Assembly (NCBI RefSeq): GCF_040215725.1
Contig: NZ_CP157968.1
Location: 1,054,001 to 1,118,000 of the forward strand
Direction of reading: 5' to 3'
Source of the DNA: Rhizobium sp. ZPR4
GTDB lineage: Bacteria > Pseudomonadota > Alphaproteobacteria > Rhizobiales > Rhizobiaceae
DNA: 64,000 nt
Shown here: positions 1-64,000 of the stretch, piece after piece
How positions within the stretch are numbered: the first letter of the stretch is position 1
How the letters are laid out: each line of letters opens with the position of its first letter
Made by a program: the position numbers and the translations under genes
The notes under the pieces: model-generated
Database searches by the model: none
What the model saw: the letters and a program-made list of their open reading frames with translations, nothing else
What the model was told of the DNA's origin: nothing

Positions 1-230
1 CGACCTATATGCAGCAGGCGATCGACGCCGTCGGTATCGACCGTGTCCTGTTCTCGACTGACTATCCGTACCAATACCGTCCCGGAGGCGATGCACGTGG
101 TTTCGTAGCGGGGCTGGAGTTAGATGATGCCAGCAAAGCGAAATTCGCCTATCGGAATTGGGAGCGCTTGACCGCAGGCGGTGGCAAGGATCAAGTACGA
201 CTGCATACAGCTACTCCTGACGAGCGGTGA
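1..230 (+). CDS. Amidohydrolase family protein, C-terminal fragment (5' end outside window)
   Basis: The frame is already open at the first complete codon (base 3) and ends at TGA 228-230, so only about 75 C-terminal residues are visible. The segment GIDRVLFSTDYPYQ followed by a helical FAYRNWERL tail is typical of the last strand and helix of amidohydrolase-2 (PF04909) TIM-barrel enzymes, where the aspartate in STDYP is a metal or catalytic ligand. These enzymes are hydrolases or decarboxylases acting on aromatic or lactone acids; the substrate cannot be told from this piece. The next gene is on the other strand. Confidence 0.75.
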   Translation, partial: TYMQQAIDAVGIDRVLFSTDYPYQYRPGGDARGFVAGLELDDASKAKFAYRNWERLTAGGGKDQVRLHTATPDER

Positions 231-461
231 TATGGACGTTTACGCATCGACGCAAGCACTGAACTCGTGCTGTCTCAAGCCATATTGAGATGGAATGAAA
301 GTCAAAGCGCGGAGATTCTGATTTAACTGTTGAGGCGGCAGCTTAGCATTCAAACAATCGTGTCGGCAGTTTGATCCATCGTATTGACGGAAGTATTATT
401 TCAATTGACGGCCTGCACTGAATGTTGGATCAGTGCGCAATAAATTCTTCTGCGGCGTCCG

Positions 462-1046
462 CTAACTGATAGGCGAAAGGTCCTGCCGCAGTAGCCCTCC
501 CACATCCCGGCGTGGTGATGTCCCGAACTGACGCGTGTACTCTCGACTAAATTGCGACGGACTCTCATAACCCAACTCATAAGCAGCCGTAGACGCATCC
601 ACGCCTCGGAGCAGCATTCGGCGTCGAGCTTCAGTCAGCCGGAGCCACTTCTGAAACTGAAGAGGGCTCATCGACGTGAGACGTCGAAAGTGATGATGAA
701 ACCGCGAGGAGCTCATGCTTACCCGGGCTGCGAGTTCTTCGACGCGCAATGGTTCCCGGAAATTGGCCTTGAGCCAATTGATGGCTCGGCCGATGCTTTG
801 GTTCTGATTGTCGATAGAGGCCACCTGCTACAAATGGCTTCCGGCGTCGCCGCACAGAACGCGATAGAAGATTTCCCGCTGTGCCAGCGGCGCCAGCGCT
901 GGAATCAATTCGGGCTCATCCAGTAGCCTGACGAGCCGTTCGAAAGCGGCCAAAAGCCCCGCGGTTGTGTTGCCCAACACCATACCATGCCCGCTTGCGC
1001 CTATCTTTGATTTCGATTGTGACCCGTGATGCTTTGAATAGGTAGA
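462..1046 (-). pseudogene. AraC-family regulator remnant: N-terminus missing and internal amber stop
   Basis: From 824 down to 462 the minus strand encodes the C-terminal double helix-turn-helix of an AraC regulator of the AraC_N (PF06719) subgroup, with the conserved stretches MSPLQFQKWLRLTEARR and YESPSQFSREY. The same frame is open upstream to 1046 and reads as the preceding part of the family (LLAAFERLVRLLDEPE, then REIFYRVL), but a TAG at 828-830 interrupts it where the family normally has an arginine or similar residue. Upstream of 1046 is a TGA (1047-1049), so the roughly 100-130 residue sensor domain is absent. A GTG at 824 could start a free 120-residue DNA-binding domain, but no clear ribosome site precedes it. 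The remnant lies 26 bp behind the aldo/keto reductase gene, a common AraC partner. Confidence 0.8.
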
Positions 1047-1072
1047 TCAGACATCAGGTAAAGCGATTTCGC

Positions 1073-1987
1073 TCAGTCCACGGCACTCGGATCGCCCATC
1101 GACCATGCAATGCCGCCGCCACGGTCCATGGTGCGGATCAGAGCCATGTCGCCATCGTCGATGGAGAATCTATCGAGATCAAGGTTTTGCCGCATGCGTT
1201 CGGGCTTAAGGCTCTTGGGAAGGACTGCATAACCGTTCTGGGTTCCCCAACGAAGGAGGAGCTGCGCTTCGGTAACGCCGTACTTCTTGGCCAGGGCCGT
1301 GAAGACACCGTCATTCTGTTTCATATCTTCCGTCTTTGCACTGTCTTCTCCAGGGCCTGCGCGCCACGTCGAAAGTGGCGCAAGACTGCTATAGGCAATG
1401 GGGGCGATCCGGTTGTTGTGCATGTAGGAAATCAAATCCGGCTTCTGCGACCACGGGTGGAGTTCGATCTGATTGGCATCCGGCATCGGGAGCCCTGCGT
1501 TTTTGAGCTCTTCAAGATGGGCTGCGTTGAAATTGCTGACACCGACGGCACGGGATTTTCCAGCTTGCTTCAGTTGAAGAAGAGCTTTCCATTGGCCGAT
1601 GCGCGCCGAACCACCGTGTGGTGAATGGATGAGATAGAGATCAAGGTAATCCAGACCGAGGCGCGCGAGACTTGCGTCGAACTCAGCCAAGGTCTCCCTT
1701 TCGGTTTTTGGCTCCTGATTCCAGGTGGCGTGACCTGGCCAGAGTTTGGTCGTGACGAAGATGTCCCTCCGGGAAAGCCCCATGTCTTTCAAGGCAGCCC
1801 TGATGCCTTCGCCGACGCCCTCTTCATTCTGATAGACTGCGGCGGTATCGATGTGACGGTAACCCAGCCCGATGGCTGTACGAACAGCGGCTCCCACGTC
1901 ATCGTTTGGGACAAGATACGTCCCGAAGCCAATTGCCGGGATCTGGACAGTGGGGCTGATGGGAAAAGTCTGTTGTGTGGCAGTCAT
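1073..1987 (-). CDS. Aldo/keto reductase
   Basis: A 304-residue NADPH-dependent aldo/keto reductase reducing carbonyl compounds in the cytoplasm. The family tetrad is visible: Asp and Tyr in YRHIDTAAVYQNE, Lys in FVTTKLW and His in LYLIHSPHG. GVSNF and the C-terminal PKSLKPERMRQNL cofactor-binding segment are also present. I place the start at ATG 1987 because GGAGA lies seven bases upstream; an upstream ATG at 2044 would add 19 residues with no homology. It fits a detoxification role beside the quinone reductases and kefFC further right. A decayed AraC gene follows on the same strand. Substrate unknown. Confidence 0.88.
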   Translation of the reverse strand: MTATQQTFPISPTVQIPAIGFGTYLVPNDDVGAAVRTAIGLGYRHIDTAAVYQNEEGVGEGIRAALKDMGLSRRDIFVTTKLWPGHATWNQEPKTERETLAEFDASLARLGLDYLDLYLIHSPHGGSARIGQWKALLQLKQAGKSRAVGVSNFNAAHLEELKNAGLPMPDANQIELHPWSQKPDLISYMHNNRIAPIAYSSLAPLSTWRAGPGEDSAKTEDMKQNDGVFTALAKKYGVTEAQLLLRWGTQNGYAVLPKSLKPERMRQNLDLDRFSIDDGDMALIRTMDRGGGIAWSMGDPSAVD

Positions 1988-2196
1988 GCGGGTCTCCAAA
2001 TCTTGCTGCGACACGGGCTGGCCGATCAAGCCAATGAGCGACATCGAAAACCTTTAGTCGCACGCATACCCGCGTTTCCACGCAGCCGTTTTGGACTTTA
2101 ATGTAGAAGCGATCTTGCGAGTGGCGAAAACTCTTCCCCCATACGTAGCCTGCGGGGATGCGTTCAAAACTTGCCCGATGCGGATTGTCAGGGCCT

Positions 2197-2299
2197 AGAG
2201 CGGTTCAGCTTTTCACGGAATCTCTGAGCCGCTCTATCTCTTTGTTTTCACGCAATTCCGGACGGAAACCGCTGCGCACTTTTCCTGGAATTGCTCTAA
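2197..2299. repeat. Rhizobial mosaic palindromic intergenic element
   Basis: Two inverted repeats stand side by side. The first has 12-base arms at 2197-2208 and 2224-2235 (AGAGCGGYTCAG, one mismatch). The second has arms GCAATTCC at 2252-2259 and GGAATTGC at 2287-2294. The wording between them (GGAAACCGCTGCGCACTTTTCC) resembles the abundant intergenic mosaic elements I know from Rhizobium and Sinorhizobium. It sits between the convergent-side end of a LysR gene and the upstream side of the aldo/keto reductase, where it could fold as a bidirectional transcript end. Confidence 0.7.
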
Positions 2300-2333
2300 G
2301 ATAACGGGCCGGAGCCAGCTTCCAGAGCTACAT

Positions 2334-3251
2334 CTAAATGGGAACTCCAAGTGTGGCGGTCTGGTCCAATTTGGCGGCCAGCGTATCTATGGTTACCCGC
2401 AGCTTCATGGGGATATACTGGGTGGAGGGCCATAAGACGTAGGTGGTCATGCGGGGAGAGGGGAACTTTTCCAACAAGGAGACCAGCCGCCCGGATTTTA
2501 GATGGTCGTGGACCAGCCAATCGTGCATCCAGGCGATTCCCATGCCTCGCACCGCCGCATCCGCTATTGCTTCATGGTTGTCGAACTGCAGACGCCAGTT
2601 GAGGTGAGGTTCCACCAATTCGCCCGTGTCGCTGCGCAAGGTCCAGGGCACATGCTGGTCGTTACGCCAATAGACGAGTGCGTCGTGGTTGGAGAGGTCG
2701 TCGATGGTTTTGGGAATTCCGTGCTTTTGAAGGTAGAGCGGCGACGCACAAATGGCCTTCCCTTGTGTCGCGATTTTCCGAACATGTAGGCCGCTGTTCT
2801 GGACCGGGCTGGTGTTCCTGATTGCCAGGTCGAATCCTTCGCCGACGATATCAACAATCTTGTCGGTGAACCGCAGATCCAGCTCAAGTTTTGGATGCTC
2901 CTGTGCGAGGTCAAGCAGAATTGGCTGAACGCAGAGACGCCCGAACAGCAATGGAAGCGCTATCTTCAATCGACCGGCGACATCACGCCTGCCTGTTTCC
3001 AGCAGGTTTTCCGCAGTTCGCAGTTCTCCGAGCGCCCGCTGACATCTTTCATAGTAGATTTGGCCATCTTCGGTCAGGATCTGACTTCGCGGCGTTCTAT
3101 GAAACAGCCTGACACCAAGCCGCTCTTCCAGCCGGGCGATCGTTTTGCCAACGGCCGAACGAGTCAGGGCAAGCCTGTCGCCAGCTCGCGCGAAGCTTCC
3201 CGCTTCGACGGCTTCCACAAACACTGCAACGCCATCAAGACGATCCCGCAC
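2334..3251 (-). CDS. LysR-family transcriptional regulator
   Basis: A 305-residue LysR regulator. The N-terminal winged helix-turn-helix is at about residues 1-60 (VEAGSFARAGDRLALTRSAVGKTIARLEERLGVRLFHRT), followed by the effector-binding domain. The start is GTG 3251, chosen because GGAGG lies five bases upstream; an overlapping ATG is in another frame. It is transcribed away from the flavodoxin-like gene at 3425 across a 173-bp gap, the usual arrangement for a LysR gene and its target. The likely targets are therefore the flavodoxin/CMD/kefFC genes, perhaps with quinone-like or electrophilic inducers (inference). Confidence 0.88.
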   Translation of the reverse strand: MRDRLDGVAVFVEAVEAGSFARAGDRLALTRSAVGKTIARLEERLGVRLFHRTPRSQILTEDGQIYYERCQRALGELRTAENLLETGRRDVAGRLKIALPLLFGRLCVQPILLDLAQEHPKLELDLRFTDKIVDIVGEGFDLAIRNTSPVQNSGLHVRKIATQGKAICASPLYLQKHGIPKTIDDLSNHDALVYWRNDQHVPWTLRSDTGELVEPHLNWRLQFDNHEAIADAAVRGMGIAWMHDWLVHDHLKSGRLVSLLEKFPSPRMTTYVLWPSTQYIPMKLRVTIDTLAAKLDQTATLGVPI

Positions 3252-3277
3252 TCATGCCTCCAATGTAGAATTTGAGG

Positions 3278-3287
3278 ATACATGTAT
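3278..3287. promoter_or_regulatory. Perfect 10-bp palindrome in the LysR/flavodoxin divergent region
   Basis: ATACATGTAT is a perfect palindrome located 27 bp upstream of the GTG start of the LysR gene and within the 173-bp divergent promoter region. It contains the T-N-A spaced dyad expected of LysR sites, but a 10-bp palindrome in AT-rich DNA is not rare, so it is only a candidate operator. Confidence 0.35.
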
Positions 3288-3424
3288 GCGAAAAACTATC
3301 CGCACCGCAAATCAAAATTCCACACTATGAAGCGGGCTGAAATGTGGACGCAAGGCGCTCGCGGAGCTCTCGTCACACGACTTCAACCTTTGAAATTGGC
3401 AAACAGCAAGCAGGACCAGACGAA

Positions 3425-3982
3425 ATGAAGGTCGCGATCGTATATGATAGTGGATATGGGCATACCGCCAAACAGGCCGTTGCAGTTGCGGAAGGCGTTG
3501 GCCGGGTAGCCGGTGCCGAGGCACAGCTCATTGCTGTGGCGAATGACGAGATTTCTTGGGAGGTGCTGGAAGCGAGCGACGCCATTATTTTTGGCTCGCC
3601 GACCTACAACGGCACGCTTTCTTCCCGCCTCAAGAAGTTCATGGAGGATTCGACGCGGCCAGCCTGGTTCCCGCAGAAATGGCGCAACAAGGTTGCCGCA
3701 GGTTTCACGAACTCGGGCGCCATGCACGGCGACAAGCTGAATTCTCTTGTCACGATGGCGTTGTTCGCCGCCCAGCACGGGATGATCTGGGTAGGTTTGG
3801 ATATCTTCCCCGGCAAGAGCGCGGATGAGCAGAACCGCGTCGGTGGATGGTTGGGCGCGATGGCGCAATCCAATGACGAGTCTCCGGAACTGTCTCCGAT
3901 CCCAAGTGATCTAAATACCGCGGCTTATTTGGGCCAGCGTGTCGCCGAAATCACCAAGCAGCTCCACTCCGGGCGAGCTTGA
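3425..3982 (+). CDS. Flavodoxin-fold NAD(P)H:quinone oxidoreductase-like protein
   Basis: 185 residues beginning MKVAIVYDSGYGHT, the FMN phosphate-binding loop of flavodoxins and WrbA-type reductases. GSPTYNGTLSSRLKKFMED and the glycine-rich region after AAGFTNSGAMHGDK (about residues 70-120) form the FMN isoalloxazine pocket. These enzymes reduce quinones by two electrons and limit redox cycling. The start at 3425 is chosen because the flavin loop must be at the N-terminus; the upstream in-frame ATG at 3344 would add 27 unrelated residues. It is the first gene rightward of the LysR gene and is probably co-transcribed with the next three. Confidence 0.85.
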   Translation: MKVAIVYDSGYGHTAKQAVAVAEGVGRVAGAEAQLIAVANDEISWEVLEASDAIIFGSPTYNGTLSSRLKKFMEDSTRPAWFPQKWRNKVAAGFTNSGAMHGDKLNSLVTMALFAAQHGMIWVGLDIFPGKSADEQNRVGGWLGAMAQSNDESPELSPIPSDLNTAAYLGQRVAEITKQLHSGRA

Positions 3983-4141
3983 GTTCGCTCTTTGACCGAG
4001 CGCTTGCATGTTTGCCGCGCTCGACGCGCTCACGCCGTGAGGTCCGCCCGGTGTGAGCGCGCCTCCAACGATCTCTCCGCCGGAATGAGGCGTCAGACAA
4101 TGTATTGCGGACATCAATCGCTTCATGCGGGAGACAGTGAA

Positions 4142-4861
4142 ATGGGCAACGAAGCCAACAGCAATCCGCTCGAACAGATGCTTGCAGGAGTTTCACCCGT
4201 CCTGCTCTCGTTTACCCAGGCAAACATAACGGAAGAACTCTGGCACAGGCCGGGGCTGGCTCAGCGAGACCGGGCGCTGGTCACGGTTGCGACCCTTGTG
4301 GCGCGCAACGCAACCATGGCCTATCCCTATTATTTTAACAAGGCGCTCGACAGCGGTTTGACGGCCGCGGAGTTTTCGGAACTGATCACGCATTTGGCAT
4401 TCTACGCGAGTTGGCCCTACGCATTCGGTGCCGTTGCCGCGCTAAAGGTGATCTTCGATGCGCGGGGAGTTTCTTCGGACCAACTCCCCGAATTATCTCC
4501 CGAGCTGCTTACGGTCGAGGAGGCTCTACCGAACGACGAAACCCGCGTCGCCATGATCGCGGCAAATATCGCGCCGGCGTCTTCCGCACTTCAACATTTC
4601 ACCGATGATCTCCTATATCGTAACGTCTGGTTGCGTCCAGGGCTTGCGCCGCGGGATCGTGGCTTGGCATCGATTGCAATCCTCGCAGCCTCGGGTCAGG
4701 CATCGTCGCTGCCGTCCTATCTGAAGCGGGCGATCCTTAAAGGAGTTACCAAAGTTGAGATTGGTGAACTGCTCGGCCACACGGCATTTTATGCGGGTTG
4801 GGGCAATGCCATCGAAGCTGCGCGGGTCGTGACGCAGTTCTTTGATGCACCGCAAGGCTGA
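4142..4861 (+). CDS. Carboxymuconolactone-decarboxylase-fold protein with two CMD domains
   Basis: 239 residues with two tandem CMD (PF02627) repeats. Each begins RPGLAxRDRxL and ends with an E(F/I)xELxxHxAFYAxW segment (about residues 35-120 and 155-235). The AhpD-type CxxC pair is absent from both halves, so peroxidase or disulfide activity is not expected. Members are decarboxylases, hydrolases or thiol oxidoreductases; the reaction here is unknown. The start is ATG 4142 with GGGAGA seven bases upstream. It lies 160 bp after the flavodoxin gene and 67 bp before kefF, on the same strand, so it probably shares their stress-response operon. Confidence 0.82.
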   Translation: MGNEANSNPLEQMLAGVSPVLLSFTQANITEELWHRPGLAQRDRALVTVATLVARNATMAYPYYFNKALDSGLTAAEFSELITHLAFYASWPYAFGAVAALKVIFDARGVSSDQLPELSPELLTVEEALPNDETRVAMIAANIAPASSALQHFTDDLLYRNVWLRPGLAPRDRGLASIAILAASGQASSLPSYLKRAILKGVTKVEIGELLGHTAFYAGWGNAIEAARVVTQFFDAPQG

Positions 4862-4928
4862 TCGATGATAGGGTGATTCATCTGCCTGCCATTGCATGTC
4901 ATTCTAGTGAGTTCTTCGCGGAGACCGA

Positions 4929-5537
4929 ATGAAGACGCTGCTGATCTTCGCACATCCTGCCATACAGCATTCCCGCACCAATCGCCTTATGTTTGCAGCC
5001 GCGCAACGGGTCGCGGACATCACGGTTGTCGATCTCTACGCGGATTATCCGCGCCACGAGATCGACATCGACCGAGAGCAGGAACGCCTCGCGGCACACG
5101 ACATACTTGTCCTTCAGTTTCCGCTGTTTTGGTACTCGCCGCCATCGCTGATCAAGGAATGGCAGGATCTCGTTCTCGAACATGGGTTTGCCTACGGCGA
5201 GAAGGGAACTGCGCTGAGGGGCAAGCCATGGCTTTGTGCGGTCACGGCGGGCGCGTCCGCCGAAGCCTACGATCAAGGTCGGCACCGGTTCTCGTTGCGG
5301 CAACTGCTGTCGCCCGTCGAGGCCACCGCAGCTCTGTGCGGTATGCCGTTCCTTTCGCCCTATGTTTTATTTGGCGCAGCCGGAGTAGAGGATGCCAGGC
5401 GCAAGGCCCATATCGAGGGGTTTGTCACGCTGCTCGAAGCGTTGCGTGATGACCGCTTTGATATCGCGGCAGGGCAGCACGCCGATATTCTAACGGATGC
5501 CAATCTTTCCTCCGCGCTGATGGGACAAGCGTCATGA
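4929..5537 (+). CDS. kefF: KefF-type NAD(P)H quinone oxidoreductase, ancillary subunit of the K+ efflux system
   Basis: 202 residues of the NAD(P)H dehydrogenase (quinone) flavodoxin-like fold (PF02525): MKTLLIFAHP at the N-terminus, LQFPLFWYSPPSLIKEWQD at about 60-80, then PWLCAVTAGASAEAY. In KefF the protein binds KefC on the cytoplasmic side and is needed for full potassium efflux, and it also reduces quinones. Its stop overlaps the kefC start by four bases (ATGA), the arrangement of the E. coli pair. The overlap and the partner are the strongest support for the name; stand-alone YwrO/MdaB-type paralogues look similar. Confidence 0.85.
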   Translation: MKTLLIFAHPAIQHSRTNRLMFAAAQRVADITVVDLYADYPRHEIDIDREQERLAAHDILVLQFPLFWYSPPSLIKEWQDLVLEHGFAYGEKGTALRGKPWLCAVTAGASAEAYDQGRHRFSLRQLLSPVEATAALCGMPFLSPYVLFGAAGVEDARRKAHIEGFVTLLEALRDDRFDIAAGQHADILTDANLSSALMGQAS

Positions 5538-7417
5538 ATAGCGTGCTTTTTCAGTCCTTCGTCTATCTATGCGCCGCCGTTATCGCAGTCCCCCTGGCAA
5601 AGCGACTAGGCCTCGGATCGGTACTGGGCTATCTGATCGCCGGAATTTGCATAGGGCCGCTGATCGGTCTCGTGGGTGCGGAATCGCAACAAATCCAGGA
5701 GTTTGCGGAATTCGGCGTCGTCATGATGCTGTTTCTGGTCGGGCTCGAGCTGGAACCGCGCCAGCTATGGGGAATGCGCCATCGCCTGCTGGGCTTGGGT
5801 GGCTTGCAGTTGGCGGTAACCACAATCGTCATATGGGGCGTTGCCTGGCTATTCGGTGTTGCTTGGGGCGCGGGGCTCGCCATCGGTCTGGTGGCTACGG
5901 GTTCGTCCACCGCCATCGCCCTGCAGACGCTGGCCGAACGGGGCCTGCTGAAGAGCGACGGTGGCAAAGCGAGCTTCGTGGTGCTCCTGTTTCAGGACAT
6001 ATCGGTCATCCCGATGCTGGCGCTTCTGCCGCTCTTGGCCAGCTCCGCCCTGCTTCACGCTGGTGGCATCGATGCGACGGCGCATGAGCAGGCCGGGCTT
6101 CAGATTTTCGAAGGTCTGCCGGAATGGGCAATGGCGCTTGTGACGCTCGCCGCAATTGCGTTCGTGGTCGTTGGAGGGCACTATCTGTCTCGACCGTTGT
6201 TTCGCTTTATTGCGTCGGCGAAGTTGCGCGAGGTGTTTACGGCCGCGGCCTTGCTGCTGGTTGTCGGTATTGCCCTGCTGATGACATTGGTTGGTCTTTC
6301 GCCGGCTCTTGGGACTTTCCTTGCCGGTGTCGTACTTGCCAACAGCGAGTACCGGCACGAGCTGGAGAGCGATATCGAGCCCTTCAAGGGGCTTCTGCTC
6401 GGCCTATTTTTCATCACGGTGGGCGCGCGCATCGATTTCTCGCTGCTCTTTGCAAATCCAGTCCTGATTGTCGGCCTCACGGTCTTGCTCATACTCGTCA
6501 AGGCTTCGATCCTTTGGGTGATCGGCCAGGTCTTTCGGCTGCACGGGAGTGATCGCTGGCTATTTACCATCGGACTTGCGCAGACCGGCGAGTTCGCTTT
6601 CGTCCTGCTATCTTTCTGTGCGCAAAATGCGATTATCCCGGCGCCGCTGACAGACCTGTTCCAGCTGGTCGTCGCGATCTCGATGTTGTTCACGCCGCTT
6701 CTTTTCATGCTCTTTGATCGCGTCATCGTACCGCTGATTACGATCGAGCAGGAACGCGAAGAGGATACCATCGATGTGAAAGGAGTGGCGATCATCGCGG
6801 GCATCGGAAGGTTCGGGCAGATCGTCAATCGTATGCTGCGTTCCAACGGCTATGAAACCGTCGTCCTGGACTTGAGCACCGAGACCGTCGACACGCTTGC
6901 CCATTTCGGCGTCAAGGCCTTTTTCGGCGACGCCGCACGCCCTGACTTGCTCGAAGCCGCCGGCCTTTCCGAAGCGCAGCTTCTCGTCGTCGCGATCGAT
7001 GACAAGGATCATGCTCTTTCGATCGTAAAACATGCGCGGCATGTGCGTCCGGATCTTCACATCGTCGCGCGGGCCTATGACCGGCTGAATGTCTATGAAC
7101 TCTTCAACGCTGGTTGCAACGACATTGTCCGCGAGACATTCGATAGCGCCGTAAGGGCGGGACGATACTCGCTCGAAGCGCTCGGTGTGCATCCCTACGA
7201 GGCCGAGAAAATCGTCCGAACATTTGTAAAGGGCGATCGGCGGTCGATGCGAAGGCTGGCGGAACTCTACGATCCCGAGAGCTCTCTCACCTCCAATCCG
7301 GCCTATGTCGCTCTGGCACGGCAAGTTAGAGCCGAGGAAGAGGAAGAGATGTCCGTCAGCCGCGCGCCCGCCCGGGGAGCTACGCGGCGTGCCTGGCTGC
7401 CGCAGGACGAGCGCTAG
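5534..7417 (+). CDS. kefC: Glutathione-regulated K+/H+ antiporter (CPA2 family, KefB/KefC type)
   Basis: 627 residues. About residues 1-400 form a Na+/H+-exchanger (CPA2) membrane domain with 12-13 hydrophobic segments, including LFLVGLELEPRQLWGMR near the start and GLAQTGEFAFVLLS late in the domain. A cytoplasmic TrkA-N/RCK domain follows from about residue 410 (VAIIAGIGRFGQIVNRML, a GxGxxG nucleotide fold; then VVLDLSTETVDTL and FFGDAARPDLLEAAG). In the family, glutathione adducts of toxic electrophiles open the channel, potassium leaves and protons enter, and the cytoplasm acidifies and is protected. The four-base overlap with kefF supports KefC over KefB. The C-terminal tail after about residue 560 is not conserved. 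Confidence 0.9.
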   Translation: MNSVLFQSFVYLCAAVIAVPLAKRLGLGSVLGYLIAGICIGPLIGLVGAESQQIQEFAEFGVVMMLFLVGLELEPRQLWGMRHRLLGLGGLQLAVTTIVIWGVAWLFGVAWGAGLAIGLVATGSSTAIALQTLAERGLLKSDGGKASFVVLLFQDISVIPMLALLPLLASSALLHAGGIDATAHEQAGLQIFEGLPEWAMALVTLAAIAFVVVGGHYLSRPLFRFIASAKLREVFTAAALLLVVGIALLMTLVGLSPALGTFLAGVVLANSEYRHELESDIEPFKGLLLGLFFITVGARIDFSLLFANPVLIVGLTVLLILVKASILWVIGQVFRLHGSDRWLFTIGLAQTGEFAFVLLSFCAQNAIIPAPLTDLFQLVVAISMLFTPLLFMLFDRVIVPLITIEQEREEDTIDVKGVAIIAGIGRFGQIVNRMLRSNGYETVVLDLSTETVDTLAHFGVKAFFGDAARPDLLEAAGLSEAQLLVVAIDDKDHALSIVKHARHVRPDLHIVARAYDRLNVYELFNAGCNDIVRETFDSAVRAGRYSLEALGVHPYEAEKIVRTFVKGDRRSMRRLAELYDPESSLTSNPAYVALARQVRAEEEEEMSVSRAPARGATRRAWLPQDER

Positions 7418-7885
7418 CAGCATTCCGTATATTGCCGAAACGACATGGAATGGCTTCTATCCGTGGTTCACGGCGATGCGCCGAGGACTGCAAGGCTGGA
7501 AGAATGTCAGTAGCAAACCCGCAGAATCGTTGGGGTCGGTCGCTTATCTCTGCGCAGGGATTTATCGACCAGTCCATGCCTCCGATGCGATCCAGCAGGC
7601 GCGCCGGTCAATACCCTCATGGTGGAATTTTCTTCCCCATGTAGGGAACAAATTATCCGGCCGGTTCACGCAGCGAGGAATCGGCTTGTCGAATTACATC
7701 AAATTCACTCTGTGAAAAGATCGTGAAAAGCACCGGAACCGTGGCGGAAAGTGGGTTTTCCGATGTATTATTTGATTGCGTTGTCTGGCGAAATACAACC
7801 AAAGAAGGTGACATGCTGACATCTGATGTCGCAAGGTCAAGCTAGAACTGTTTCAGCCAACAGATGATTAGGAAAGGACAACACC
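7418..7885. other. 468-bp intergenic region, no gene recognised
   Basis: Short open frames exist here on both strands but none has a recognisable domain or a convincing ribosome site. The stretch from about 7700 is AT-richer and probably holds the promoter of the NTF2-like gene at 7886. The ribosome site just upstream of that gene is AGGAAAGGA. I see no strong hairpin behind kefC. Confidence 0.5.
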
Positions 7886-8263
7886 ATGGCTGAACAGAAC
7901 GCAACCGCTGCAAAGATCGCCCGAGCCTATGGCGAGGCAATGGCAAAGAAGGAGGTCGACGCGATCATGAAGATTTCGGCAGACGACGTCGTCTGCATCT
8001 CGCCGATCGGCAAGACCACGGGGGCTGCTGCATTCCGTGGCTTCCAGGAAGGTTTTGCCCGCATGATCAAGAAGCTCGACATCCGCGCGGCATATGGAGA
8101 CGAGACGCAGGCTGTGCTCGTCTATGTCGTGGAAACTTATCCTGTCCCGCATTCGGTCGTCGCCGAGCTGATCCAGGTCAAGGATGGCAAGATCGCTTCC
8201 ACGGAAGTGATCTACGACGCCACGCCCTATGCGGCCTACATGTCTGCGGTTCAACCGCATTAA
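7886..8263 (+). CDS. NTF2-like / SnoaL-fold small protein
   Basis: 125 residues of the nuclear-transport-factor-2-like fold: an N-terminal helix (ARAYGEAMAKKEVDAIMKISADDVV), then beta strands with FRGFQEGFARM, and a C-terminal VAELIQVKDGKIASTEVIYDATPYAAY strand pair. The fold covers polyketide cyclases, ketosteroid isomerases and many proteins of unknown activity. It is followed after 41 bp by a quinone-reductase-like dehydrogenase on the same strand, so the two may work on the same compound. Start at ATG 7886 with AGGAAAGGACAACACC upstream. No catalytic residue assignment is possible. Confidence 0.8.
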   Translation: MAEQNATAAKIARAYGEAMAKKEVDAIMKISADDVVCISPIGKTTGAAAFRGFQEGFARMIKKLDIRAAYGDETQAVLVYVVETYPVPHSVVAELIQVKDGKIASTEVIYDATPYAAYMSAVQPH

Positions 8264-8304
8264 GTCTGCATCACAAGGCCAACCCTCAAGGGGAATGATC
8301 TAGC

Positions 8305-9237
8305 ATGAAGCGGATTCAATACTATCAATACGGCGGCCCGGAGCAGATGAAACTCGAAAACTTCGAGCTTCGGCCGCTGGGCAAGGGCGAGATGGCGGTG
8401 AAGGTGAATTTCGCCTCCGTCAATCCGATCGACTGGAAAGTGCGCAGCGGCTATCTGAAGATAATGACCGGCAAGAAGTTCCCGCGCGCCATGGGCAGCG
8501 ATATCTCCGGTATCGTCACGGCGGTCGGACCCGGTGTCACCCGCTTCAAGCGTGGCGATGCGGTCTTCGGTTCCGTCAGGATTCAGGACGGTGGTGCGCT
8601 CGGCGAAGCAGCCATCGCTCCGGAAACCTTCCTCGCGAAGAAGCCGGATTCCCTCTCCTTCGAGGAAGCGGCCTGTCTCGGCACGCCGGGTGTCACAGCC
8701 TGGAACGGTATCGTTGACAAAGCCAAAGTAACCGCTGGCCAGCACGTTTTCATCAATGGATGTGCCGGTGCGGTCGGCGAGGCCGCCGTGCAGTTGGCAT
8801 TGGCCCTTGGGGCGACGGTTGCCGGAAGCTGCAGCGCAAGTGCCGTGCTGCGCATGGCCGATCTGGGTGTGAAGCCGTTGTTCGACTATCGCACCACCGA
8901 TCTTTCGGGGATCAGAGACCGCTTTGATGTGATTTACGACACGGCCGGCACAATGGACACGGGTACAGCCTACGGCCTTTTGCGGTCCGGCGGTGTGTTT
9001 CTGGACATCAATCCGACACCAGGCAAGTTCGTCCGTGCGATCTTCAGCCGCAAGCTGAAGCCGATTGTCTGTACCGCCCGCGCGGATGTTCTCGACGGAA
9101 TTGCCGAAGCCGCCGAAAGGGGCAAGCTACGACTTCCGATCGGAGAGATCGTGCCGCTGAGTGATGCAATCCGCATCATCACGGCACTGGAAAGCGGCCA
9201 CAAGGCCAACGGAAAGGTCCTCGTCCGCATGGATTAG
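8305..9237 (+). CDS. Medium-chain dehydrogenase/reductase, quinone-oxidoreductase-like
   Basis: 310 residues of the zinc-free MDR branch. The N-terminal GroES-like domain (MKRIQYYQYGGPEQMKLE; VNPIDWKVRSGYLK at about 35-50; GSDISGIVTAVGPGVTRFKRGDAV at about 60-85) is followed by a Rossmann domain with VFINGCAGAVGEAAVQLALALGA (about 150-170) for NADPH. No structural-zinc cysteine cluster is seen. Such enzymes reduce quinones or alpha,beta-unsaturated carbonyls. It lies between the NTF2-like gene and a YafY regulator, all on the plus strand; a strong hairpin separates it from the regulator. Substrate unknown. Confidence 0.87.
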   Translation: MKRIQYYQYGGPEQMKLENFELRPLGKGEMAVKVNFASVNPIDWKVRSGYLKIMTGKKFPRAMGSDISGIVTAVGPGVTRFKRGDAVFGSVRIQDGGALGEAAIAPETFLAKKPDSLSFEEAACLGTPGVTAWNGIVDKAKVTAGQHVFINGCAGAVGEAAVQLALALGATVAGSCSASAVLRMADLGVKPLFDYRTTDLSGIRDRFDVIYDTAGTMDTGTAYGLLRSGGVFLDINPTPGKFVRAIFSRKLKPIVCTARADVLDGIAEAAERGKLRLPIGEIVPLSDAIRIITALESGHKANGKVLVRMD

Positions 9238-9243
9238 GACGAG

Positions 9244-9279
9244 TCATGCTCCAGTCCCACCGCATGGGCTGGAGCATGA
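9244..9279. terminator. Strong stem-loop between the dehydrogenase and YafY genes
   Basis: Eleven-base perfect arms TCATGCTCCAG (9244-9254) and CTGGAGCATGA (9269-9279) with further pairing in the loop. There is no U-run after it, so it may weaken rather than end transcription into the regulator gene, or be a fragment of the palindromic repeats common in rhizobia. Confidence 0.55.
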
Positions 9280-9298
9280 TGAGTCGAAGGATAGGGTT

Positions 9299-10000
9299 AT
9301 GTCCCAGAGTCAGCGATTGTTCGATATCCTTCAGATCCTCCGCCGTCATCGGCAGGCGGTTTCGGGGACTTATCTGGCGCAGCAAACGGGTGTCTCGCTG
9401 CGGACCATCTATCGCGATATCATTCTTCTGCAGTCCATGGGGGCGGAGATCGAAGGCGAGGCTGGCTTCGGCTATGTGCTCAAGCCCGGTTTCATGCTGC
9501 CGCCGCTGATGTTCTCCGAGGAGGAGATCAAGGCGATCGCGCTCGGCGTGCAATGGGTGAGCCGCCAGACCGACGACGAGCTGTCGTTCGCCGCCCAGAA
9601 TGCGCTTGCCAAGATCGAGGCTGTGCTCCCCTCGGAATTGCGCCATAAGCTCAATGACACTGACTTCCATGTTTCCTATCCGTCACGGAAGGACGAGGCG
9701 ATCGACCTCAAGATCCTGCGTAAGGCCATGCAGCAGCAAATGAAGCTGCGCATCGTGTACAAGGACGGCAAGGGGGCGGATACCGACCGGGTCATCTGGC
9801 CGATCGGGATCGCCTTTGCTGAAACGATGCGCGTCATTGCCGCCTGGTGCGAACTGCGTCAGGATTTCCGGGCGTTCCGAACCGATCGCATCCAGCAGGC
9901 GGAACTATTGGCGGATCGCTATCCCGGCCAGCGCCGCGATCTCTACGGGCAATGGCGCGCGCAGGTAGCCGAGGAGCGGGCTAGGGCCGCAATGTCCTGA
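9299..10000 (+). CDS. YafY-type transcriptional regulator (DeoR-like HTH plus WYL domain)
   Basis: 233 residues. A winged helix-turn-helix at about 1-60 (RLFDILQILRRHRQAVSGTYLAQQTGVSLRTIYRDI) is followed by a linker and a WYL-type ligand domain from about 130 (LRIVYKDGKG, then RVIWPIGIAFAETMRVIAAWCELRQDFRAFRTDRI). ATG 9299 places the HTH at the N-terminus; an in-frame ATG 46 codons upstream lies inside the previous gene and the hairpin. It is a good candidate regulator of the adjacent NTF2-like and dehydrogenase genes (inference from position). Confidence 0.87.
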   Translation: MSQSQRLFDILQILRRHRQAVSGTYLAQQTGVSLRTIYRDIILLQSMGAEIEGEAGFGYVLKPGFMLPPLMFSEEEIKAIALGVQWVSRQTDDELSFAAQNALAKIEAVLPSELRHKLNDTDFHVSYPSRKDEAIDLKILRKAMQQQMKLRIVYKDGKGADTDRVIWPIGIAFAETMRVIAAWCELRQDFRAFRTDRIQQAELLADRYPGQRRDLYGQWRAQVAEERARAAMS

Positions 10001-10137
10001 GGTGATGGATCTGCAGGCACGTATGGCCAGCCACTCGCATGCTGACATTCCCTGTCAGGTGGCCGCGGTAGGCTTGCGAGTGACGATGCATGCCCGTCGG
10101 CAAGGTGCTACAACAACAATCAGACGAGCAGGGGAAT

Positions 10138-10440
10138 ATGGTCGCTTACTACATGATGTGGAATCGAGATTCCGCGCATCCTGAGTCCCTCAAACGCTAC
10201 ACGGAACAGGCCGCCGCCTCGGTCGAGTTCTACGGCGGTAGGTTCGCATCTCTCTGCGGAAAGCTCGAGAGTGCCGACGGCGCAGATCTCGAACATTAGG
10301 TGATCGCCATCGAGTTCCCATCCATGACCATCGCTCGGGAATGGTATGCATCTTCGCAGTATGAAGCCGCCAGAAGTCTTGCCTCGATGCTGCTAGGCTT
10401 CAACGTGATGTTTCTGGATAGTGTCGGCGACGGGAGATGA
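10138..10440 (+). pseudogene. DUF1330 family gene interrupted by an in-frame amber codon
   Basis: From ATG 10138, preceded by AGGGG, the frame encodes a DUF1330-like protein of 100 residues if read through. The first half has VEFYGGRFASLCGKLE, the second VIAIEFPSMTIAREWYASSQYEAA, which is the hallmark IEFPS...A..WY..S.EY segment of the family. A TAG at 10297-10299 splits the two halves at the site where the family has a charged or aromatic residue before the VIEFP strand, consistent with a TGG-to-TAG or CAG-to-TAG point mutation. DUF1330 proteins are small alpha/beta-barrel dimers of unknown function. Confidence 0.8.
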
Positions 10441-10539
10441 ACTCCATGTTTGACCGGGACGCCTTTCGAGAGCCGGAATCGAAGCGACCTTCGAGGCACC
10501 AAGAACGTCTCGTCTTGATCTACACGGGTCTGACAGACA

Positions 10540-11964
10540 CTACCATCCGCGCTTGAACTCTACACCAACGTAATTCGCATCGCGGCCGCCAGCACGTCGC
10601 AGGGCATCACCGATCGCAAAATGCACCGCCTCTAACGCTAGCGAAGTCGTGCGGTCTACTGTCCAGTCGAGTCGTATCTGCCCGTAGCTTCCGGTATAGG
10701 CACCAGGGCGTCCGGCGGTGTTCGGCACAGGAACTGCGGGATAGGTATAGATCGCATCCGCCGTGTTCTCGCGCCACTGAGCCGCCGCAGCGAGCATGAC
10801 CTTCACTGACGAGGTGGGATATAGCGTGAGCGAAGGCTTCACATGGACGAGATTGGAGTAGCCCGTGTATCCCGCGAGCATAAGATATGCTCCGTTGGGA
10901 AACAGCGGATTGAAGGTGCCGAAATTGCCCCCCTCCGATTTGCTGTCGCCGGATGCAGCATCGATTTGAATGCCCAGTCTGGGCGTCCAAGGCGCGTCGG
11001 CAAATGTGTAGCCTGCAATACCTCCGAACGCCCAGGCCTCAATATGGCGAGAACCTATACGGCCCGTTTGGTTCATTGCCTCCAAATCCCAATCGATGTG
11101 ATTGTCACGACCGGCGACACGCACGTCGAAAATGTCCCGGCGCTCATCGCCTGATGCATTTGCATAGCGACCGCCTGCCTGAGTGAATTTTGCGTAATAG
11201 GCGCTAATGCTTGTGGTGTCGGAGAGTTTGCGCTCGACGCGCATGCCCGCGAATGTCTGCTGACCGACGCTGCTATAGTCGTCGAACGCCGCATCGTCTC
11301 GTACTTGCACCGGAAGACTGTATAAGAGTTCAAAGCGCCAAGGGCCGGTTTCGTACTCTGTCCAGGCGCCGTCGTAGGACTGGCGAACGTTGGGGCCGTC
11401 ACGAACAGATACGAAGCGTTGCAGGTCGAACCCGATTTGCTGACGTCCAAGTCTCAGCCTCAGCGTTCCATCCCCTACGGGCTCCGTAACGGCAATGAAG
11501 GCCTGCTCCAGATCCAGACGATTTTGGTCGATCGGCAGCGGCACGCTCTTCCAAGGCGCGAAATCGCTCTGGAGCTGCAAGAAGAGCTGCAGCTGATCTG
11601 CGACGTGGAGGTCGGCATGAAACTCGTTGCGGCTGAGAGGATAGTTCTGGCTTCGATTCCCACCGATACCAAAGCCTTGCGCATTGTTGGACTCGAACCG
11701 GTCACGCGTGTCTGCGCCGAAAGAGAGATAGGTCTGCGGATCGGCATCGGAGAGGGGGATATATTTGAGCTTGTCGAGCGGTTCACGCGCAGCGCGCGGA
11801 TCGGCGAGCACCGCCCAATCTTCCTGCCAGCGGTTGAACATGATAGCGGGGCGCAAGGCAATAGGCTCCTGGCTTTGGTCTTGAGCAGATGCTGTGTGTG
11901 GAACTGCGAGCGCACACAGGACATATAGAGCAAGTGTGGCTCCGTCAGCGCTTCTCAACGACAT
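10540..11964 (-). CDS. Alginate-export-family outer-membrane porin
   Basis: 474 residues. The N-terminus (SADGATLALYVLCALAVPHTASAQ) is a Sec signal peptide with an AXA-type cleavage site near residue 27. The rest is beta-rich with alternating patterns, many aromatic belts (FELLYSLPVQVRDD, SISAYYAKFTQAGG) and a C-terminal GVEFKRGW that suits an outer-membrane barrel. It matches the alginate_exp family (PF13372), which in other bacteria exports polymers or admits small acids. Start 11964 keeps the signal peptide at the N-terminus; ATG 12012, inside the cytochrome gene, is an alternative. As last gene behind iorB, iorA and cytochrome c, it may admit the substrate of that periplasmic oxidase (inference). 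Confidence 0.78.
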   Translation of the reverse strand: MSLRSADGATLALYVLCALAVPHTASAQDQSQEPIALRPAIMFNRWQEDWAVLADPRAAREPLDKLKYIPLSDADPQTYLSFGADTRDRFESNNAQGFGIGGNRSQNYPLSRNEFHADLHVADQLQLFLQLQSDFAPWKSVPLPIDQNRLDLEQAFIAVTEPVGDGTLRLRLGRQQIGFDLQRFVSVRDGPNVRQSYDGAWTEYETGPWRFELLYSLPVQVRDDAAFDDYSSVGQQTFAGMRVERKLSDTTSISAYYAKFTQAGGRYANASGDERRDIFDVRVAGRDNHIDWDLEAMNQTGRIGSRHIEAWAFGGIAGYTFADAPWTPRLGIQIDAASGDSKSEGGNFGTFNPLFPNGAYLMLAGYTGYSNLVHVKPSLTLYPTSSVKVMLAAAAQWRENTADAIYTYPAVPVPNTAGRPGAYTGSYGQIRLDWTVDRTTSLALEAVHFAIGDALRRAGGRDANYVGVEFKRGW

Positions 11965-11981
11965 CTTAGGCCGCTCGATTT

Positions 11982-12593
11982 TCAAGGGCAGGGGGACCCA
12001 GCCTTGGCCCACGCCCGCGTCGCGGCGACAAAAGCGTCGTGACTAATGGGAGGCGTTTGGCGTTGGGTGCCATCCGCGCGCTTGCCGGGTGACCAGGCCC
12101 ACAAGACGAGTGCCTCGGTCGCGTTGTGCTCGACAAGCTGTTCGGCGCTGCGATGACCGTTTCTGGTTTGGTCATTCATCAGGGCACAGAGTTCACGACT
12201 GGTCATCGGCACGCCCGGTGCGCGTTCCCATTGCATCGACAGCGGCGCCAAGTGCCAGCCCGGAGCGCCTGGGACTCCGGATGCGTCGGAATTGGTGTCG
12301 TGGTGGCACATCGCGCATTGGGAGCCGGGCACACCGTGTCCCTCAGGCCCGCGCACCACTTCGAAATTATGCCGATGGCGATCGTCGCCCTGGCGGGGGA
12401 AGTTCGTCTGCGTATGACAGTTGGAGCAGCGCGGGCTCATCATGACAGATTCCATCACCCGCCATTGCGCCAAACCGTCTTCCCGCTTGGCGGACGGAGA
12501 TGGCGCGGCCACAGCGGCGATCGCCACGGCAATGGCGCTGATGGCGCACGCGCCAAAGACCCCGTGTGCGAAAGAATACCCGAGAGAGGTCAT
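11982..12593 (-). CDS. Periplasmic dihaem cytochrome c, electron acceptor of the molybdenum hydroxylase
   Basis: 203 residues with an N-terminal hydrophobic segment (about 8-30) acting as signal or anchor and two haem-binding CxxCH motifs, CSNCH near residue 56 and CAMCH near residue 95. A third conserved feature is a methionine- and histidine-rich segment between them. The ATG at 12593 overlaps the iorA stop by four bases (ATGA), which ties it to that operon. In related operons the cytochrome takes electrons from the iron-sulfur subunit and passes them to the respiratory chain. An ATG 23 codons upstream lies inside iorA and is less likely. Confidence 0.85.
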
Positions 12594-13051
12594 GGCTTGC
12601 CCTTCGCTGCGAGGTCTGCCGCAGTGTGGATGGCCGGACGCACTCGCGAATAGGTCCCGCAACGACAGATGTTGGTGATGCTCTGGTTGATATCCTCATC
12701 GCTTGGATGAGGAACCTTGAGGAGAAGTGCGGCCGCTGACATGACCATCCCGGATTGACAGTAGCCGCATTGGGGAACTTGATGCTTGACCCATGCGACC
12801 TGCACCGGATGCGACCGGTCCGGCGAGAGGCCCTCGATCGTGGTGATACGCTTGCCTTCGAGGAGCGCGGCCGGATAGGTACAGGAGCGCACGGATTCGC
12901 CATCCACATGGACCGTGCACGCACCGCATGCGCCGATGCCGCAGCCGAACTTCGTTCCGGTAAGCCCGACCAGCTCTCGAATGACCCAGAGCAGTGGTTC
13001 GTCGGGAGGAGCGTCAATATCGACGTCACGGCCGTTTATGGTGAATTTCAT
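12590..13051 (-). CDS. iorA: Isoquinoline 1-oxidoreductase-like [2Fe-2S] subunit
   Basis: 153 residues with the two iron-sulfur sites of xanthine-oxidase-family small subunits: the plant-type cluster CGIGACGAC...C (about 38-60) and the second cluster CGYCQSGM ... CRCGTY (about 98-135). [13 protein letters not shown] is the usual N-terminus. It carries electrons from the molybdenum subunit to the cytochrome. It has no export signal of its own and would cross the membrane folded with IorB, which has a twin-arginine signal. It lies 20 bp behind iorB and overlaps the cytochrome gene by four bases. Confidence 0.9.
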
Positions 13052-13071
13052 GATCGAGGTTCCCGTCGTCG

Positions 13072-15270
13072 TCAGGCAAATTGCAAATTGTTTCGGGATA
13101 AGGGCATGGTGCGAAGACGCTTTCCGCTCGCCGCAAAAATCGCATTGGCGAGTGCGGGAGCGGTCACGACCGGGCTGACTTCGCCCATCGCTCCGAGTGG
13201 TCCACCGCTCTCAATGAATTCGGTAATGAGTTCCGGGCATTCGCCAAGATAAGGCATGGCATACGTGTCGAAGTTGGTTTGACGGACTGCACCGTCCGCG
13301 AAAGTCACCTCTGACTTGCAGCCCGCCAATCCGAATACGGTGCCGCCTTCGATGTTGGCCCTGGCGATCCCCGGATCGAACACCCGGCCCGGATCAGCGA
13401 CGGACGTGACCCGCTCGACCTTTACCTCATTGCCACGCACATGGACCTCAATCACCTGAGCGATCAGTGTTCCGAATGCGAGTGCAAATGCGAGGCCCCG
13501 GCCGTGGCCCTTCGCAAGGGGCTGGTTCCAGGAGCTGAGTTCGGCCGCGCGATCGAGGACCTTCAACGCCTTGGCGTTGGAACGCAAAAGTTGCCGCCGG
13601 TAGGCGTAGGGGTCCTGCTTCGCCAGGCCAGCCAGTTCGTCGATGAAGCTTTCGAAGGCGAATATATTCGGCCCATAGCCAGTTGTTCGCATGACCGACG
13701 TGGGAACATCCGTTTCCAGCAGATGAAAATCCACTTGGCGATGGTCGATCGCATAAGGGGTTTCCTTCATGCCCTCGATGCAGAACGGATCGATATGGGT
13801 CTTCTTGATCTCATCGATCATCATGGGATTGCACAGACTGATAATGGTCGGCGATACCACGCGGGCGACGATTGCCTCCGGCAAGCCATTCGGCTCAAGT
13901 GCCGCTGTCAGTTTCACCATCGTCGCGGGACGATAGCCGTCCCTGCGCATGTCTTCTTCACGGTCCCAGAGGACCTTGACCGGGGCCTTTACCGCTTTGG
14001 AAATCAACGCCGCCTGGACGATGAAATCGGCGAGCGAACGCCGGCCGAACGCGCCGCCCATGTAGGGCGTCCGGTTCACTTCCACCTGTTCGCCTTTGAG
14101 CCCAAGTGCAGCCTGCAATGCATACCACGCGAGGTTCTGACCTGCCGTCGGCGCCCACACCACGCAATGATCGTCCGTCACATGCGCGACCGCGTTCATC
14201 GGTTCCATCGTCGCGTGGGCAAGGAATGGGTTCTCGTAGTCCTGTTCCACCGTCTTTTTCGAGGCGGCGATGCGCGCAGGAGCCTGCCCCTCGTCAACCG
14301 CAGTCGCGAAGGGTCCGGTGTCGAGGCGGGCCTTGTATTCAGTGCCCAGAGCCGGCGTGTTTGCCTTCGCGGTGGAGGACGCGGGCTCATGGATGCTTGT
14401 CTCGGCCTTAAGCATGGCACTACGGGCATGCCAGTAGGTGTCCGCGACAACAGCAAAGCCTCCCTCGACAGGCACGACCGCGACGACACCTGGCATCCGC
14501 AGCAATGCATCGCGGTTGTTAAGGTCGAGCACTGATCCGAAGGCCGCCCCGGTGCGCACCGCGGCGTTCAGCATGCCGGGTACCCTGAAATCGATCCCGA
14601 AAACGGCTGATCCATCGACCTTGGCGGGAACGTCGACCCGAGGCACCTCTCGTCCGACCAGCTGCAGCTCGGCGTCTTGCTTGAGCATTGGCTTTTCCGG
14701 CGGCGTGATTTTCGCCGCCGCCGCCGCCAGCTCTCCGAAGGTCGCGCGTTTTCCACTCGAAGCGTGGACGATAAAGCTCTTCTCGGCGGCCAGTTCCGAA
14801 GCCGGAAGTCCCCATGCCTGGCTCGCCGCCGCCATCAGCATTTCGCGAGCGCTCGCGCCGACCGTGCGCATGATGTCGTAGAAGACCTGGATGCTCATGC
14901 TGTTGCCGGTGAACATCCATTTGAACAGCGGATTGGCGTAGGCAGGATCATAGGGCGCCGTTTCCAGCCGGACGTTCGACCAGTCGGCACCGAGTTCATC
15001 GACGAGTACCGCGGGGAGAGTGGTACTGATGCCCTGGCCGATTTCGGCCTGGCTGACGATGACGGTCACTGTATTGTCGGATTGAACCCGTACCCATGCA
15101 TTGAGAGCGACTTCGCCGGCAGGCGCCCGAGTAGTTGCGGCTCCGATCAGCTTCGCTGCCTTTACGGAGGATGAAAGACCCAGCATGAATCCGCCCGCCA
15201 TCAACGCGGTACACTGGATGAAACGGCGCCGGTCGAGTTGAATAGCGTCAGTCGAAGGAGTGTCGAGCAT
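13072..15270 (-). CDS. iorB: Isoquinoline 1-oxidoreductase-like molybdopterin-binding subunit
   Basis: 732 residues, about the usual length. A twin-arginine signal is at the N-terminus ([20 protein letters not shown], about 13-33). Molybdenum-cofactor motifs include [33 protein letters not shown] and, near the C-terminus, [22 protein letters not shown] with the catalytic glutamate. The family hydroxylates N-heteroaromatics or oxidises aldehydes in the periplasm with water as oxygen donor. Paired with iorA and a cytochrome, this is a periplasmic dehydrogenase; the true substrate may be an aldehyde rather than isoquinoline. A TetR gene diverges from it across about 410 bp. Confidence 0.9.
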
Positions 15271-15683
15271 AGGTTTGATTCCGCCGGATTTCAGCAGAAA
15301 CTACGGACGTCAAACGCGCTGCCGGAGCGCCACCGAACTCCATAGTCCTCTGCCCTTGAAGGAATCTTATAGTCAGGAACCCCAGCTATCAGTGGTGATA
15401 AGTTTTCCCCATCAGGTAGATTGGAGATCTACGATAAATGGCGATGGAGCTCTTCGTTGCTGAACTGAAACATGCTCGATGTCTACTGCGATCATAGACG
15501 CATTTGATGGTTTCTGTGAATGATTTCAGTCGTTTGGCGGGCAGATTCGGCTAGTCGCCCGTTCGAATTCCATCAAGAGCAAAATAGCGGGGCGTGGATG
15601 CTACACGACACCAAGCAGCGATAACGAATACTGCCCTCGCAAAAATTGTTTACCTAGGAGTACATAATTGCTATCGGTTGTTT
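15271..15683. other. 413-bp divergent control region between iorB and the TetR gene
   Basis: No gene is recognised. It should hold the promoters of iorB (minus) and the TetR gene (plus). A 10-base motif GTACATAATT at 15660-15669 lies just upstream of the TetR start and recurs inverted upstream of the next gene (see 16299-16308). Confidence 0.45.
15660..15669. promoter_or_regulatory. Candidate TetR operator, copy 1
   Basis: GTACATAATT lies 14 bp before the ATG of the TetR gene. Its exact reverse complement occurs at 16299-16308, just upstream of the following short-chain dehydrogenase gene. Sharing by both genes suggests autoregulation and control of the neighbour, but this is inferred from two copies only. 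Confidence 0.4.
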
Positions 15684-16262
15684 ATGGCTAGACCGTTCGA
15701 ATTTGACCCCGATACAGCGATTGACAGAGCAATGGAGGTGTTCTGGCAAAAGGGCTATGCGAGCACCACCCCACAGGATTTGTTAGAGGCTGCCGGTATA
15801 GGAAAAGGCAGTTTTTACAACTACTTCAAAAGCAAACATCACATGTTCGAACTGTGCCTGGAGCGGTATCGCGCTTCTCAGGCCGAGGCGTTGGTAGAGT
15901 TTCTGAAGCAGCCGATATCGGCTAGGGCCAAGCTGAAAGGTGCTCTGGAGCAGCTCATCAAGTTCGATCTGGACGGGCCTGTGAGGAAGGGTTGCATGGC
16001 GGTTAACGCGGCCGCCGAATTGGCCGCATCGGACGAAAGCGCGCTCCGCATTGTCCAGGCAATGTTTAACAGGACGGAGGCCGCCCTGGTGAAGCTGATC
16101 GGGGAGGGCCAGGCGGCGGGCGAGTTCCGCAGCGATATAGATGCGGTTTCGCTGGCGAGCCTGTTGTTGACAACTATCGTTGGTTTGCGGATTGCCGGAT
16201 TGGTAGCCGACACCCCGGACAGGCTTGAACGCGCGATCGAAACGGCTCTTCGTCTCCTCTGA
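15684..16262 (+). CDS. TetR/AcrR-family transcriptional regulator
   Basis: 192 residues. The N-terminal HTH is FDPDTAIDRAMEVFWQKGYASTTPQDLLEAAGIGKGSFYNYFKSKHHMF (about 5-55), the canonical TetR pattern, followed by a helical ligand and dimer domain with LIKFDLDGPVRKGCMAVNAAAELA. This matches the subgroup often found beside short-chain dehydrogenases and quinone-stress genes. ATG 15684 is chosen because MARPFEFDPD is the usual start of the subgroup; the ribosome site is poor, and an upstream in-frame start at 15594 adds 30 unconserved residues. Likely targets are the SDR gene downstream and perhaps iorB. Confidence 0.87.
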   Translation: MARPFEFDPDTAIDRAMEVFWQKGYASTTPQDLLEAAGIGKGSFYNYFKSKHHMFELCLERYRASQAEALVEFLKQPISARAKLKGALEQLIKFDLDGPVRKGCMAVNAAAELAASDESALRIVQAMFNRTEAALVKLIGEGQAAGEFRSDIDAVSLASLLLTTIVGLRIAGLVADTPDRLERAIETALRLL

Positions 16263-16298
16263 AAACTAGCGGGAATCTAAATCGAAATTAGCACGCAT

Positions 16299-16308
16299 AA
16301 TTATGTAC
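16299..16308. promoter_or_regulatory. Candidate TetR operator, copy 2
   Basis: AATTATGTAC, the exact reverse complement of the motif at 15660-15669. It overlaps the palindrome CATAATTATG (16296-16305) between the TetR gene and the SDR gene, about 25 bp before the SDR start. Confidence 0.4.
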
Positions 16309-16332
16309 CCAAAGCTACAGAAAGGAATGAAT

Positions 16333-17114
16333 ATGAAACTCGGCCTCGAAGGCAAGACGGCGATTGTAACCGGAGCGAGCCGCGGCATTGGGCTGGCAAC
16401 GGTCAAGGTGCTCGTGCAGGAAGGCGTCAAGGTTTTTGGCGCGGCCAGGACTGTGACACCGGAGCTACTGGCGCTAAGCCCTGATGCTCTTGCGGTGGAC
16501 CTGTCCAGCGCAGAAGGGGCGCCGAAGCTTATGGCTCACATTTCCAGCCGGTCCGATCGCATTGATATTCTCGTCAACAATGTCGGTGCAGGTGATGCAG
16601 TCGCCCTTGGCGGATTCCTTGATGTCACCGACGAGCAATGGCACGCCAATCTCGATATCACCCTGATGAGCGCCGTATGGATGAGCCGCGCTGTATTGCC
16701 AGCACTGCTTAAAAGTCGGGGTGCGATGATCAACGTATCGTCGATCAACTCGAAAGTGCCATCGGCCGGGCCTATAGCCTACACTACGGCAAAACCGCGC
16801 TGACAGCATTTAGTAAATCGCTTGCAGAGGAGTTCGGCCCTCAAGGCGTGCGGATTAACACGGTATCACCAGGCGCGGTGCGCACGTCGCTTTGGGAGGG
16901 GGCGGACAGCTTCGGCAGCACGGTTGCAGCCGCCTTCGGTGTCACTCACGAGGCGCTTTTATCTGAAATACCTGCTCGTTTCCAAATGACAAGCGGTAGG
17001 ATCACCGAAGCCGACGAGGTGGCCAACCTGATAGCTTTCCTTGCTTCCGACAGGATTCCGAATGTAGTCGGCGCTGACTACGTCATCGACGGCGGCACGC
17101 TCAAGGCACTCTGA
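16333..17114 (+). pseudogene. Short-chain dehydrogenase/reductase gene with a one-base frameshift
   Basis: Both halves belong to one classical SDR. From ATG 16333 (AGAAAGGA seven bases upstream) come the TGxxxGxG cofactor loop (VTGASRGIG), NNVG and INVSSINS, then the catalytic Tyr in YTTAK. The frame then reaches TGA at 16801. In the next frame, from about 16794, the protein continues as TALTAFSKSLAEEFGPQGVRINTVSPG and ends with the normal C-terminus VVGADYVIDGG at 17114. The break falls in an AAAA run (16791-16794); one more A would restore YTTAKTAL. It is either a real frameshift or a homopolymer sequencing error. Confidence 0.85.
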
Positions 17115-17430
17115 AAATACGGTATCATGAAGATAAGAGACAAGTATGTCGTAGGTCAGGTGTTCTGAGGCTTGGTTGATCTTCATTTCATTCTCACTGA
17201 GTGCGCGATTTTTGCTTTTTTTACCGCAATGCTCGCCAGTTCAAGGAAATGGCGGAAGAAATCTTGTAAACCGTAGACTCAGCGGTCCATCTTATTTGTG
17301 TGTCGTTCCTCGAATTGAACGCAGCCAACTGTTTTTCATTGATGAAAAACATCCTGCAGATTTGGCTGTTTATCACTCAGGCATATCTCCCTATGTCTGC
17401 CTGCAACGGTAGATGCTCGTGGAGGATGAC
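17115..17430. other. 316-bp intergenic region, no gene recognised
   Basis: AT-richer than its neighbours and without a supported open frame. It should contain the promoter of the aldo/keto reductase at 17431. I see no strong terminator behind the SDR gene. Confidence 0.45.
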
Positions 17431-18426
17431 ATGCTGACCAAACCCGATAGCGCGACCACAATGACACTCTGGAATGACCGGGAAATTCCGCGCCTGGGCA
17501 TGGGATGCTGGGCAATCGGCGGACCGTTTTACGCTGGCGATGTGCCGCTCGGCTGGGGCGAAGTCGATGATGATGAATCGGCCCGTGCCATCGACCGGGC
17601 GGTGGATCTCGGTATTCGCTTCTTCGACACCGCCTCGAATTACGGGGCCGGGCATTCCGAAGAGGTGGTCGGCAGGGCGCTCGGCAATCGGGACGATATC
17701 GTCATCGCCACCAAATTCGGCTTCGCGACGGACGAGAGGACCAGGCAAGCGACGGGTGCCTTTTCCGATCCCGCCTTTATCCGGCAGTCTACTGAGACGT
17801 CATTGCGCCGCCTGCGCCGCGATCGGCTGGATCTGCTGCAGTTCCATCTTAACGATTTTCCGCTCGAAGCGTCGGACGAGGTCTTTGAGATACTCGAAGC
17901 GCTCCGAGCCGACGGCAAGATTGATGCTTTCGGCTGGAGCACGGACTATCCAGATCGGGCTGCTCGTCATGCGCATCGCGCAGGGTTCGTCTCGATTCAG
18001 CATACGATGAACGTTTTCGAGCCGGTTCCGGCGATGATCGATGTCATTGAGCGCAATGGTCTGATCTCCATCAATCGCGGTCCGCTCGCCATGGGGCTGC
18101 TCAGCGGCAAGTTCACGCCTGACAAGGCTGTCGGCGAGAAGGATGTGCGTGGTGCGAGCCTCGACTGGATGGTCTACTTCAAGGACGGCAGGATTGCTCC
18201 TGAATTTGCCGCTCGCCTGGAAGCAGTCCGCAATCTGCTGACTGAGGACGGTCGCACGCTCACGCAGGGTGCGCTTGCCTGGCTGTGGGCGCGTTCGCCG
18301 CGCACGCTGCCAATTCCCGGCTTTCGTACGGTTGCCCAAGTCGAGGAAAACGCCGGAGCGCTGGCAAAGGGACCGTTGCCAGCAGATGTGATGGCGGAAA
18401 TCGATCAGGCGCTGACTGACCTGTAG
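17431..18426 (+). CDS. Aldo/keto reductase (AKR, YajO/pyridoxal-reductase-like)
   Basis: 331 residues. Catalytic Asp and Tyr lie in GIRFFDTASNYGAGHSEE (about 60-75), Lys in IVIATKFGF, and His in LLQFHLNDF. The C-terminal segment RTLPIPGFRTVAQVEENAGAL binds the 2'-phosphate of NADPH. Start ATG 17431 has GGAGG six bases upstream (GTGGAGGATGAC); an earlier in-frame ATG at 17413 lacks one. It differs from the 1073-1987 reductase by the NYGAGHSEE and HLNDF variants and belongs to a separate subfamily. Substrate unknown; it stands alone as a transcription unit. Confidence 0.87.
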   Translation: MLTKPDSATTMTLWNDREIPRLGMGCWAIGGPFYAGDVPLGWGEVDDDESARAIDRAVDLGIRFFDTASNYGAGHSEEVVGRALGNRDDIVIATKFGFATDERTRQATGAFSDPAFIRQSTETSLRRLRRDRLDLLQFHLNDFPLEASDEVFEILEALRADGKIDAFGWSTDYPDRAARHAHRAGFVSIQHTMNVFEPVPAMIDVIERNGLISINRGPLAMGLLSGKFTPDKAVGEKDVRGASLDWMVYFKDGRIAPEFAARLEAVRNLLTEDGRTLTQGALAWLWARSPRTLPIPGFRTVAQVEENAGALAKGPLPADVMAEIDQALTDL

Positions 18427-18536
18427 ATCGGCGCATATATACCGAGAGGCAGATCGTCACTGGAGTTGGCGGTCAACGCGACGGGCGTTCGCTTGCGCCA
18501 GTTTTGTTCCGATATCTTAGCTATCGTCGGACGGTC

Positions 18537-19799
18537 TTAAGCGGAATTTATTGTCGTTCCTCGAGCTAGGGAAAGGGCGGTTTCAAGCAGTATCTTTGCG
18601 CCCGTTTCAATATTTTCTGACGTGACGAACTCAGCCTCATTATGGCTGATGCCGTCTCGGCACGGGACAAAGACCATCGCCGTCGGCGCAACGCGGCTAA
18701 TGAAATGTGCGTCGTGGAAGGCTCCCGAGACCAACTTCATGCTGGAAACTCCGAGCCTCTCACAAGCGTGGTCGATCACATCGACAATGGCCGTGTCGAA
18801 CTTTCCGGGCGCCAAGTCGAAACGCTTTTCGATGTGGACACCGACCATGTGGCGTTCTGCCGACGCGCGACATTCCGCATCGACCTGTGCCTCGATGGCA
18901 GAAAGCACGTCTTCCTGCGGATGGCGAATGTCTATGGTGAATGTGACCCTGCTCGGAATGACGTTGACGGAGCTGGGTTCGATGGTCATTCGGCCAACGG
19001 TCAGCCGCGCCATTGGATCGGTTGGCATCACGGCTAGCTGCAGTTGCGCGATCGCGGCAACGGCGGCTGCCATGGGATCTCTGCGGAATTCCAGCGGGGT
19101 CGTGCCCGCATGGGCCGCCTCGCCGCTGAAGGAAATCTCAAGCCACCTGGTTCCCTGTACGCCGGTGACGAGGCCGATCGGAATGCCCGCACGCTCGAGT
19201 ACGGGTCCTTGCTCGATATGCACCTCAACGAAGGCGGACACGGCATGGCCAAGCGGCTGTGTCGCGGCTTCCGGCAGTGCATTTAATGTTGCTGCGAGTT
19301 CATCGCTGAATCTTGCACCATCGACGCCATGCATATCCTGCCATCCGCGTATGTCGCCCGCGCCGACAAAAGCCATCGAGCCCATGCAGCCGGGAGAGAA
19401 ACGGCTACCTTCCTCGTTGGTCCAAGACACGACTTCGATGGATCGTTCCGTAACGACACCCGCATCCTCCAACGATTCCAATACCTCGAAGGCGGACAGC
19501 GTGCCAAGCGCACCATCGAACCGACCTCCCGTGGGCTGACTGTCGAGATGGCTACCAATCAACACGGGGGGCAGTGAATGATCATGTCCCTTGCGCCGGA
19601 TGAACAGGTTGGCAATCGCATCCTGGTGAATGCTGAATCCACGTGCAGTGGCCAACTCCGCAAGCAGCCGCCGCGCTGCGCGATCCTCCGCGCTCAGCGC
19701 CTGACGGTTCACCCCGCCTGCTGGGGTTGCCCCGACGGCTGCAAAATCGGCAATACGCTGTAGCAGACGCGGCGCATTGATCTTCGGGCATGCATTCAT
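18537..19799 (-). CDS. M20-family N-carbamoyl-amino-acid hydrolase / allantoate-amidohydrolase-like
   Basis: 420 residues of the Zn-dependent hydantoinase/carbamoylase family. Metal-site signatures are IGSHLDSQPTGGRFDGALG (about 75-95), VSWTNEEGSRFSPGCMGS (about 118-135) and, later, EVHIEQGPVLE; the C-terminal HNEAEF carries the last histidine. The family cleaves N-carbamoyl amides such as ureidoglycolate or carbamoyl-amino acids, releasing CO2 and ammonia. ATG 19799 overlaps the BtpA stop by four bases. It is the last gene of the operon starting at 26283, which implies that the imported compound or an intermediate carries a carbamoyl or amide group (inference). Confidence 0.87.
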   Translation of the reverse strand: MNACPKINAPRLLQRIADFAAVGATPAGGVNRQALSAEDRAARRLLAELATARGFSIHQDAIANLFIRRKGHDHSLPPVLIGSHLDSQPTGGRFDGALGTLSAFEVLESLEDAGVVTERSIEVVSWTNEEGSRFSPGCMGSMAFVGAGDIRGWQDMHGVDGARFSDELAATLNALPEAATQPLGHAVSAFVEVHIEQGPVLERAGIPIGLVTGVQGTRWLEISFSGEAAHAGTTPLEFRRDPMAAAVAAIAQLQLAVMPTDPMARLTVGRMTIEPSSVNVIPSRVTFTIDIRHPQEDVLSAIEAQVDAECRASAERHMVGVHIEKRFDLAPGKFDTAIVDVIDHACERLGVSSMKLVSGAFHDAHFISRVAPTAMVFVPCRDGISHNEAEFVTSENIETGAKILLETALSLARGTTINSA

Positions 19800-20638
19800 C
19801 GGCGGATGCCTGCCACGAAGTTCGTCACCCGCAGCGGATCGACCGCATTCCACCAGACCCCATCGTACTTCAGAGAGCTTGCGATAATCACGCCATCGGC
19901 GACCGACAGAATGTCATTGACATTGTCTGGCGTCACACCGCTGCCGACGAGCGTCGGCAGGCCCGCCGCCTGCTTGATCATTCTTATGTAGTCGAGATCG
20001 GCTGCATGTCCCGTCCTTTGCCCTGTGGCGATAACCACATCCGCATCAAAGAAGACAAGATCCTTGACCTGTTCCTCGACCGGTCGGTCCGCAACGATGG
20101 CATGCGCCCCATGTTTGACATGGGCATCGGCGAAGATGCGGATGCCATGGGCATTGAGCCGTGCACGATAGCGCATCGCGCGGGCGGCTTCCCCTTCTAT
20201 GAAGCCCTCATTGGCGACATAGGCGTTTGCCCATTGATTGACGCGAACGAAGCCTGCGCCTGCCGCGCTGGCGATTGCAAGCGCCGGAACGGCAGCATTG
20301 GCAAGAACATTGATGCCGATCGGACCGCCGAGTTCACGGCGGATACGATCGGAGATGACGGCCATATAGGCCGAGGTTTCGGGACCGATATCATCGGGCT
20401 TCGAAAAGGGAATATCGCCATGGTTCTCGATGATCACGGCATCGCAGCCACCTGCAAGATAGGCGCGGGCGTCGTCAAGTCCGCGCCGGTAGACGGCCTC
20501 GATCTCCTCGCCGGAGTAGCGCGGCGCACCGGGAAGCGGCGCCAGGTGAACGACGCCGATGATCGCCTTGTCACGCCCGAAAAGATCGATGAGGGCGTTG
20601 CCCGCTAGCTGCCCGATGGGTTTCATTGTCCCACTCAT
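19796..20638 (-). CDS. BtpA/SgcQ family TIM-barrel protein
   Basis: 280 residues. GVVHLAPLPGAPRY (about 28-42) and DAVIIENHGDIPF (about 66-78) are the family's signature strands, and ETSAYMAVISDRIRR, IGINVLANAA and PTLVGSGVTPDNV continue the (beta/alpha)8 barrel. BtpA was first linked to photosystem I stability in cyanobacteria, but most relatives (SgcQ, DUF-type) sit in sugar or nucleoside catabolic operons and their reaction is unsettled. Its start overlaps the PfkB stop, and its stop overlaps the hydrolase start, each by four bases, so it is an integral member of this pathway. Confidence 0.88.
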   Translation of the reverse strand: MSGTMKPIGQLAGNALIDLFGRDKAIIGVVHLAPLPGAPRYSGEEIEAVYRRGLDDARAYLAGGCDAVIIENHGDIPFSKPDDIGPETSAYMAVISDRIRRELGGPIGINVLANAAVPALAIASAAGAGFVRVNQWANAYVANEGFIEGEAARAMRYRARLNAHGIRIFADAHVKHGAHAIVADRPVEEQVKDLVFFDADVVIATGQRTGHAADLDYIRMIKQAAGLPTLVGSGVTPDNVNDILSVADGVIIASSLKYDGVWWNAVDPLRVTNFVAGIRR

Positions 20639-21549
20639 GTGTTTTCCAGTTCTGATCTCTTGATGATTTCCGAAATTTCCGCCCGCGAGGGATAGGAGGC
20701 GAGCGTTCCAGGCCGGGCGACTGAGATGGCGGCGGCCTTGGTCGCCAACTTTGCGGCCGCGACCAAGTTTTCTCCCTGTGCGAGCAAGCCGACGAGGACG
20801 CCCGCAAAACAGTCACCGGCACCGCTGGTATCGACGACGGCACACTTTTGCGCCTCAAGAATAATGGGAGCATGATCTGCCTGATCCCAAACGATGCCTC
20901 CTTGACTTCCAAGGGTCACGACGACGTTTCTCGCCCTTTTGTCAGAGAGCAGGTCTGCCGCCATCGCCGGGCTTTCTCGGCCTGTCAGCGCGGATGCTTC
21001 ACCTTGATTGACAATCACAAGATCCACATCGGCAAGATCTTCGACCTTCAAGTCCGACAGCGGGCTCGCATTGAGCACCGTCTTCAGACCTGACTCTTTG
21101 GCAAGTTTCAGGCAGGTAGCGGTGACCTCCCGCGACAGGTTGCCCTGCATCAACAGGATGTCATTCTTGTTCCAGGTCTTGGCGAGGGCCGTTTGCCGAA
21201 CCGGATCGAAGGCTCGCGCACAGGCGACAGCGCTGACGATGGTGTTTTCGCCACCTTCTTCCACCAGGATCGTCGAGCGATCAGTGGGAAAAGGCAGACG
21301 CACCAGTTGATCGACCTCAAGGTCGCTCTTCAGCATCTCGGTCACTCTGCCCGCGATGTCGTCGTCGCCCAGCGGAGCCCAGAGGCATACAACGGCACCA
21401 CTTCGCGCGGCCGCGACGGCTTGATTGGTGCCCTTGCCTCCGATGCCTTCAACTGTCGAGCGCGCGTTGAGCGTTTCCCCCGGACGCGGGAGGCGCGTCA
21501 GCCGGAAGCTCGTATCGACGCAGACATTGCCAACGACATGGAGGCGCAT
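20635..21549 (-). CDS. PfkB-family carbohydrate kinase (ribokinase-like)
   Basis: 304 residues. The N-terminal VVGNVCVDTSFRLTRLPRPGETL and GGKGTNQAVAAARSGA (about 35-50) bind sugar, and the C-terminal VVDTSGAGDCFAGVLVGLLAQG (about 240-262) is the PfkB signature 2 with the anion hole and catalytic Asp in DTSGAGD. These kinases phosphorylate a hydroxymethyl group of ribose, other sugars or nucleosides. Position between an imported-ligand transporter and BtpA suggests it phosphorylates the imported sugar-like compound. ATG 21549 has AAGGA nine bases upstream; gap to the preceding gene is 5 bp. Confidence 0.9.
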   Translation of the reverse strand: MRLHVVGNVCVDTSFRLTRLPRPGETLNARSTVEGIGGKGTNQAVAAARSGAVVCLWAPLGDDDIAGRVTEMLKSDLEVDQLVRLPFPTDRSTILVEEGGENTIVSAVACARAFDPVRQTALAKTWNKNDILLMQGNLSREVTATCLKLAKESGLKTVLNASPLSDLKVEDLADVDLVIVNQGEASALTGRESPAMAADLLSDKRARNVVVTLGSQGGIVWDQADHAPIILEAQKCAVVDTSGAGDCFAGVLVGLLAQGENLVAAAKLATKAAAISVARPGTLASYPSRAEISEIIKRSELENT

Positions 21550-21554
21550 AGGCG

Positions 21555-22325
21555 TCAGTCCTTGAGTGTTGCCCAGGCCAGCATCTGCTCGAAGAGCGTC
21601 TTGTAGCCGTTCCAGGCGATAAACTCGGGCGGCAGCCAGTGCGGGCCGACATCCGAAGTCCAGACGAGCGTCCGGCCAGCGCCATAGGTGCCGGTTACCA
21701 AAAGTGGCTGCGAACCATATTCGCTTGAAACCGTCGCAAGCACCTCAGCTCCCTGCTTCACCTTGACCTCGTTGAAACCGAGAAGGTAGGGCCAGTCTTT
21801 CCCGAGGCCTTTGAGGACCGGGTGATTGTTATCGCCCGTTACGACAGGCGAAAATCCCTCGGGAACCTCGACGCGGTCATCGATTGACAGGCAGCTCACC
21901 GGCAGCACCTCCTCGACCGGCGTTTTATGATAGCGCGCGCCGCCATTGATGCCCTGGAAGCTGTAATAGCCGCCGAACATCAACAGCGCGCCGCCATTTG
22001 CAACGTAGTCGCGCAGCAGCTTCAGCCGGTTCGGCGTCCTCCTGGAATGAATCCAGGTATCGGGATGCAGTAGCAGCGTATTGGCGCCGATATCGGACAG
22101 AACGATCGCGTCATATTCCGCGAGTGCTTCGGCCGTCAGCGGGAAATCGCGCTGTGCCTCATGGGCCGGCATGAAAGTGACGTCAAAGGCACTGCCCTTC
22201 AATGCCTTCAGCAACTCGTCGGCACCGGTGTGATAGGTCACCGTCGGAAACTGGTCGAAACCCTTGATGTGGGTGGCGGTCGAAACCCATGATTCACCCG
22301 CTAGAAGAACCTTTTTCTTGCTCAT
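21555..22325 (-). CDS. Glutamine-amidotransferase-like protein (GATase1-like, PF07090 type)
   Basis: 256 residues beginning KKVLLAGESWVSTATHIKGFDQFPTVTYHTGADELL, with YDAIVLSDIGANTLLLHP (about 78-95) and GGALLMFGGYYSFQGINGGARYHKTPVEEVLP (about 118-150), which corresponds to the class I amidotransferase-like fold of cytoplasmic proteins of this group. The nucleophile-elbow position is GGYYSF, with no cysteine, so glutaminase activity is unlikely. Start 22325 has AAGGAG six bases upstream. It lies between a phosphotriesterase-like gene and a PfkB gene. Function unknown; perhaps a hydrolase or a scaffold for the same small molecule. Confidence 0.8.
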   Translation of the reverse strand: MSKKKVLLAGESWVSTATHIKGFDQFPTVTYHTGADELLKALKGSAFDVTFMPAHEAQRDFPLTAEALAEYDAIVLSDIGANTLLLHPDTWIHSRRTPNRLKLLRDYVANGGALLMFGGYYSFQGINGGARYHKTPVEEVLPVSCLSIDDRVEVPEGFSPVVTGDNNHPVLKGLGKDWPYLLGFNEVKVKQGAEVLATVSSEYGSQPLLVTGTYGAGRTLVWTSDVGPHWLPPEFIAWNGYKTLFEQMLAWATLKD

Positions 22326-22350
22326 GTCTGCTCCTTGATGCACTCGACCT

Positions 22351-23442
22351 TCAGGCCGAGGCGGAAAATACCGATTGGGGGTTGGTGATCAGCATCTGGT
22401 CGATCGCCTGCTGATCGACGCCGTGACGCTTCAGTCGCGGCAGGAAATGCTTGAGAATGTAGCCATAGCCGAAGCCGCCATAGCGGGTCAGCATGATCTT
22501 GAGAAAGACGTCCTGCGACAAAAGCAGGCGATCGGCAAAACCAAGATCGACGAGCGCCCGGAGCGCCCTGGCATTTTCCTCGTCCGATGGCGATTGAGCA
22601 TCCTGATCGGCGTAATAATAGTCCATGCCGATCATGTCATATTCCAGGAATGCGCCGCGTTCTGCGAGGCTCTTTTGATAGTCGAGATCATCGTGGCTGG
22701 GATTCATGTGGCAGAGCACGGTGTGGCGCAGATCCGCGCCTTCCTTCTCGACCACATCCAGCACACGATGGGCAAGGCGCTCCCATCCCGGCAAATGGAT
22801 GGACAGCGGCAGGCCTGTCAGCCGCGATGCTCGCGCCGATGCCCGCAGGGATTTTTGCTCCTCGGCCGTAAAGTCCTTGCTGACGCCGACCTCGCCAATG
22901 ATGCCGGCCATGATGTCGGGCTGGGTCTCGCCGCCGCCGACGTCGTTGACGATGAAGGCGGTGACCTCGTCCAGATCCATGGCCTTCAGCCACTCCGGAT
23001 GGGTGTGCTCCAGATAGAAGCCCGTCCCCATGATGATCTTCAGACCGGACATGCGGGCGATGCGGCGCAACTGTTCGGCATTGCGTCCTATGCCAAAGTT
23101 GGTGGTTTCCACCACGGTATGGCCGCCGAGCTTCTGGAAGCGAGAAAGTTCGGCAAGGGCCAGATCCTGATCGTCCAGCGAGACGTTGTCGCGATTCATA
23201 TAGGGGTTCATCCGCAACTCGCCGATGATCTCTATTCCAACCGGCTGTTCGGCGATCGCCTTTTCGTCAGGATGGCAAGGGCACTTCCATGAGGTCGCTC
23301 CGTCAAGGAAGATGTGCTCATGCATGAGCGTGATCCCCATATCAGCGACGGGGATGGGACCGAGCACGGTCATCGCGCAGCCGGTGTGAACGCCGATGGC
23401 ATGACGCATTCTGGCCGTGTCGGCAAAGAGATGATCCATCAT
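22351..23442 (-). CDS. Phosphotriesterase-family metal hydrolase (lactonase-like)
   Basis: 363 residues of the phosphotriesterase family (PF02126). The metal ligands are HEH at residues 41-43, the bridging position in GIIGEVGVSKDFT (a glutamate or nearby lysine rather than the classical carboxylated Lys), LSIHLPG, VLCHMNPSHDD and the final Asp in LLLSQDVFLK. Relatives are lactonases and phosphatases of sugar lactones. ATG 23442 has GAGGAG nine bases upstream and follows the permease stop by 2 bp. In this operon it could open a lactone or cleave a phosphoester formed after import (inference). Confidence 0.88.
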   Translation of the reverse strand: MMDHLFADTARMRHAIGVHTGCAMTVLGPIPVADMGITLMHEHIFLDGATSWKCPCHPDEKAIAEQPVGIEIIGELRMNPYMNRDNVSLDDQDLALAELSRFQKLGGHTVVETTNFGIGRNAEQLRRIARMSGLKIIMGTGFYLEHTHPEWLKAMDLDEVTAFIVNDVGGGETQPDIMAGIIGEVGVSKDFTAEEQKSLRASARASRLTGLPLSIHLPGWERLAHRVLDVVEKEGADLRHTVLCHMNPSHDDLDYQKSLAERGAFLEYDMIGMDYYYADQDAQSPSDEENARALRALVDLGFADRLLLSQDVFLKIMLTRYGGFGYGYILKHFLPRLKRHGVDQQAIDQMLITNPQSVFSASA

Positions 23443-23444
23443 AC

Positions 23445-24458
23445 TCAGCGGCTCCTCGTTGCGCCCTTGAAAAGGCGGAAGTTCAACCAGATCGCCACGA
23501 GGATGATGACGCCGGTTACGATCGGCGTGAAGAAGGGCGACATGTGCGAGAGGATCAGGCCGTTGGAGATGACGGCAACGGTCAAAGCGCCGAGCACCGT
23601 GCCGACGACCGAACCGCGTCCACCGAACAGGCTCGTGCCACCCAGCACCACCGCAGCGATGACATCGAGCTCGAAGCCTTGCCCGGCATTTGAAGAACCC
23701 GACCCCAGGCGTGCGGCAAGAATGATGCCGGCGATCGAGGCAGCGACACCCGATATTACATAGACGAACAAGGTGACGCGTCGCGTGTTGACGCCGGCGC
23801 GGCGCACCGCCTCGGCATTGGCACCGATGCCGGTGACATATCGCCCGAAGGGCGTTTCATTGAAGGCGACATAGGCTGCGGCAAGAGCAACGATCGCAAT
23901 CATTGCCGGTGCTGGAACGCCAAAGAACCAGGCCTGGCCAATCGCCGTGAACGGGCTTTCCGGAGCGACCGGGATCGAGTAGCCGCCGGTGATGAGAAGT
24001 GCGAGGCCTCTGATGACCGATAGCCCAGCCAGCGTGACGATGAAGGCCGGAATCCGCTCATAGGCGATGAAATATCCCTGAATCAGCCCGGTCGCAGCGC
24101 CAAGAAGCATCATCAGAACAACGACAACAGGCCAAGCGATTCCCGCCTGAAGACAGGCCGCCGAAAGCGTGGCGGCAAGGGCCAATACGGATCCAACCGA
24201 AAGATCGATGCCACCTGTGGTGATGACGAAGGTCATGGCTGCTGCGACGATCAACAAGGGTGCCGACTGCCTGAGGACGTTCAAGAGATTAGGTGCGGTC
24301 AGGAAGACATTGGTGAAGAGGGAGAAGAAGACGCAGACCACGATGAAAAACAAGGCGATCGAAACGATACCGCCATTGGCTATGGCCCTGTCATAGAGAC
24401 GTGCCTTGCGCAGGCGAGACGACGGGCTGGTTTGGGTGTGAGAGGATGTCATGGTCAT
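23445..24458 (-). CDS. Ribose/sugar-type ABC transporter permease (RbsC family)
   Basis: 337 residues with 8-10 hydrophobic segments and the family signatures FVITTGGIDLSVGSVLALAATLSAA (about 78-102), AFIVTLAGLSVIRGLALL and, near the C-terminus, LDVIAAVVLGGTSLFGGRGSVVGTVLGAL. RbsC-type permeases form the inner-membrane channel of a CUT2 importer. ATG 24458 overlaps the ATPase stop by four bases. Neighbours give the full importer: binding protein, ATPase and permease in that order. Confidence 0.93.
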   Translation of the reverse strand: MTMTSSHTQTSPSSRLRKARLYDRAIANGGIVSIALFFIVVCVFFSLFTNVFLTAPNLLNVLRQSAPLLIVAAAMTFVITTGGIDLSVGSVLALAATLSAACLQAGIAWPVVVVLMMLLGAATGLIQGYFIAYERIPAFIVTLAGLSVIRGLALLITGGYSIPVAPESPFTAIGQAWFFGVPAPAMIAIVALAAAYVAFNETPFGRYVTGIGANAEAVRRAGVNTRRVTLFVYVISGVAASIAGIILAARLGSGSSNAGQGFELDVIAAVVLGGTSLFGGRGSVVGTVLGALTVAVISNGLILSHMSPFFTPIVTGVIILVAIWLNFRLFKGATRSR

Positions 24459-25252
24459 ACGGAAGCGCCTCGCTCGGTATGTTGGCCGGCCGAGCGCGCG
24501 GAGAACTTGCGACCGACGATCAGGTTGACGACTTCTTCGATGTTCGTTTCGGCGATAAGGCGCTCGGCGACGTTCTGCCCCTCATACATCACCTGGATGC
24601 GATCGCAGACGAGGAAGAGATCCTGCAGTCGATGCGTGATCAGAATAACGCTGACGCCGCGGGCGCTGACCGTGCGGATGAGCTCCAGCACCGCCTCGAC
24701 TTCGGCAACAGCCAGGGCGGCCGTTGGCTCGTCCATGATGAGGACCGATGGATTGAATGAAGCCGCACGCCCGATCGCGATGGACTGGCGTTGGCCGCCT
24801 GAGAGATTTTCGACCTTCAGACGCGTGTCCGGAATGACGATGCCAAGTCCTTCCAGCATGTGACGTGCCTGTTCATGCATCATCTTTTTGTCGAGGATCG
24901 GAATGCCCGCAAGCTTCCATTTCGGCTCACGCCCAAGGAAGAGATTGCCCGCCACATCGACCGTGTCGCAAAGAGACAGGTCCTGATAGACCATTTCGAC
25001 ATGCGCAGCGCGTGCGTCGGCTGGCGAAGTAAAGGAAACCGGTTTGCCGTCGATCTCGATCGTCCCCGAATCCGGGATCACCGCGCCCGAAAGAACCTTG
25101 CTCAAGGTCGATTTACCGGCGCCGTTGTCACCGACAAGGCCAAGGACCTCGCCCGGCTTCAAGGTCAACGATACATTGTCCAACGACTGCATCGTGCCAT
25201 AGCGTTTGGAAATACCGGTCATCCTGACGCGGTAGGTATCAGCGTTTGTCAT
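24455..25252 (-). CDS. Sugar ABC transporter ATP-binding protein, single-domain (CUT2)
   Basis: 265 residues with one ATPase domain, unlike the double-domain RbsA. Walker A is GDNGAGKST (about 40-48), the signature LSGGQRQ is at about 150, Walker B is VLIMDEP, and the H-loop is ILITHR. A longer frame runs upstream to 25507 but lacks homology; ATG 25252 (AAGG about 12 bases upstream) gives the normal N-terminus YRVRMTGISKRYG. It lies 89 bp after the binding-protein gene, and that gap contains a strong hairpin. Confidence 0.9.
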   Translation of the reverse strand: MTNADTYRVRMTGISKRYGTMQSLDNVSLTLKPGEVLGLVGDNGAGKSTLSKVLSGAVIPDSGTIEIDGKPVSFTSPADARAAHVEMVYQDLSLCDTVDVAGNLFLGREPKWKLAGIPILDKKMMHEQARHMLEGLGIVIPDTRLKVENLSGGQRQSIAIGRAASFNPSVLIMDEPTAALAVAEVEAVLELIRTVSARGVSVILITHRLQDLFLVCDRIQVMYEGQNVAERLIAETNIEEVVNLIVGRKFSARSAGQHTERGASV

Positions 25253-25296
25253 ATCAATGCTGCCTTGCGGAAATGGCCTCAGCCATGATGCCACAA

Positions 25297-25325
25297 CGCC
25301 ATGGCCGAAGCGATCGGCCATGGCG
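25297..25325 (-). terminator. 12-bp perfect stem-loop between binding-protein and ATPase genes
   Basis: Arms CGCCATGGCCGA (25297-25308) and TCGGCCATGGCG (25314-25325), loop of five bases. It lies 17 bp after the stop of the binding-protein gene and has no U-run. It probably protects the upstream mRNA and attenuates the downstream genes, so the binding protein is made in excess. Confidence 0.7.
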
Positions 25326-25341
25326 TGACGAGGTGCGAGAG

Positions 25342-26283
25342 CTACTTGAACATGCCCCGGAACTTGTCGACATTTTCCTTGGTGACGATGGTCACCGGCA
25401 CATTGATGATCGGATCGATCTTGTCGCCCTTTTTCACCTTGACGAGCGCTTCGACGGCAGCTTTGCCTTCGCCGGCCGGATCCTGCTGAATAACGGCTGT
25501 CACCCAACCCTGATCGATACCCTCGATCGCCTGCTTGGTCAGATCCCAGCCGAAGACCTTGACGTTACCCGTCTTGCCCTGGCTGGTGACGGCCGCAACG
25601 GCGCCGAGGAGTGCCGGCTCACCGGTCGCATAGAGCGTCGTCATGTCGGGATTGGCGGTAATGAGATTTTCCGCAGCGCTGAGCGCCACATCCTGGACGT
25701 TCTGCCCATCCACGGTATCGAGGAAGTCGACCTTTTGGCCGCCAGTCTTTACCGCTGACTTGAAGCCGTCGAGACGCTGGTTCTGGATGAAGGAATTGAG
25801 TGCGCCGACGACGCCGACTTTGGCGCTGCCGCCCAGCTTGTCCTTGACGTAGTCGGAATAGAACTTGCCGATCTCCTCGCCCGCCTTGGTGTTGTCGACA
25901 CCCACGAAGGCGATGTTGTCGCCATTCGGAATCTGGGCATCAATGGCAATGACCGGGATGCCGGCCTTCTTGGCGGCGGTGATTGCCGGCTTCACCCCGT
26001 TCACGTCGATGGCAACCAAAATGATGCCGTCAACCTTCTGGGTGATGTAATTCTCGATGGCGTCATTTTGTGCGCTGGGCACGTTGTTGGCGTTGAATAT
26101 GACAAGATCAGCGCCGGCCTTCTTTGCCGCCTCCTTGGCGCCATCATTGATCTGGTTGAAGAAGAGAGCTTGCTGGTTGATCGTCACCAGGGCCAGCGTA
26201 TTCGCTGTCGCGGCGCCGGCACTGCCGGTAAGTGCGATGGCTGCGCCAACCGCGCAACCGAACAAATATTTCTTGAGATGCAT
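25342..26283 (-). CDS. Sugar ABC transporter substrate-binding protein (RbsB/periplasmic-binding 1 type)
   Basis: 313 residues. The N-terminus KKYLFGCAVGAAIALTGSAGAATA is a signal peptide with cleavage near residue 25. The type I periplasmic-binding fold follows: FFNQINDGAKEAAKKAGADLVIF, DGIILVAIDVNGVKPAITAAKKAGIPVIAIDAQI, and VFGWDLTKQAIEGIDQGWV. It captures a sugar-like ligand in the periplasm and delivers it to the ATPase/permease pair. It is the first gene of the operon, with GGGGA before ATG 26283 and a promoter with two operators immediately upstream. The ligand is not predictable by eye. Confidence 0.92.
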   Translation of the reverse strand: MHLKKYLFGCAVGAAIALTGSAGAATANTLALVTINQQALFFNQINDGAKEAAKKAGADLVIFNANNVPSAQNDAIENYITQKVDGIILVAIDVNGVKPAITAAKKAGIPVIAIDAQIPNGDNIAFVGVDNTKAGEEIGKFYSDYVKDKLGGSAKVGVVGALNSFIQNQRLDGFKSAVKTGGQKVDFLDTVDGQNVQDVALSAAENLITANPDMTTLYATGEPALLGAVAAVTSQGKTGNVKVFGWDLTKQAIEGIDQGWVTAVIQQDPAGEGKAAVEALVKVKKGDKIDPIINVPVTIVTKENVDKFRGMFK

Positions 26284-26315
26284 GATCGTTCCCCATGTTT
26301 TTGGATTGCATAGGG

Positions 26316-26354
26316 ATTATTCAAGTAACTTGAATTTATGTCAAGTGACTTGAA
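26316..26354 (-). promoter_or_regulatory. Sigma-70 promoter with two tandem 15-bp operators
   Basis: On the minus strand a -35 TTGACA (26344-26339) and a -10 AATAAT (26321-26316) are separated by exactly 17 bp, so transcription should start near 26309, 26 bp before the binding-protein ATG. Two palindromes, GTCAAGTGACTTGAA (26340-26354) and TTCAAGTAACTTGAA (26320-26334), are centred 20 bp apart, one over the -35 and one in the spacer. This is the layout of a repressor with two dimers on the same face of the DNA. The XRE-cupin protein encoded next door is the obvious candidate binder. Confidence 0.78.
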
Positions 26355-26405
26355 TTGATGATTCTGAAGATGATCGCGAGTTCGCCCGCACGACAGATGT
26401 GGGTG

Positions 26406-27026
26406 CTAAAAAGTCGCTGGCGTATTGACCCAGAAGATGCTCGCGCGCTCGCCCCCAACATTTCGATACCAGTGAGGGAGCTCTGAATTGAAAACGAAAC
26501 TGTCACCGACCGAGAGCCGGAAAGTGCGTTCACCAACCATGAGTTCGACTTCGCCGGCAAGAACGTAACCCACTTCCTCGCCGATATGCTGGATCGGCCC
26601 GGCGCTTTGGCCGCCAGCTTCGATGTGGTGGATGTTGCACTGAAGAAGATGGCCTTGCGAGTAAGGGATGATCCGCTCGAGAGAAATGCCTTCTCCCCTG
26701 CGCAATGGGTCCAGCCCGATCAGCGGTCTTGTCCCGGAGCGGAAGACAATACCTTCTTCACCGTCGGCCTCCTCGAACATCCAGCCGATATTCGTGCCGA
26801 GAACGCCGACAAGCCGATGAAGCATTGGCAAAGAGGGTGAAGCCTTGCCGTTCTCGATCTTCGAGAGCAGGCTTTCAGAGCAATCCGCAGCTAGGGCGAG
26901 AGCCTTGAGGGTCAAGCCACGGGTTTGCCTGGCGAGCCTCAGGCGGCCTCCAAGCCGCGTCGGATTTGTCAGTATCTTTTCCTCATTGCCTTCTCCCGAT
27001 TTCCCGGGGGGGTCGATCATATTCAT
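26406..27026 (-). CDS. XRE-family transcriptional regulator with C-terminal cupin sensor
   Basis: 206 residues. The helix-turn-helix is at about 17-75 (LGGRLRLARQTRGLTLKALALAADCSESLLSKIENGKASPSL). A cupin_2 domain follows at about 130-200 (HIGEEVGYVLAGEVELMVGERTFRLSVGDSFVFNSELPHWYRN). Regulators of this build bind small catabolic ligands and repress uptake operons. It is transcribed in the same direction as the operon, ending 123 bp before the first gene, with the operator pair between. The start is uncertain: ATG 27026 gives a short N-terminal arm; ATG 27149 would add 41 residues of low conservation. Confidence 0.87.
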   Translation of the reverse strand: MNMIDPPGKSGEGNEEKILTNPTRLGGRLRLARQTRGLTLKALALAADCSESLLSKIENGKASPSLPMLHRLVGVLGTNIGWMFEEADGEEGIVFRSGTRPLIGLDPLRRGEGISLERIIPYSQGHLLQCNIHHIEAGGQSAGPIQHIGEEVGYVLAGEVELMVGERTFRLSVGDSFVFNSELPHWYRNVGGERASIFWVNTPATF

Positions 27027-27278
27027 GGTTCTGGTATCGCTGTTACAAAACCAAAGCTTAACGCCAGCCCTTTGCCTCTGTCCAGTTATCTCGAACAGCG
27101 GTGACATGCGTTGCGAGTTGGCACCTCGGATATCCCATATATTATCCACTTACCGAGCAATGTACTACCAAGGTACTATATTGAGATTCTCGTGATGGTG
27201 TATGCCCATCAGCAGGCCTTCAGTGCTTGAGCCCGCGATCAAGAGCCGCTTGGTTTTGCCTTATGTCAACAAATGTCC

Positions 27279-28478
27279 TTAGGGGACGGTATCGGTCTGT
27301 GTGACCAGGTCCAGAAACAACCGTTGCGGAACGGTCGGCAGCCAGGCCCGCCGTAATGTTAGGCCAATCGGTCTCGCCGTATGCTCCAGATGCAGTGGCA
27401 ATGCCTTGAGAAGGCCGCGGCTTAGCTCTGCCTGGGCCTGCAGAAAGGAGATGCATCCCAGATGATTTGTCCTGCTTAGAAGCTCTCGCATCAAGATCAG
27501 GGAGCTTGATTCGACGATCGCAACCGGTCGTTTTGCTAAGCCCTCAAACAGCGCATCGAAATGCTTGCGGATCGGCGTTCCCTTCTGCCCGACGACCCAG
27601 GGATAGGACGCGAGTTCTTCAGGAGTAGGTTTTGCCCGCCCAACCAGTGGATGCCCGGTGCCGGCGACGACGACGATCGTGTCGGTGAATAGGACCCGCT
27701 GCTCGACGTCGCCGATCGGGGCAGGCTCTCTCAATGCCCCGATGAGGAAGTCGATTTCGCCGCGCCGAAGCCCGGCAAGCAGATCGGCATAGGGGCCTTC
27801 TAGGACATGGACCGGGGTTCGTGGACGAAGCTTTCTGAACTCGGCAATGGCTCTGGGGAGCACGAAGGATCGCGAAAGCGGCATCGCGCCGATGACGACG
27901 GTCCCGGCCTCCTCCTGATTTGCCTCGGCAAGGTCCACTTCGGCCTGGGCCAGTTCCGCCAATGCAAGACGTGCCGCCTGCGCCACCGAATTCGCCGTCC
28001 GTGTCGCCACGATGCCATAGGACGTCCGTTCGAAGAGCGCTCGTCCCGCTTCTTCCTCGAGCTGAGTGACGGCTCTGTGGACGGTTGGCTGCGCGACACC
28101 CAGTTTCTTTGCCGCAAGAGTGAAGTTCTCGCACTCACGCACGGCGATCAATGCTCGAAGCTGCGAGGCGGTCGCAACCAGTTTTAGGCGTGGACTGAGC
28201 TCGTTCAATGCCGGGTCAAGGTAGGCGAAGGCCCGCTTTACCCGCTCCGCCAGAAGATCGCCCCGGCTGTTTGCAAACAGGCCCTGAGGCGTCCTGGTGA
28301 ATAATGTTGTCCGCAGCTCACGCTCGATTTTGGTCAGCGCCTGCGTCACCGCCGGCTGCGAAAGATGGCTGGTTGCGGCGGCCTTGGTCACGGATTTGGT
28401 GTCTATGACGGCGAGGAAGACCCGCAGATGCCGAAGATTGTGCTGGATTTGCGCTGTCGAAGGTTTCTCGTCGTTCAA
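27279..28478 (-). CDS. LysR-family regulator with two tandem winged helix-turn-helix domains
   Basis: 399 residues, about 100 longer than a normal LysR protein. One LysR HTH is at about 16-75 (VIDTKSVTKAAATSHLSQPAVTQALTKIERELRTTLFTRT) and a second at about 108-168 (VRECENFTLAAKKLGVAQPTVHRAVTQLEEEAGRALFERT), then a periplasmic-binding-like effector domain from about 195. Double-HTH LysR proteins are known in rhizobia and agrobacteria, for example among sugar-responsive regulators. Its ATG overlaps the preceding dehydrogenase stop by four bases, so it ends the livHMGFJ transcript. It probably controls both arms of the divergent aromatic-acid locus. Confidence 0.88.
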   Translation of the reverse strand: MNDEKPSTAQIQHNLRHLRVFLAVIDTKSVTKAAATSHLSQPAVTQALTKIERELRTTLFTRTPQGLFANSRGDLLAERVKRAFAYLDPALNELSPRLKLVATASQLRALIAVRECENFTLAAKKLGVAQPTVHRAVTQLEEEAGRALFERTSYGIVATRTANSVAQAARLALAELAQAEVDLAEANQEEAGTVVIGAMPLSRSFVLPRAIAEFRKLRPRTPVHVLEGPYADLLAGLRRGEIDFLIGALREPAPIGDVEQRVLFTDTIVVVAGTGHPLVGRAKPTPEELASYPWVVGQKGTPIRKHFDALFEGLAKRPVAIVESSSLILMRELLSRTNHLGCISFLQAQAELSRGLLKALPLHLEHTARPIGLTLRRAWLPTVPQRLFLDLVTQTDTVP

Positions 28479-29359
28479 TCCGGGTAGGACTCCAAGATCA
28501 TGTCGGCTCTTGCTTCGAGGGTACTCGCCTCGGGTCGAATCGCGAGTTCACCGATCTGACGCTGCCAGTCTGCGGTCGCAACAGCCATGCGGTCTGGCAG
28601 TCCCAATTCCCTCAGGGTGGCAGCGACTTCGATCATCTCCGAAGCGCGCCGCCTTCCGTGAACCATCATTCTTTCAAGGTTGTATGCGGCCCGCTTGTTC
28701 CAGTCTATCCCCGGATCGGAGGATTGCAGAGAGGCAAGCACCGCTTTTTCCACGCCGGCCCTTCGAGCCGCCAGAAAGCATTCGGCCGTCAAGGCCTCGA
28801 AACCCTTGATCATGACGGAGCGAAGCATCTTGATCGATGAGGCTTCTCCAACATTGCCGCCGGCAAGCTTTGCATTCATATGCAATTCCGCCAGCGCTGC
28901 CTGTGCCTGCTCGGCTGCGGCGCCTGATACCAGGAGTGGCGTGCGATGACGGGCAGGGTGTACGGGAGACATGACCGCAACGTCGATATAGACGGCTCCA
29001 GTCGTTTCGACGATTCCGGCAGCCATCGTCTTCGTCTTCGGCGAGCAGGAATTGCAATCGAGATAGAGAGTGCCAGCGGCCAGAAAGTTTGCCGCACGCT
29101 CGGCCGCCTGCAGAGCGTTGTCCGCTGTCACGAGACTGAACACGATCCTTTTGGCTGCAAGCGCCTCGGCCGGATTGTCGGCGCAGTGGACACCAAGGCT
29201 CTCGCATGTTTCACGCAGTCCCGTTCGAAGAGCGGGATCTTCGACTTTCAAGTCGAAGGTCGAGATGGTGCCATGCCCTCCTGCGCCCAGGATTTCTGAA
29301 CGCCATCCCGAGACGAAAGCCTGTGCCGCTTCGCCAAAACCGATCAGGCCTATCGTCAT
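28475..29359 (-). CDS. NAD(P)-dependent dehydrogenase, 6-phosphogluconate-dehydrogenase-like with DUF1932
   Basis: 294 residues. A Rossmann fold at the N-terminus (MTIGLIGFGEAAQAFVSGW) and CSPKTKTMAAGIVETTGAVYIDVAVMSPVHPARH (about 105-140) match the 3-hydroxyisobutyrate/6-phosphogluconate dehydrogenase family. The C-terminal helical part (SSIKMLRSVMIKGFEALTAECFLAARRAG, about 195-225) is the DUF1932 type. Start 29359 has GGAGA nine bases upstream. It lies between livJ and the LysR gene in an operon opposite the gallate-type genes, so it may oxidise a hydroxy-acid or semialdehyde intermediate of that pathway (inference; no substrate is known for this subgroup). Confidence 0.85.
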   Translation of the reverse strand: MTIGLIGFGEAAQAFVSGWRSEILGAGGHGTISTFDLKVEDPALRTGLRETCESLGVHCADNPAEALAAKRIVFSLVTADNALQAAERAANFLAAGTLYLDCNSCSPKTKTMAAGIVETTGAVYIDVAVMSPVHPARHRTPLLVSGAAAEQAQAALAELHMNAKLAGGNVGEASSIKMLRSVMIKGFEALTAECFLAARRAGVEKAVLASLQSSDPGIDWNKRAAYNLERMMVHGRRRASEMIEVAATLRELGLPDRMAVATADWQRQIGELAIRPEASTLEARADMILESYPD

Positions 29360-29399
29360 CACACACTCTCCATCCTTCATTGCGACACGGTTTTTGAAG

Positions 29400-29424
29400 G
29401 GGGCGGAAACAAATGCCCCGCCCC
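29400..29424 (-). terminator. GC-rich stem-loop downstream of livJ
   Basis: Arms GGGGCGG (29400-29406) and CCGCCCC (29418-29424) with an 11-base loop, 10 bp after the livJ stop on the minus strand. There is no clean U-run, so it is more likely an mRNA-stabilising attenuator than a full terminator. Confidence 0.6.
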
Positions 29425-29433
29425 TGGCATGAA

Positions 29434-30603
29434 CTAGTGCGCCGGATCTTTTACGTTTTCGATCGTCTGGAATTCCGTGTTGTAGAATTCGTCGCCGACC
29501 TTCTCGACCTTGCGCATGTAGATGTTCTGGACGATATCGCGCGTCTGTGGGTCGATCGAAATCGGGCCGCGCGGGCTTTGAAGCTGCATTCCTTCCGCTG
29601 CCTTCACAAAGGTATCGCCGGAGGCGTCGCCTTTCGTCTTGTCGAGCGTTTTGTAGATGAGATCGAGTGCGTCCCACGCTGCTGCAGCGACCATGTTCGG
29701 GCGCATGCCGTTATTGTTCTTCTTGAAGGCGTCGACGAAGGTCTGGTTCTCCGGCGACGAGTGGTTCGTCGAGTAGGGTCCGCCGGTGATGACGCCAAGG
29801 GCCGGAGTGCCCATATCGTTGAGAAGGTCGTCGTCGGTGACGTCGGCCATCGCGATGACCTTGATGCCGGACTTGTCCAGTCCGCGTTCGACGAACTGCT
29901 TCATGAACGCTGCGCCCGCGCCGGTCGGGACGAAGACGAACAGGCCTTCCGGCTTTTCGTCGGCGGCGCGCTGAAGGAACGGAGCGAAATCCGGATTTGC
30001 GAGCGGGACCTTCAGCTTAGAGATCACGGAACCGCCATTGGCTTCGAGCGTTTTGGAGAACCATTCTTCTGCGTCTGCACCCGGGCCGTAATCCGAGACG
30101 ATGCTGACGAACTTCTTCGTGCCGTTTTCGGGCGCCCATTTGCCGATGACGCTTGCGACCTGCGGAATGGTCCAGGAGGTGCGCAGCATGTAGGGCGACG
30201 CCTTCATGATCGAGGACGTTGCCGCAACCATGATGATCTGCGGTATCTTGGCGCGCTTGGAAATCTGCGCAACCGAAAGGGCGGTTGGCGTGTTGCCAAA
30301 TCCGGTCAGGATCGAAACCTTGTCGCTTGTGACGAGTTCCTGCGAGATGCGCAGGGCGTTGTCGGCGGAGCTGCCATCGTCCTTGACGATAAATTCGACC
30401 TTCTTGCCGCCTGCGGTCTCTCCATGGGTCGCGACATAGGTCTTGAGCGCTGCGTTGATCTGGCGACCATTCGACTGGAAGCCCCCGGTCATCGGAATGA
30501 CGACGCCGACCTTGACGGTGTCGTCCGCCCTGGATGTGGCGGTCGTGGCGGCCATCATCGCAAGTGCGGCCATGGTGCCGGCAATAATCCGTTTGGTATT
30601 CAT
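29434..30603 (-). CDS. livJ: Branched-chain-amino-acid-type ABC substrate-binding protein (LivJ family)
   Basis: 389 residues with a signal peptide (MNTKRIIAGTMAALAMMAATTATSRA, cleaved near 26). The mature part has VKVGVVIPMTGGFQSNGRQINAALKTYV, DKVSILTGFGNTPTALSVAQIS and KKFVSIVSDYGPGADAEEWF, the type I Peripla_BP_6 fold. Members of this family bind aromatic acids as well as amino acids. Its place between a Liv transporter and a gallate-type gene set makes an aromatic acid such as gallate or protocatechuate the more likely ligand (inference). A 114-bp gap separates it from livF. Confidence 0.88.
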   Translation of the reverse strand: MNTKRIIAGTMAALAMMAATTATSRADDTVKVGVVIPMTGGFQSNGRQINAALKTYVATHGETAGGKKVEFIVKDDGSSADNALRISQELVTSDKVSILTGFGNTPTALSVAQISKRAKIPQIIMVAATSSIMKASPYMLRTSWTIPQVASVIGKWAPENGTKKFVSIVSDYGPGADAEEWFSKTLEANGGSVISKLKVPLANPDFAPFLQRAADEKPEGLFVFVPTGAGAAFMKQFVERGLDKSGIKVIAMADVTDDDLLNDMGTPALGVITGGPYSTNHSSPENQTFVDAFKKNNNGMRPNMVAAAAWDALDLIYKTLDKTKGDASGDTFVKAAEGMQLQSPRGPISIDPQTRDIVQNIYMRKVEKVGDEFYNTEFQTIENVKDPAH

Positions 30604-30717
30604 TCTCTCCTCCTTTTTTCTTTGTCCGACATGCGGAAAAACCTCTCCCCGCAGCCCATCCTGTAGTTTCGTCTCATTTGCATTCTGATTTCGGCTTGCA
30701 GTCCGGCCGGCGCTTCC

Positions 30718-31428
30718 TCATTCGGTTGCGCCCACGCCAAGGAATTTGCCCAGTGTCTGGCGATCCTCTGCAAGGTGGCCGCTGTCACCGGAATAGGCGA
30801 CGCTTCCCCTGTCGAGGATGATTGCCTTGTCGGTGATTGCGAGCAGTTGCTGTGCGTGCTGTTCGACGATGATTGCCGCAAGTCCCTCGGCGCGGACAAT
30901 TCTGCGGATGGCCGCGAGAAGTTCCTCGACGATGATCGGCGCCAGCCCCTCCGTCGGTTCGTCGAGAAGTAGAAGGATTGGATTAAGCACGAGCGCGCGA
31001 CCGATCGACAACATCTGCTGCTCCCCGCCGGAGAGCTGGTTTCCAAGGTTCGATCGCCGTTCCTTCAGTCGCGGGAAAAGATCGTAGATTGCTGAGAGCG
31101 TCCACCTGCCGGGTCGGGCAACCGCCGTTATATTTTCCTCGACCGTCAGCGATCGGAAAATTCCACGCTCCTGTGGAACCCAACCGATGCCGGCTTCGAC
31201 ACGCCGTTCGGGGGACATGCCCTGAATGTCGGTGCCCTGCAGCCGGATCGACCCTGATCGATATCGGGTCAAGCCGACGATCGTATTAAGGGTCGTCGTC
31301 TTGCCAACGCCATTGCGCCCCAAAAGTGCGACGGATGTTCCAGGCTCGACCGACAGGCTGACGCCGTGAAGGACGGTCGCCTTGCCATATCCGGCAGAAA
31401 GGGATTCGATCCGCAGGAGCTCAGCCAT
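30718..31428 (-). CDS. livF: Liv-type ABC transporter ATP-binding protein
   Basis: 236 residues. Walker A is LGRNGVGKTT (about 38-47), signature LSGGEQQMLS, Walker B LLLLDEPTEGLAPIIVEELL and VEQHAQ H-loop, all typical of LivF (the LSGGEQQ form and the EGLAPxIV tail). ATG 31428 is in the last codons of livG, overlapping it by eight bases; an upstream frame extends to 31518 but is unconserved. It energises the importer with LivG. Confidence 0.92.
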   Translation of the reverse strand: MAELLRIESLSAGYGKATVLHGVSLSVEPGTSVALLGRNGVGKTTTLNTIVGLTRYRSGSIRLQGTDIQGMSPERRVEAGIGWVPQERGIFRSLTVEENITAVARPGRWTLSAIYDLFPRLKERRSNLGNQLSGGEQQMLSIGRALVLNPILLLLDEPTEGLAPIIVEELLAAIRRIVRAEGLAAIIVEQHAQQLLAITDKAIILDRGSVAYSGDSGHLAEDRQTLGKFLGVGATE

Positions 31429-32176
31429 GCGCTGCCCCTCCGAGATAGACTTCCTTGACGCGCTGATCCCTCGCGATCTGATCGACGCTACCCTCCGCAA
31501 ACAAGGCGCCGGCGACAAGGACGGAGATTCTATTGGCGAAATTGAACACCAGATCCATGTCGTGTTCGATCAGAAGGATCGATACGTCCGACGACAGCCT
31601 CGATATGTGTTGCATCACTTCCTTTCGATCGGCCTCGGGAACGCCGGCGGCCGGTTCGTCGAGCAGCAGGACGCGCGGGCGGCAGGCGATTGCCAGCGCG
31701 ATTTCGAGAAGGCGCTGCTTGCCATAGGGAAGGGCGAGACATTTTTCATCTCCGACGCCATCGAGGCCGAAGTCTTTCAGCAGAGCCGCGATTTCCTGTT
31801 CAATGCCGGCAATGGCATGTGTCGGTCGCAGCCAGTTCCATCCGCGCCCGCTGCGTTCGCTGATGACGAGCGCGAGGCTTTCTATGACCGTCAGCCCGGC
31901 AAAGAGCTGATTGATCTGGAACGTGCGTACGAGGCCTTTCCGAACGCGGCGCTCGCGTTTGAGGCCAGTGATGCTCTCCCCGTGAAGAATGACGTCACCG
32001 CTGGACGGTTGTAAGACGCCGGTCAGGAGATTGATGAAGGTCGTTTTGCCGGCACCGTTCGGTCCGATCAGAGCATGGCGGGCGCCAGGTTCAAGCCGGA
32101 AGTTGACGTCTGTCGTAGCGTTCAGCGCGCCGAATGTCTTATTGAGGCCTCGTGTCTCAAGTGCAGGGAGGGTCAT
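31421..32176 (-). CDS. livG: Liv-type ABC transporter ATP-binding protein
   Basis: 251 residues. Walker A GPNGAGKTTFIN, the LivG insertion FQINQLFAGLTVIESL, signature LPYGKQRLLEIALA and Walker B VLLLDEPAAGV are present. ATG 32176 overlaps the livM stop by four bases; longer upstream frames lack homology. LivF and LivG form the heterodimeric ATPase of the branched-chain-type importer. Confidence 0.92.
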   Translation of the reverse strand: MTLPALETRGLNKTFGALNATTDVNFRLEPGARHALIGPNGAGKTTFINLLTGVLQPSSGDVILHGESITGLKRERRVRKGLVRTFQINQLFAGLTVIESLALVISERSGRGWNWLRPTHAIAGIEQEIAALLKDFGLDGVGDEKCLALPYGKQRLLEIALAIACRPRVLLLDEPAAGVPEADRKEVMQHISRLSSDVSILLIEHDMDLVFNFANRISVLVAGALFAEGSVDQIARDQRVKEVYLGGAAHG

Positions 32177-33225
32177 GATTTTCCTCCCGCCGAGGCCTTG
32201 GCCGATGTTGGCGTTTTGCGCATGGCGAGTGCTTTTGCGGTGAGGCGTTCGACGATCTGCCTTGGCCGATCCCGCCCGATCATGACGAAGGCGACGAGCA
32301 GTATGCCGAGCCAGAACTGCCAATATTGCGGCGTGACCGAGGAGAGTGCGTCCTGGATAAGTTCGTAGACCAGAGCTCCGATCAGGCCGCCATAGAGGTA
32401 TCCCGTGCCGCCGATGACGAGGACCATCAAGCCGTCGGCGGATTTCTGAAAGGAAAGCGCGTCAAGTGAAACGAACTGCTGCGTCTGGCTGAAGAGTGCT
32501 CCGGCTACGGCGGCATAGGCTCCAGCCAGCGTGTAGATTGCGACGAGGCGACCCTTTACCGGGATGCCGACGGCCGATGCTCGCAGCGGATTGTCGCGGA
32601 TGGCCTTCAGCGAATTGCCGAAGGGGGAAGCGACGATGTAGCGGGCGAGAACGAAAAGGACGAAGAGAACCGAAAGGCTGTAGGCATAACCAACATGCCC
32701 ATAGAGATCGAATTCGATCGTGCCGAACAGCGGCTGGATGGTGATACCCTGCAGACCATCCGCGCCGCCGGTCAGCCAGGTGGCCTGATTGGCGATTTCG
32801 AGCAGGACGGCCGCGACACCGAGCGTCACCATCAGTCGCGTAAGATCCGCACCACGCAGAAGCAGGAAGCTGGTTGGCAGCGCGACGGCAGCCCCGGCAA
32901 AGGCTGCCACCAGGAGGCCGGTCAACGGCTCTCCGGTCACATGGATCGAGAACAAGCCGCTGGCGTAGGCGCCGACGCCATACATTGCAGCCTGACCCAG
33001 CGTCACGATCCCGGCAAATCCGATGATCAGGTCGATCGATAGTGCAAGGAGGGCGAAGATCGCGATCTCGGTGAGGATGAGATGCTTGCCCGGCAGGACA
33101 AACCAGGCAGCGACCGCTGCGATCCAGAACGCGATCTCAAGCGCGCGCCAGCGGGTTTGCCGCCGAAGGCTTTCCTTGACCGAACTGACGAGCGGATCTT
33201 GCATATTGGCAGAAAGCGACATCAT
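32173..33225 (-). CDS. livM: Liv-type ABC transporter permease
   Basis: 350 residues with about ten hydrophobic segments and the family signatures SIDLIIGFAGIVTLGQAAMYGVGAYASGL (about 65-95), SLKAIRDNPLRASAVGIPV (about 200-218) and YLYGGLIGALVYELI. ATG 33225 overlaps livH by four bases. The C-terminus ends in a hydrophilic lysine-rich tail. Forms the membrane channel with LivH. Confidence 0.92.
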   Translation of the reverse strand: MMSLSANMQDPLVSSVKESLRRQTRWRALEIAFWIAAVAAWFVLPGKHLILTEIAIFALLALSIDLIIGFAGIVTLGQAAMYGVGAYASGLFSIHVTGEPLTGLLVAAFAGAAVALPTSFLLLRGADLTRLMVTLGVAAVLLEIANQATWLTGGADGLQGITIQPLFGTIEFDLYGHVGYAYSLSVLFVLFVLARYIVASPFGNSLKAIRDNPLRASAVGIPVKGRLVAIYTLAGAYAAVAGALFSQTQQFVSLDALSFQKSADGLMVLVIGGTGYLYGGLIGALVYELIQDALSSVTPQYWQFWLGILLVAFVMIGRDRPRQIVERLTAKALAMRKTPTSAKASAGGKS

Positions 33226-34076
33226 CCGGCCCTCGTGAACAGTCCTTGCGGGCGCACGACAAGCACGGCCACGAGAACGATGTAGATGATGAAACCGCCA
33301 AGCGATGGGACATAATATTTGCCAAGGACATCAGCCAGGCCGAGCAGGATAGAGGCAACCAGCGGCCCGATCATGCTGGACGTTCCGCCGACCGAGACGA
33401 CGATCAGAAAATAAACCATGAATTTCAGCGGGAAGGTCGGATCCAGGCCAAGGATTTCAGCACCAAGTGCTCCGCCAAGTCCTGCCAGACCCGATCCAAC
33501 GGCAAAAGTCGCCGCGAAAATCGTATTCACACGGATACCGACGCCACGGGCCACGCGCCGGTCATCGACGGACGCTCGTAGCCGGCTTCCGAAACGCGTA
33601 TGGCTCAGCACGAGCTGCAGACACGCGGCAAGCACGCCGCAAGTGACGATCAGGAACGCGCGATAGATGCCGATGCCGACGCCGAGCACATCCACACGGC
33701 CCTTCAGGAAGTCCGGAAGGTCGAGGATCTGCTGCTGGGAGCCCATCAGATAATCCATACCGGCGACCGCGATGAAGACGATCCCGATGGAAAAGAGGAC
33801 CTGGTCGAGATGGGTCTTGTCGAAGAGCCTGACATAGAGTGTCCGCTCAAGGACAAGTCCGATGACGGCCGTCAATATGAAGGCGATCGGCAGCGTCAGC
33901 AGGAACGGCACGCCCCAGCGATTGGTCAGGACGACAGTGATGTAGCCGCCTGCCATCGCAAAGGCGCCATGCGCCAGGTTGATGAAGTTCATCAGACCGA
34001 GCGTGACAGCCAGCCCGCACGAGAGGACGAACAATAGCATTCCATAGGCAAGCCCATCGAACAGAAGGGTCAGCAT
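33222..34076 (-). CDS. livH: Liv-type ABC transporter permease
   Basis: 284 residues with about eight hydrophobic segments, LGLMNFINLAHGAFAMAGGYI (about 28-48) and RLRASVDDRRVARGVGIRVN (about 180-200) being the LivH signatures. It is the first gene of the leftward operon, transcribed away from galB across a 287-bp control region. Confidence 0.92.
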   Translation of the reverse strand: MLTLLFDGLAYGMLLFVLSCGLAVTLGLMNFINLAHGAFAMAGGYITVVLTNRWGVPFLLTLPIAFILTAVIGLVLERTLYVRLFDKTHLDQVLFSIGIVFIAVAGMDYLMGSQQQILDLPDFLKGRVDVLGVGIGIYRAFLIVTCGVLAACLQLVLSHTRFGSRLRASVDDRRVARGVGIRVNTIFAATFAVGSGLAGLGGALGAEILGLDPTFPLKFMVYFLIVVSVGGTSSMIGPLVASILLGLADVLGKYYVPSLGGFIIYIVLVAVLVVRPQGLFTRAG

Positions 34077-34220
34077 CTCTCCTCCCCGTGTCAGCCGCCT
34101 CTAATCGATATGGCAGGCGCACGTCTTGTTGATGGCCCGGATGAGATCGTCCGAGCTCGTTTCCGTTCCTAGGGTGTCGGGAAGAGGGCGGAATTCCTAT
34201 TTCAAAATGGTCTTCCAGAT

Positions 34221-34286
34221 ATAAGAAAAAGCTATAGTGGCGACCTTTTCGAGTTCGCTGCTAATTCTCCTATAGCGAAAACTTAT
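34221..34286. promoter_or_regulatory. Inverted pair of 17-bp sites in the livH/galB divergent region
   Basis: ATAAG-N5-GCTATAG occurs at 34221-34237 on the plus strand and again at 34286-34270 on the minus strand, 12 fixed positions identical in both. The second copy is centred near 34278, 65 bp upstream of the start predicted from the galB promoter, the usual place of a LysR recognition site. The pair could serve both divergent operons. The double-HTH LysR protein is the natural candidate binder. Confidence 0.5.
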
Positions 34287-34307
34287 CGCTTCGATCGCAA
34301 TTCCAAA

Positions 34308-34336
34308 TTGGCAAACGAGCGCTTCAGGCATGAAAT
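34308..34336 (+). promoter_or_regulatory. Possible sigma-70 promoter of galB
   Basis: TTGGCA (34308-34313) and TGAAAT (34331-34336) are 17 bp apart and 27 bp before the galB ATG. The -35 is good (five of six), the -10 weak (four of six), which suits an activator-dependent promoter. Confidence 0.45.
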
Positions 34337-34363
34337 CCCGGTCGATCAGCAAGGAGACATCAC

Positions 34364-35098
34364 ATGTCGGAAAAGAAGACTGCGCTGGTGATCAGCGCAC
34401 ATGCGGCGGATTTCGTCTGGCGGTGCGGGGGCGCAATCGCGCTGCACGCGCAGAGGGGCTACGAGGTGACCGTCGTCTGCCTTTCCTTCGGTGAGCGTGG
34501 GGAATCGGCAAAGCTCTGGAAAGAGCCGGGCATGACGCTCGAACGGGTGAAGGCCGCTCGCCGATCCGAGGCAGAGCGCGCCGCGCAGGCGCTTGGCGTG
34601 CACAATCTTATCAGCTTCGATCTTGGAGATTATCCGCTACGGCTGACCGACGATGACAGATATCGTCTGGTCGATGTGATCAGAGATGTGCAGCCTTCCT
34701 TCATGCTCAGCCATTCGCAATATGATCCTTACAACACGGACCATATGTACGCGACACAGGTTGCTTTTGAGACACGGATGATTGCACAGGCATGGGGCCA
34801 TAATCCCGGCCAGAAGGTTCTTGGCGCACCGCAGCTTTATCTTTTCGAACCGCATCAGACGGAGCAGATGGGATGGAAGCCGGATGTCTTCCTTGATATC
34901 ACCCCGGTCTGGGAAAAGAAGCGTGCGGCGATCGAGTGCATGGAAGGTCAGGAGCATCTCTGGGAGTTCTATACCCGGGTTGCCCAGAACCGGGCCAACC
35001 ATTTCCAGCGAAACTCTGGCGGTCAGTCCGGTGGACGGGCGGCGAAGTATGCGGAAGGCTTCCAGTCGGTGTTTCCGCGGACGGTCGACGAGCTTTGA
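34364..35098 (+). CDS. galB: 4-Oxalomesaconate hydratase, PIG-L (GalB) type
   Basis: 244 residues, MSEKKTALVISAHAADFVWRCGGAIALHA at the N-terminus, then VVCLSFGERGESAKLW, FDLGDYPLRLTDDDRYRLVDVIRDVQPSFMLSHSQYDPYNTDH, and QEHLWEFYTRVAQNR. This is the LmbE/PIG-L deacetylase fold as it appears in Pseudomonas putida GalB, a zinc-dependent hydratase turning 4-oxalomesaconate into 4-carboxy-4-hydroxy-2-oxoadipate. The His/Asp metal site corresponds to the SAHAAD loop and the LSHS loop. It is the first gene of the rightward operon, followed 20 bp later by the dioxygenase gene. Confidence 0.9.
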   Translation: MSEKKTALVISAHAADFVWRCGGAIALHAQRGYEVTVVCLSFGERGESAKLWKEPGMTLERVKAARRSEAERAAQALGVHNLISFDLGDYPLRLTDDDRYRLVDVIRDVQPSFMLSHSQYDPYNTDHMYATQVAFETRMIAQAWGHNPGQKVLGAPQLYLFEPHQTEQMGWKPDVFLDITPVWEKKRAAIECMEGQEHLWEFYTRVAQNRANHFQRNSGGQSGGRAAKYAEGFQSVFPRTVDEL

Positions 35099-35118
35099 TC
35101 GGCTCGGGGAGGATAGAA

Positions 35119-36081
35119 ATGGAACCATGCTTCGACATCGCGCATCTGGCGCACGTCGAGATGTACACGAATAAATTCGATGAAAGTCTCGACTTCTTTT
35201 TGCGGGTCTACGGTCTGACGCTTTCCGATCAGGATGAAAACTCCGCCTATCTCAGGGCGTGGGACGACTATGAATTCCACACGCTCAAGCTCACGCGCCA
35301 CCATACGACGGGCGTCGGGCATATTGCCTATCGGGCATCGTCTCGCGAGGCACTCGACCGGCGGGTGAAGGCGATCGAGGCGAGCGGCTATAAAGTGCTC
35401 GGCTGGACCGACGGCGATCCGGGCCATGGTCGTTCCTTCCGGTTCGAGGATCCTTTCGGGCATGTGTTCGAGATCTACTATGACACTGTCCGCTTCCGCC
35501 CGTCGGATGCCGAAAGGCCGGCCCTGAAGAATGTCGCGTCGCGCTATCATGGGCAGGGCTGCCATCCGAGGCGGCTCGATCACCTGAACCTTTTGGCTTC
35601 GGATGTTTCGGAGTTCAGGCGGTTCATGCAGACCTGCCTGGGATCTCGTGTCACTGAAATGATCGAGCTCGACAACGGGCGGATCGGCGGCTGCTGGTTC
35701 ACGATCAACAACAAGGGCTACGATCTTGCATGCACCGAGGAGCATGGCCGCGGAGACGCGCGCCTGCACCATGTCACCTACGCAACGGACAGCCGCGAAG
35801 ACATTTTGCGCGCTGCCGACATCTTCCTGGAAAACGGTGTTCACATCGAAACCGGCCCCCACAAGCACGCCATCCAGGGAACCTTCTTTCTCTACGTCTG
35901 GGAGCCGGCTGGTAACCGTGTCGAGCTTGCCAATGCAGGTGCGCGCCTCATCCTAGCGCCGGATTGGGAGCCGGTCGTCTGGACCGAGACTGAGCGCAAG
36001 AAGGGGCAGGCCTGGGGATTGAAGACCATCGAGACATTTCACACTCACGGCACGCCACCGGTAGGGACAAAGGGAGACTGA
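35119..36081 (+). CDS. Type I extradiol ring-cleavage dioxygenase (VOC fold)
   Basis: 320 residues with two VOC modules. Module one begins [25 protein letters not shown]. Module two carries the iron ligands: His in RLDHLNLLA (about 152), His in [10 protein letters not shown] (about 215) and Glu in NRVELANAG (about 270), as in catechol 2,3-dioxygenases. Start 35119 has GGGGAGGA seven bases upstream. In this operon (galB, this gene, galC, galD) it occupies the place where a LigAB/GalA-type gallate dioxygenase is expected, so it may cleave gallate or a related dihydroxybenzoate. The substrate is unproven. Confidence 0.8.
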
Positions 36082-36082
36082 T

Positions 36083-36754
36083 ATGGGTGTTGTCGTACAG
36101 AACATCGAACGCGCGGACGCGTCGATCATTGATCGACTTGCCTCGGCGGGCGTCGCCACCGTCCACGAAGCCCAGGGCCGCAAGGGAATGCTCGCAAGCT
36201 ACATGCGCCCCATCTATCCGGGCGCCCAGATCGCGGGATCGGCGGTGACGATCTCGGCTCCTCCCGGCGACAACTGGATGATCCATGTTGCGATCGAGCA
36301 GATCAGACAGGGCGACGTGCTCGTTCTTGCGCCGACCTCGCCTTGCGACAACGGCTATTTCGGGGATCTGCTGGCGACTTCGGCGCGTGCTCGCGGATGC
36401 CGCGGGTTGATTATTGATGCAGGTGTCCGCGACATCCGCGATCTCACGGCAATGAGTTTTCCTGTGTGGTCGAAAGCCGTCTCGGCTCAGGGAACGGTGA
36501 AGGAGACGCTTGGCTCGGTCAATATCCCGATCGTCTGCGCAGGCGCGCTGGTCGATGCCGGGGACATTATCGTCGCCGACGATGATGGCGTCTGCGTCGT
36601 CAGGCGAGCAGAGGCTGAACAGGTCGCAGTGGCGGCCGAGAAGCGGATCGCCAACGAGGAAGCGAAGCGCAAACGGCTTGCCGCGGGCGAGCTTGGCCTC
36701 GACATCTACGACATGCGGGGCAAACTGGCGGAGAAGGGCCTCAAATATGTATGA
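36083..36754 (+). CDS. galC: 4-Carboxy-4-hydroxy-2-oxoadipate aldolase (RraA/LigK family)
   Basis: 223 residues. [43 protein letters not shown] at the N-terminus and [29 protein letters not shown] (about 92-120), with the Arg-Asp pair of the HMG/CHA aldolase family, match LigK/GalC closely. It splits the hydroxy-oxoadipate into pyruvate and oxaloacetate with a divalent metal. The dioxygenase stop and this ATG are one base apart, and its stop overlaps galD by eight bases, so the genes are translationally linked. LigK and ProA are alternative names for the same activity. Confidence 0.92.
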
Positions 36755-37811
36755 GGACGGAATCCCCTGCCTTTGGATGCGCGGCGGCACATCGAAGGGA
36801 GCCTATTTCCTCGCCGAGGATCTTCCCGGCGATCAACAGGAGCGCGATCGGCTGCTCCTTGCGATCATGGGATCACCCGATCCACGGCAGATCGATGGAA
36901 TCGGAGGGGCAGATCCGTTGACATCGAAGGTTGCGGTGCTTTCGCCTCCGACCCGCGATGACGCTGACGTCGACTATCTCTTCCTGCAGGTTTTCGTTGA
37001 CAAGGCGCTCGTCAGCGACGCCCAGGGATGTGGAAACATCCTGGCCGGCGTTGGTCCTGCCGCTATCGAACGCGGACTGGTGCCTATCGCAGGCGACATC
37101 ACTTCGGTGAGGATTCACATGGTCAATTCCGGCGAGGTGGCAGTCGCCAAGATCGCGACACCAGCCGGAAAGGTAAGCTATGTGGGCGAGACGAGCATCG
37201 CCGGCGTACCGGGATGCCATGCCGCAATTCCGATCCTGTTTACGAACACCGAAGGATCGATGTGCGGCGCGCTGCTGCCGACCGGCAACGAGGTTGATGT
37301 GATCGACGGCATCGAGGTGACGCTGATCGATAACGGCATGCCCTGCGTCATCATGCGGGCTGCGGATTTCGGTCTGACGGGCGACGAGACTCGTGAGGAA
37401 TTAGAAGGCAATGACGCCGTCAGGCAACGGATAGAGGCCATCCGGCTGCAAGCCGGGCCGATGATGAACCTTGGCGATGTCAGTGCGGCTTCGGTCCCGA
37501 AAATGACGCTCGTCTCAAAACCGCGGCATGGAGGCGCGATCAACACGCGCAGCTTCATCCCCCATCGCGTGCATGCTTCTGTCGGCGTCCTTGCAGCGGT
37601 AACAGTGGCGACCAGCACGCGACTGGCGGGCTCTCCCGCGTGCGGGCTTTCGGTCGCTCCTTTCGACGGACGCTACAAGATCGAACATCCGACCGGAGAC
37701 ATGGAAGTCTTTCTCGACCTCGATGGCGACGGGATTATCCAAGGGGCGGGGACGATCCGAACCGCCCGAAAACTATTCGATGGCAGGGTCTTCCCGGCTC
37801 CAGTCCGGTGA
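36747..37811 (+). CDS. galD: 4-Oxalomesaconate tautomerase (PrpF family)
   Basis: 354 residues. [23 protein letters not shown] and [24 protein letters not shown] at the N-terminus, [19 protein letters not shown] (about 93-112) and [23 protein letters not shown] near the C-terminus are hallmarks of PrpF proteins of the GalD/LigU branch. It converts the keto and enol forms of 4-oxalomesaconate so that GalB can hydrate it. ATG 36747 lies inside the galC end; a longer frame upstream is galC read in another frame. It ends the operon; the next gene is convergent. Confidence 0.92.
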
Positions 37812-37879
37812 CTGCGACCCCACCGGCCCGGTTCTCATCAGGAGCGTTTATGCGGGACTTGCTGAGGGTGGGCGACTGG

Positions 37880-39136
37880 TCATTGTCCAAAACGGCTGGG
37901 TAGAAAGGCGTAAGCGTTGTCGCTGATGCGACGTTCCAGCGCGTCGAGCACCAGATCCGCGGTTTTGGGAGCTGCCGCGATGCCGACATGTCCATGGCCG
38001 AATGCGGCGATCAGGCCGGGATGGCGCGACAGCGGGCCGATCACCGGGAGTCCGTCGGGCGTGGATGGGCGATGTCCCATCCAGAGACGAAGGTTGGGTG
38101 TCTTGTCCGCCGACAGATAGGGGTAGCTCGCCAGGGCATGCCGTTGCAGCACCTGCGCGCGCTCCCAATTCGGAGGTTTGTTCACCGTTGCAAGCTCGAC
38201 CTGGCCCGAAAGGCGCAGACCCATATTGGTCGGCGTATTGGCCATCCGGCCCGTGCTCGGCATCACGGGAATTTCGAAGGGTGTTTGCCCTGATGTCACG
38301 GTCACATGATAGCCCCTTTCGCTCTGCATCGGAATGCGCACGCCGAGCGGGCGAAGCAGGCGGCCGGAATGTATGCCCGCGGCCACGACGATGCGGTCGG
38401 CAGATAGCGTCTCGCCACCCTCAAGTACGGCCTGCGGCGTCATACCGTCCAGGATGGCTGTCACGGCGGACTGGTGGAATTGCACGCCCGTGCGTTGGGC
38501 GGCTTGCACAATGCCGGCCACATAGCGTCCGGTGTCGCGGCAATGGGCACCGTTGACCACATGGATGGCGAACCGGTAGGGAGGGCCCAAAGCCGGGAGC
38601 TTTTGCCGGATTTCGGTCTCGTCCCACTCCACATATGCAACGCCGTTTTCTCGACGCAGCTCCCAGCTTAGTGCTTCGGCCTCGAAGGAAGCCCGGTCGG
38701 GATAGGCGTAGAGCAGCCCTTTTTGAAGAACGAGCTGCTCTTGCCCGGTCTTTCGCGCGAGTTCCAGATGTCGCTCGGGGCCATCGTGCAGCAGGAAGCT
38801 CAGCAATTTCGCCGTCCGGCGCACGCGGGTCTTGCTGGCGCCGGCCCACAAAAACCGCAGGAGCCAGGGTGTCAGCTGCGGTAGTGACCTCCAATCGATC
38901 GTCAGCGGCCCGTTTCGATCGAGAAGGAAGCCGGGAACCTTCCGCCACAGACCTGGCATGCTCATCGGTATGATCGAGGCCGGACTGATCCAGCCGCCAT
39001 TGCCGTAGCTTGCCCCGGCTTCGCTGCCCGGCGCGTTGCCGTCGCAAAGTGCGACATCCCAGCCAGCCTCTGCCAATCTCAATGCCGCGGTGGCACCGAT
39101 AATGCCCGCGCCGACCACGATTACCTTGCCTGTCAT
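37880..39136 (-). CDS. FAD-dependent D-amino-acid dehydrogenase-like oxidoreductase (DadA type)
   Basis: 418 residues of the DAO family. The FAD Rossmann loop is VVGAGIIGATAALRLAEAGWDVALCD (about 6-30), followed by the DadA-type SYGNGGWISPASIIPMSMPGLWRKVPGFLLDRNGPL (about 44-78) and, near the C-terminus, WMGHRPSTPDGLPVIGPLSRHPGLIAAFGHGHVG. The family deaminates D-amino acids or related imino/opine substrates, passing electrons to the respiratory chain. It lies 19 bp behind the ATPase in an operon with a binding protein and a racemase-family enzyme. Confidence 0.88.
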   Translation of the reverse strand: MTGKVIVVGAGIIGATAALRLAEAGWDVALCDGNAPGSEAGASYGNGGWISPASIIPMSMPGLWRKVPGFLLDRNGPLTIDWRSLPQLTPWLLRFLWAGASKTRVRRTAKLLSFLLHDGPERHLELARKTGQEQLVLQKGLLYAYPDRASFEAEALSWELRRENGVAYVEWDETEIRQKLPALGPPYRFAIHVVNGAHCRDTGRYVAGIVQAAQRTGVQFHQSAVTAILDGMTPQAVLEGGETLSADRIVVAAGIHSGRLLRPLGVRIPMQSERGYHVTVTSGQTPFEIPVMPSTGRMANTPTNMGLRLSGQVELATVNKPPNWERAQVLQRHALASYPYLSADKTPNLRLWMGHRPSTPDGLPVIGPLSRHPGLIAAFGHGHVGIAAAPKTADLVLDALERRISDNAYAFLPSRFGQ

Positions 39137-39154
39137 TGCCGTTTTATCCTGCTC

Positions 39155-39910
39155 TCAGGAAAGTCCGCCATGGAAATGGCTGAGAAATTCCCGCGTTTTC
39201 GTTTCGCGGGGTTCGTTGATGACCTGGCGTGCATCACCGGACTCGATGACGAAGCCGTCCTGCATGAAGATGACCGTGTCGGCGACATCGCGGGCAAAAG
39301 CCATCTCATGGGTGACAAGGATCATCGTCATGCCTTGCTCGGCGAGTTGACGGATGACGGCCAGAACCTCGCCGACCAGTGCTGGATCGAGGGCAGAGGT
39401 GGCCTCATCAAACAGTATGACTTCCGGTTTCATGGCGAGCGCCCGGGCGATTGCCACGCGTTGTTTCTGCCCCCCCGAAAGCTGCTCCGGGCGGGCATCG
39501 GCTTTCGCGACTAGGCCGACCTTGGCGAGAAGCTCCATCGCGACGGTCCGCGCGGAGTTCCTGTCCTGTTTCAACACGCTCACCGGCCCGACCATCACAT
39601 TGTCGATGACACTCATATGCGGGAACAGATTGAAGTTTTGAAACACCATCCCTGTATTGGCACGGAAGGCTGCCAGATCCCGGTCGCGCATGGCGACCCG
39701 GCCTGCGGAAAAATCCATCCGCTTTCCGCCGATGGTGATGCGGCCTGCATCCGGCAATGACAGCAAATTGAGGCTGCGCAACAGGGTCGACTTTCCCGAG
39801 CCGCTTGGCCCGATCATCGCCACGACATGACCGCGCGGTACGGAAAGGTTGATGTCCTTCAAGACCTCGAGAGGACCGAAGGATTTCTTCAGGCCTACGA
39901 CCTCGATCAT
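39155..39910 (-). CDS. Polar-amino-acid-type ABC transporter ATP-binding protein (GlnQ/HisP)
   Basis: 251 residues. Walker [13 protein letters not shown] (about 33-44), Q-loop VFQNFNLFPHMSV, signature [17 protein letters not shown] and Walker B VILFDEATSALDP are the standard PAAT-family motifs. I place the start at ATG 39910 (GAGGAA upstream, canonical MIEVVGLKKSFG); ATG 39949, overlapping the permease stop by four bases, is an alternative adding 13 residues. It energises the amino-acid importer. Confidence 0.9.
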   Translation of the reverse strand: MIEVVGLKKSFGPLEVLKDINLSVPRGHVVAMIGPSGSGKSTLLRSLNLLSLPDAGRITIGGKRMDFSAGRVAMRDRDLAAFRANTGMVFQNFNLFPHMSVIDNVMVGPVSVLKQDRNSARTVAMELLAKVGLVAKADARPEQLSGGQKQRVAIARALAMKPEVILFDEATSALDPALVGEVLAVIRQLAEQGMTMILVTHEMAFARDVADTVIFMQDGFVIESGDARQVINEPRETKTREFLSHFHGGLS

Positions 39911-39945
39911 TGATTCCTCGCCGCCCGTTCTCTCTACCTTGCTAT

Positions 39946-40602
39946 TCATGCCTTGCGACCCTCCAGCCAGTGCGCCAGGCGTGTCATTGGGAACAGGACC
40001 GCCAGATAGATGAATGCAATCAAAGTATAGGTTTCAAGCGGCCGGTAGGTGGCAGACGTCACGAGCTGACCTTGATAGAGCAGGTCGGGCACGGCGAGCA
40101 CGGAGAGAAGCGAGGTGTTCTTGAGCTGCAGGACAGACTGGTTGACCAGCGGCGGCACCATGCGGCGCAGCGCCTGCGGCAGAATGATCTTGGCCATCAA
40201 CTGGCCTCGACGCATGCCGATCGCGCGGCCGGCATCCCATTGCCCGGTGTCGATCGAGACGATGCCGCCCCGAATGATCTCGGCGTAGAACGCAGCGCCA
40301 TACATGGTCAGCGTGATGAAGGCTGCCATCGCAGGGGAGATCTGAATTCCGACCAGCATGGGCAGAGCGTAGTAACACCAGACCAGCTGCACGAGGACAG
40401 GCGTACAGCGAAACAGCTCCACGATCGTCATGATCGGAACGGTGACGATTTTCAAACCCGAAAGTCGGGCAAGAGCGAAAACCGTGCCTACAAGGATTCC
40501 GGAGACGATGGTCAAAACGGTAAAGCCGACCGTGTAGCCCAAGCCTTGAAGAAACAGGCCGCGGTACTGCCAAAGGCTGGAGAAGTCCCATTGATATTGC
40601 AT
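39946..40602 (-). CDS. Polar-amino-acid-type ABC transporter permease
   Basis: 218 residues with five to six hydrophobic segments and the conserved EAA-like loop RAIGMRRGQLMAKIILPQALRRMVPPLVNQ (about 128-158), plus FRCTPVLVQLVWCYY. ATG 40602 overlaps the racemase stop (TGATG). Only one permease gene is present, so the channel is probably a homodimer. Confidence 0.9.
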   Translation of the reverse strand: MQYQWDFSSLWQYRGLFLQGLGYTVGFTVLTIVSGILVGTVFALARLSGLKIVTVPIMTIVELFRCTPVLVQLVWCYYALPMLVGIQISPAMAAFITLTMYGAAFYAEIIRGGIVSIDTGQWDAGRAIGMRRGQLMAKIILPQALRRMVPPLVNQSVLQLKNTSLLSVLAVPDLLYQGQLVTSATYRPLETYTLIAFIYLAVLFPMTRLAHWLEGRKA

Positions 40603-41315
40603 CACAGCGCGCTTTGTTCGGCCCGACGGAAAGTCCGGGGAGAGGTTGAGGTGAAAAGCCACTCGCCAAGCGTCAGTATGTCGAAGACGGGGAGATCGAG
40701 GGCAGCCGAAATCGCCTGGGCAAAGGGCGGCATATTGGTGCATTCCAGCACGATGGCGCCGACGGATGGATGTTCGGCGACAAGCCTTCGGGCTGCATCG
40801 ATCACCTCGGTCTCCAAGGCTGCATGATCATATGCGGCAGAGCCCTCGATGAGCGCGTGAAATGCGCCGCCGGCGGGCACGCCGCGCACAGGCACGGATG
40901 GATCGGCCCCGCAAGCTTCGAACACTTCGGGACCAAGGCTGGCTGCATCATAGGTTATCACGCCGGGGCGCAGACCTGTGCCGAGCGCCATTTCCACCAT
41001 GGGCAGCTGCATGAGGCTGGAGGCGGCCACCGGCACGCCCAGCGCCTCGGCCAGCTTTCGTTGGTGGCGCGCCATGAAGCCGCAAGACGTGATAATCGCG
41101 CTGCAGCCCTCCGAGATCAGCTCTCGTCCCGCGGCGACGAAATCGTCGACGAGACCCTCGCCGCCCGCGCGGACGACGAGGGAAACGGATGCACCACGCA
41201 CCCGGCGGAACCTGACCGGAAAGCGCCATGATGCAGCATTGCCGACATCGCCAGGCGGACGTTCGAACGTCGTATCCAGCATGATGATGCCCAGGGCACC
41301 TGAAGAGACGGACAT
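40602..41315 (-). CDS. Aspartate/glutamate/hydantoin racemase-family protein
   Basis: 237 residues with the two catalytic-cysteine contexts of the Asp/Glu racemase superfamily, AIITSCGFMARHQ (about 72-84) and GAIVLECTNMPPF (about 190-202). The first half VIMLDTTFERPPGDVGNAAS resembles the arylmalonate-decarboxylase/hydantoin-racemase branch. Likely reaction: interconversion of stereoisomers of the imported amino acid or derivative so that the DadA-type enzyme can oxidise it (inference). It is placed, unusually, between the binding-protein and permease genes. Confidence 0.82.
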   Translation of the reverse strand: MSVSSGALGIIMLDTTFERPPGDVGNAASWRFPVRFRRVRGASVSLVVRAGGEGLVDDFVAAGRELISEGCSAIITSCGFMARHQRKLAEALGVPVAASSLMQLPMVEMALGTGLRPGVITYDAASLGPEVFEACGADPSVPVRGVPAGGAFHALIEGSAAYDHAALETEVIDAARRLVAEHPSVGAIVLECTNMPPFAQAISAALDLPVFDILTLGEWLFTSTSPRTFRRAEQSAL

Positions 41316-41326
41316 GGTCGTGCCCG

Positions 41327-42160
41327 TCAGAAGGTCAGGTTTGCAGGCAGCGCAGCCTTGTCGACACCGACGAGCGCGAGGCTATCGACAATCCAGCTTG
41401 AGACCTTGCCTTGCCCGCGGCGTTCCGCAAGCCAGGCATCGACATAGTCGCGGAATTCGCCATTCGGGTCGCGGCGTACGCCGATCGTGGTCGGCTGGCT
41501 TCCGTGAGGGTCCGGGATGATGAGTTTGACGTTTGGAGCAAGGTGTTTCGTCGTCACGACGGCAAGGAGAGCGACCTGGATGATGGCATCGGCGCGACCC
41601 GACTGAAGCGCCAGAATGGTCTCATCGGCAGATTTGAGCGCGACCAGCGTGCAGTTCGGCAGGTTCTTGCGGGCGAAATTGTCCTGCGTCGAGCCGAGGT
41701 CGACGGCCACCCGCATCTCCGGCTTGTTCATTTCTTCCCACTTCGTTACCTCCAGATCCTTGCGGGCAACGAGGGTGAAGGTATTGTCCATCAGCGCCTT
41801 GGTGAAGTCGACAACCTTGGCGCGCTCCGGACTGTTGCTGAGCCCGAACATGATGTCGATCTTGTTGCTTTGCAGATCGATCACGGAGTTGCCCCAGGTC
41901 GTCTCGACCAATTCCAGCTTGACGCCGATATATTGCGCGAGGTCGTGCCCCATGGCGACACAGAAACCTTCCCACTCTCCGGTTGCGAGATTCTTGTGAT
42001 AATAAGGTTCGGTGCCCGCAAACACGCCGATCCGCAAGGCGCCACGCGCCCGGATCGCTTCGAGTGTCGGACCTTCGGTCGCTGCTAGAAGTGCGGAGGG
42101 CGGAAGGAGTGCAGCAGTGCCTGCAAGCAGCATTACCCTTCCGAAGTCACGTCTGTTCAT
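41327..42160 (-). CDS. Amino-acid ABC transporter substrate-binding protein with twin-arginine signal
   Basis: 277 residues. The N-terminus MNRRDFGRVMLLAGTAALLPPSALLAA is a Tat signal, unusual for a binding protein and shared with few family members. The mature part (IRARGALRIGVFAGTEPYYH, then FCVAMGHDLAQYIGVKLELVETTWGNSVIDLQSNKIDIMFG) is the SBP_bac_3 fold. Start 42160 has GGGA eight bases upstream; ATG 42166 is too close to it. No hairpin follows this gene, unlike the other four binding proteins in the window. Confidence 0.87.
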   Translation of the reverse strand: MNRRDFGRVMLLAGTAALLPPSALLAATEGPTLEAIRARGALRIGVFAGTEPYYHKNLATGEWEGFCVAMGHDLAQYIGVKLELVETTWGNSVIDLQSNKIDIMFGLSNSPERAKVVDFTKALMDNTFTLVARKDLEVTKWEEMNKPEMRVAVDLGSTQDNFARKNLPNCTLVALKSADETILALQSGRADAIIQVALLAVVTTKHLAPNVKLIIPDPHGSQPTTIGVRRDPNGEFRDYVDAWLAERRGQGKVSSWIVDSLALVGVDKAALPANLTF

Positions 42161-42188
42161 GGTCATATCCCAGTTGATTGTTCGTTCC

Positions 42189-42653
42189 CTATTGCGCCTT
42201 GCGGGCGATCAATGCGTTTTCGCGATTGATTTTGTTGGAAAGCACGACCGAATAGGTCACGCTTTCGATTTCTTCGATCCGCGCAAGCTCTTCGATGAGC
42301 GCTTCCAGATCTTCCAAAAAATTGACGTTCACACGGCAGAGAATGTTGGCCGGGCCGCTGATCGCATCGGCGGTCGAGATCTCGGGATACCCACGCAATA
42401 CCGTAAACAGCCTTCGCGTGGCGCGCAGGGCGGTGGTGATGAAGATATAGGCTGCAACGCTTTGATCAATTTCACGGCGACCCACGATCGCGCGATAGCC
42501 AAGGATGACGCCGCGACGTTCCAACCGCTCGATACGTTCCTGGACACTTGAGCGCGCGAGACCGACACGTCGCGCCAATTCACTGGCTGTCACGCGTGCG
42601 TTTTCCTCCAGGATGCTGAGCAGATTGCGGTCAATGCTGTCGCCGTAGTCCAT
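42189..42653 (-). CDS. Lrp/AsnC-family transcriptional regulator
   Basis: 154 residues. The N-terminal HTH is DSIDRNLLSILEENARVTASELARRVGLARSSVQERIERLERRGVI (about 3-50), followed by the RAM ligand domain (DQSVAAYIFITT, then ISTADAISGPANILCRVNVNFLEDLEALIEELARI). Lrp-type proteins sense amino acids. Start 42653 has GGGA seven bases upstream; the longer frame to 42767 crosses into the LysR promoter. It heads the operon that continues with the binding protein 22 bp later, and probably controls it. Confidence 0.9.
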   Translation of the reverse strand: MDYGDSIDRNLLSILEENARVTASELARRVGLARSSVQERIERLERRGVILGYRAIVGRREIDQSVAAYIFITTALRATRRLFTVLRGYPEISTADAISGPANILCRVNVNFLEDLEALIEELARIEEIESVTYSVVLSNKINRENALIARKAQ

Positions 42654-42765
42654 GTCGTTCCCACTTTTTTGTGCGGGAAGACTGGGGCTAAACTTTCCCA
42701 AAGAAAAGCATTGAAAAATGGGTTCTTCATGACTTTTATTCATGCCGATCAATAGGAGCTTCGTC

Positions 42766-43695
42766 ATGCGCCGTTTTCTGCCATCCTTGAGCGCTCTGCA
42801 TGCATTCGATGCGTCCGTGCGTCACTTGAGTTTTACCAAGGCTGCCGAGGACATGGGGATCACGCAAAGCGGTATCAGCCGGCAGATAAAAAACCTTGAG
42901 GATTTTCTTGGTCTTACCCTGTTCGAACGAGCCGGTCCGAAGCTGATCCTGACGGAGGAGGGCGCGCGCTATTACGATGAGATTTCGCGCCTCCTCGACA
43001 AGTTGGAAGATGTCTCCATCGATGCCGTCCGCGGTCGAAAGGCGCAGAGCATGCTGAAGATCGGCTTTCCGCCGACATTGATGCGGCGTTGGGGTGCGGC
43101 GATGCTGACCGCCTTTGCAGCCGCGCATCCTCAAACATGGTTCGAGGTCTATCCCTGCCGCCACGATCTCGATTTCGCGGCATCCGAGCTGGATCTGGCA
43201 TTTCTACGCGGCACGGGCAATTGGAGCGGAGCGCGCAGCCAATTGCTCTTCGACGAGGAGCTGATCGTGGTCGGTGCGCCGAAGCTGGTGCCATCGGGAG
43301 GGTTGCCGAATGACGAGGCGCTACTGGAATACCCGCTGATCCAGAATTCCAGCCGCCCGAGCCTGTGGCTGCATTGGCTGCGCGGGGCGGGCGTGCACTA
43401 TAAAAGCCGCATCTATGGTCCGCGCTTGCCGAACTTCGATATGATCCTCGAATGCGCCCTCAGCGGCATGGGGCTGGCGGTCGTTCCCGAGCTCCATGTG
43501 CGCACCGAACTAGCCGCAGGAATTCTGAAGCCCGCTTTAAGCAGGCTCCAGACATCCGGGGAAGGTTTTTATCTCTGTTTCCCGCAGGCACGGATGAACT
43601 CGGCCAATGTGCGGATCTTTCGCGATTGGTTCGCGACCGAATTCACGCGCCGGCGGCAATTCCTGCCTCTGGTGTATCCCTTGGATCAAAAATAG
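42766..43695 (+). CDS. LysR-family transcriptional regulator (GcvA-like)
   Basis: 309 residues. HTH at about 1-60 (RFLPSLSALHAFDASVRHLSFTKAAEDMGITQSGISRQIKNLEDFLGLTLFER). The start ATG 42766 has AGGAG eight bases upstream. It diverges from the Lrp gene across a 112-bp gap and its 3' end overlaps the 3' end of the thiamine-diphosphate enzyme gene by ten bases. The target is uncertain: the D-amino-acid operon on one side or the TPP enzyme on the other. Confidence 0.88.
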   Translation: MRRFLPSLSALHAFDASVRHLSFTKAAEDMGITQSGISRQIKNLEDFLGLTLFERAGPKLILTEEGARYYDEISRLLDKLEDVSIDAVRGRKAQSMLKIGFPPTLMRRWGAAMLTAFAAAHPQTWFEVYPCRHDLDFAASELDLAFLRGTGNWSGARSQLLFDEELIVVGAPKLVPSGGLPNDEALLEYPLIQNSSRPSLWLHWLRGAGVHYKSRIYGPRLPNFDMILECALSGMGLAVVPELHVRTELAAGILKPALSRLQTSGEGFYLCFPQARMNSANVRIFRDWFATEFTRRRQFLPLVYPLDQK

Positions 43696-45437
43696 GTTTT
43701 TTCCACCGGCTTCAGCTCGAGCGGATCTTCTCCTCGCTTCAATAGCCAGGAATAGACCGGCGGTACCCGGTCTGCGATGGATTCGACGTGAATGTCGATA
43801 AAGCACGGCCCGTCGTCCTGAGCAAAGGCGGCTGCGAGCGCGCCATCGAGTTGCGAAGCCGTCTTGGCTGTCCATGCCTTGAGACCATAGGCCTCCGCGA
43901 TTGCCTGACCGCGCGGTGCCAGAAAATCCACGCCAAAGCACTGATTATGGCCTTTGAGCCGATGGAGGCCCTTGATCCAGCCGAATGTCCCGTTGTTGAA
44001 GAGGATAAGGATTGCCGGCACCTGCAAACGCACCAGTGTTTCCAATTCGCCGACCGTCATGCCGAACGATCCGTCACCGAAGAGACCGATCGGCCTCTTG
44101 GATGGATCGGCCCGCCAAGCTCCGACTGTGGCGGGAAGCGCCGAACCGAGGCCACCAAAGGCACGTGGTATGGCAAAGCGGGTCTCGCGATCATTGATTT
44201 TGAGGAAGCGCGTCATGTATGGGGTCGGCGTTCCGGCGTCAGAGTAGATGAGCGCGGGCTTGCCGGAGGATTGGAGAGCCTGATTGAAGGCACGCACGGC
44301 GCGCTCGGGCCGCAACGGAACTCGTTCGTCCGAAAGCGCCTCCTCCGCATGCTCCCAAAAGACTTGCCGGCGCCGGTTGAGCTCGCTGACCCAGGCTTCA
44401 TGCCGGGCAGGTTCGATACTTGCTTTCAGCTCCAGCAACTCCTTGAGGACCAGCAAGGCATCTCCTTGGATGGACAACAGATTCTCGTAGTTGTTTGCCA
44501 TGATTTCCGGTGAGATATCGATCTGTGCCAGCCGCCGATTGAGGGTGATCCGCGGGAAGGTCCAGCCGATGGTGACGACCGAGCCGATGCGGGAGCCCAC
44601 GAACAGCGTGAAATCAGAATGTTCAAGCGCCCAGTTCGCATGAGGATGATATCCGTTGTCGCCGATGACGCCGATTGCCAGGCGATGGTCGTCATCGATG
44701 GCCCCCTGACCGGTCATCGTCGTGCACATCGGCACGTTGAATTTCTCGGCAAGCCGGGTGATCTCGTCGCCTGCGCGGGCGCGGTTCACCCCACCGCCTG
44801 CCACGATCAGCGGCCGCTCGGCCTTGGAAAGGAGCTCCAGCAGCCCTTCGAGTTTCGCGCGCGGCGGCAGCGTTGGATAGGCCGGGAAGGTGCGGCATTC
44901 CTCTTCGACATGCAGGGATATCCGGGTCAAGTCTATCTCGGCCAACAGCATGTCCTCGGGAATCTGCAGATGCACGGCGCCAGGTTTGCCAGAGCAGGCG
45001 ACACGGAAGGCGCGGCGGATGATTTCGGGCAGCTTTTCCGGCGTCTTTACCTGCACGGACAGCTTTGTGACCGGTTCGAACAGTTTCGCGCAATCCAATT
45101 CCGTTAGAACGCCGCGTCCCTCGCCCGGCAGTGGAATGTCGATGGTCAGCAGGATTACCGGCACCGACGATCCGTTCGATTCAGCGACCGGCGGTAAAGA
45201 ATACATCGCGCCTGCGCCCGACGGGCATTCAAACACGCCTGGCTTGTTGGTGAACCGTCCGTAAGCGTCTGCCATGAAGCCGGCAGAGCGCTCGTCGCGG
45301 GCCATCACATGCCGTATTTCGCCTTCCCGGTGCTGGAGTGCTTCATAGAGCGGCACATTGGTATCTCCGGGAACACCAAAGATCGTATCAACCCCGTAGC
45401 CAATGAGCATATCTACCAGAATGTCCGCACCGCGCAT
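43686..45437 (-). CDS. Thiamine-diphosphate-dependent enzyme, acetolactate-synthase-like
   Basis: 583 residues with all three ThDP-enzyme domains. The N-terminal pyrimidine domain has the conserved glutamate in VMARDERSAGFMADAYGR (about 47), the central domain RPLIVAGGGVNRARAGDE, and the C-terminal domain the cofactor motif GDGSFGMTVGELETLVRLQVPAILILFNN (about 440-470). Start 45437 has GGAGA seven bases upstream. The gene is isolated, so it is not the biosynthetic ilvB. It could be an oxo-acid decarboxylase or carboligase. A hairpin with 8-bp arms (45487-45494 and 45498-45505) lies in its leader. Confidence 0.85.
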   Translation of the reverse strand: MRGADILVDMLIGYGVDTIFGVPGDTNVPLYEALQHREGEIRHVMARDERSAGFMADAYGRFTNKPGVFECPSGAGAMYSLPPVAESNGSSVPVILLTIDIPLPGEGRGVLTELDCAKLFEPVTKLSVQVKTPEKLPEIIRRAFRVACSGKPGAVHLQIPEDMLLAEIDLTRISLHVEEECRTFPAYPTLPPRAKLEGLLELLSKAERPLIVAGGGVNRARAGDEITRLAEKFNVPMCTTMTGQGAIDDDHRLAIGVIGDNGYHPHANWALEHSDFTLFVGSRIGSVVTIGWTFPRITLNRRLAQIDISPEIMANNYENLLSIQGDALLVLKELLELKASIEPARHEAWVSELNRRRQVFWEHAEEALSDERVPLRPERAVRAFNQALQSSGKPALIYSDAGTPTPYMTRFLKINDRETRFAIPRAFGGLGSALPATVGAWRADPSKRPIGLFGDGSFGMTVGELETLVRLQVPAILILFNNGTFGWIKGLHRLKGHNQCFGVDFLAPRGQAIAEAYGLKAWTAKTASQLDGALAAAFAQDDGPCFIDIHVESIADRVPPVYSWLLKRGEDPLELKPVEKTYF

Positions 45438-45827
45438 TCGTCTCTCCTTTTGTCTCGCCGCGACGATCAGAATAGTGAAGCGGAGGTTTGCCGGGGACCG
45501 GCAAATCGGCGGCTTGAAGCGGCCGTAGCCGTCAATCTGCCGGCCCGGTCCTTGAGATTGCATGGAGCTGCAGTGTGCCAAGTGCATCGCAATCATGAAT
45601 CTGTTGGACGAAGGAAGGATGTTACGAAAACATCCACCATGGAAAGATCGCGGCTGCAGTGGTGCGATGCCTGCGCCATTTGGCTCTATTCCCGCCGGGC
45701 TCGCGCATGGTCGAGGATATGCAGGCGGATTGCGGTATCATCGTCGTCATGATCCATCGTACTATTCGGAACCGGGTTGAGAATGTTGGCCGGTATTTCG
45801 CCATGCAGATTTCGGGCGAAATTCCCC
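45438..45827. other. 390-bp region between the TPP enzyme and the LacI gene, no gene recognised
   Basis: The left part is the leader of the TPP enzyme gene and contains a perfect inverted repeat TTTGCCGG/CCGGCAAA (45487-45505). The rest has short frames on both strands with no domain or ribosome-site support. The LacI gene ends at 45828. Confidence 0.45.
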
Positions 45828-46856
45828 TCATACGTTTTCACGAGTATAGATGTCGAAGGGGACGATCTTTGTGTAGCTGGCATTCTCCGCCTTGGCTCCG
45901 GTGGCCATGACCATGCCTTTCATCGTTTCGCCGGCGAGGCGGGTGAGTGGATGGGCGATGGATAGAGTGAGCGTTCCATCGAGCAGAGCCGCCTTCACAT
46001 TGTCCATGAGTTCGTAGCCGACGACGGCCAGGGTGCCGGCCCGTCCGGTCGTACGCAGAGCCGCCAGCACGCCGGAAATGCCGCCGCCGGCAACGTAAAG
46101 GCCGGCAAGATCGGGATGATCCGCCAGCAGGCGTTCGGTCATTTCCTGCGCCACGGCGGAGGACTCGAAGGTCGAAAGAGGCTCGAGCAACACGAAGTCT
46201 CGGGCGTGCTCACGAAAATAAGAACGAAAGCCGGTCTCGTTCATTTCCTGATTCCGGTAGCGTGGATTGCCCATCAACAAGCCGATTTTGCCCGGGCTTT
46301 TGCAGATATGGTCAAAGGCCCAGGCCGCAGTGCGTCCAACCTTCCAGTTATCCAGCCCGATATAGTGGACCTGGCCTGTCGCGGCGACTTGCGAGATCAG
46401 CGCAAAGACGGGGATGCCTCCAGCCTGGATCTTTTCCAGCGCCTGAAGGACGATGGGATGGACTGCGGTTGTTATGCAGAGCGCATCACATTCCTCGGCC
46501 AGCGCCAGCGCCCGGTCTGCGGTGTTCTGGGGCGAGAGGTCTTCCAGATGCTCGATCCGCAGATCGAGTTCGGCGGTTTCTATCGCTGCGGCTGCCTCCT
46601 GCAAGGCCTGCGCCACGAGCTGGTAGAATGGCCGGTGCGGTTGGAGGAGCAGCACGCCGAAGCGATATTTCGGGCGGGCTGCCGCATTGCGTGCCTCGAT
46701 GGCTCCAAGCCCATAGAAGCCGATGCTTTCAGCAGCAGCGCGGACCGTCTCTCGCGTCTGAGCCCGCACATTCTCCGCACCAGAGAGGACCCGATTGGCT
46801 GTCGCGATCGACACGCCTGCGGCCTCGGCGAGATTGCGGATGGTCGGTCTTCTCAT
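45828..46856 (-). CDS. LacI-family transcriptional regulator, probable regulator of the rhizopine operon
   Basis: 342 residues. N-terminal LacI HTH TIRNLAEAAGVSIATANRVLSGAENVRAQTRETVRAAAESIGFYGLGAIEAR (about 4-56) with hinge helix, then a type I periplasmic-binding-like domain for sugars (YRFGVLLLQPHRPFYQLVAQALQ; PVFALISQVAATGQVHYIGLDNWKVG). It is transcribed away from mocD with a 297-bp control region between them, containing a repeated ATGATACGA motif. Rhizopine regulators described elsewhere (MocR) are of a different family, so its role here is inferred from position. Confidence 0.87.
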   Translation of the reverse strand: MRRPTIRNLAEAAGVSIATANRVLSGAENVRAQTRETVRAAAESIGFYGLGAIEARNAAARPKYRFGVLLLQPHRPFYQLVAQALQEAAAAIETAELDLRIEHLEDLSPQNTADRALALAEECDALCITTAVHPIVLQALEKIQAGGIPVFALISQVAATGQVHYIGLDNWKVGRTAAWAFDHICKSPGKIGLLMGNPRYRNQEMNETGFRSYFREHARDFVLLEPLSTFESSAVAQEMTERLLADHPDLAGLYVAGGGISGVLAALRTTGRAGTLAVVGYELMDNVKAALLDGTLTLSIAHPLTRLAGETMKGMVMATGAKAENASYTKIVPFDIYTRENV

Positions 46857-46865
46857 AGAAGCTCC

Positions 46866-46920
46866 ATGATACGAAATGTATTAATTTATCGACTTTCTGA
46901 GACGAATGATACGATCGTCT
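46866..46920. promoter_or_regulatory. Repeated ATGATACGA motif between the LacI gene and mocD
   Basis: ATGATACGA occurs at 46866-46874 and 46906-46914, exactly 40 bp apart. The first lies in an imperfect dyad ATAC-N5-GTAT (46869-46881), the second overlaps the palindrome ACGATCGT (46911-46918). Spacing near four helical turns would place two repressor dimers on one face of the DNA. Confidence 0.4.
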
Positions 46921-47153
46921 ATGGAGAGAGAAATGCGCCTTGATTTCATGGAGGTCAAGTTGGCATTGTCCTTGCCAGAGGGCGACGGGTGAACGCGCAC
47001 GCGGCTCACGGCGCTCTGGGAGAGAAATACAATCGACATCGCTGCTTATGCGCTTTGGGCCTTCGCCCGAAGAGCGCCGTGCTCTGTCCGCGCGATCTGC
47101 GGCACCTCTCTCTCATCACGAACAGGGACGCTCGATGTCCAGGAGGCATGACG

Positions 47154-48176
47154 ATGGATGATCTCAATTACGGAACTCGGAACAAGCGCGGCGACTGGGC
47201 GCCCCATGGACGGATCGAAATTGCGCCTTTCTGGTCCTGGCCGCCGAAGATCCCGTCCGTGCTGAAGTGGGTGCCGGAATATATCTGGCCGTGGAATGCC
47301 TTTCACATGGCAACAGCACTTCTCTACTGGTTCTACGTCGTGCCTGGCGTTGACGTCATGAAGACATTAAGTTGGAGCTGGGCACTCTGGCTTTACGCGG
47401 TCAATGCGGCTGCGATCTTTGTTTTCTATGGCTCCATCGAACTCTTTTTCTACGTGAAGCGTAAGCAGGGCAATCGCTTTAAATACAACGCCAAGTTCCC
47501 GAGCGAGCAACCATCCGATGTCTTCTGGTTCAAGAGCCAGAACATCGACAATTTCCTGCGCTCGTTCTTCTTGTCGATCCCGCTGTGGACTCTCGTTGAG
47601 GTCTTGTTCCTGTGGGTGTTTGCCAACGGTTGGGTGCCTTGGCTGAGCTGGTCGGGCCATCCCTATTATCTGGCATTTCTCGTCGCCATCGCGCCGATGA
47701 TCCATGAGGTCCATTTCTTCATTATTCACCGCCTCATTCATTGGGGGCCGCTTTATCGCTGGATCCATTCGGTCCACCATAATTCGGTGAACCCGTCGCC
47801 GTGGTCCTCGCTCTCCATGCATCCGGTTGAAGGCTTTCTCTATCACGCCGTTGCCCTCTGGCACCTCGTCATCCCGTCCAATCCGATAGTCGCGCTGTTC
47901 CAGCTCCACATTGCCGGCTTCGGTGCGGTCAACGGCCATATCGGTTTCGACAAGCTGGAGATCACCGAGGAGACACCGCTCGATACCCATGCCTATGCCC
48001 ATTACCTGCATCACAAATACTTCGAGGTGAACTATGGCGGCGACGGGCTGATCCCGCTCGATAGGTGGTTCGGCACCTGGCACGACGGTACCAAGGAAGG
48101 TGACGTGCAGATGCAGGCCCGCTTTGCCAAAAAGAGAGAGCGCATGAACGCAAAGACGGTTCGCGCAAACTCCTGA
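47154..48176 (+). CDS. mocD: MocD-like membrane diiron hydroxylase (fatty acid hydroxylase/sterol desaturase superfamily)
   Basis: 340 residues with five to six membrane segments and the three histidine boxes of the superfamily: HRLIH (about 192), HSVHH (about 206) and HYLHH (about 285). These bind a diiron centre for O2-dependent C-H hydroxylation. In Rhizobium rhizopine loci the MocD oxygenase works with a ferredoxin (MocE) and reductase (MocF), and all three occur here. The expected reaction is O-demethylation of L-3-O-methyl-scyllo-inosamine with release of formaldehyde. Start 47154 has AGGAGG seven bases upstream; ATG 47148 is only one base from it. Confidence 0.82.
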   Translation: MDDLNYGTRNKRGDWAPHGRIEIAPFWSWPPKIPSVLKWVPEYIWPWNAFHMATALLYWFYVVPGVDVMKTLSWSWALWLYAVNAAAIFVFYGSIELFFYVKRKQGNRFKYNAKFPSEQPSDVFWFKSQNIDNFLRSFFLSIPLWTLVEVLFLWVFANGWVPWLSWSGHPYYLAFLVAIAPMIHEVHFFIIHRLIHWGPLYRWIHSVHHNSVNPSPWSSLSMHPVEGFLYHAVALWHLVIPSNPIVALFQLHIAGFGAVNGHIGFDKLEITEETPLDTHAYAHYLHHKYFEVNYGGDGLIPLDRWFGTWHDGTKEGDVQMQARFAKKRERMNAKTVRANS

Positions 48177-48194
48177 ATTCACGGAATTCCCAGA

Positions 48195-48214
48195 TGTCCG
48201 CGAGGAGGCGGACA
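48195..48214 (+). terminator. Short stem-loop between mocD and mocB
   Basis: Arms TGTCCGC (48195-48201) and GCGGACA (48208-48214) with a six-base loop, 18 bp after the mocD stop. No U-run follows, so read-through into mocB is expected. Confidence 0.45.
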
Positions 48215-48293
48215 CTCTCGGAACAAGGGCCACCACGCCCGCAGCACAATGCTTTTTAAACCCGTCGCATGACGGAAACTGGGAGGAAATTCG

Positions 48294-49268
48294 ATGACAA
48301 TGCTGACCACCATGACCAAGGCGCTCGCGACCTCGGTTGCCCTCTGTCTCACCGCAAGCGTGTTGCTTGCCGCCGACATTGCCGTCGTCGGCGGCAAGAC
48401 CGACGACGCCTTCTGGAGCAAGATCAAGAAAGGAGTGGACGACAGCCGCCTCGTCGTAGCGGCGAACGGCGGCAAGGTGACCTATCTCCAGCTACAGACC
48501 TACGACAATCTCGGTCCAGACGCCGCCGGTCTTGTGCGCACCGCCATCAGCCAGGGCGTCAAGGGTCTCGTCGTTCCCAACTGGGTGCCGGAGGCCGAAG
48601 ATGAAGCGATCAAGGCCGCCGTCAGCAGTGGCATCAAAGTCATCCTCATGAATGCCGGCTCGCTCGACAAGGCGAAGGAACTCGGTGCCATCAATTATGT
48701 CGGCTCGGATGAATACCTCGCCGGGCTCGCTGGCGGACAATATTTTAGCAAGAGCGGTCAGAAAAAGGTGCTCTGCGTCAACACGCTGCCCGGCAGCGCC
48801 AACCAGGAAGCACGCTGCAAGGGTGTAATCGACGGTATCGGCAAGGCCGGTGGTGCAGGCAAGCAGCTGCCGCTGCCGGCGACCAGCTTCGGAGACCCCA
48901 CTGCGATTGCCGAAGCCGTCAAGGCGACGCTGACACAGGACAGCGCGATCGACGGCGTCATCACGATCGGTGCGGGCGACGCGGATGCGGCGGCAAGTGG
49001 TATCCAGCAGGCCGGCAAAGCCGAAACCGTGAAGCTTGGCTCCTTCGACTTCAATCAGGCGGGGCTCGACCGCATCAAAAGCGGTGCGCAGCTCTTCGCT
49101 ATCGATCAGCAGCCCTATCTTCAGTCGCTGCTCTCCGTTTCCCTGTTGGCATCCAATATCGATTTTGGCACTGACCTGCCGGTGAAACCGGTCTTGACCG
49201 GACCGGGCATTGTGGACGCCTCAAATATCGAAACGACGCTTGCAGGCGTGTCTAAGGGCGCGCGCTGA
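48294..49268 (+). CDS. mocB: Rhizopine/inositol-type ABC substrate-binding protein
   Basis: 324 residues with signal peptide (MTKALATSVALCLTASVLLA, cleavage near residue 26). The sugar-binding type I fold follows: DIAVVGGKTDDAFWSKIKKGVDDSRLVVAANGG, LVRTAISQGVKGLVVPNWVPEAEDEAIKAAVSSGIKVILMNAG and KVLCVNTLPGSANQEARCKGVIDGI. MocB is the known periplasmic binding protein of rhizopine loci, and inositol-binding proteins are its closest relatives. Position after mocD and before a CUT2 permease and ATPase supports this role. A strong hairpin follows the gene. Confidence 0.82.
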   Translation: MTMLTTMTKALATSVALCLTASVLLAADIAVVGGKTDDAFWSKIKKGVDDSRLVVAANGGKVTYLQLQTYDNLGPDAAGLVRTAISQGVKGLVVPNWVPEAEDEAIKAAVSSGIKVILMNAGSLDKAKELGAINYVGSDEYLAGLAGGQYFSKSGQKKVLCVNTLPGSANQEARCKGVIDGIGKAGGAGKQLPLPATSFGDPTAIAEAVKATLTQDSAIDGVITIGAGDADAAASGIQQAGKAETVKLGSFDFNQAGLDRIKSGAQLFAIDQQPYLQSLLSVSLLASNIDFGTDLPVKPVLTGPGIVDASNIETTLAGVSKGAR

Positions 49269-49282
49269 GCTGCGCGCTTCCA

Positions 49283-49315
49283 GGTTGCTCCCTGTGACCT
49301 CCCCAGGGAGCAACC
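49283..49315 (+). terminator. 12-bp stem-loop between mocB and the permease gene
   Basis: Perfect arms GGTTGCTCCCTG (49283-49294) and CAGGGAGCAACC (49304-49315) around a nine-base loop, 15 bp after the mocB stop. No U-run is seen. The likely effect is stabilisation of the mocB message and partial attenuation of the membrane genes. Confidence 0.7.
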
Positions 49316-49354
49316 ATAGCCACAACACGGCACAGCCCGCGAAGGGGAATCATC

Positions 49355-50410
49355 ATGAATTCGAAAACCGCAACTCAACCGATCGCCATGGCGCAGACGC
49401 TGCCTCCTGCACGGGCCGCTGGTATATCCATCGGCGGACTGTTCCGCCGGCCCGAAGCAGGCGCCTTTCTCGGCCTTTTCGGCGTCTTCATCTTCTTCCT
49501 CGTCTTCGGGAGCATCGATTTCCTGAAGCCGACGGGTGCTGCGAGCTGGCTGAACGTCGCGGCCAATCTCGGCATCGTCGCCTTCCCGATTGGCCTGCTG
49601 ATGATCGCCGGTGAGCTTGATATTTCCATCGGTTCGATGATCCCCGCCGGTTCCATGACGGTTGCGATCATATCGGGCTATTATGATCTGCCGATCTGGC
49701 TCGGTATTGCAGCTTCGCTCGCTTTTGGCGTCATCGTCGGCCTTATCAACGGCATCCTTGTCGTGCGAACCAACGTGCCCTCATTGATCGTTACCCTCGG
49801 AACTCTTTTTGCCGTGGCGGGTCTGGTGCTTGGCCTTTCGGTGCTGCTTACCGGCACGACGAGTGTCGCCATCAAGGCGCCGGAGCTGGCAAAGTTCCTC
49901 TTTGGCCACTTCGTTGCCAACACGTTCCAGGTTATCATCTTCTGGTGGCTGGCGCTGACGGCACTCTACATCTACGTCGTTCATTATTCGATCTATGGCA
50001 ACTGGATCTTCGCCATGGGTGGCGACAGGATCAGCGCCCGCAACGCCGGTATTCCAACGACAAAGCTGACCATCGCCCTGTTCGTGCTCTCGTCGACCAG
50101 TGCCTCTTTCGTCGGGATGTGTCAGGCGATCTTGTTCAACTCCGCCCAGGTCTCGGCTGGCATGTCCTTCATCTTCAACTCGATCATATCGGTGGTCGTG
50201 GGTGGCGTATTGTTGACCGGCGGCTTCGGCTCCATCGTCGGGATCTTTTTCGGCACCATCACCTTTGCCGTCGTCAATCAGGGTATCTACTTCACATCGT
50301 TCGACCGCAACTGGTCGAGCCTCATTATCGGCGTGATGCTTCTGCTTGCCGTATTGATGAACAACACCTTCCGCAGCATGGCGCTCTCCTATTCGCCGAA
50401 GAAGAAGTGA
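49355..50410 (+). CDS. Sugar/inositol-type ABC transporter permease (CUT2)
   Basis: 351 residues with about nine to ten hydrophobic segments. Family signatures are IGLLMIAGELDISIGSMIPAGSMTVAII (about 78-105), VPSLIVTLGTLFAVAGLVLG and SIISVVVGGVLLTGGFGSIVGIFFGTITFA (about 282-312). GAAGGGGAATC precedes ATG 49355. It forms the inner-membrane channel for the MocB ligand. The N-terminal 35 residues are a hydrophilic extension rich in Ala and Pro. Confidence 0.92.
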   Translation: MNSKTATQPIAMAQTLPPARAAGISIGGLFRRPEAGAFLGLFGVFIFFLVFGSIDFLKPTGAASWLNVAANLGIVAFPIGLLMIAGELDISIGSMIPAGSMTVAIISGYYDLPIWLGIAASLAFGVIVGLINGILVVRTNVPSLIVTLGTLFAVAGLVLGLSVLLTGTTSVAIKAPELAKFLFGHFVANTFQVIIFWWLALTALYIYVVHYSIYGNWIFAMGGDRISARNAGIPTTKLTIALFVLSSTSASFVGMCQAILFNSAQVSAGMSFIFNSIISVVVGGVLLTGGFGSIVGIFFGTITFAVVNQGIYFTSFDRNWSSLIIGVMLLLAVLMNNTFRSMALSYSPKKK

Positions 50411-50418
50411 GGTCGGCC

Positions 50419-51246
50419 ATGTCTACCCCCATTCTGAAACTCAGAAACATTTGCAAGTCCTTCGGTCCCATCGATGTCCTCACCGATATTTCCCTGGATA
50501 TCCGTCCTGGCGAGGTACTCTGCCTGCTCGGCGACAATGGTGCGGGCAAGTCGACGCTGATCAAGACATTGTCGGGCGTCTATCGTCCGAACTCCGGTAC
50601 AATCGAGATGGACGGGAAACCCATCGAATTCACCGGTCCGCGGGACGCCAGCAGCCGCGGCATCGCGACAGTCCATCAGTTCGGCGGCACGTTTCCCTTG
50701 ATGAGCATCGGCCGCAGTTTCTTCGTCGGTGTCGAACCGACCAAGGGCTGGGGACCATTCAAGATCTTTGACCGCAGACGAGCAAACGAGATTGCGGTCA
50801 AGGCCATCCGAGACTTTGGCATCACGCGTATCGACGATGGCGACCGGCTGGTCGGCGGGCTGTCGGGCGGGGAGCGGCAGTCGCTCGCCATTGCCCGTGC
50901 CGTCCATTTCGGCGCGAAGGTGCTGATCCTCGACGAACCGACTGCAGCGCTTGGCGTGAAGCAGGCGACCCACGTGCTCCGGATCGTCAACGAAGCCAAG
51001 CGCCGGGGCCTGGCGGTCGTCTTCATCACCCACCAGGTCATGCACGCCATGGCGGTGGGCGATCATTTCGCGGTGCTGATCCGCGGCGCGATCGCCGCCG
51101 ATTTCCGTAAGGGAGAGAAGACGCGCGAGGAAATCACCGACCTCATGGCGGGTGGCGAGACGATGGCGGAACTCGAAGCCCAGATCGATGGCTATATGAC
51201 GACCCATGACGGTCATGCGCCGCAGCTTTCCGGTGCGGCGGGTTAG
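50419..51246 (+). CDS. Sugar/inositol-type ABC transporter ATP-binding protein (single domain)
   Basis: 275 residues with Walker A GDNGAGKSTLIK (about 38-49), signature LSGGERQSLAIARAV (about 148-162), Walker B VLILDEPTAALGV and H-loop FITHQ. The Q-loop reads VHQFGGTFPLM, an unusual variant. ATG 50419 gives the normal N-terminus ILKLRNICKSFGPIDVL; the frame upstream belongs to the permease region in another reading. It is eight bp behind the permease gene and completes the importer. Confidence 0.92.
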   Translation: MSTPILKLRNICKSFGPIDVLTDISLDIRPGEVLCLLGDNGAGKSTLIKTLSGVYRPNSGTIEMDGKPIEFTGPRDASSRGIATVHQFGGTFPLMSIGRSFFVGVEPTKGWGPFKIFDRRRANEIAVKAIRDFGITRIDDGDRLVGGLSGGERQSLAIARAVHFGAKVLILDEPTAALGVKQATHVLRIVNEAKRRGLAVVFITHQVMHAMAVGDHFAVLIRGAIAADFRKGEKTREEITDLMAGGETMAELEAQIDGYMTTHDGHAPQLSGAAG

Positions 51247-51285
51247 CCTGCTGACCCTCAGGAACCGAAATGCAAAAAGGATGAA

Positions 51286-51600
51286 ATGATGGGGACCTGG
51301 ACCCGCGCGTGCGCAGCCGAGGATGTCGAACTCGAAGACCTTTACCGTTTCGATAGTGGCGGGCGCACCTTTTTGCTGATCCGCAGTCCCGAGGACGAGT
51401 TCTTCTGCATCGATGGCATCTGTACCCATGAACGGGTGCATCTTGCCGATGGCCTCGTCATGGACGGCATCATCGAATGTCCGAAGCACAACGCGCACTT
51501 CGACTACAAGACCGGCGAGGCGACCCGGGCGCCTGCCTGCATCAACCTCAAGACCTGGCCGGTCCGCATCGAGAACGGCGATATTTTCGTAGAGATCTGA
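51286..51600 (+). CDS. mocE: MocE-like Rieske [2Fe-2S] ferredoxin
   Basis: 104 residues, the length of a stand-alone Rieske ferredoxin. The cluster ligands are CTH (about 45-47) and CPKH (about 65-68) in the spacing of the Rieske family, with two Cys and two His. It would shuttle electrons from the reductase (54646-55872) to the MocD diiron hydroxylase. Start 51286 has AAGGA seven bases upstream. It sits five bp before the next gene. Confidence 0.88.
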   Translation: MMGTWTRACAAEDVELEDLYRFDSGGRTFLLIRSPEDEFFCIDGICTHERVHLADGLVMDGIIECPKHNAHFDYKTGEATRAPACINLKTWPVRIENGDIFVEI

Positions 51601-51604
51601 CGAT

Positions 51605-52384
51605 ATGACACAGTTTGCATTGGCGGCTTGCGCCGAAATGATCTGGCGGGACCGCCCCATCGAATGGCGCGCGTCTCGCCTCAAGGAAATGGGGTTCGGC
51701 GTCGGCCTCTGGAACTGGCCGCAGCATGATCTTGCCAAGCTAGAAGCGACCGGGGCGGCCTTCACCATCATGAACGGCTATCTCACCGGCCGCCTTACGG
51801 ACGACGAGGGGGCCGATGAGCTTCTGCGGACCGCGCGCGAAACGGCTGAGGTCGGCAAGCGCCTCGGCGTCCAGCGCCTCAACCTGCATGGCACGGGCCT
51901 TGGTGAGGGCGGGCTTCCCGTCCAGCCGATCGAGGTCGTGACCGGCGCCATGTGGTTGAAGGCACGCGACACGCTCCGCCGCGTCGTCGACATGGCGGAG
52001 GAGAAAGGCGTTACCTTCACGCTGGAAAACCTGAACCTGCCGGTTGACCACCCTGGCGTCCCCTTTGCCCGTGCCGAAGATACGCTTGCCCTGGTGTCGA
52101 GCATCGACCATCCGCGGCTCCGGCTCAATCTTGACCTTTATCATGCGCAGATCGGCGAGGGGAACCTGATCGAACTTTGCCGCAAGTGCTTGCCCTTCAT
52201 CGGTGAAATTCAGGTGGCCGATGTTCCCGGCCGCTGCGAACCCGGCACCGGCGAGGTGAACTGGCATGGCATCGCCAAGGCTCTCAAGGCGATGGGCTAT
52301 GCCGGACCGGTCGGCATGGAGGCCTTCGCCTCCGGCGATCCGGAAGCGGCTCTCGAAGCTTTCCGCAACGCATTCACGGTATAG
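51605..52384 (+). CDS. mocC: MocC-like hydroxypyruvate-isomerase/xylose-isomerase-fold protein
   Basis: 259 residues of the AP-endonuclease-2/hydroxypyruvate-isomerase TIM barrel. FTLENLNLPVDHPGVPF (about 138-154, metal-binding Glu), LRLNLDLYHAQIGEGNLIELC (about 175-195, Asp and His ligands), GEIQVADVPGRCEPGTGEVNW (about 200-220) and GMEAFASGD (about 237) show the metal site. MocC of rhizopine loci and IolE/IolH of inositol loci share this fold. It may act on the inosose or inosamine product of MocA/MocD, as an isomerase or dehydratase (inference). It lies five bp after mocE. Confidence 0.82.
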   Translation: MTQFALAACAEMIWRDRPIEWRASRLKEMGFGVGLWNWPQHDLAKLEATGAAFTIMNGYLTGRLTDDEGADELLRTARETAEVGKRLGVQRLNLHGTGLGEGGLPVQPIEVVTGAMWLKARDTLRRVVDMAEEKGVTFTLENLNLPVDHPGVPFARAEDTLALVSSIDHPRLRLNLDLYHAQIGEGNLIELCRKCLPFIGEIQVADVPGRCEPGTGEVNWHGIAKALKAMGYAGPVGMEAFASGDPEAALEAFRNAFTV

Positions 52385-52388
52385 TTCC

Positions 52389-53213
52389 ATGGTTCATAAG
52401 AATACCCGTCCGACCGTCGCCGACATTCGTGCCATGAAGGCGCGGGGCGAAAAGATTTCCATGCTCTATGTCACGACGCCGGAGGAGGCTGCGGCCGCTG
52501 ACGCCGCGGGTATCCACATGCTTTCGATCGAAGGTCGTTTCTTCTCGCCGGAGATGCGCGCAGCGGCGGGGCGCTGCTTCGTGCAGGTCGGCCTTCCCTA
52601 TGGCGGATGGGGCAAATTCGAGGGCCGGCCGCTTGCGACCGCCGAGGACTATCTGCGCGCCGCCTTTCATTTTTCCGCCATGGGGGGAGATTGCTTCTAC
52701 TGCGCGGCATCGCTGGATATCCAGAAAATGCTTTGCGACAACCACGTCCCGATCGTCGCCCATGTCGGGTTGATTCCCTCCTACATTACCTGGACAGGGT
52801 TTCGAGCGGTGGGCAAGACGGCACAGGAGGCGCTTGACGTCTTCCGGCACGTCAAGCGGCTCGAGGCAATCGGCTGCTTCGGCGCGGAGCTGGAGGTCGT
52901 GCCCGATCGCGTCGGCGAGCTGATCTCCCGGAATACCTCGATGATCATGCTGGGCATGGGCGCCGGGCCAGGTGCGGATGCGCAGTATCTCTTTGCTGAA
53001 GACGTGCTCGGCCACACTGACGGCCACCGGCCGCGCCACGCCAAGACCTATCGCAACTTCGCCGCCGAATTCGACAGGCTACAGAAGGAGCGTATTGCCG
53101 CCTTCCGTGAGTTCATCGCCGATGTGAACACCGGCGCCTATCCGCAGCCGCAGCACAATGTCGCGATCGGCGACACGGAATTCAACGCTTTCAAAGCCGA
53201 ACTCGGCCTCTGA
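52389..53213 (+). CDS. PanB-like (ketopantoate hydroxymethyltransferase / isocitrate-lyase superfamily) protein
   Basis: 274 residues, the length of PanB. DAAGIHMLSIEGRFFSPEM matches the first metal loop of PanB, but the Asp in the usual VGDSLGM is replaced by a glutamate context. HVGLIPSYITWTGFRAVGKTAQEALDVFRHVKRLEAIGCFGAELEVVP (about 125-172) and MLGMGAGPGADAQYLFAEDVLG (about 195-216) match PanB, with the catalytic Glu in AELEVVP kept. PanB adds a hydroxymethyl group from methylene-tetrahydrofolate to an oxo acid. Between mocC and mocA it could take part in C1 transfer or aldol chemistry; this gene is not part of the rhizopine model I know. Confidence 0.72.
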   Translation: MVHKNTRPTVADIRAMKARGEKISMLYVTTPEEAAAADAAGIHMLSIEGRFFSPEMRAAAGRCFVQVGLPYGGWGKFEGRPLATAEDYLRAAFHFSAMGGDCFYCAASLDIQKMLCDNHVPIVAHVGLIPSYITWTGFRAVGKTAQEALDVFRHVKRLEAIGCFGAELEVVPDRVGELISRNTSMIMLGMGAGPGADAQYLFAEDVLGHTDGHRPRHAKTYRNFAAEFDRLQKERIAAFREFIADVNTGAYPQPQHNVAIGDTEFNAFKAELGL

Positions 53214-53231
53214 TCAACAAAGGAAAATCCC

Positions 53232-54233
53232 ATGCTTAAAGTTGGCCTTCTTGGTGCCGGCCGCATTGCCGGCGTGCACGCCACCGCGATCTCCAGCCAT
53301 CCGGGCAGCACACTGGTTGCCGTATCCGATATCAACACGGTGGCAGCAGAAAAGATCGCCGGCCAGTACGGCGCCGAGGCGCGAGACACCGACGCCATCC
53401 TCGGTGACAGCGCAATCGATGCCGTGCTGATCGCCACCTCCACCGACACGCATTCCGACCTCATCGAAAGGGCGACGGCGGCTGGCAAGGCGGTGCTTTG
53501 CGAAAAGCCCGTCGATCTCAGCCTTGCGCGGGCGCTTAGCTGCCAGAAGACCGTTGCCGCCACAGGCCGTCCCGTGATGATCGGTTTCAACCGCCGTTTC
53601 GATCCGAACTTTTCGACGCTGAAGAAGGCTGTCGATGCGGGTGAGATCGGCAAGCCGGAGTTGCTGTCGATCACTTCCTTCGATCCCGCTCCCCCGCCGG
53701 TTGCTTATGTTAAGGTCTCGGGCGGTCTCTTCCGAGACATGATGATCCACGACTTCGACATGGCGAATTTCATTATGGGCGCGGCGCCGGTCACGGTGAC
53801 GGCAGTCGGCTCTTCCATCGTCGATCCGGCAATCGGAGAGGCAGGGGACGTCGATACGGCTGTGGTGGCACTTACCTATGCCGATGGCCGCATTGCCGTC
53901 ATCAAGAACAGCCGTCGCGCCGTCTATGGCTATGACCAGCGGGTCGAACTGCTGGGCTCCGAAGGGTTGCTGCAGGCACAGAACATGCTGGAAAACACCG
54001 TCGTGAAATCGACAACGCAAGGCGTGACCGGCGCCAAGCCGAACTATTTCTTCCTGGAGCGCTACATGCCGGCCTATGCGGCCGAATGGGCGGCTTTCGT
54101 GGATGCGGTCAATGGAAACAAGGTTTTGCCGGTGACGCTTGCTGATGGCGTTGCCGCGCTGGCCATGGCGGAAGCGGCAACCCTCTCGGTCAAAACCGGT
54201 GCTCCCGTCTCGCTTGCGACCCTGCTCGGCTGA
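53232..54233 (+). CDS. mocA: Inositol 2-dehydrogenase/MocA-type NAD-dependent dehydrogenase
   Basis: 333 residues of the Gfo/Idh/MocA family, named after the rhizopine enzyme. The Rossmann loop is VGLLGAGRIAGVHATAI (about 4-20), followed by the EKP signature (VLCEKPVDLSLARAL, about 90-104) and GGLFRDMMIHDFDMANFIMGA (about 163-183), which has the catalytic Asp and His. AAAGGA precedes ATG 53232. It would oxidise scyllo-inosamine or myo-inositol to the inosose, feeding the iol pathway. MocA and IolG are not separable by eye; the neighbours favour the rhizopine role. Confidence 0.87.
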   Translation: MLKVGLLGAGRIAGVHATAISSHPGSTLVAVSDINTVAAEKIAGQYGAEARDTDAILGDSAIDAVLIATSTDTHSDLIERATAAGKAVLCEKPVDLSLARALSCQKTVAATGRPVMIGFNRRFDPNFSTLKKAVDAGEIGKPELLSITSFDPAPPPVAYVKVSGGLFRDMMIHDFDMANFIMGAAPVTVTAVGSSIVDPAIGEAGDVDTAVVALTYADGRIAVIKNSRRAVYGYDQRVELLGSEGLLQAQNMLENTVVKSTTQGVTGAKPNYFFLERYMPAYAAEWAAFVDAVNGNKVLPVTLADGVAALAMAEAATLSVKTGAPVSLATLLG

Positions 54234-54327
54234 GTCTCGCAGCGTCCCTCTATGGCGGAAAGACAAATCCAAACGGTCGCGCCAAAGCGGCCGCCATCCC
54301 TCCTTTCGCAATGCCGGGAGATCGGAA

Positions 54328-54615
54328 ATGCTGTCATCCTCGAACTTGAAGACACCGCTGAGCATACGGGAGCTGAAGCAGCTGATTGCCGACCGGCACA
54401 TCGATTTTCCTGCCCTTCCGGAACAAGCGATGCGGCTACTTCTCAGCAAGCCGGAGATTATCGCCTTCGGAACGCTGCAGTCGGTTGCGCGAAACTGCGG
54501 CGTTTCGCGAACCACCATCATCCGACTTGCGTCTCGAAGCGGATATTCGAGCTTCAAAGAGATGAAGGGCGCTTTTCGTCAACACCTGATCTCCGTCACC
54601 CGGACGAACCAATAA
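54328..54615 (+). CDS. RpiR-type DNA-binding domain without the SIS sugar-binding domain
   Basis: 95 residues only. The HTH_6 domain (SIRELKQLIADRHIDFPALPEQAMRLLLSKPEIIAFGTLQSVARNCGVSRTTIIRLASRSGYSSFKEMKGAFRQHLI) covers nearly the whole protein. Full-length RpiR regulators are about 280 residues with a C-terminal SIS phosphosugar-binding domain, missing here; the next gene starts 30 bp later. ATG 54328 has GGGAGA seven bases upstream, so it is likely translated. It may be a regulator fragment that still binds DNA, or the remains of a deletion. RpiR proteins commonly control inositol genes in rhizobia. Confidence 0.8.
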   Translation: MLSSSNLKTPLSIRELKQLIADRHIDFPALPEQAMRLLLSKPEIIAFGTLQSVARNCGVSRTTIIRLASRSGYSSFKEMKGAFRQHLISVTRTNQ

Positions 54616-54645
54616 TCGACTTGGATAGCAGCAAAGGCTTTTGCG

Positions 54646-55872
54646 ATGACTTCTTTCGTTATCATTGGGGCAGGGGAGTGCGGTGCGCGTGCCGCTCTGA
54701 CCTTGCGTGAGCGCGGTTTTGCGGGAGATGTGACGCTCGTCGGCAGTGAGGCACTCCTGCCCTATGAACGACCGCCCTTGTCCAAGGCGGGACTTCTACA
54801 GGGTGCCGAGCCCAAATGGATCGCGGATGTCGGCCGCTACAAGGAGCTCGGTATCGCAATTCGGATCGGTACAACCGCAATTGCCATCGATCGCCTGCAA
54901 AAGATTGTCGAGCTTTCCGATGGCACCACGCTTGGCTATGACAAGCTGCTTCTGGCGACCGGCGCGAGACCGCGCGAGCTTGGAAATGCCGTCAGTACGC
55001 ACGGCCACATCCGTTCACTGAGAACCCATTCAGACGCCATGGCGCTGCGGCCATTCCTGAAATCCGGCCGGTCCATCGCGATCTTCGGCGGCGGCTTCAT
55101 CGGCCTCGAGCTCGCGGCCAGTGCCAGAACGCTTGGTGCATCGGTCATCCTGCTCGAAGGACTGCCTCGTATTCTGTCGCGAGGTGTCCCGGCGGAGATC
55201 GCTGCGCGGATCGCAGACCGTCACGCGGCTGAGGGGGTAGACATCCGCTGTGGCGTGAAAATCCTTTCCGTCACAGAGACGGTTGCAGGTGTTTCGATAG
55301 CTCTTGACGGAGCTGATATGATCGCCGCCGATATTCTGGTCGTCGGGATCGGCGCCATTCCGAATGCTGAATTGGCCGCGGTTGCAGGTCTTGCGATCGA
55401 GAACGGCATCTCGGTGGACAGCAACTTGCGCACCAGCGATCCCGACATTTTCGCGGCCGGTGATTGCTGTTCCTTTCCCTCGGTCCATTTCGGTGACCGT
55501 CGGCTTCGCCTTGAATCCTGGCGCAACGCACAGGAGCAGGGGGTTCGCGCAGCGGCTTGTATGATGGGGGCGACCGAGGCGCCGCTATCCGTCCCCTGGT
55601 TCTGGTCGGACCAGTATGATCTGACGCTCCAGGTCACAGGACTTGCCGACGGAGCGATGACGATGATCAGGCGCAACCTCTCTGAGGATGCGTTCATCCT
55701 GTTCCACCTGGATGGAGGTGGAAAAATCCTCGCCGCAAGCGGTATCGGACCGGGCAATTCGGTCGCCCGCGACATTCGTCTGGCTGAAATGTTGATTGCC
55801 GCCGGAAGACGACCCGATCCGACGGCACTCGCAAATCCGGAAATGAAACTGAAGCAGTTGCTCGCCGCCTAG
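54646..55872 (+). CDS. mocF: MocF-like FAD/NAD ferredoxin reductase
   Basis: 408 residues of the rubredoxin/ferredoxin-NAD reductase family. FAD loop VIIGAGECGARAALTLRERGF (about 5-25), LPYERPPLSKAGLL (about 38-51), NAD loop SIAIFGGGFIGLELAASARTLGA (about 144-166) and IFAAGDCCSFPS (about 270) are visible, with a reductase C-terminal domain after about 320. It would pass electrons from NADH to the Rieske ferredoxin MocE and so to MocD. The only ferredoxin gene in the window is MocE, supporting the pairing. Confidence 0.87.
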   Translation: MTSFVIIGAGECGARAALTLRERGFAGDVTLVGSEALLPYERPPLSKAGLLQGAEPKWIADVGRYKELGIAIRIGTTAIAIDRLQKIVELSDGTTLGYDKLLLATGARPRELGNAVSTHGHIRSLRTHSDAMALRPFLKSGRSIAIFGGGFIGLELAASARTLGASVILLEGLPRILSRGVPAEIAARIADRHAAEGVDIRCGVKILSVTETVAGVSIALDGADMIAADILVVGIGAIPNAELAAVAGLAIENGISVDSNLRTSDPDIFAAGDCCSFPSVHFGDRRLRLESWRNAQEQGVRAAACMMGATEAPLSVPWFWSDQYDLTLQVTGLADGAMTMIRRNLSEDAFILFHLDGGGKILAASGIGPGNSVARDIRLAEMLIAAGRRPDPTALANPEMKLKQLLAA

Positions 55873-55907
55873 CGACTTATCCGAACTTGACGCAGAGAAT
55901 GACAACA

Positions 55908-56795
55908 ATGATGACTTCATATACCCTGACCGTATCCTGCCAATCGACACGTGGGATTGTTGCAGCGATCTCGAACTATCTGGCCGGTGAGGGCTGCAAC
56001 ATCGTCGATTCCAGCCAGTTCGACGATCTCGATACCGGCATGTTCTTCATGCGCGTCTCCTTCATCTCCGAGGAAGGTGTCGGCGAGGCAGCCCTGGTCG
56101 AAGGCTTCAAGCCGATCGCCGAGAAGTTCGCCATGGTGTCAGAGTTCCACGATGCCAGGAAGCGCATGAAGGTGCTGCTCATGGTCTCGCGCTTCGGCCA
56201 TTGCCTCAACGACCTGCTCTATCGCTGGAAGATCGGCGCCCTGCCGATCGACATCGTCGGCGTCGTCTCCAACCATTTCGACTACCAGAAAGTGGTGGTC
56301 AACCACGATATCCCCTTCCACCATATTCCGGTGACCAAGGCCAACAAGCCGGAGGCGGAAGCCAGGATCATGGATGTGGTCGAGCAGACCGGCACGGAGC
56401 TGATCGTGCTCGCCCGCTACATGCAGATCCTGTCGGATTCCATGTGCCAGAAGATGTCGGGCCGCATCATCAACATCCACCATTCCTTCCTGCCGTCCTT
56501 CAAGGGGGCGAACCCCTACAAGCAGGCCTATGAGCGCGGGGTGAAGCTGATCGGGGCGACGGCGCATTATGTGACGGCCGATCTCGACGAGGGTCCGATC
56601 ATCGAGCAGGACACGGCGCGCATCACGCATGCGCAGTCGGCCGAGGACTATGTCTCGATCGGCCGCGATGTGGAGAGCCAGGTGCTGGCCCGCGCCATCC
56701 ATGCGCATATCCATTTCCGCACCTTCCTCAACGGCAACCGCACCGTCGTCTTCCCGGCAAGTCCGGGGTCCTATGCCTCCGAGCGCATGGGGTGA
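55908..56795 (+). CDS. purU: Formyltetrahydrofolate deformylase
   Basis: 295 residues. An ACT-like N-terminal domain (YTLTVSCQSTRGIVAAISNYLAGEGCNIVDSSQFDD) is followed by the formyltransferase-like catalytic domain, with the catalytic triad region NIHHSFLPSFKGANPYKQAYERGVKLIGATAHYVTADLDEGPIIEQD. It hydrolyses 10-formyl-THF to formate and THF. In demethylase operons this drains formaldehyde-derived C1 units. The start is ATG 55908, with GAGA nine bases upstream; 55899 and 55911 are alternatives. A relic of folD, the usual partner, follows. Confidence 0.9.
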   Translation: MMTSYTLTVSCQSTRGIVAAISNYLAGEGCNIVDSSQFDDLDTGMFFMRVSFISEEGVGEAALVEGFKPIAEKFAMVSEFHDARKRMKVLLMVSRFGHCLNDLLYRWKIGALPIDIVGVVSNHFDYQKVVVNHDIPFHHIPVTKANKPEAEARIMDVVEQTGTELIVLARYMQILSDSMCQKMSGRIINIHHSFLPSFKGANPYKQAYERGVKLIGATAHYVTADLDEGPIIEQDTARITHAQSAEDYVSIGRDVESQVLARAIHAHIHFRTFLNGNRTVVFPASPGSYASERMG

Positions 56796-56798
56796 GTG

Positions 56799-56994
56799 AT
56801 GACGCTCGCAACAGTGATCGACGGGAAACAAGCGGCGGCTGGTGGGCGATGTCGCCTATGGCGAAGCTTCCGAAGTCGCGGCCGCCATCACGCCGGTTCC
56901 GGGCGGTGTTGGTCCGATGACGATCGCCATGCTGATGGCCAATACCGTCATCGCCGCCCATCGCTCAGCCAGCAGAAAGCCGCCGAGGTTTTAG
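56799..56994 (+). pseudogene. folD: folD remnant: N- and C-terminal ends with a large internal deletion
   Basis: ATG 56799 starts [10 protein letters not shown], the normal FolD N-terminus, and from about 56839, in the next frame, the sequence reads [42 protein letters not shown], the conserved FolD C-terminus, to TAG 56992-56994. About 230 residues between them are missing. FolD is the methylene-THF dehydrogenase/cyclohydrolase needed with PurU to turn C1 units into formate. Its loss means this locus depends on another folD in the genome. A GTG three bases earlier (56796) is an alternative start. The deletion left a frame change, so no fusion product of the two ends is made. Confidence 0.85.
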
Positions 56995-57122
56995 AGCAAT
57001 GCTCCTACGCAGAAGATCTTACGCCGGGTGACGAAGTCGATTGACGCAGCCCATGATGGCGTAAGCAATTGCATGGCGCGTCATCGCAATCATATCCGCG
57101 CCGTAACTCACGATGCGAGACG

Positions 57123-58202
57123 TTATTGACCGTTGCGGGATGGGGAGGCGACCGATCCGCGTTTGATCAGGCTCGTTTTGATGGCAATTCGCTCGACAGG
57201 CAGATCCTTGCCGTTCAGCCGCGAGATCAGACGCTCGGCCGCCTTCTTGCCCATCTCGTAGACAGGCTGGTCGACGACGGTAATCGGCGGTGTCGTGACG
57301 GTCGTCCAGTCCGCATCCAGAAAAGAGATCATCGATATATCGCGCGGTATGGACAATCCCAGTGTCTGCAGGGTCTTGAAGATCCTAAGTCCGACGAGAC
57401 TGTCTGATGCGATGAGGGCGGTCGGCGGCGCCATGTCCTGCAGCAAGCTCTTGACGACAGCGTCAGTCCTGGGCTGATTGGTTGCGCCAAGCCGCACGTA
57501 ATATCGAGCCGTCTCAATGCCGGCATCAGCCTGCTGCTTCAGCACGCCTTCCACGCGTTCGCGCACTGCGGAATTGGAAATGCTGCGGCTATCGCCAAGG
57601 AGTTCGCTCTCGGCATCCATCGCCGATATATAGGCGATCCGCCGATGCCCCATATCGAGAAGATGGCGGGTGGCGATCATGGCCGCGTCAAAATCATCGC
57701 CGGTCACCGCATCGACGCCCAGCTCCGGAATGCTTCTGTCAAACAGAACGAGCGGCACGCCAACGCGACGTATGTCCCGAAGATGCCCCATCTGGTCGCA
57801 GCGCGCCGGCGTCACGATCAATCCATCGACGCGCTTGCCGATGAGCAGGTCGACCGCTGACTTTTCCGTATCGAGTTCTTCACCGGAATTGGCAATGATC
57901 ACATTGAAGCCGGCCATGCGCGCGGCATCGCTGATTCCTCGGACGGCAAGGCTGAAGAAGGCATTTTCGATATCGCCGACCACAACCCCGATGATGCCGG
58001 ATTTACCTGTCGTCATACTACGGGCAAGTTCGTTTGGCCGGTATTCGAGCGCCGCGGCAGCGGCAAGCACCTGCTCGCGAACCTTGTCGCTGACGACGCC
58101 GTAGCCGCCGAGCACACGAGCCGCGGTGGCCTTCGAGACATTCGCTGCCCTGGCAACATCGGCGACTGTAACGGAGCGTTTCGAGGTGAGGGGCTCTTCC
58201 AT
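57123..58202 (-). CDS. LacI-family transcriptional regulator of the adjacent amino-acid-type operon
   Basis: 359 residues. LacI HTH SVTVADVARAANVSKATAARVLGGYGVVSDKVREQVLAAAAALEYRPNELARSMTTGKSGIIGVVVGDIENAFF (about 10-84), hinge and type I binding domain. It is transcribed away from the binding-protein gene at 58389, and two tandem operators (58262-58294) lie between. It is a probable repressor of the 58389-62009 operon and perhaps of itself. The weak ribosome site before ATG 58202 leaves the start uncertain. Confidence 0.87.
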   Translation of the reverse strand: MEEPLTSKRSVTVADVARAANVSKATAARVLGGYGVVSDKVREQVLAAAAALEYRPNELARSMTTGKSGIIGVVVGDIENAFFSLAVRGISDAARMAGFNVIIANSGEELDTEKSAVDLLIGKRVDGLIVTPARCDQMGHLRDIRRVGVPLVLFDRSIPELGVDAVTGDDFDAAMIATRHLLDMGHRRIAYISAMDAESELLGDSRSISNSAVRERVEGVLKQQADAGIETARYYVRLGATNQPRTDAVVKSLLQDMAPPTALIASDSLVGLRIFKTLQTLGLSIPRDISMISFLDADWTTVTTPPITVVDQPVYEMGKKAAERLISRLNGKDLPVERIAIKTSLIKRGSVASPSRNGQ

Positions 58203-58261
58203 GGGATGACGATTACAAGAGTTGTTGACGGACGGTCAATCTGAAGTTAACAAATAGCATT

Positions 58262-58294
58262 GAGACCGGTCTCTTTTTGCATGATACCGGTCTC
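58262..58294. promoter_or_regulatory. Two tandem LacI-type operators, 21 bp apart
   Basis: GAGACCGGTCTC at 58262-58273 is a perfect 12-bp palindrome with the central CG of LacI-family operators. GATACCGGTCTC at 58283-58294 is the same with one difference. They start 21 bp apart, two helical turns, between the LacI gene and the binding-protein gene. Upstream, TTGACG (58225-58230) and TAACAA (58248-58253) are 17 bp apart and could be a weak promoter for the rightward operon. Confidence 0.78.
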
Positions 58295-58388
58295 TTGTCC
58301 AGATAATCTCTTGCCGATATATGGTCGGGGAATACGGACGCGCATGCACGAATGCCGATAAGAGCATCCTTCAGAGCGGAGAACGAAC

Positions 58389-59216
58389 ATGAAATTATTC
58401 AGTATTTTCTCGGCCATAGCCGCGCCTCTGCGCGCTGGCGCGCTGGCCTATCTCGTCGCAGCAAGCGTTGGCCCGGCGGTCGCCGCCGATAATCCCTACA
58501 ATCTGATCGATCCGGGCGTCATCAGCGTCGGTACGATGGGAGATTCCAAGCCCTACACCTTCACGACGGCCGATGGCCAATTCACCGGCTTCGATATCGA
58601 ACTCTTTCTGAATGTCGTTTCGCGCATGGGCTTTCCCAAGGACAAGGTGACGTTCACCGGCCAGGAATTCTCGGCCCTGCTGCCGTCGGTCGCCAACCAG
58701 CGCTTCGACGTCGCCGTTGCCGCGATCGGAACCACCGAGGCACGTAAGAAAACGGTCGATTTCTCCGATGGTTATCTCGCCGGCTATCTCTCGGTTCTGA
58801 CATCGGATACCTCGATCAAGGATGCAACCGGCCTCAAGGGCAAACGCCTCGGCGTCGTGCAGGGCACCTTGCAGGAGATCTACGCTGCGAAGAATTTCGC
58901 AGGCACCGATCTTGTCAAATTTCCGGACAACAATTCTGCCGTCGCGGCGCTGAACAACGGCACCGTCGACGCGCATTTCCTCGATTATGAAGCAGCCAAA
59001 CAATATGGCGAGCGCTATCCGGCATTGAAGATTGCGGTGAATATCCCATCCTTCGATGCACCGGCGGGCTTCGTCGTCCACAAGGGCAACGACGCCTTCC
59101 GTCTGGCGCTCAACAAGGCGCTGCACGAAGCCATGCAGGACGGCACCTGGAAGACGCTCTATGAGAAGTGGTTCCCCGGCTCGCCGATGCCCGATCAATA
59201 TCTTCCCAAGAAGTAA
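58389..59216 (+). CDS. Polar-amino-acid/opine-type ABC substrate-binding protein
   Basis: 275 residues, signal peptide [33 protein letters not shown] (cleavage near 33), then the SBP_bac_3 fold: [78 protein letters not shown] and [14 protein letters not shown]. Ligand is probably an amino acid, opine or polyamine-like compound. It is the first gene of the operon controlled by the LacI protein. A strong hairpin follows. Confidence 0.88.
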
Positions 59217-59222
59217 GGCCGC

Positions 59223-59250
59223 GCCGCCGTCCGGTTTGCCGGGCGGCGGC
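59223..59250 (+). terminator. 12-bp stem-loop behind the binding-protein gene
   Basis: Arms GCCGCCGTCCGG (59223-59234) and CCGGGCGGCGGC (59239-59250) with one G-T pair and a four-base loop, six bp after the stop. No U-run. It separates the binding-protein gene from the membrane gene and probably acts as an mRNA stabiliser. Confidence 0.7.
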
Positions 59251-59285
59251 ATTTAGCTGCCTGGCGAATTTCATGGGGAATTTGA

Positions 59286-60812
59286 ATGGATTGGCTTGAA
59301 AACCTCCGTCGTAGCTTCCTGGATTGGGATGCGATGGCAGAAGTCCTGCCGAGTATGATTACGGTCGGACTGAAGAACACTCTCATCCTGGCGGCGGCGT
59401 CCACCGTGCTTGGCGTCATCATCGGCATGGTGCTCGCCGTCATGGGCATTTCGCAGTCCCGTTGGCTGCGCCTGCCGGCCCGCATCTATACCGATATTTT
59501 TCGCGGCCTGCCGGCGATCGTGACGATCCTCATCATCGGCCAGGGCTTTGCCCGCATCGGCCGCGAGATCTTCGGCCCATCGCCCTTTCCGCTCGGCATC
59601 ATCGCGCTCAGCCTTATCGCAGGCGCCTATATCGGCGAGATCTTTCGATCGGGCATTCAAAGTGTCGAGCGCGGTCAGATGGAGGCCTGCCGCGCGCTTA
59701 GCATGAGTTATGGGCAGGGGATGCGGCTGATCGTCATTCCGCAAGGAGTGCGGCGCGTCCTGCCGGCGCTCGTCAACCAGTTCATCGGCAACGTCAAGGA
59801 TTCGAGCCTTGTCTATTTTCTGGGGCTGCTTGCCTCCGAACGCGAGATCTTCCGCGTCGGCCAGGACCAAGCCGTGGTCACAGGCAACCTCTCGCCGCTG
59901 CTGCTTGCCGGCGTCTTTTATCTGGTGATCACCGTGCCGCTGACGCATCTCGTCAATTATATCGACGCGCGTCTGCGTCTCGGGCGTCAGGGTCGCGGTT
60001 CCGGCGCCACGAGCGGTCTTGTTGAAGTCGGCGAACTGGAGGCTGCTTCAGACACGCAGACGCCGAAGGATACCGGGCCACGCTTCAAGGGCGGCGCCGT
60101 CAGAATCCGCGATCTCAGCATGTCCTATGGCGATCTCGAAGTATTGAAGGGCATCGATCTCGATATAGCGAGAGGCACGGTGACCTGCATCATCGGGCCG
60201 TCCGGCTCGGGCAAATCGACGCTGCTGCGGTGTCTGAACCGGCTGGTGGAGCCGAAGCGCGGCGCCATCGAGCTCGATGGCGAAAGCATCCTGTCCATGA
60301 AACCGGAAAGTCTGCGTCGCCGCGTCGGCATGGTGTTCCAGCATTTCAATCTTTTTCCGGACCACACGGCGCTTGAAAACGTCATGCTGTCGCTGACGAA
60401 GATCAAGGGGATGCCGAAGGGCGAGGCGCGGCGGATTGCCGAGACCCGCCTTGCGGAAGTGGGGCTTGCCGGGCGCAAGGATCACCGCCCCGCCGGTCTT
60501 TCCGGCGGCCAGCAGCAGCGCGTCGCCATCGCCCGCGCTCTTGCCATGGATCCGGAAGTCGTCCTCTTCGATGAGGTCACGAGCGCACTCGATCCGGAGC
60601 TGGTGAAGGGGGTTCTCGACCTGATGGCCAGTCTCGGGCGCCAGGGCATGACCATGGCGGTCGTTACCCACGAGATGGGGTTTGCTCGCAGGGTCGCCGA
60701 CCAGGTCGTCTTCATGGATGAAGGCCGCATCGTTGAAGCCGGCCCACCGCAACAGATCTTCGACAATCCACAAAGCGAGCGGCTGAAACGCTTCCTCGCC
60801 GAGGTGCTCTGA
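59286..60812 (+). CDS. Fused amino-acid ABC permease-ATPase
   Basis: 508 residues in one frame. About 1-230 is a polar-amino-acid permease (five to six hydrophobic segments; EAA loop [31 protein letters not shown]). A 30-residue acidic linker follows, then about 260-508 is a GlnQ-type ATPase with Walker [16 protein letters not shown], signature [19 protein letters not shown] and Walker [14 protein letters not shown]. Genes that are separate in most operons are fused here with no stop or frameshift. The half-transporter must dimerise. It ends 69 bp before the FAD oxidase gene, across a hairpin at 60818-60844. Confidence 0.9.
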
Positions 60813-60817
60813 CAAAC

Positions 60818-60844
60818 AGGGCCGGCGAGAATTAAGACGGCCCT
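60818..60844. terminator. Stem-loop behind the permease-ATPase fusion
   Basis: Arms AGGGCCG (60818-60824) and CGGCCCT (60838-60844) around a 13-base loop, six bp after the stop. A T pair follows, no long U-run. Partial termination is likely. Confidence 0.45.
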
Positions 60845-60881
60845 TCGATCACAACATTCCCTACTGACAAGGTTTTCCAAC

Positions 60882-62009
60882 ATGCATGCTCCCACTCGTC
60901 CTTCGAAAGTCGTTGTTGTCGGCGGCGGTATCTTCGGGGTTTCCTGTGCCGTTCATCTGGCGCGGCTTGGCGTTCAGACAACGTTGATCAACGACGGCCC
61001 GCTGGCAAATGGCGCATCGGGCCGCTCGCTCGCCTGGCTCAATTCTGCGAGGCGCCGCTCCGATGCCTATCATCGGTTGCGTCTGGCCGGCATCGACCGC
61101 TATCGCACACTTTCCGCCAGATATCCTGATGCGGCATGGCTGCGTTTTGACGGCGGCCTGACCTGGGATGCCGACGAAGCCGATAACGACATTGCCGCCG
61201 TCTTCGATTACGAGCGTGATCTTGGCTATCACGCGCAATTGCTGACGCCGGGTGAGATTGCGAAAGCGACGCCGGGCGTCGACCCTCGTTCTGTGACGCG
61301 GCAGGGTGCTATCTTCAATCCGGGCGAAGGCTGGGTCGATCTGCCATCCCTGATCGGCGTTCTGGCCGAGGAGTTCCGGTCTTTGGGCGGCGAAATCGTC
61401 ACCGATGTCGGCCGGGTGGCTGTCAAGGTAGAGGATGGTCGCGCCCGCGGCGTCACGACTGCGAGTGGCGCCCGTTGGGCGGCCGATGCTGTCTTGCTGG
61501 CGGCAGGCGGCGAGGTGCCGGCAATCGTTGCGGAAGCCGGCCCGCACATCGGCGACGATACGCCGATCGCGCTTCTCGTTCGGACGAAACCAATCAAGCA
61601 TCCGCTGAAGGCCGTGCTGAATACGCCGCGCGTTGCCATCCGCCCGACCCCTGAGGGTGCCTTTGCGCTGGATTCAGCCTGGTCGGAAGAAGAGGTCATC
61701 GTAAAGGCCGATGGTAGCTACGAAATCAAGCCTTCGACACTCGAAGGGTTGCTGCAGGAAGCCTCGAAGGTGCTGGAAGGAAATCCGAAGCTCGAAATCG
61801 GCGACTATGGCGTCGGTCCCAAGCCCATCCCTGGCGACGGCGAGCCGGTTTTCGGCGAATTGCAGACGATCCCGGGCTATTTCGTTGCATTCAGCCATAG
61901 CGGCGCCACTCTTGGCCTGATCGCCGGCGAACTGCTCGCCGACGAGATCGCTACTGGCAAGCGTCATCCGCTTCTGGCCGCCTTCCGACCGGAACGCTTC
62001 GCCAGATAG
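60882..62009 (+). CDS. FAD-dependent amine/D-amino-acid oxidase (DAO family)
   Basis: 375 residues. FAD loop VVVVGGGIFGVSCAVHLARLGVQTTLIND (about 9-35), GASGRSLAWLNSARRRSDAYHRLRLAGIDRYR and, at the C-terminus, FSHSGATLGLIAGELLADEIATGKRHPLLAAFRPERF. The family includes glycine oxidases, sarcosine oxidases and opine oxidase subunits. It is the last gene of the LacI-controlled operon and probably oxidises the imported ligand in the cytoplasm. Substrate not resolved. ATG 60882 follows a weak ribosome site. Confidence 0.85.
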   Translation: MHAPTRPSKVVVVGGGIFGVSCAVHLARLGVQTTLINDGPLANGASGRSLAWLNSARRRSDAYHRLRLAGIDRYRTLSARYPDAAWLRFDGGLTWDADEADNDIAAVFDYERDLGYHAQLLTPGEIAKATPGVDPRSVTRQGAIFNPGEGWVDLPSLIGVLAEEFRSLGGEIVTDVGRVAVKVEDGRARGVTTASGARWAADAVLLAAGGEVPAIVAEAGPHIGDDTPIALLVRTKPIKHPLKAVLNTPRVAIRPTPEGAFALDSAWSEEEVIVKADGSYEIKPSTLEGLLQEASKVLEGNPKLEIGDYGVGPKPIPGDGEPVFGELQTIPGYFVAFSHSGATLGLIAGELLADEIATGKRHPLLAAFRPERFAR

Positions 62010-62035
62010 TTTGATCGGAAAGGTAACCGACACGT

Positions 62036-62137
62036 TCAAGAGCGTCCGTCCTCAGGGCCAATCTCCCACAGCTTGCTTGCGTTCGGGCCGGTCGTCAGAT
62101 CGACATGATCGAGGATGTCGTAATCTGGCCCGGGCAT
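62036..62137 (-). CDS. Small open frame, 33 residues, unknown
   Basis: ATG 62137 has GGAGAAGG about eight to ten bases upstream, and the product MPGPDYDILDHVDLTTGP... ends at TGA 62036 with high G+C third positions. Upstream, the frame is open to 62524 but crosses the oxidoreductase gene in another reading. It could be a real small gene, or the last part of a lost larger gene whose beginning has been replaced. No domain recognised. Treat as tentative. Confidence 0.35.
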   Translation of the reverse strand: MPGPDYDILDHVDLTTGPNASKLWEIGPEDGRS

Positions 62138-62178
62138 TGAACCTTGCCTTCTCCGGATACCGAGGATGTTGGCAGCGG

Positions 62179-63501
62179 TCAGGCATGCGGCGGCAGGGGA
62201 GCGCCGGCCAGTTTGGTCTTGATCCAATCTGAAATACGATAATAGCGTAGCGTAAGTTTGGGACCGTAATTCATATAGAAGGGGGCCGCCGAAAGCGGCT
62301 CCAGCTTCAGCGACAGATCCTTTTCCGGCACGCCGCTGGCCCATTCCGACAGGATGCCGCCGAGGATGCTGCCCGTCGGCACGCCGCGGCCGGACAGGCC
62401 GGTCAGCGCCACGACGCCTGGTGCGAGGTCGTAGAGGCGTGGAATGGTGCGGTACTGCATGTCCAGCTCGCCAAACCAGAAATATTCCCAGCGGATCTCC
62501 TGTTTGATCTGCGGATGCAGCCATTTGAGCCGGTCGCTCATGACCTGTCGCGTATAATCCATGTCGCGGCCGCGCCGTCCCATTGGGAACATGGAGGCGA
62601 CGATCCGGCCTTCGGCATTGTATTTGTAGACATAGATATCGCCACGCCCATCATGGATGGTGGTGTTGCGCGGCAGCACCGACAGCCGCTCGTCGTCGGA
62701 AAGCGGCTGGGTAGCGGCGACGAAGACCCTCTGGATCTTGAAGGTCTGATCCAGCTTCGGCCAGCCGCCGACGGTATAGGCGCCCGTCGCGAAGATCACC
62801 TTGTCGGCAATGACCTTCCCTTTCGGCGTGCTGACCGCCCAGCCGCCCGCCTCGCGCTCGCATCCCGTCACCGGTGAGCTGGTGTGAATGACGCCGCCTT
62901 CCTGCAGGACCGCGCGTGCGAGACCGCGGGAATAGCCGAGGGGATTGAGATGCCCCGCCTCCTCATGCAGCCAGCCGCCGTGGAAGCGCGGGCTGCCCGT
63001 GATCGCGGCAACCTCGTCCTTGCCGATGGCCCGGGTTTTGGCGCCGACGGCATTGTAGGTACGAACCTTTTCCTCGATTGTCTTCATCAGACCGGGGTAG
63101 AGCGCTCCCATGACATAGCCGTTCTGCTGCCATTCGCATTGGATCTGGTACTGTCGGATCATGCTGGAGACCTGGTCGTTGGCACGCGTCTGTCGAGCAA
63201 TCAATCGTTCAGCCCAAGGCTCACCCAGCATGGAGCGCAGTTCCGGCAGGCTGTAATGGGTGAAGGTCGGAGTGCAGTGCCCGGCGTTGCGGCCGGAACC
63301 GCCGAAGCCGACTTCTTCCTTTTCGAGAAGCACGACGCTTACGCCGCTCTTTGCAAGCTCAAGAGCGGTGGTCAGCCCCGTATAGCCACCGCCAACAATG
63401 CAGACATCTGCCTTGATCGTGCCCAGCAGCTCCACGGTCTCGGGAGCGGGTGCCGCGGTGGCGTACCACAGGGTTGTTTTGAACGGCGAGAATTTCGTCA
63501 T
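62179..63501 (-). CDS. FAD-dependent oxidoreductase, gamma-glutamylputrescine-oxidase-like (PuuB family)
   Basis: 440 residues. The N-terminus WYATAAPAPETVELLGTIKADVCIVGGGYTGLTTALELAKSGVSVVLLEKEEVGFGGSGRNAGH (about 12-75) has the FAD Rossmann loop and the GGSGRNAG motif typical of PuuB and ordL-type enzymes. The C-terminal ALTGLSGRGVPTGSILGGILSEWASG is also typical. It oxidises a primary or secondary amine of a polyamine-like substrate to an aldehyde. It follows a DppC-type permease, so it may be part of an oligopeptide- or polyamine-type uptake operon that runs off the window. Confidence 0.87.
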   Translation of the reverse strand: MTKFSPFKTTLWYATAAPAPETVELLGTIKADVCIVGGGYTGLTTALELAKSGVSVVLLEKEEVGFGGSGRNAGHCTPTFTHYSLPELRSMLGEPWAERLIARQTRANDQVSSMIRQYQIQCEWQQNGYVMGALYPGLMKTIEEKVRTYNAVGAKTRAIGKDEVAAITGSPRFHGGWLHEEAGHLNPLGYSRGLARAVLQEGGVIHTSSPVTGCEREAGGWAVSTPKGKVIADKVIFATGAYTVGGWPKLDQTFKIQRVFVAATQPLSDDERLSVLPRNTTIHDGRGDIYVYKYNAEGRIVASMFPMGRRGRDMDYTRQVMSDRLKWLHPQIKQEIRWEYFWFGELDMQYRTIPRLYDLAPGVVALTGLSGRGVPTGSILGGILSEWASGVPEKDLSLKLEPLSAAPFYMNYGPKLTLRYYRISDWIKTKLAGAPLPPHA

Positions 63502-63510
63502 CCCACATCC

Positions 63511-64000
63511 TCAGTGCAGATCGCTTCGGGCATCGAGCGCATCGCGCAGGCCGTCGCCGATGAAGTTGAAGCTGGTGACGGCGAGCGTGATGGCGACGCC
63601 GGGGACAATGGCGAGCCACGGTGCGCTAGCGAGATATTGCTGCGCGCCGTTCAGCATATTGCCCCAGCTCGGGAGGGGAGGTTGGATGCCGTAGCCGAGG
63701 AAGCTGACATAGGCTTCAAGCAGGATGGCGCGGGCGACCGTCAGCGTGGCGGCGACGATGATCGGGCCGACGGCGTTTGGCAGCAGTTCGCGAAACATGA
63801 TCCATCTGTTGGAGAGGCCGAGCATGCGCGCGGCGAGCACGAAATCGCGTTCGCGCAGCGATCGCACCTCCGCCTCGACGATGCGAGCGGTCTCCATCCA
63901 GCTTGTCACCGCTATTATGACGGTGATCATGAAGGGGCTCGGCTTGATGAAGGCGGCCAGCGTCAATAGCAGGAATATGCTGGGAAAGGACAGAAAGGCG
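63511..64000 (-). CDS. DppC/OppC-type ABC transporter permease, 5' end outside window
   Basis: About 163 residues are visible; the frame is open to the window edge (AFLSFPSIFLLLTLAAFIKPSPFMITVIIAVTSWMETARIVEAEVRSLRERDFVLAARMLGLSNRWIMFRELLPN). The EAA loop AARMLGLSNRWIMFRELLPNAVGPIIV and the C-terminal GYGIQPPLPSWGNMLNGAQQYLASAPWL ... GDGLRDALDARSDLH are diagnostic of the DppC/NikC group. It is transcribed into the PuuB-like gene with an 9-bp gap, so the two probably form one operon, with further transporter genes beyond the window. Confidence 0.88.
   Translation of the reverse strand, partial: AFLSFPSIFLLLTLAAFIKPSPFMITVIIAVTSWMETARIVEAEVRSLRERDFVLAARMLGLSNRWIMFRELLPNAVGPIIVAATLTVARAILLEAYVSFLGYGIQPPLPSWGNMLNGAQQYLASAPWLAIVPGVAITLAVTSFNFIGDGLRDALDARSDLH

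Follow-up and report, generated by a model that had tools for sequence, protein, structure and literature searches.

The rhizopine set mocCABRDEF, described in S. meliloti L5-30 and R. leguminosarum, combines a hydroxylase, ferredoxin and reductase trio with an ABC-type binding protein, a Gfo/Idh dehydrogenase and a tie to inositol catabolism, and these features recur in a gene array of Rhizobium sp. ZPR4 that lies within the window, the 64,000-nucleotide (64-kb) stretch of DNA analysed here. Unlike the rhizopine set, the array has a LacI-family regulator instead of MocR, carries its own permease and ATPase, encodes a binding protein that falls outside the rhizopine family, and includes a PanB-like protein and the deformylase PurU. 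Its hydroxylase belongs to PF04116, whereas a rhizobial gene named mocD, that of R. etli, belongs to PF00487, and BLASTP between the two gives an E value of 0.37. The desaturase-MocE-MocF-PanB-like operons of S. meliloti pSymB, R. leguminosarum and R. etli, annotated as mocD/mocEa/mocFa, share with the array a divergent LacI gene, a membrane di-iron oxygenase, MocE, a reductase and the PanB-like protein, but their oxygenase is of the PF00487 family and they are without the transporter, the isomerase, IolG and PurU; the host carries its own copy of such an operon, with PurU and FolD, at locus L099. The myo-inositol pathway (IolG, E, D, B and C with a CUT2 transporter) is matched in the array by the IolG family and by a CUT2 transporter nearest to an inositol binder, although the array holds the entry step only, the host's iolB, E, D and C being located on C1. 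True PanB, the ketopantoate hydroxymethyltransferase, shares with the PanB-like protein the fold family PF02548 and the conserved residues His136 and Glu181.

The array comprises 12 genes, as the preliminary description had counted: a divergent LacI-family regulator gene (45828-46856, minus strand; PF00356 and Peripla_BP_4) faces 11 co-directional plus-strand genes, the last of which ends at 56795 and not at the earlier stated 56994. These 11 genes, beginning at 47154, are separated by intergenic gaps of 4-117 nt, after correction of two start codons. The first encodes a membrane di-iron hydroxylase in the MocD role (FA_hydroxylase, 47154-48176; PF04116, 67.2 bits), whose translation displays the His clusters HRLIH, HSVHH and HYLHH and which is 58% identical to an S. 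meliloti pSymA homologue. It is followed by a CUT2 sugar/cyclitol-binding protein (48294-49268; PF13407), an ABC permease (49355-50410; PF02653), an ABC ATPase (50419-51246; PF00005) and a Rieske ferredoxin (51286-51600), for which the earlier mocE label holds (TIGR02377, 153.2 bits against a cut-off of 136.15). Next come a TIM-barrel sugar isomerase/epimerase, possibly an inosose isomerase (51605-52384; PF01261), the PanB-like protein, for which a formaldehyde/folate step is proposed below (52389-53213; PF02548, profile positions 76-258 only), the inositol 2-dehydrogenase IolG (53232-54233; TIGR04380, 431.4 against a cut-off of 355), a 95-aa HTH-only RpiR-like protein (54328-54615; HTH_6 at 27.1 bits, just below the cut-off of 28.3), an FAD ferredoxin reductase in the MocF role (54646-55872; best NCBIfam match NF041682 AndAa at 360.9, below its cut-off of 650) and PurU, the formyltetrahydrofolate deformylase (55899-56795; TIGR00655, 331.3 against 285.95). 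The PanB paralogue and the RpiR-like protein had both been omitted from the earlier gene list.

Syntenic blocks occur in Sinorhizobium RAC02, R. hidalgonense, Shinella curvata, Pararhizobium A13, Rhizobium 32-5/1 and Gemmobacter fulvus, and the array is thus beyond chance. The LacI gene occupies the equivalent position in loci L102, L103, L034, L023, L104 and L105. A decayed fragment is ruled out as an account of the RpiR-like piece, since the same kind of short ORF is conserved in six relatives (77% identity in L102, 65% in L103, 63% in L034, which is the same contig as L164, 44% in L169, 36% in L104 and 32% in L105). Downstream of purU, a stretch on the plus strand (56829-56993) is equivalent to the region just 3' of folD in the sister locus L099 (blastn, 93.3% to L099 10609-10773) and stands in the same relation to L102 and L103; to judge from this remnant, folD has probably been lost from the array. 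The tRNA and Rfam scans found none, a palindrome search of the LacI-hydroxylase intergenic region gave nothing useful, and the promoter and terminator scan stayed near chance level (4 found against 2.4 expected, and 8 against 8.9, respectively).

Hydroxylase, Rieske ferredoxin, ferredoxin reductase and PurU do stand together in one array, as had been proposed, and this arrangement fits oxidative demethylation coupled to one-carbon disposal. We consider that the array is probably an operon for the breakdown of an O-methylated cyclitol; the most likely substrate is a methyl-inositol of plant origin, for example D-pinitol or ononitol. The LacI protein would sense the compound or its product, and the CUT2 ABC transporter would import the O-methylated cyclitol. 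With NAD(P)H as donor, the MocF-like reductase and then the MocE ferredoxin would supply electrons to the membrane di-iron hydroxylase, which would hydroxylate the O-methyl group so that it leaves as formaldehyde. The freed inositol would be oxidised by IolG, the PF01261 protein could isomerise the ketone of a chiro-type ring into the myo series, and the remaining breakdown would fall to the host iol genes on C1. Formaldehyde may be taken up by tetrahydrofolate, with the PanB-like protein catalysing or channelling the condensation, then oxidised by FolD (its gene probably lost here, though the sister locus has it), with PurU finally releasing formate.

Several observations point to an inositol as the ring. 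The best PDB match of the binding protein, whose predicted structure has a pLDDT of 84.8, is 4ru1 (116 bits), a verified myo-inositol transporter according to one passage of PMC10747050. The dehydrogenase had been described as MocA-type; it is indeed a Gfo/Idh protein, 46% identical to the MocA-like protein encoded at the reference locus L074, but its curated family is IolG. Pinitol is one candidate only, because IolG falls short of the curated family for bifunctional enzymes of the D-chiro-inositol type (NF052679, 114.4 against a cut-off of 540) and the TIM barrel reaches no NCBIfam cut-off. Among 69 MocE loci from other Rhizobiaceae, 11 have an IolG homologue of at least 45% identity within the fetched stretch, where about 0.16 would be expected from 61 genomes of mixed size rather than MocE-bearing ones, and in Marivivens a desaturase, MocE and the PanB-like gene have iolG, C, D, E and B and an ABC transporter as neighbours. 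PMC5789663 reports that in R. mesoamericanum both mocDEF-like genes and iol genes are induced by Mimosa exudate, of which pinitol is the most concentrated component (145 uM).

The PanB-like protein (predicted structure pLDDT 91.7) falls below both curated PanB families (TIGR00222, 79.3 against 207.55; NF001452, 107.3 against 272). It is 24% identical to the host's PanB and, in contrast to the true enzyme, has lost Lys112 and Glu114, has a deleted loop and has Gly at both Asp45 and Asp84, which we take to be the two Asp metal ligands of PanB in E. coli numbering. Among 53 PanB-like sequences, counted after removal of two of 220 residues or fewer, Asp45 is kept in 3, in a loosely aligned column, and Asp84 in none. 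A role as the host's pantothenate enzyme is ruled out, as a host PanB of 355 bits is encoded on C1. Of 50 close PanB-like genes in 199 Rhizobiaceae genomes, 47 have a MocE ferredoxin gene no more than 5 kb away, a proximity for which the Fisher test ignores shared ancestry. On the opposing side, 17 of 18 lower-scoring PanB-like genes of these genomes are not near MocE, the wider PanB-like set has 16 of 46 loci without MocE, and 23 of 69 MocE loci are without a PanB-like gene. More distant PanB-like genes lie near FA-desaturase, VanA-type or PhyH oxygenases.

Our tentative reading is that the PanB-like protein may be a dedicated formaldehyde-capturing folate enzyme, running only the half of PanB chemistry in which formaldehyde and H4F give methylene-H4F: it keeps the conserved His and Glu but has lost the metal and keto-acid site, and it would serve oxidative demethylases of unrelated folds, namely FA-hydroxylase and FA-desaturase and, for distant members, VanA-type Rieske and PhyH enzymes. 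It would then be the folate counterpart of Fae, the formaldehyde-activating enzyme. The genomic neighbourhoods bear on the one-carbon side of the methyl-inositol reading. FolD lies before or after PurU in three relatives: PanB-like, FolD and PurU genes are consecutive in L025, and PurU is followed by FolD in L102 and L103. A PurU gene lies close to MocE in 9 of the 46 loci that have a PanB-like gene and in 0 of the 23 that lack one. A GSH-dependent formaldehyde dehydrogenase adjoins MocDEF-type operons without a PanB-like gene (L028, L029, L098, L110); this apparent substitution rests on few cases, since the glutathione enzyme occurs in 1 of the 69 sampled MocE loci.

It is also possible that the PanB-like protein has no one-carbon role and acts as a C-C lyase or aldolase on the sugar carbon skeleton. 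Canonical PanB forms a C-C bond, and the copies in Pelagibacteraceae have iolD-like, HpcH aldolase and aldehyde dehydrogenase genes as neighbours and no MocE; however, close homologues come after oxygenase-MocE pairs whose oxygenases belong to two families, minimal operons consist of LacI, oxygenase, MocE, MocF and PanB-like genes only, PhyH or 2OG oxygenases are nearby in L062 and L064 (scanned Pelagibacteraceae-type or other marine loci), and the residues of the metal and keto-acid site are lost. For the array as a whole, it is rather unlikely that the same demethylase chemistry serves another methylated sugar, such as an algal or bacterial O-methyl-hexose, with IolG and the TIM barrel acting on it. 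An algal phycosphere is the source of RAC02 and an Anabaena culture that of Gemmobacter, and the TIM barrel is similar to ketose epimerases and to hydroxypyruvate isomerase, but IolG exceeds its inositol cut-off, the binding protein is nearest to a myo-inositol binder, and iol genes adjoin MocE in other lineages.

The preliminary description had taken the array for a rhizopine (moc) locus. The MocE-family ferredoxin, the MocF-like reductase and the likeness of the dehydrogenase to the L074 MocA-like protein agree with this, as does rhizopine itself, L-3-O-methyl-scyllo-inosamine, being an O-methyl-inositol derivative (PMC6668481). The comparison with moc proteins then proposed was run with those of L074: the binding proteins are 29% identical, and neither the MocR-like protein (tblastn; named from sequence and place, not by family scan) nor the MocC-like protein has a match anywhere in the window at an E value of 1e-3, the operon regulators being LacI and RpiR-like proteins. 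The 'mocB' label fails, the binding protein scoring 163.9 against the rhizopine-family cut-off of 420 (NF052284), and a rhizopine-family binding protein has no match in the host genome at 1e-60. The moc-box, direct repeats upstream of mocD with the motif AAAGYGGYTCT (PMC10107442), is absent upstream of the hydroxylase, in 46857-47153, with up to 2 mismatches allowed. On the binding-protein score, the missing MocR-like match and the missing moc-box we reject the identity as a rhizopine locus, and a rearranged form of one is very improbable; the 12 genes also include no aminotransferase or deaminase, and relatives of the array occur in aquatic Rhodobacterales (Anabaena culture, hot-spring biofilm, marine hydrothermal site).

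Production of pinitol and ononitol is widespread in legumes, according to PMC8730688, and our literature search found no bacterial demethylation genes for either compound. The 'rhizopine' labels on mocDEF-like genes deserve re-examination, for example on those induced by the pinitol-rich Mimosa exudate (PMC5789663). The locus provides a concrete and testable set, comprising transporter, electron chain, dehydrogenase and one-carbon exit, that is conserved in several genera.

Formaldehyde capture by tetrahydrofolate is usually taken as spontaneous. If the proposed role of the PanB-like protein is true, this capture would have an enzyme, and a large family would be misnamed, 5593 of 8000 scored candidates reaching E<=1e-10, among which true PanB may occur.

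The window spans 1,054,001–1,118,000 of contig C2 in the 7.7 Mb host genome (Rhizobiaceae), and the array within it comprises a divergent LacI gene (45828–46856, − strand) and 11 + strand genes (47154–56795) encoding, in order, an FA_hydroxylase protein, a CUT2-type substrate-binding protein (SBP, 48294–49268), a permease, an ATPase, a MocE-family ferredoxin, a PF01261 TIM barrel, a paralogue of ketopantoate hydroxymethyltransferase (PanB-like, 52389–53213), IolG, an HTH-only RpiR-like protein, a MocF-like reductase and PurU. The preliminary description was correct in counting 12 genes, and its list omitted the PanB-like and RpiR-like genes. The latter (54328–54615) encodes 95 aa with the DNA-binding part only, and the short ORF is kept in six relatives. 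The arrangement is beyond chance, since 99% of 47154–56900 is covered by Sinorhizobium sp. RAC02 at 82.3% DNA identity, and the array has syntenic counterparts in R. hidalgonense, Pararhizobium A13, Rhizobium 32-5/1, Shinella curvata, Gemmobacter fulvus and comparison locus L169. The conserved core consists of eight genes, from the hydroxylase through IolG, while MocF-PurU is a movable pair. It comes after IolG in four cases (the window, RAC02, R. hidalgonense and Shinella) and on the far side of the LacI gene in two (Pararhizobium and 32-5/1), and no such pair was observed near the Gemmobacter core; L169 has PurU and no MocF match. To the left of the LacI gene, an acetolactate-synthase-like TPP enzyme (43686–45596) scores below every listed curated cut-off, and is probably outside the array, as DNA homology with relatives ends at the LacI gene. 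Beyond the array, 57123–60812 holds another LacI gene and an ABC system of amino-acid type, whose permease and ATPase are fused in one ORF (59286–60812).

The PanB-like gene is closely associated with MocE. MocE was present in 51 of 199 genomes, and the 50 close PanB-like genes (scores of at least 300 bits) were found in 41 genomes, all of which have MocE; 47 of the 50, host included, have a MocE gene no more than 5 kb away (Fisher 2e-33, ancestry ignored), as does one of the 18 matches with lower scores, which may include true PanB. Viewed in reverse, a PanB-like gene lies within 5 kb in 46 of 69 non-host MocE loci, that is, in 41/53 loci with a desaturase, 4/13 with a hydroxylase and 1/3 in which neither was seen. 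In a plasmid and genome-contig set, itself collected via MocE and PanB-like searches, MocE occurred in 30 of 46 PanB-like loci among the matches listed. A Pfam neighbour scan of four of the 16 MocE-less loci detected PhyH in L062 and L064, together with a 2OG-Fe oxygenase in the second of these; L058 has an FA-desaturase and L049 a Rieske/VanA_C protein.

The window PanB-like protein shares 24% identity with the host's own PanB. Residues were counted in 53 sequences (the window and 52 others, two of 220 residues or less having been dropped), using E. coli PanB numbering and roles. His136 and Glu181 are kept in all 53 and Glu114 in none; the Asp84 column holds Gly (41) or Ala (12), the Lys112 column Tyr or Met in 51, and Asp45 is kept in three, in a loosely aligned column. 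A role of the PanB-like protein in a formaldehyde/folate step is favoured, because its close homologues accompany MocE and oxygenases of two unrelated families, which would share a one-carbon unit as product, and because several loci have folate enzymes after it. Alternatively, it may be a carbon-skeleton lyase, which is still a candidate chiefly on account of the Pelagibacteraceae loci (L064–L070), where the PanB-like gene adjoins genes of iolD-like, HpcH aldolase and aldehyde dehydrogenase types; five of these seven also have a PanE-like gene and further conserved ones. A literature search of open-licence PMC papers for ketopantoate hydroxymethyltransferase with formaldehyde, demethylation or Rieske yielded no account of the gene set, and the relevant passages of one paper, which assign the true P. 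putida panB to a module for hydroxycinnamate stress, do not mention the PanB-like family (PMC10949508).

As to the favoured formaldehyde/folate role, PurU scores above its curated cut-off, and is near MocE in 9 of 46 loci with PanB-like and in none of 23 without. PanB-like, FolD and PurU are consecutive in Neotabrizicola, and PurU is followed by FolD in RAC02 and R. hidalgonense. On host contig C2 there are two other MocE-type oxygenase loci, whose one-carbon exits differ: L099 (1803000–1816989) holds a desaturase, MocE, MocF, PanB-like, PurU and FolD, and L098 (1599000–1616000) a hydroxylase, MocE and MocF, with a GSH-dependent formaldehyde dehydrogenase nearby on the opposite strand. The window and L099 purU genes share 97.4% DNA identity, and the stretch 3′ of window purU matches that 3′ of folD in L099 and in loci L102 and L103, so that folD was probably lost from the array and the array's purU probably exchanged with L099. 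The glutathione enzyme also occurs in MocDEF-type operons lacking PanB-like (L028, L029, L110) and looks like a substitute route, but it was seen in just 1 of 69 sampled MocE loci.

The preliminary description had called the array a rhizopine (moc) locus, which the available tests (SBP score, a search with the MocR-like protein of a reference locus, moc-box) reject. Its "mocB" scores 163.9 in the curated rhizopine SBP family (cut-off 420). Loci that exceed this cut-off exist in 7 of 297 Rhizobiaceae genomes, and none in the host. The reference locus, L074, does exceed it, and its SBP, permease and ATPase adjoin a MocC/IolE-like protein and a MocR-like regulator (named by eye); two Gfo/Idh dehydrogenases are also present. 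As queries, its MocR-like and MocC-like proteins each gave zero matches at 1e-3 across the 64 kb. The L074 SBP shares 29% identity with the window SBP and 27% with a second stretch near 25.5–26.1 kb, and its MocA-like protein 46% with window IolG. The plasmid bearing L074 (NZ_CP084754.1), with its rhizopine-type SBP and MocR-like regulator, is labelled "Roseateles sp. XES5", which looks doubtful, a matching contig belonging to a genome placed in Rhizobiaceae. The published moc-box (PMC10107442) is absent from the LacI–hydroxylase intergenic region. The R. etli CIAT 652 gene named mocD encodes a PF00487 desaturase, with no BLASTP similarity to the window hydroxylase (PF04116). In published work, a MocB/MocR biosensor exposed to a panel that also included myo-inositol, ononitol and pinitol responded to scyllo-inosamine and L-3-O-MSI (PMC6668481), P. 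syringae has mocDEF without mocCABR (PMC5132102), and mocDEF clusters are adjoined by LacI homologues with an inositol derivative as suspected inducer (PMC3538637).

Several observations link the array to inositol. The dehydrogenase scores 431.4 in the inositol 2-dehydrogenase family (cut-off 355), and lies far below the curated D-chiro-inositol type. In a Marivivens locus, FA-desaturase, MocE and PanB-like adjoin an ABC transporter and iolG, C, D, E and B; host iolB, E, D and C are on contig C1. An IolG homologue (at least 45% identity) occurs in the fetched stretch of 11 of 69 non-host MocE loci, where the TIGR04380 match density in 61 genomes predicts about 0.16; L164 and L169, both counted here, are copies of the window array, and in eight of the other nine IolG lies 6–8 kb from MocE. 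The PF01261 protein shares its Pfam family with the inosose isomerase IolI, and as such would suit a chiro-inositol product, e.g., demethylated pinitol; no curated family confirms an isomerase role. The best solved relative of the SBP is 4ru1, described in one report as a verified myo-inositol transporter (PMC10747050), and a myo-inositol SBP of S. meliloti has been described (PMC3454389). Other papers report pinitol and ononitol in legumes (PMC8730688), and R. mesoamericanum mocDEF homologues and iol genes upregulated with Mimosa exudate, whose most concentrated component was pinitol, the authors proposing rhizopine (PMC5789663). Searching open-licence PMC papers for pinitol demethylation or catabolism turned up no account of the gene set.

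From the gene content and association observed here, we infer a series of reactions in an operon for O-methyl-inositol uptake and oxidative O-demethylation. The substrate would first be taken up and then demethylated by electron flow from reductase to ferredoxin to hydroxylase, after which the ring would be oxidised, perhaps isomerised, and enter the iol pathway, while the formaldehyde would pass to folate and exit as formate.
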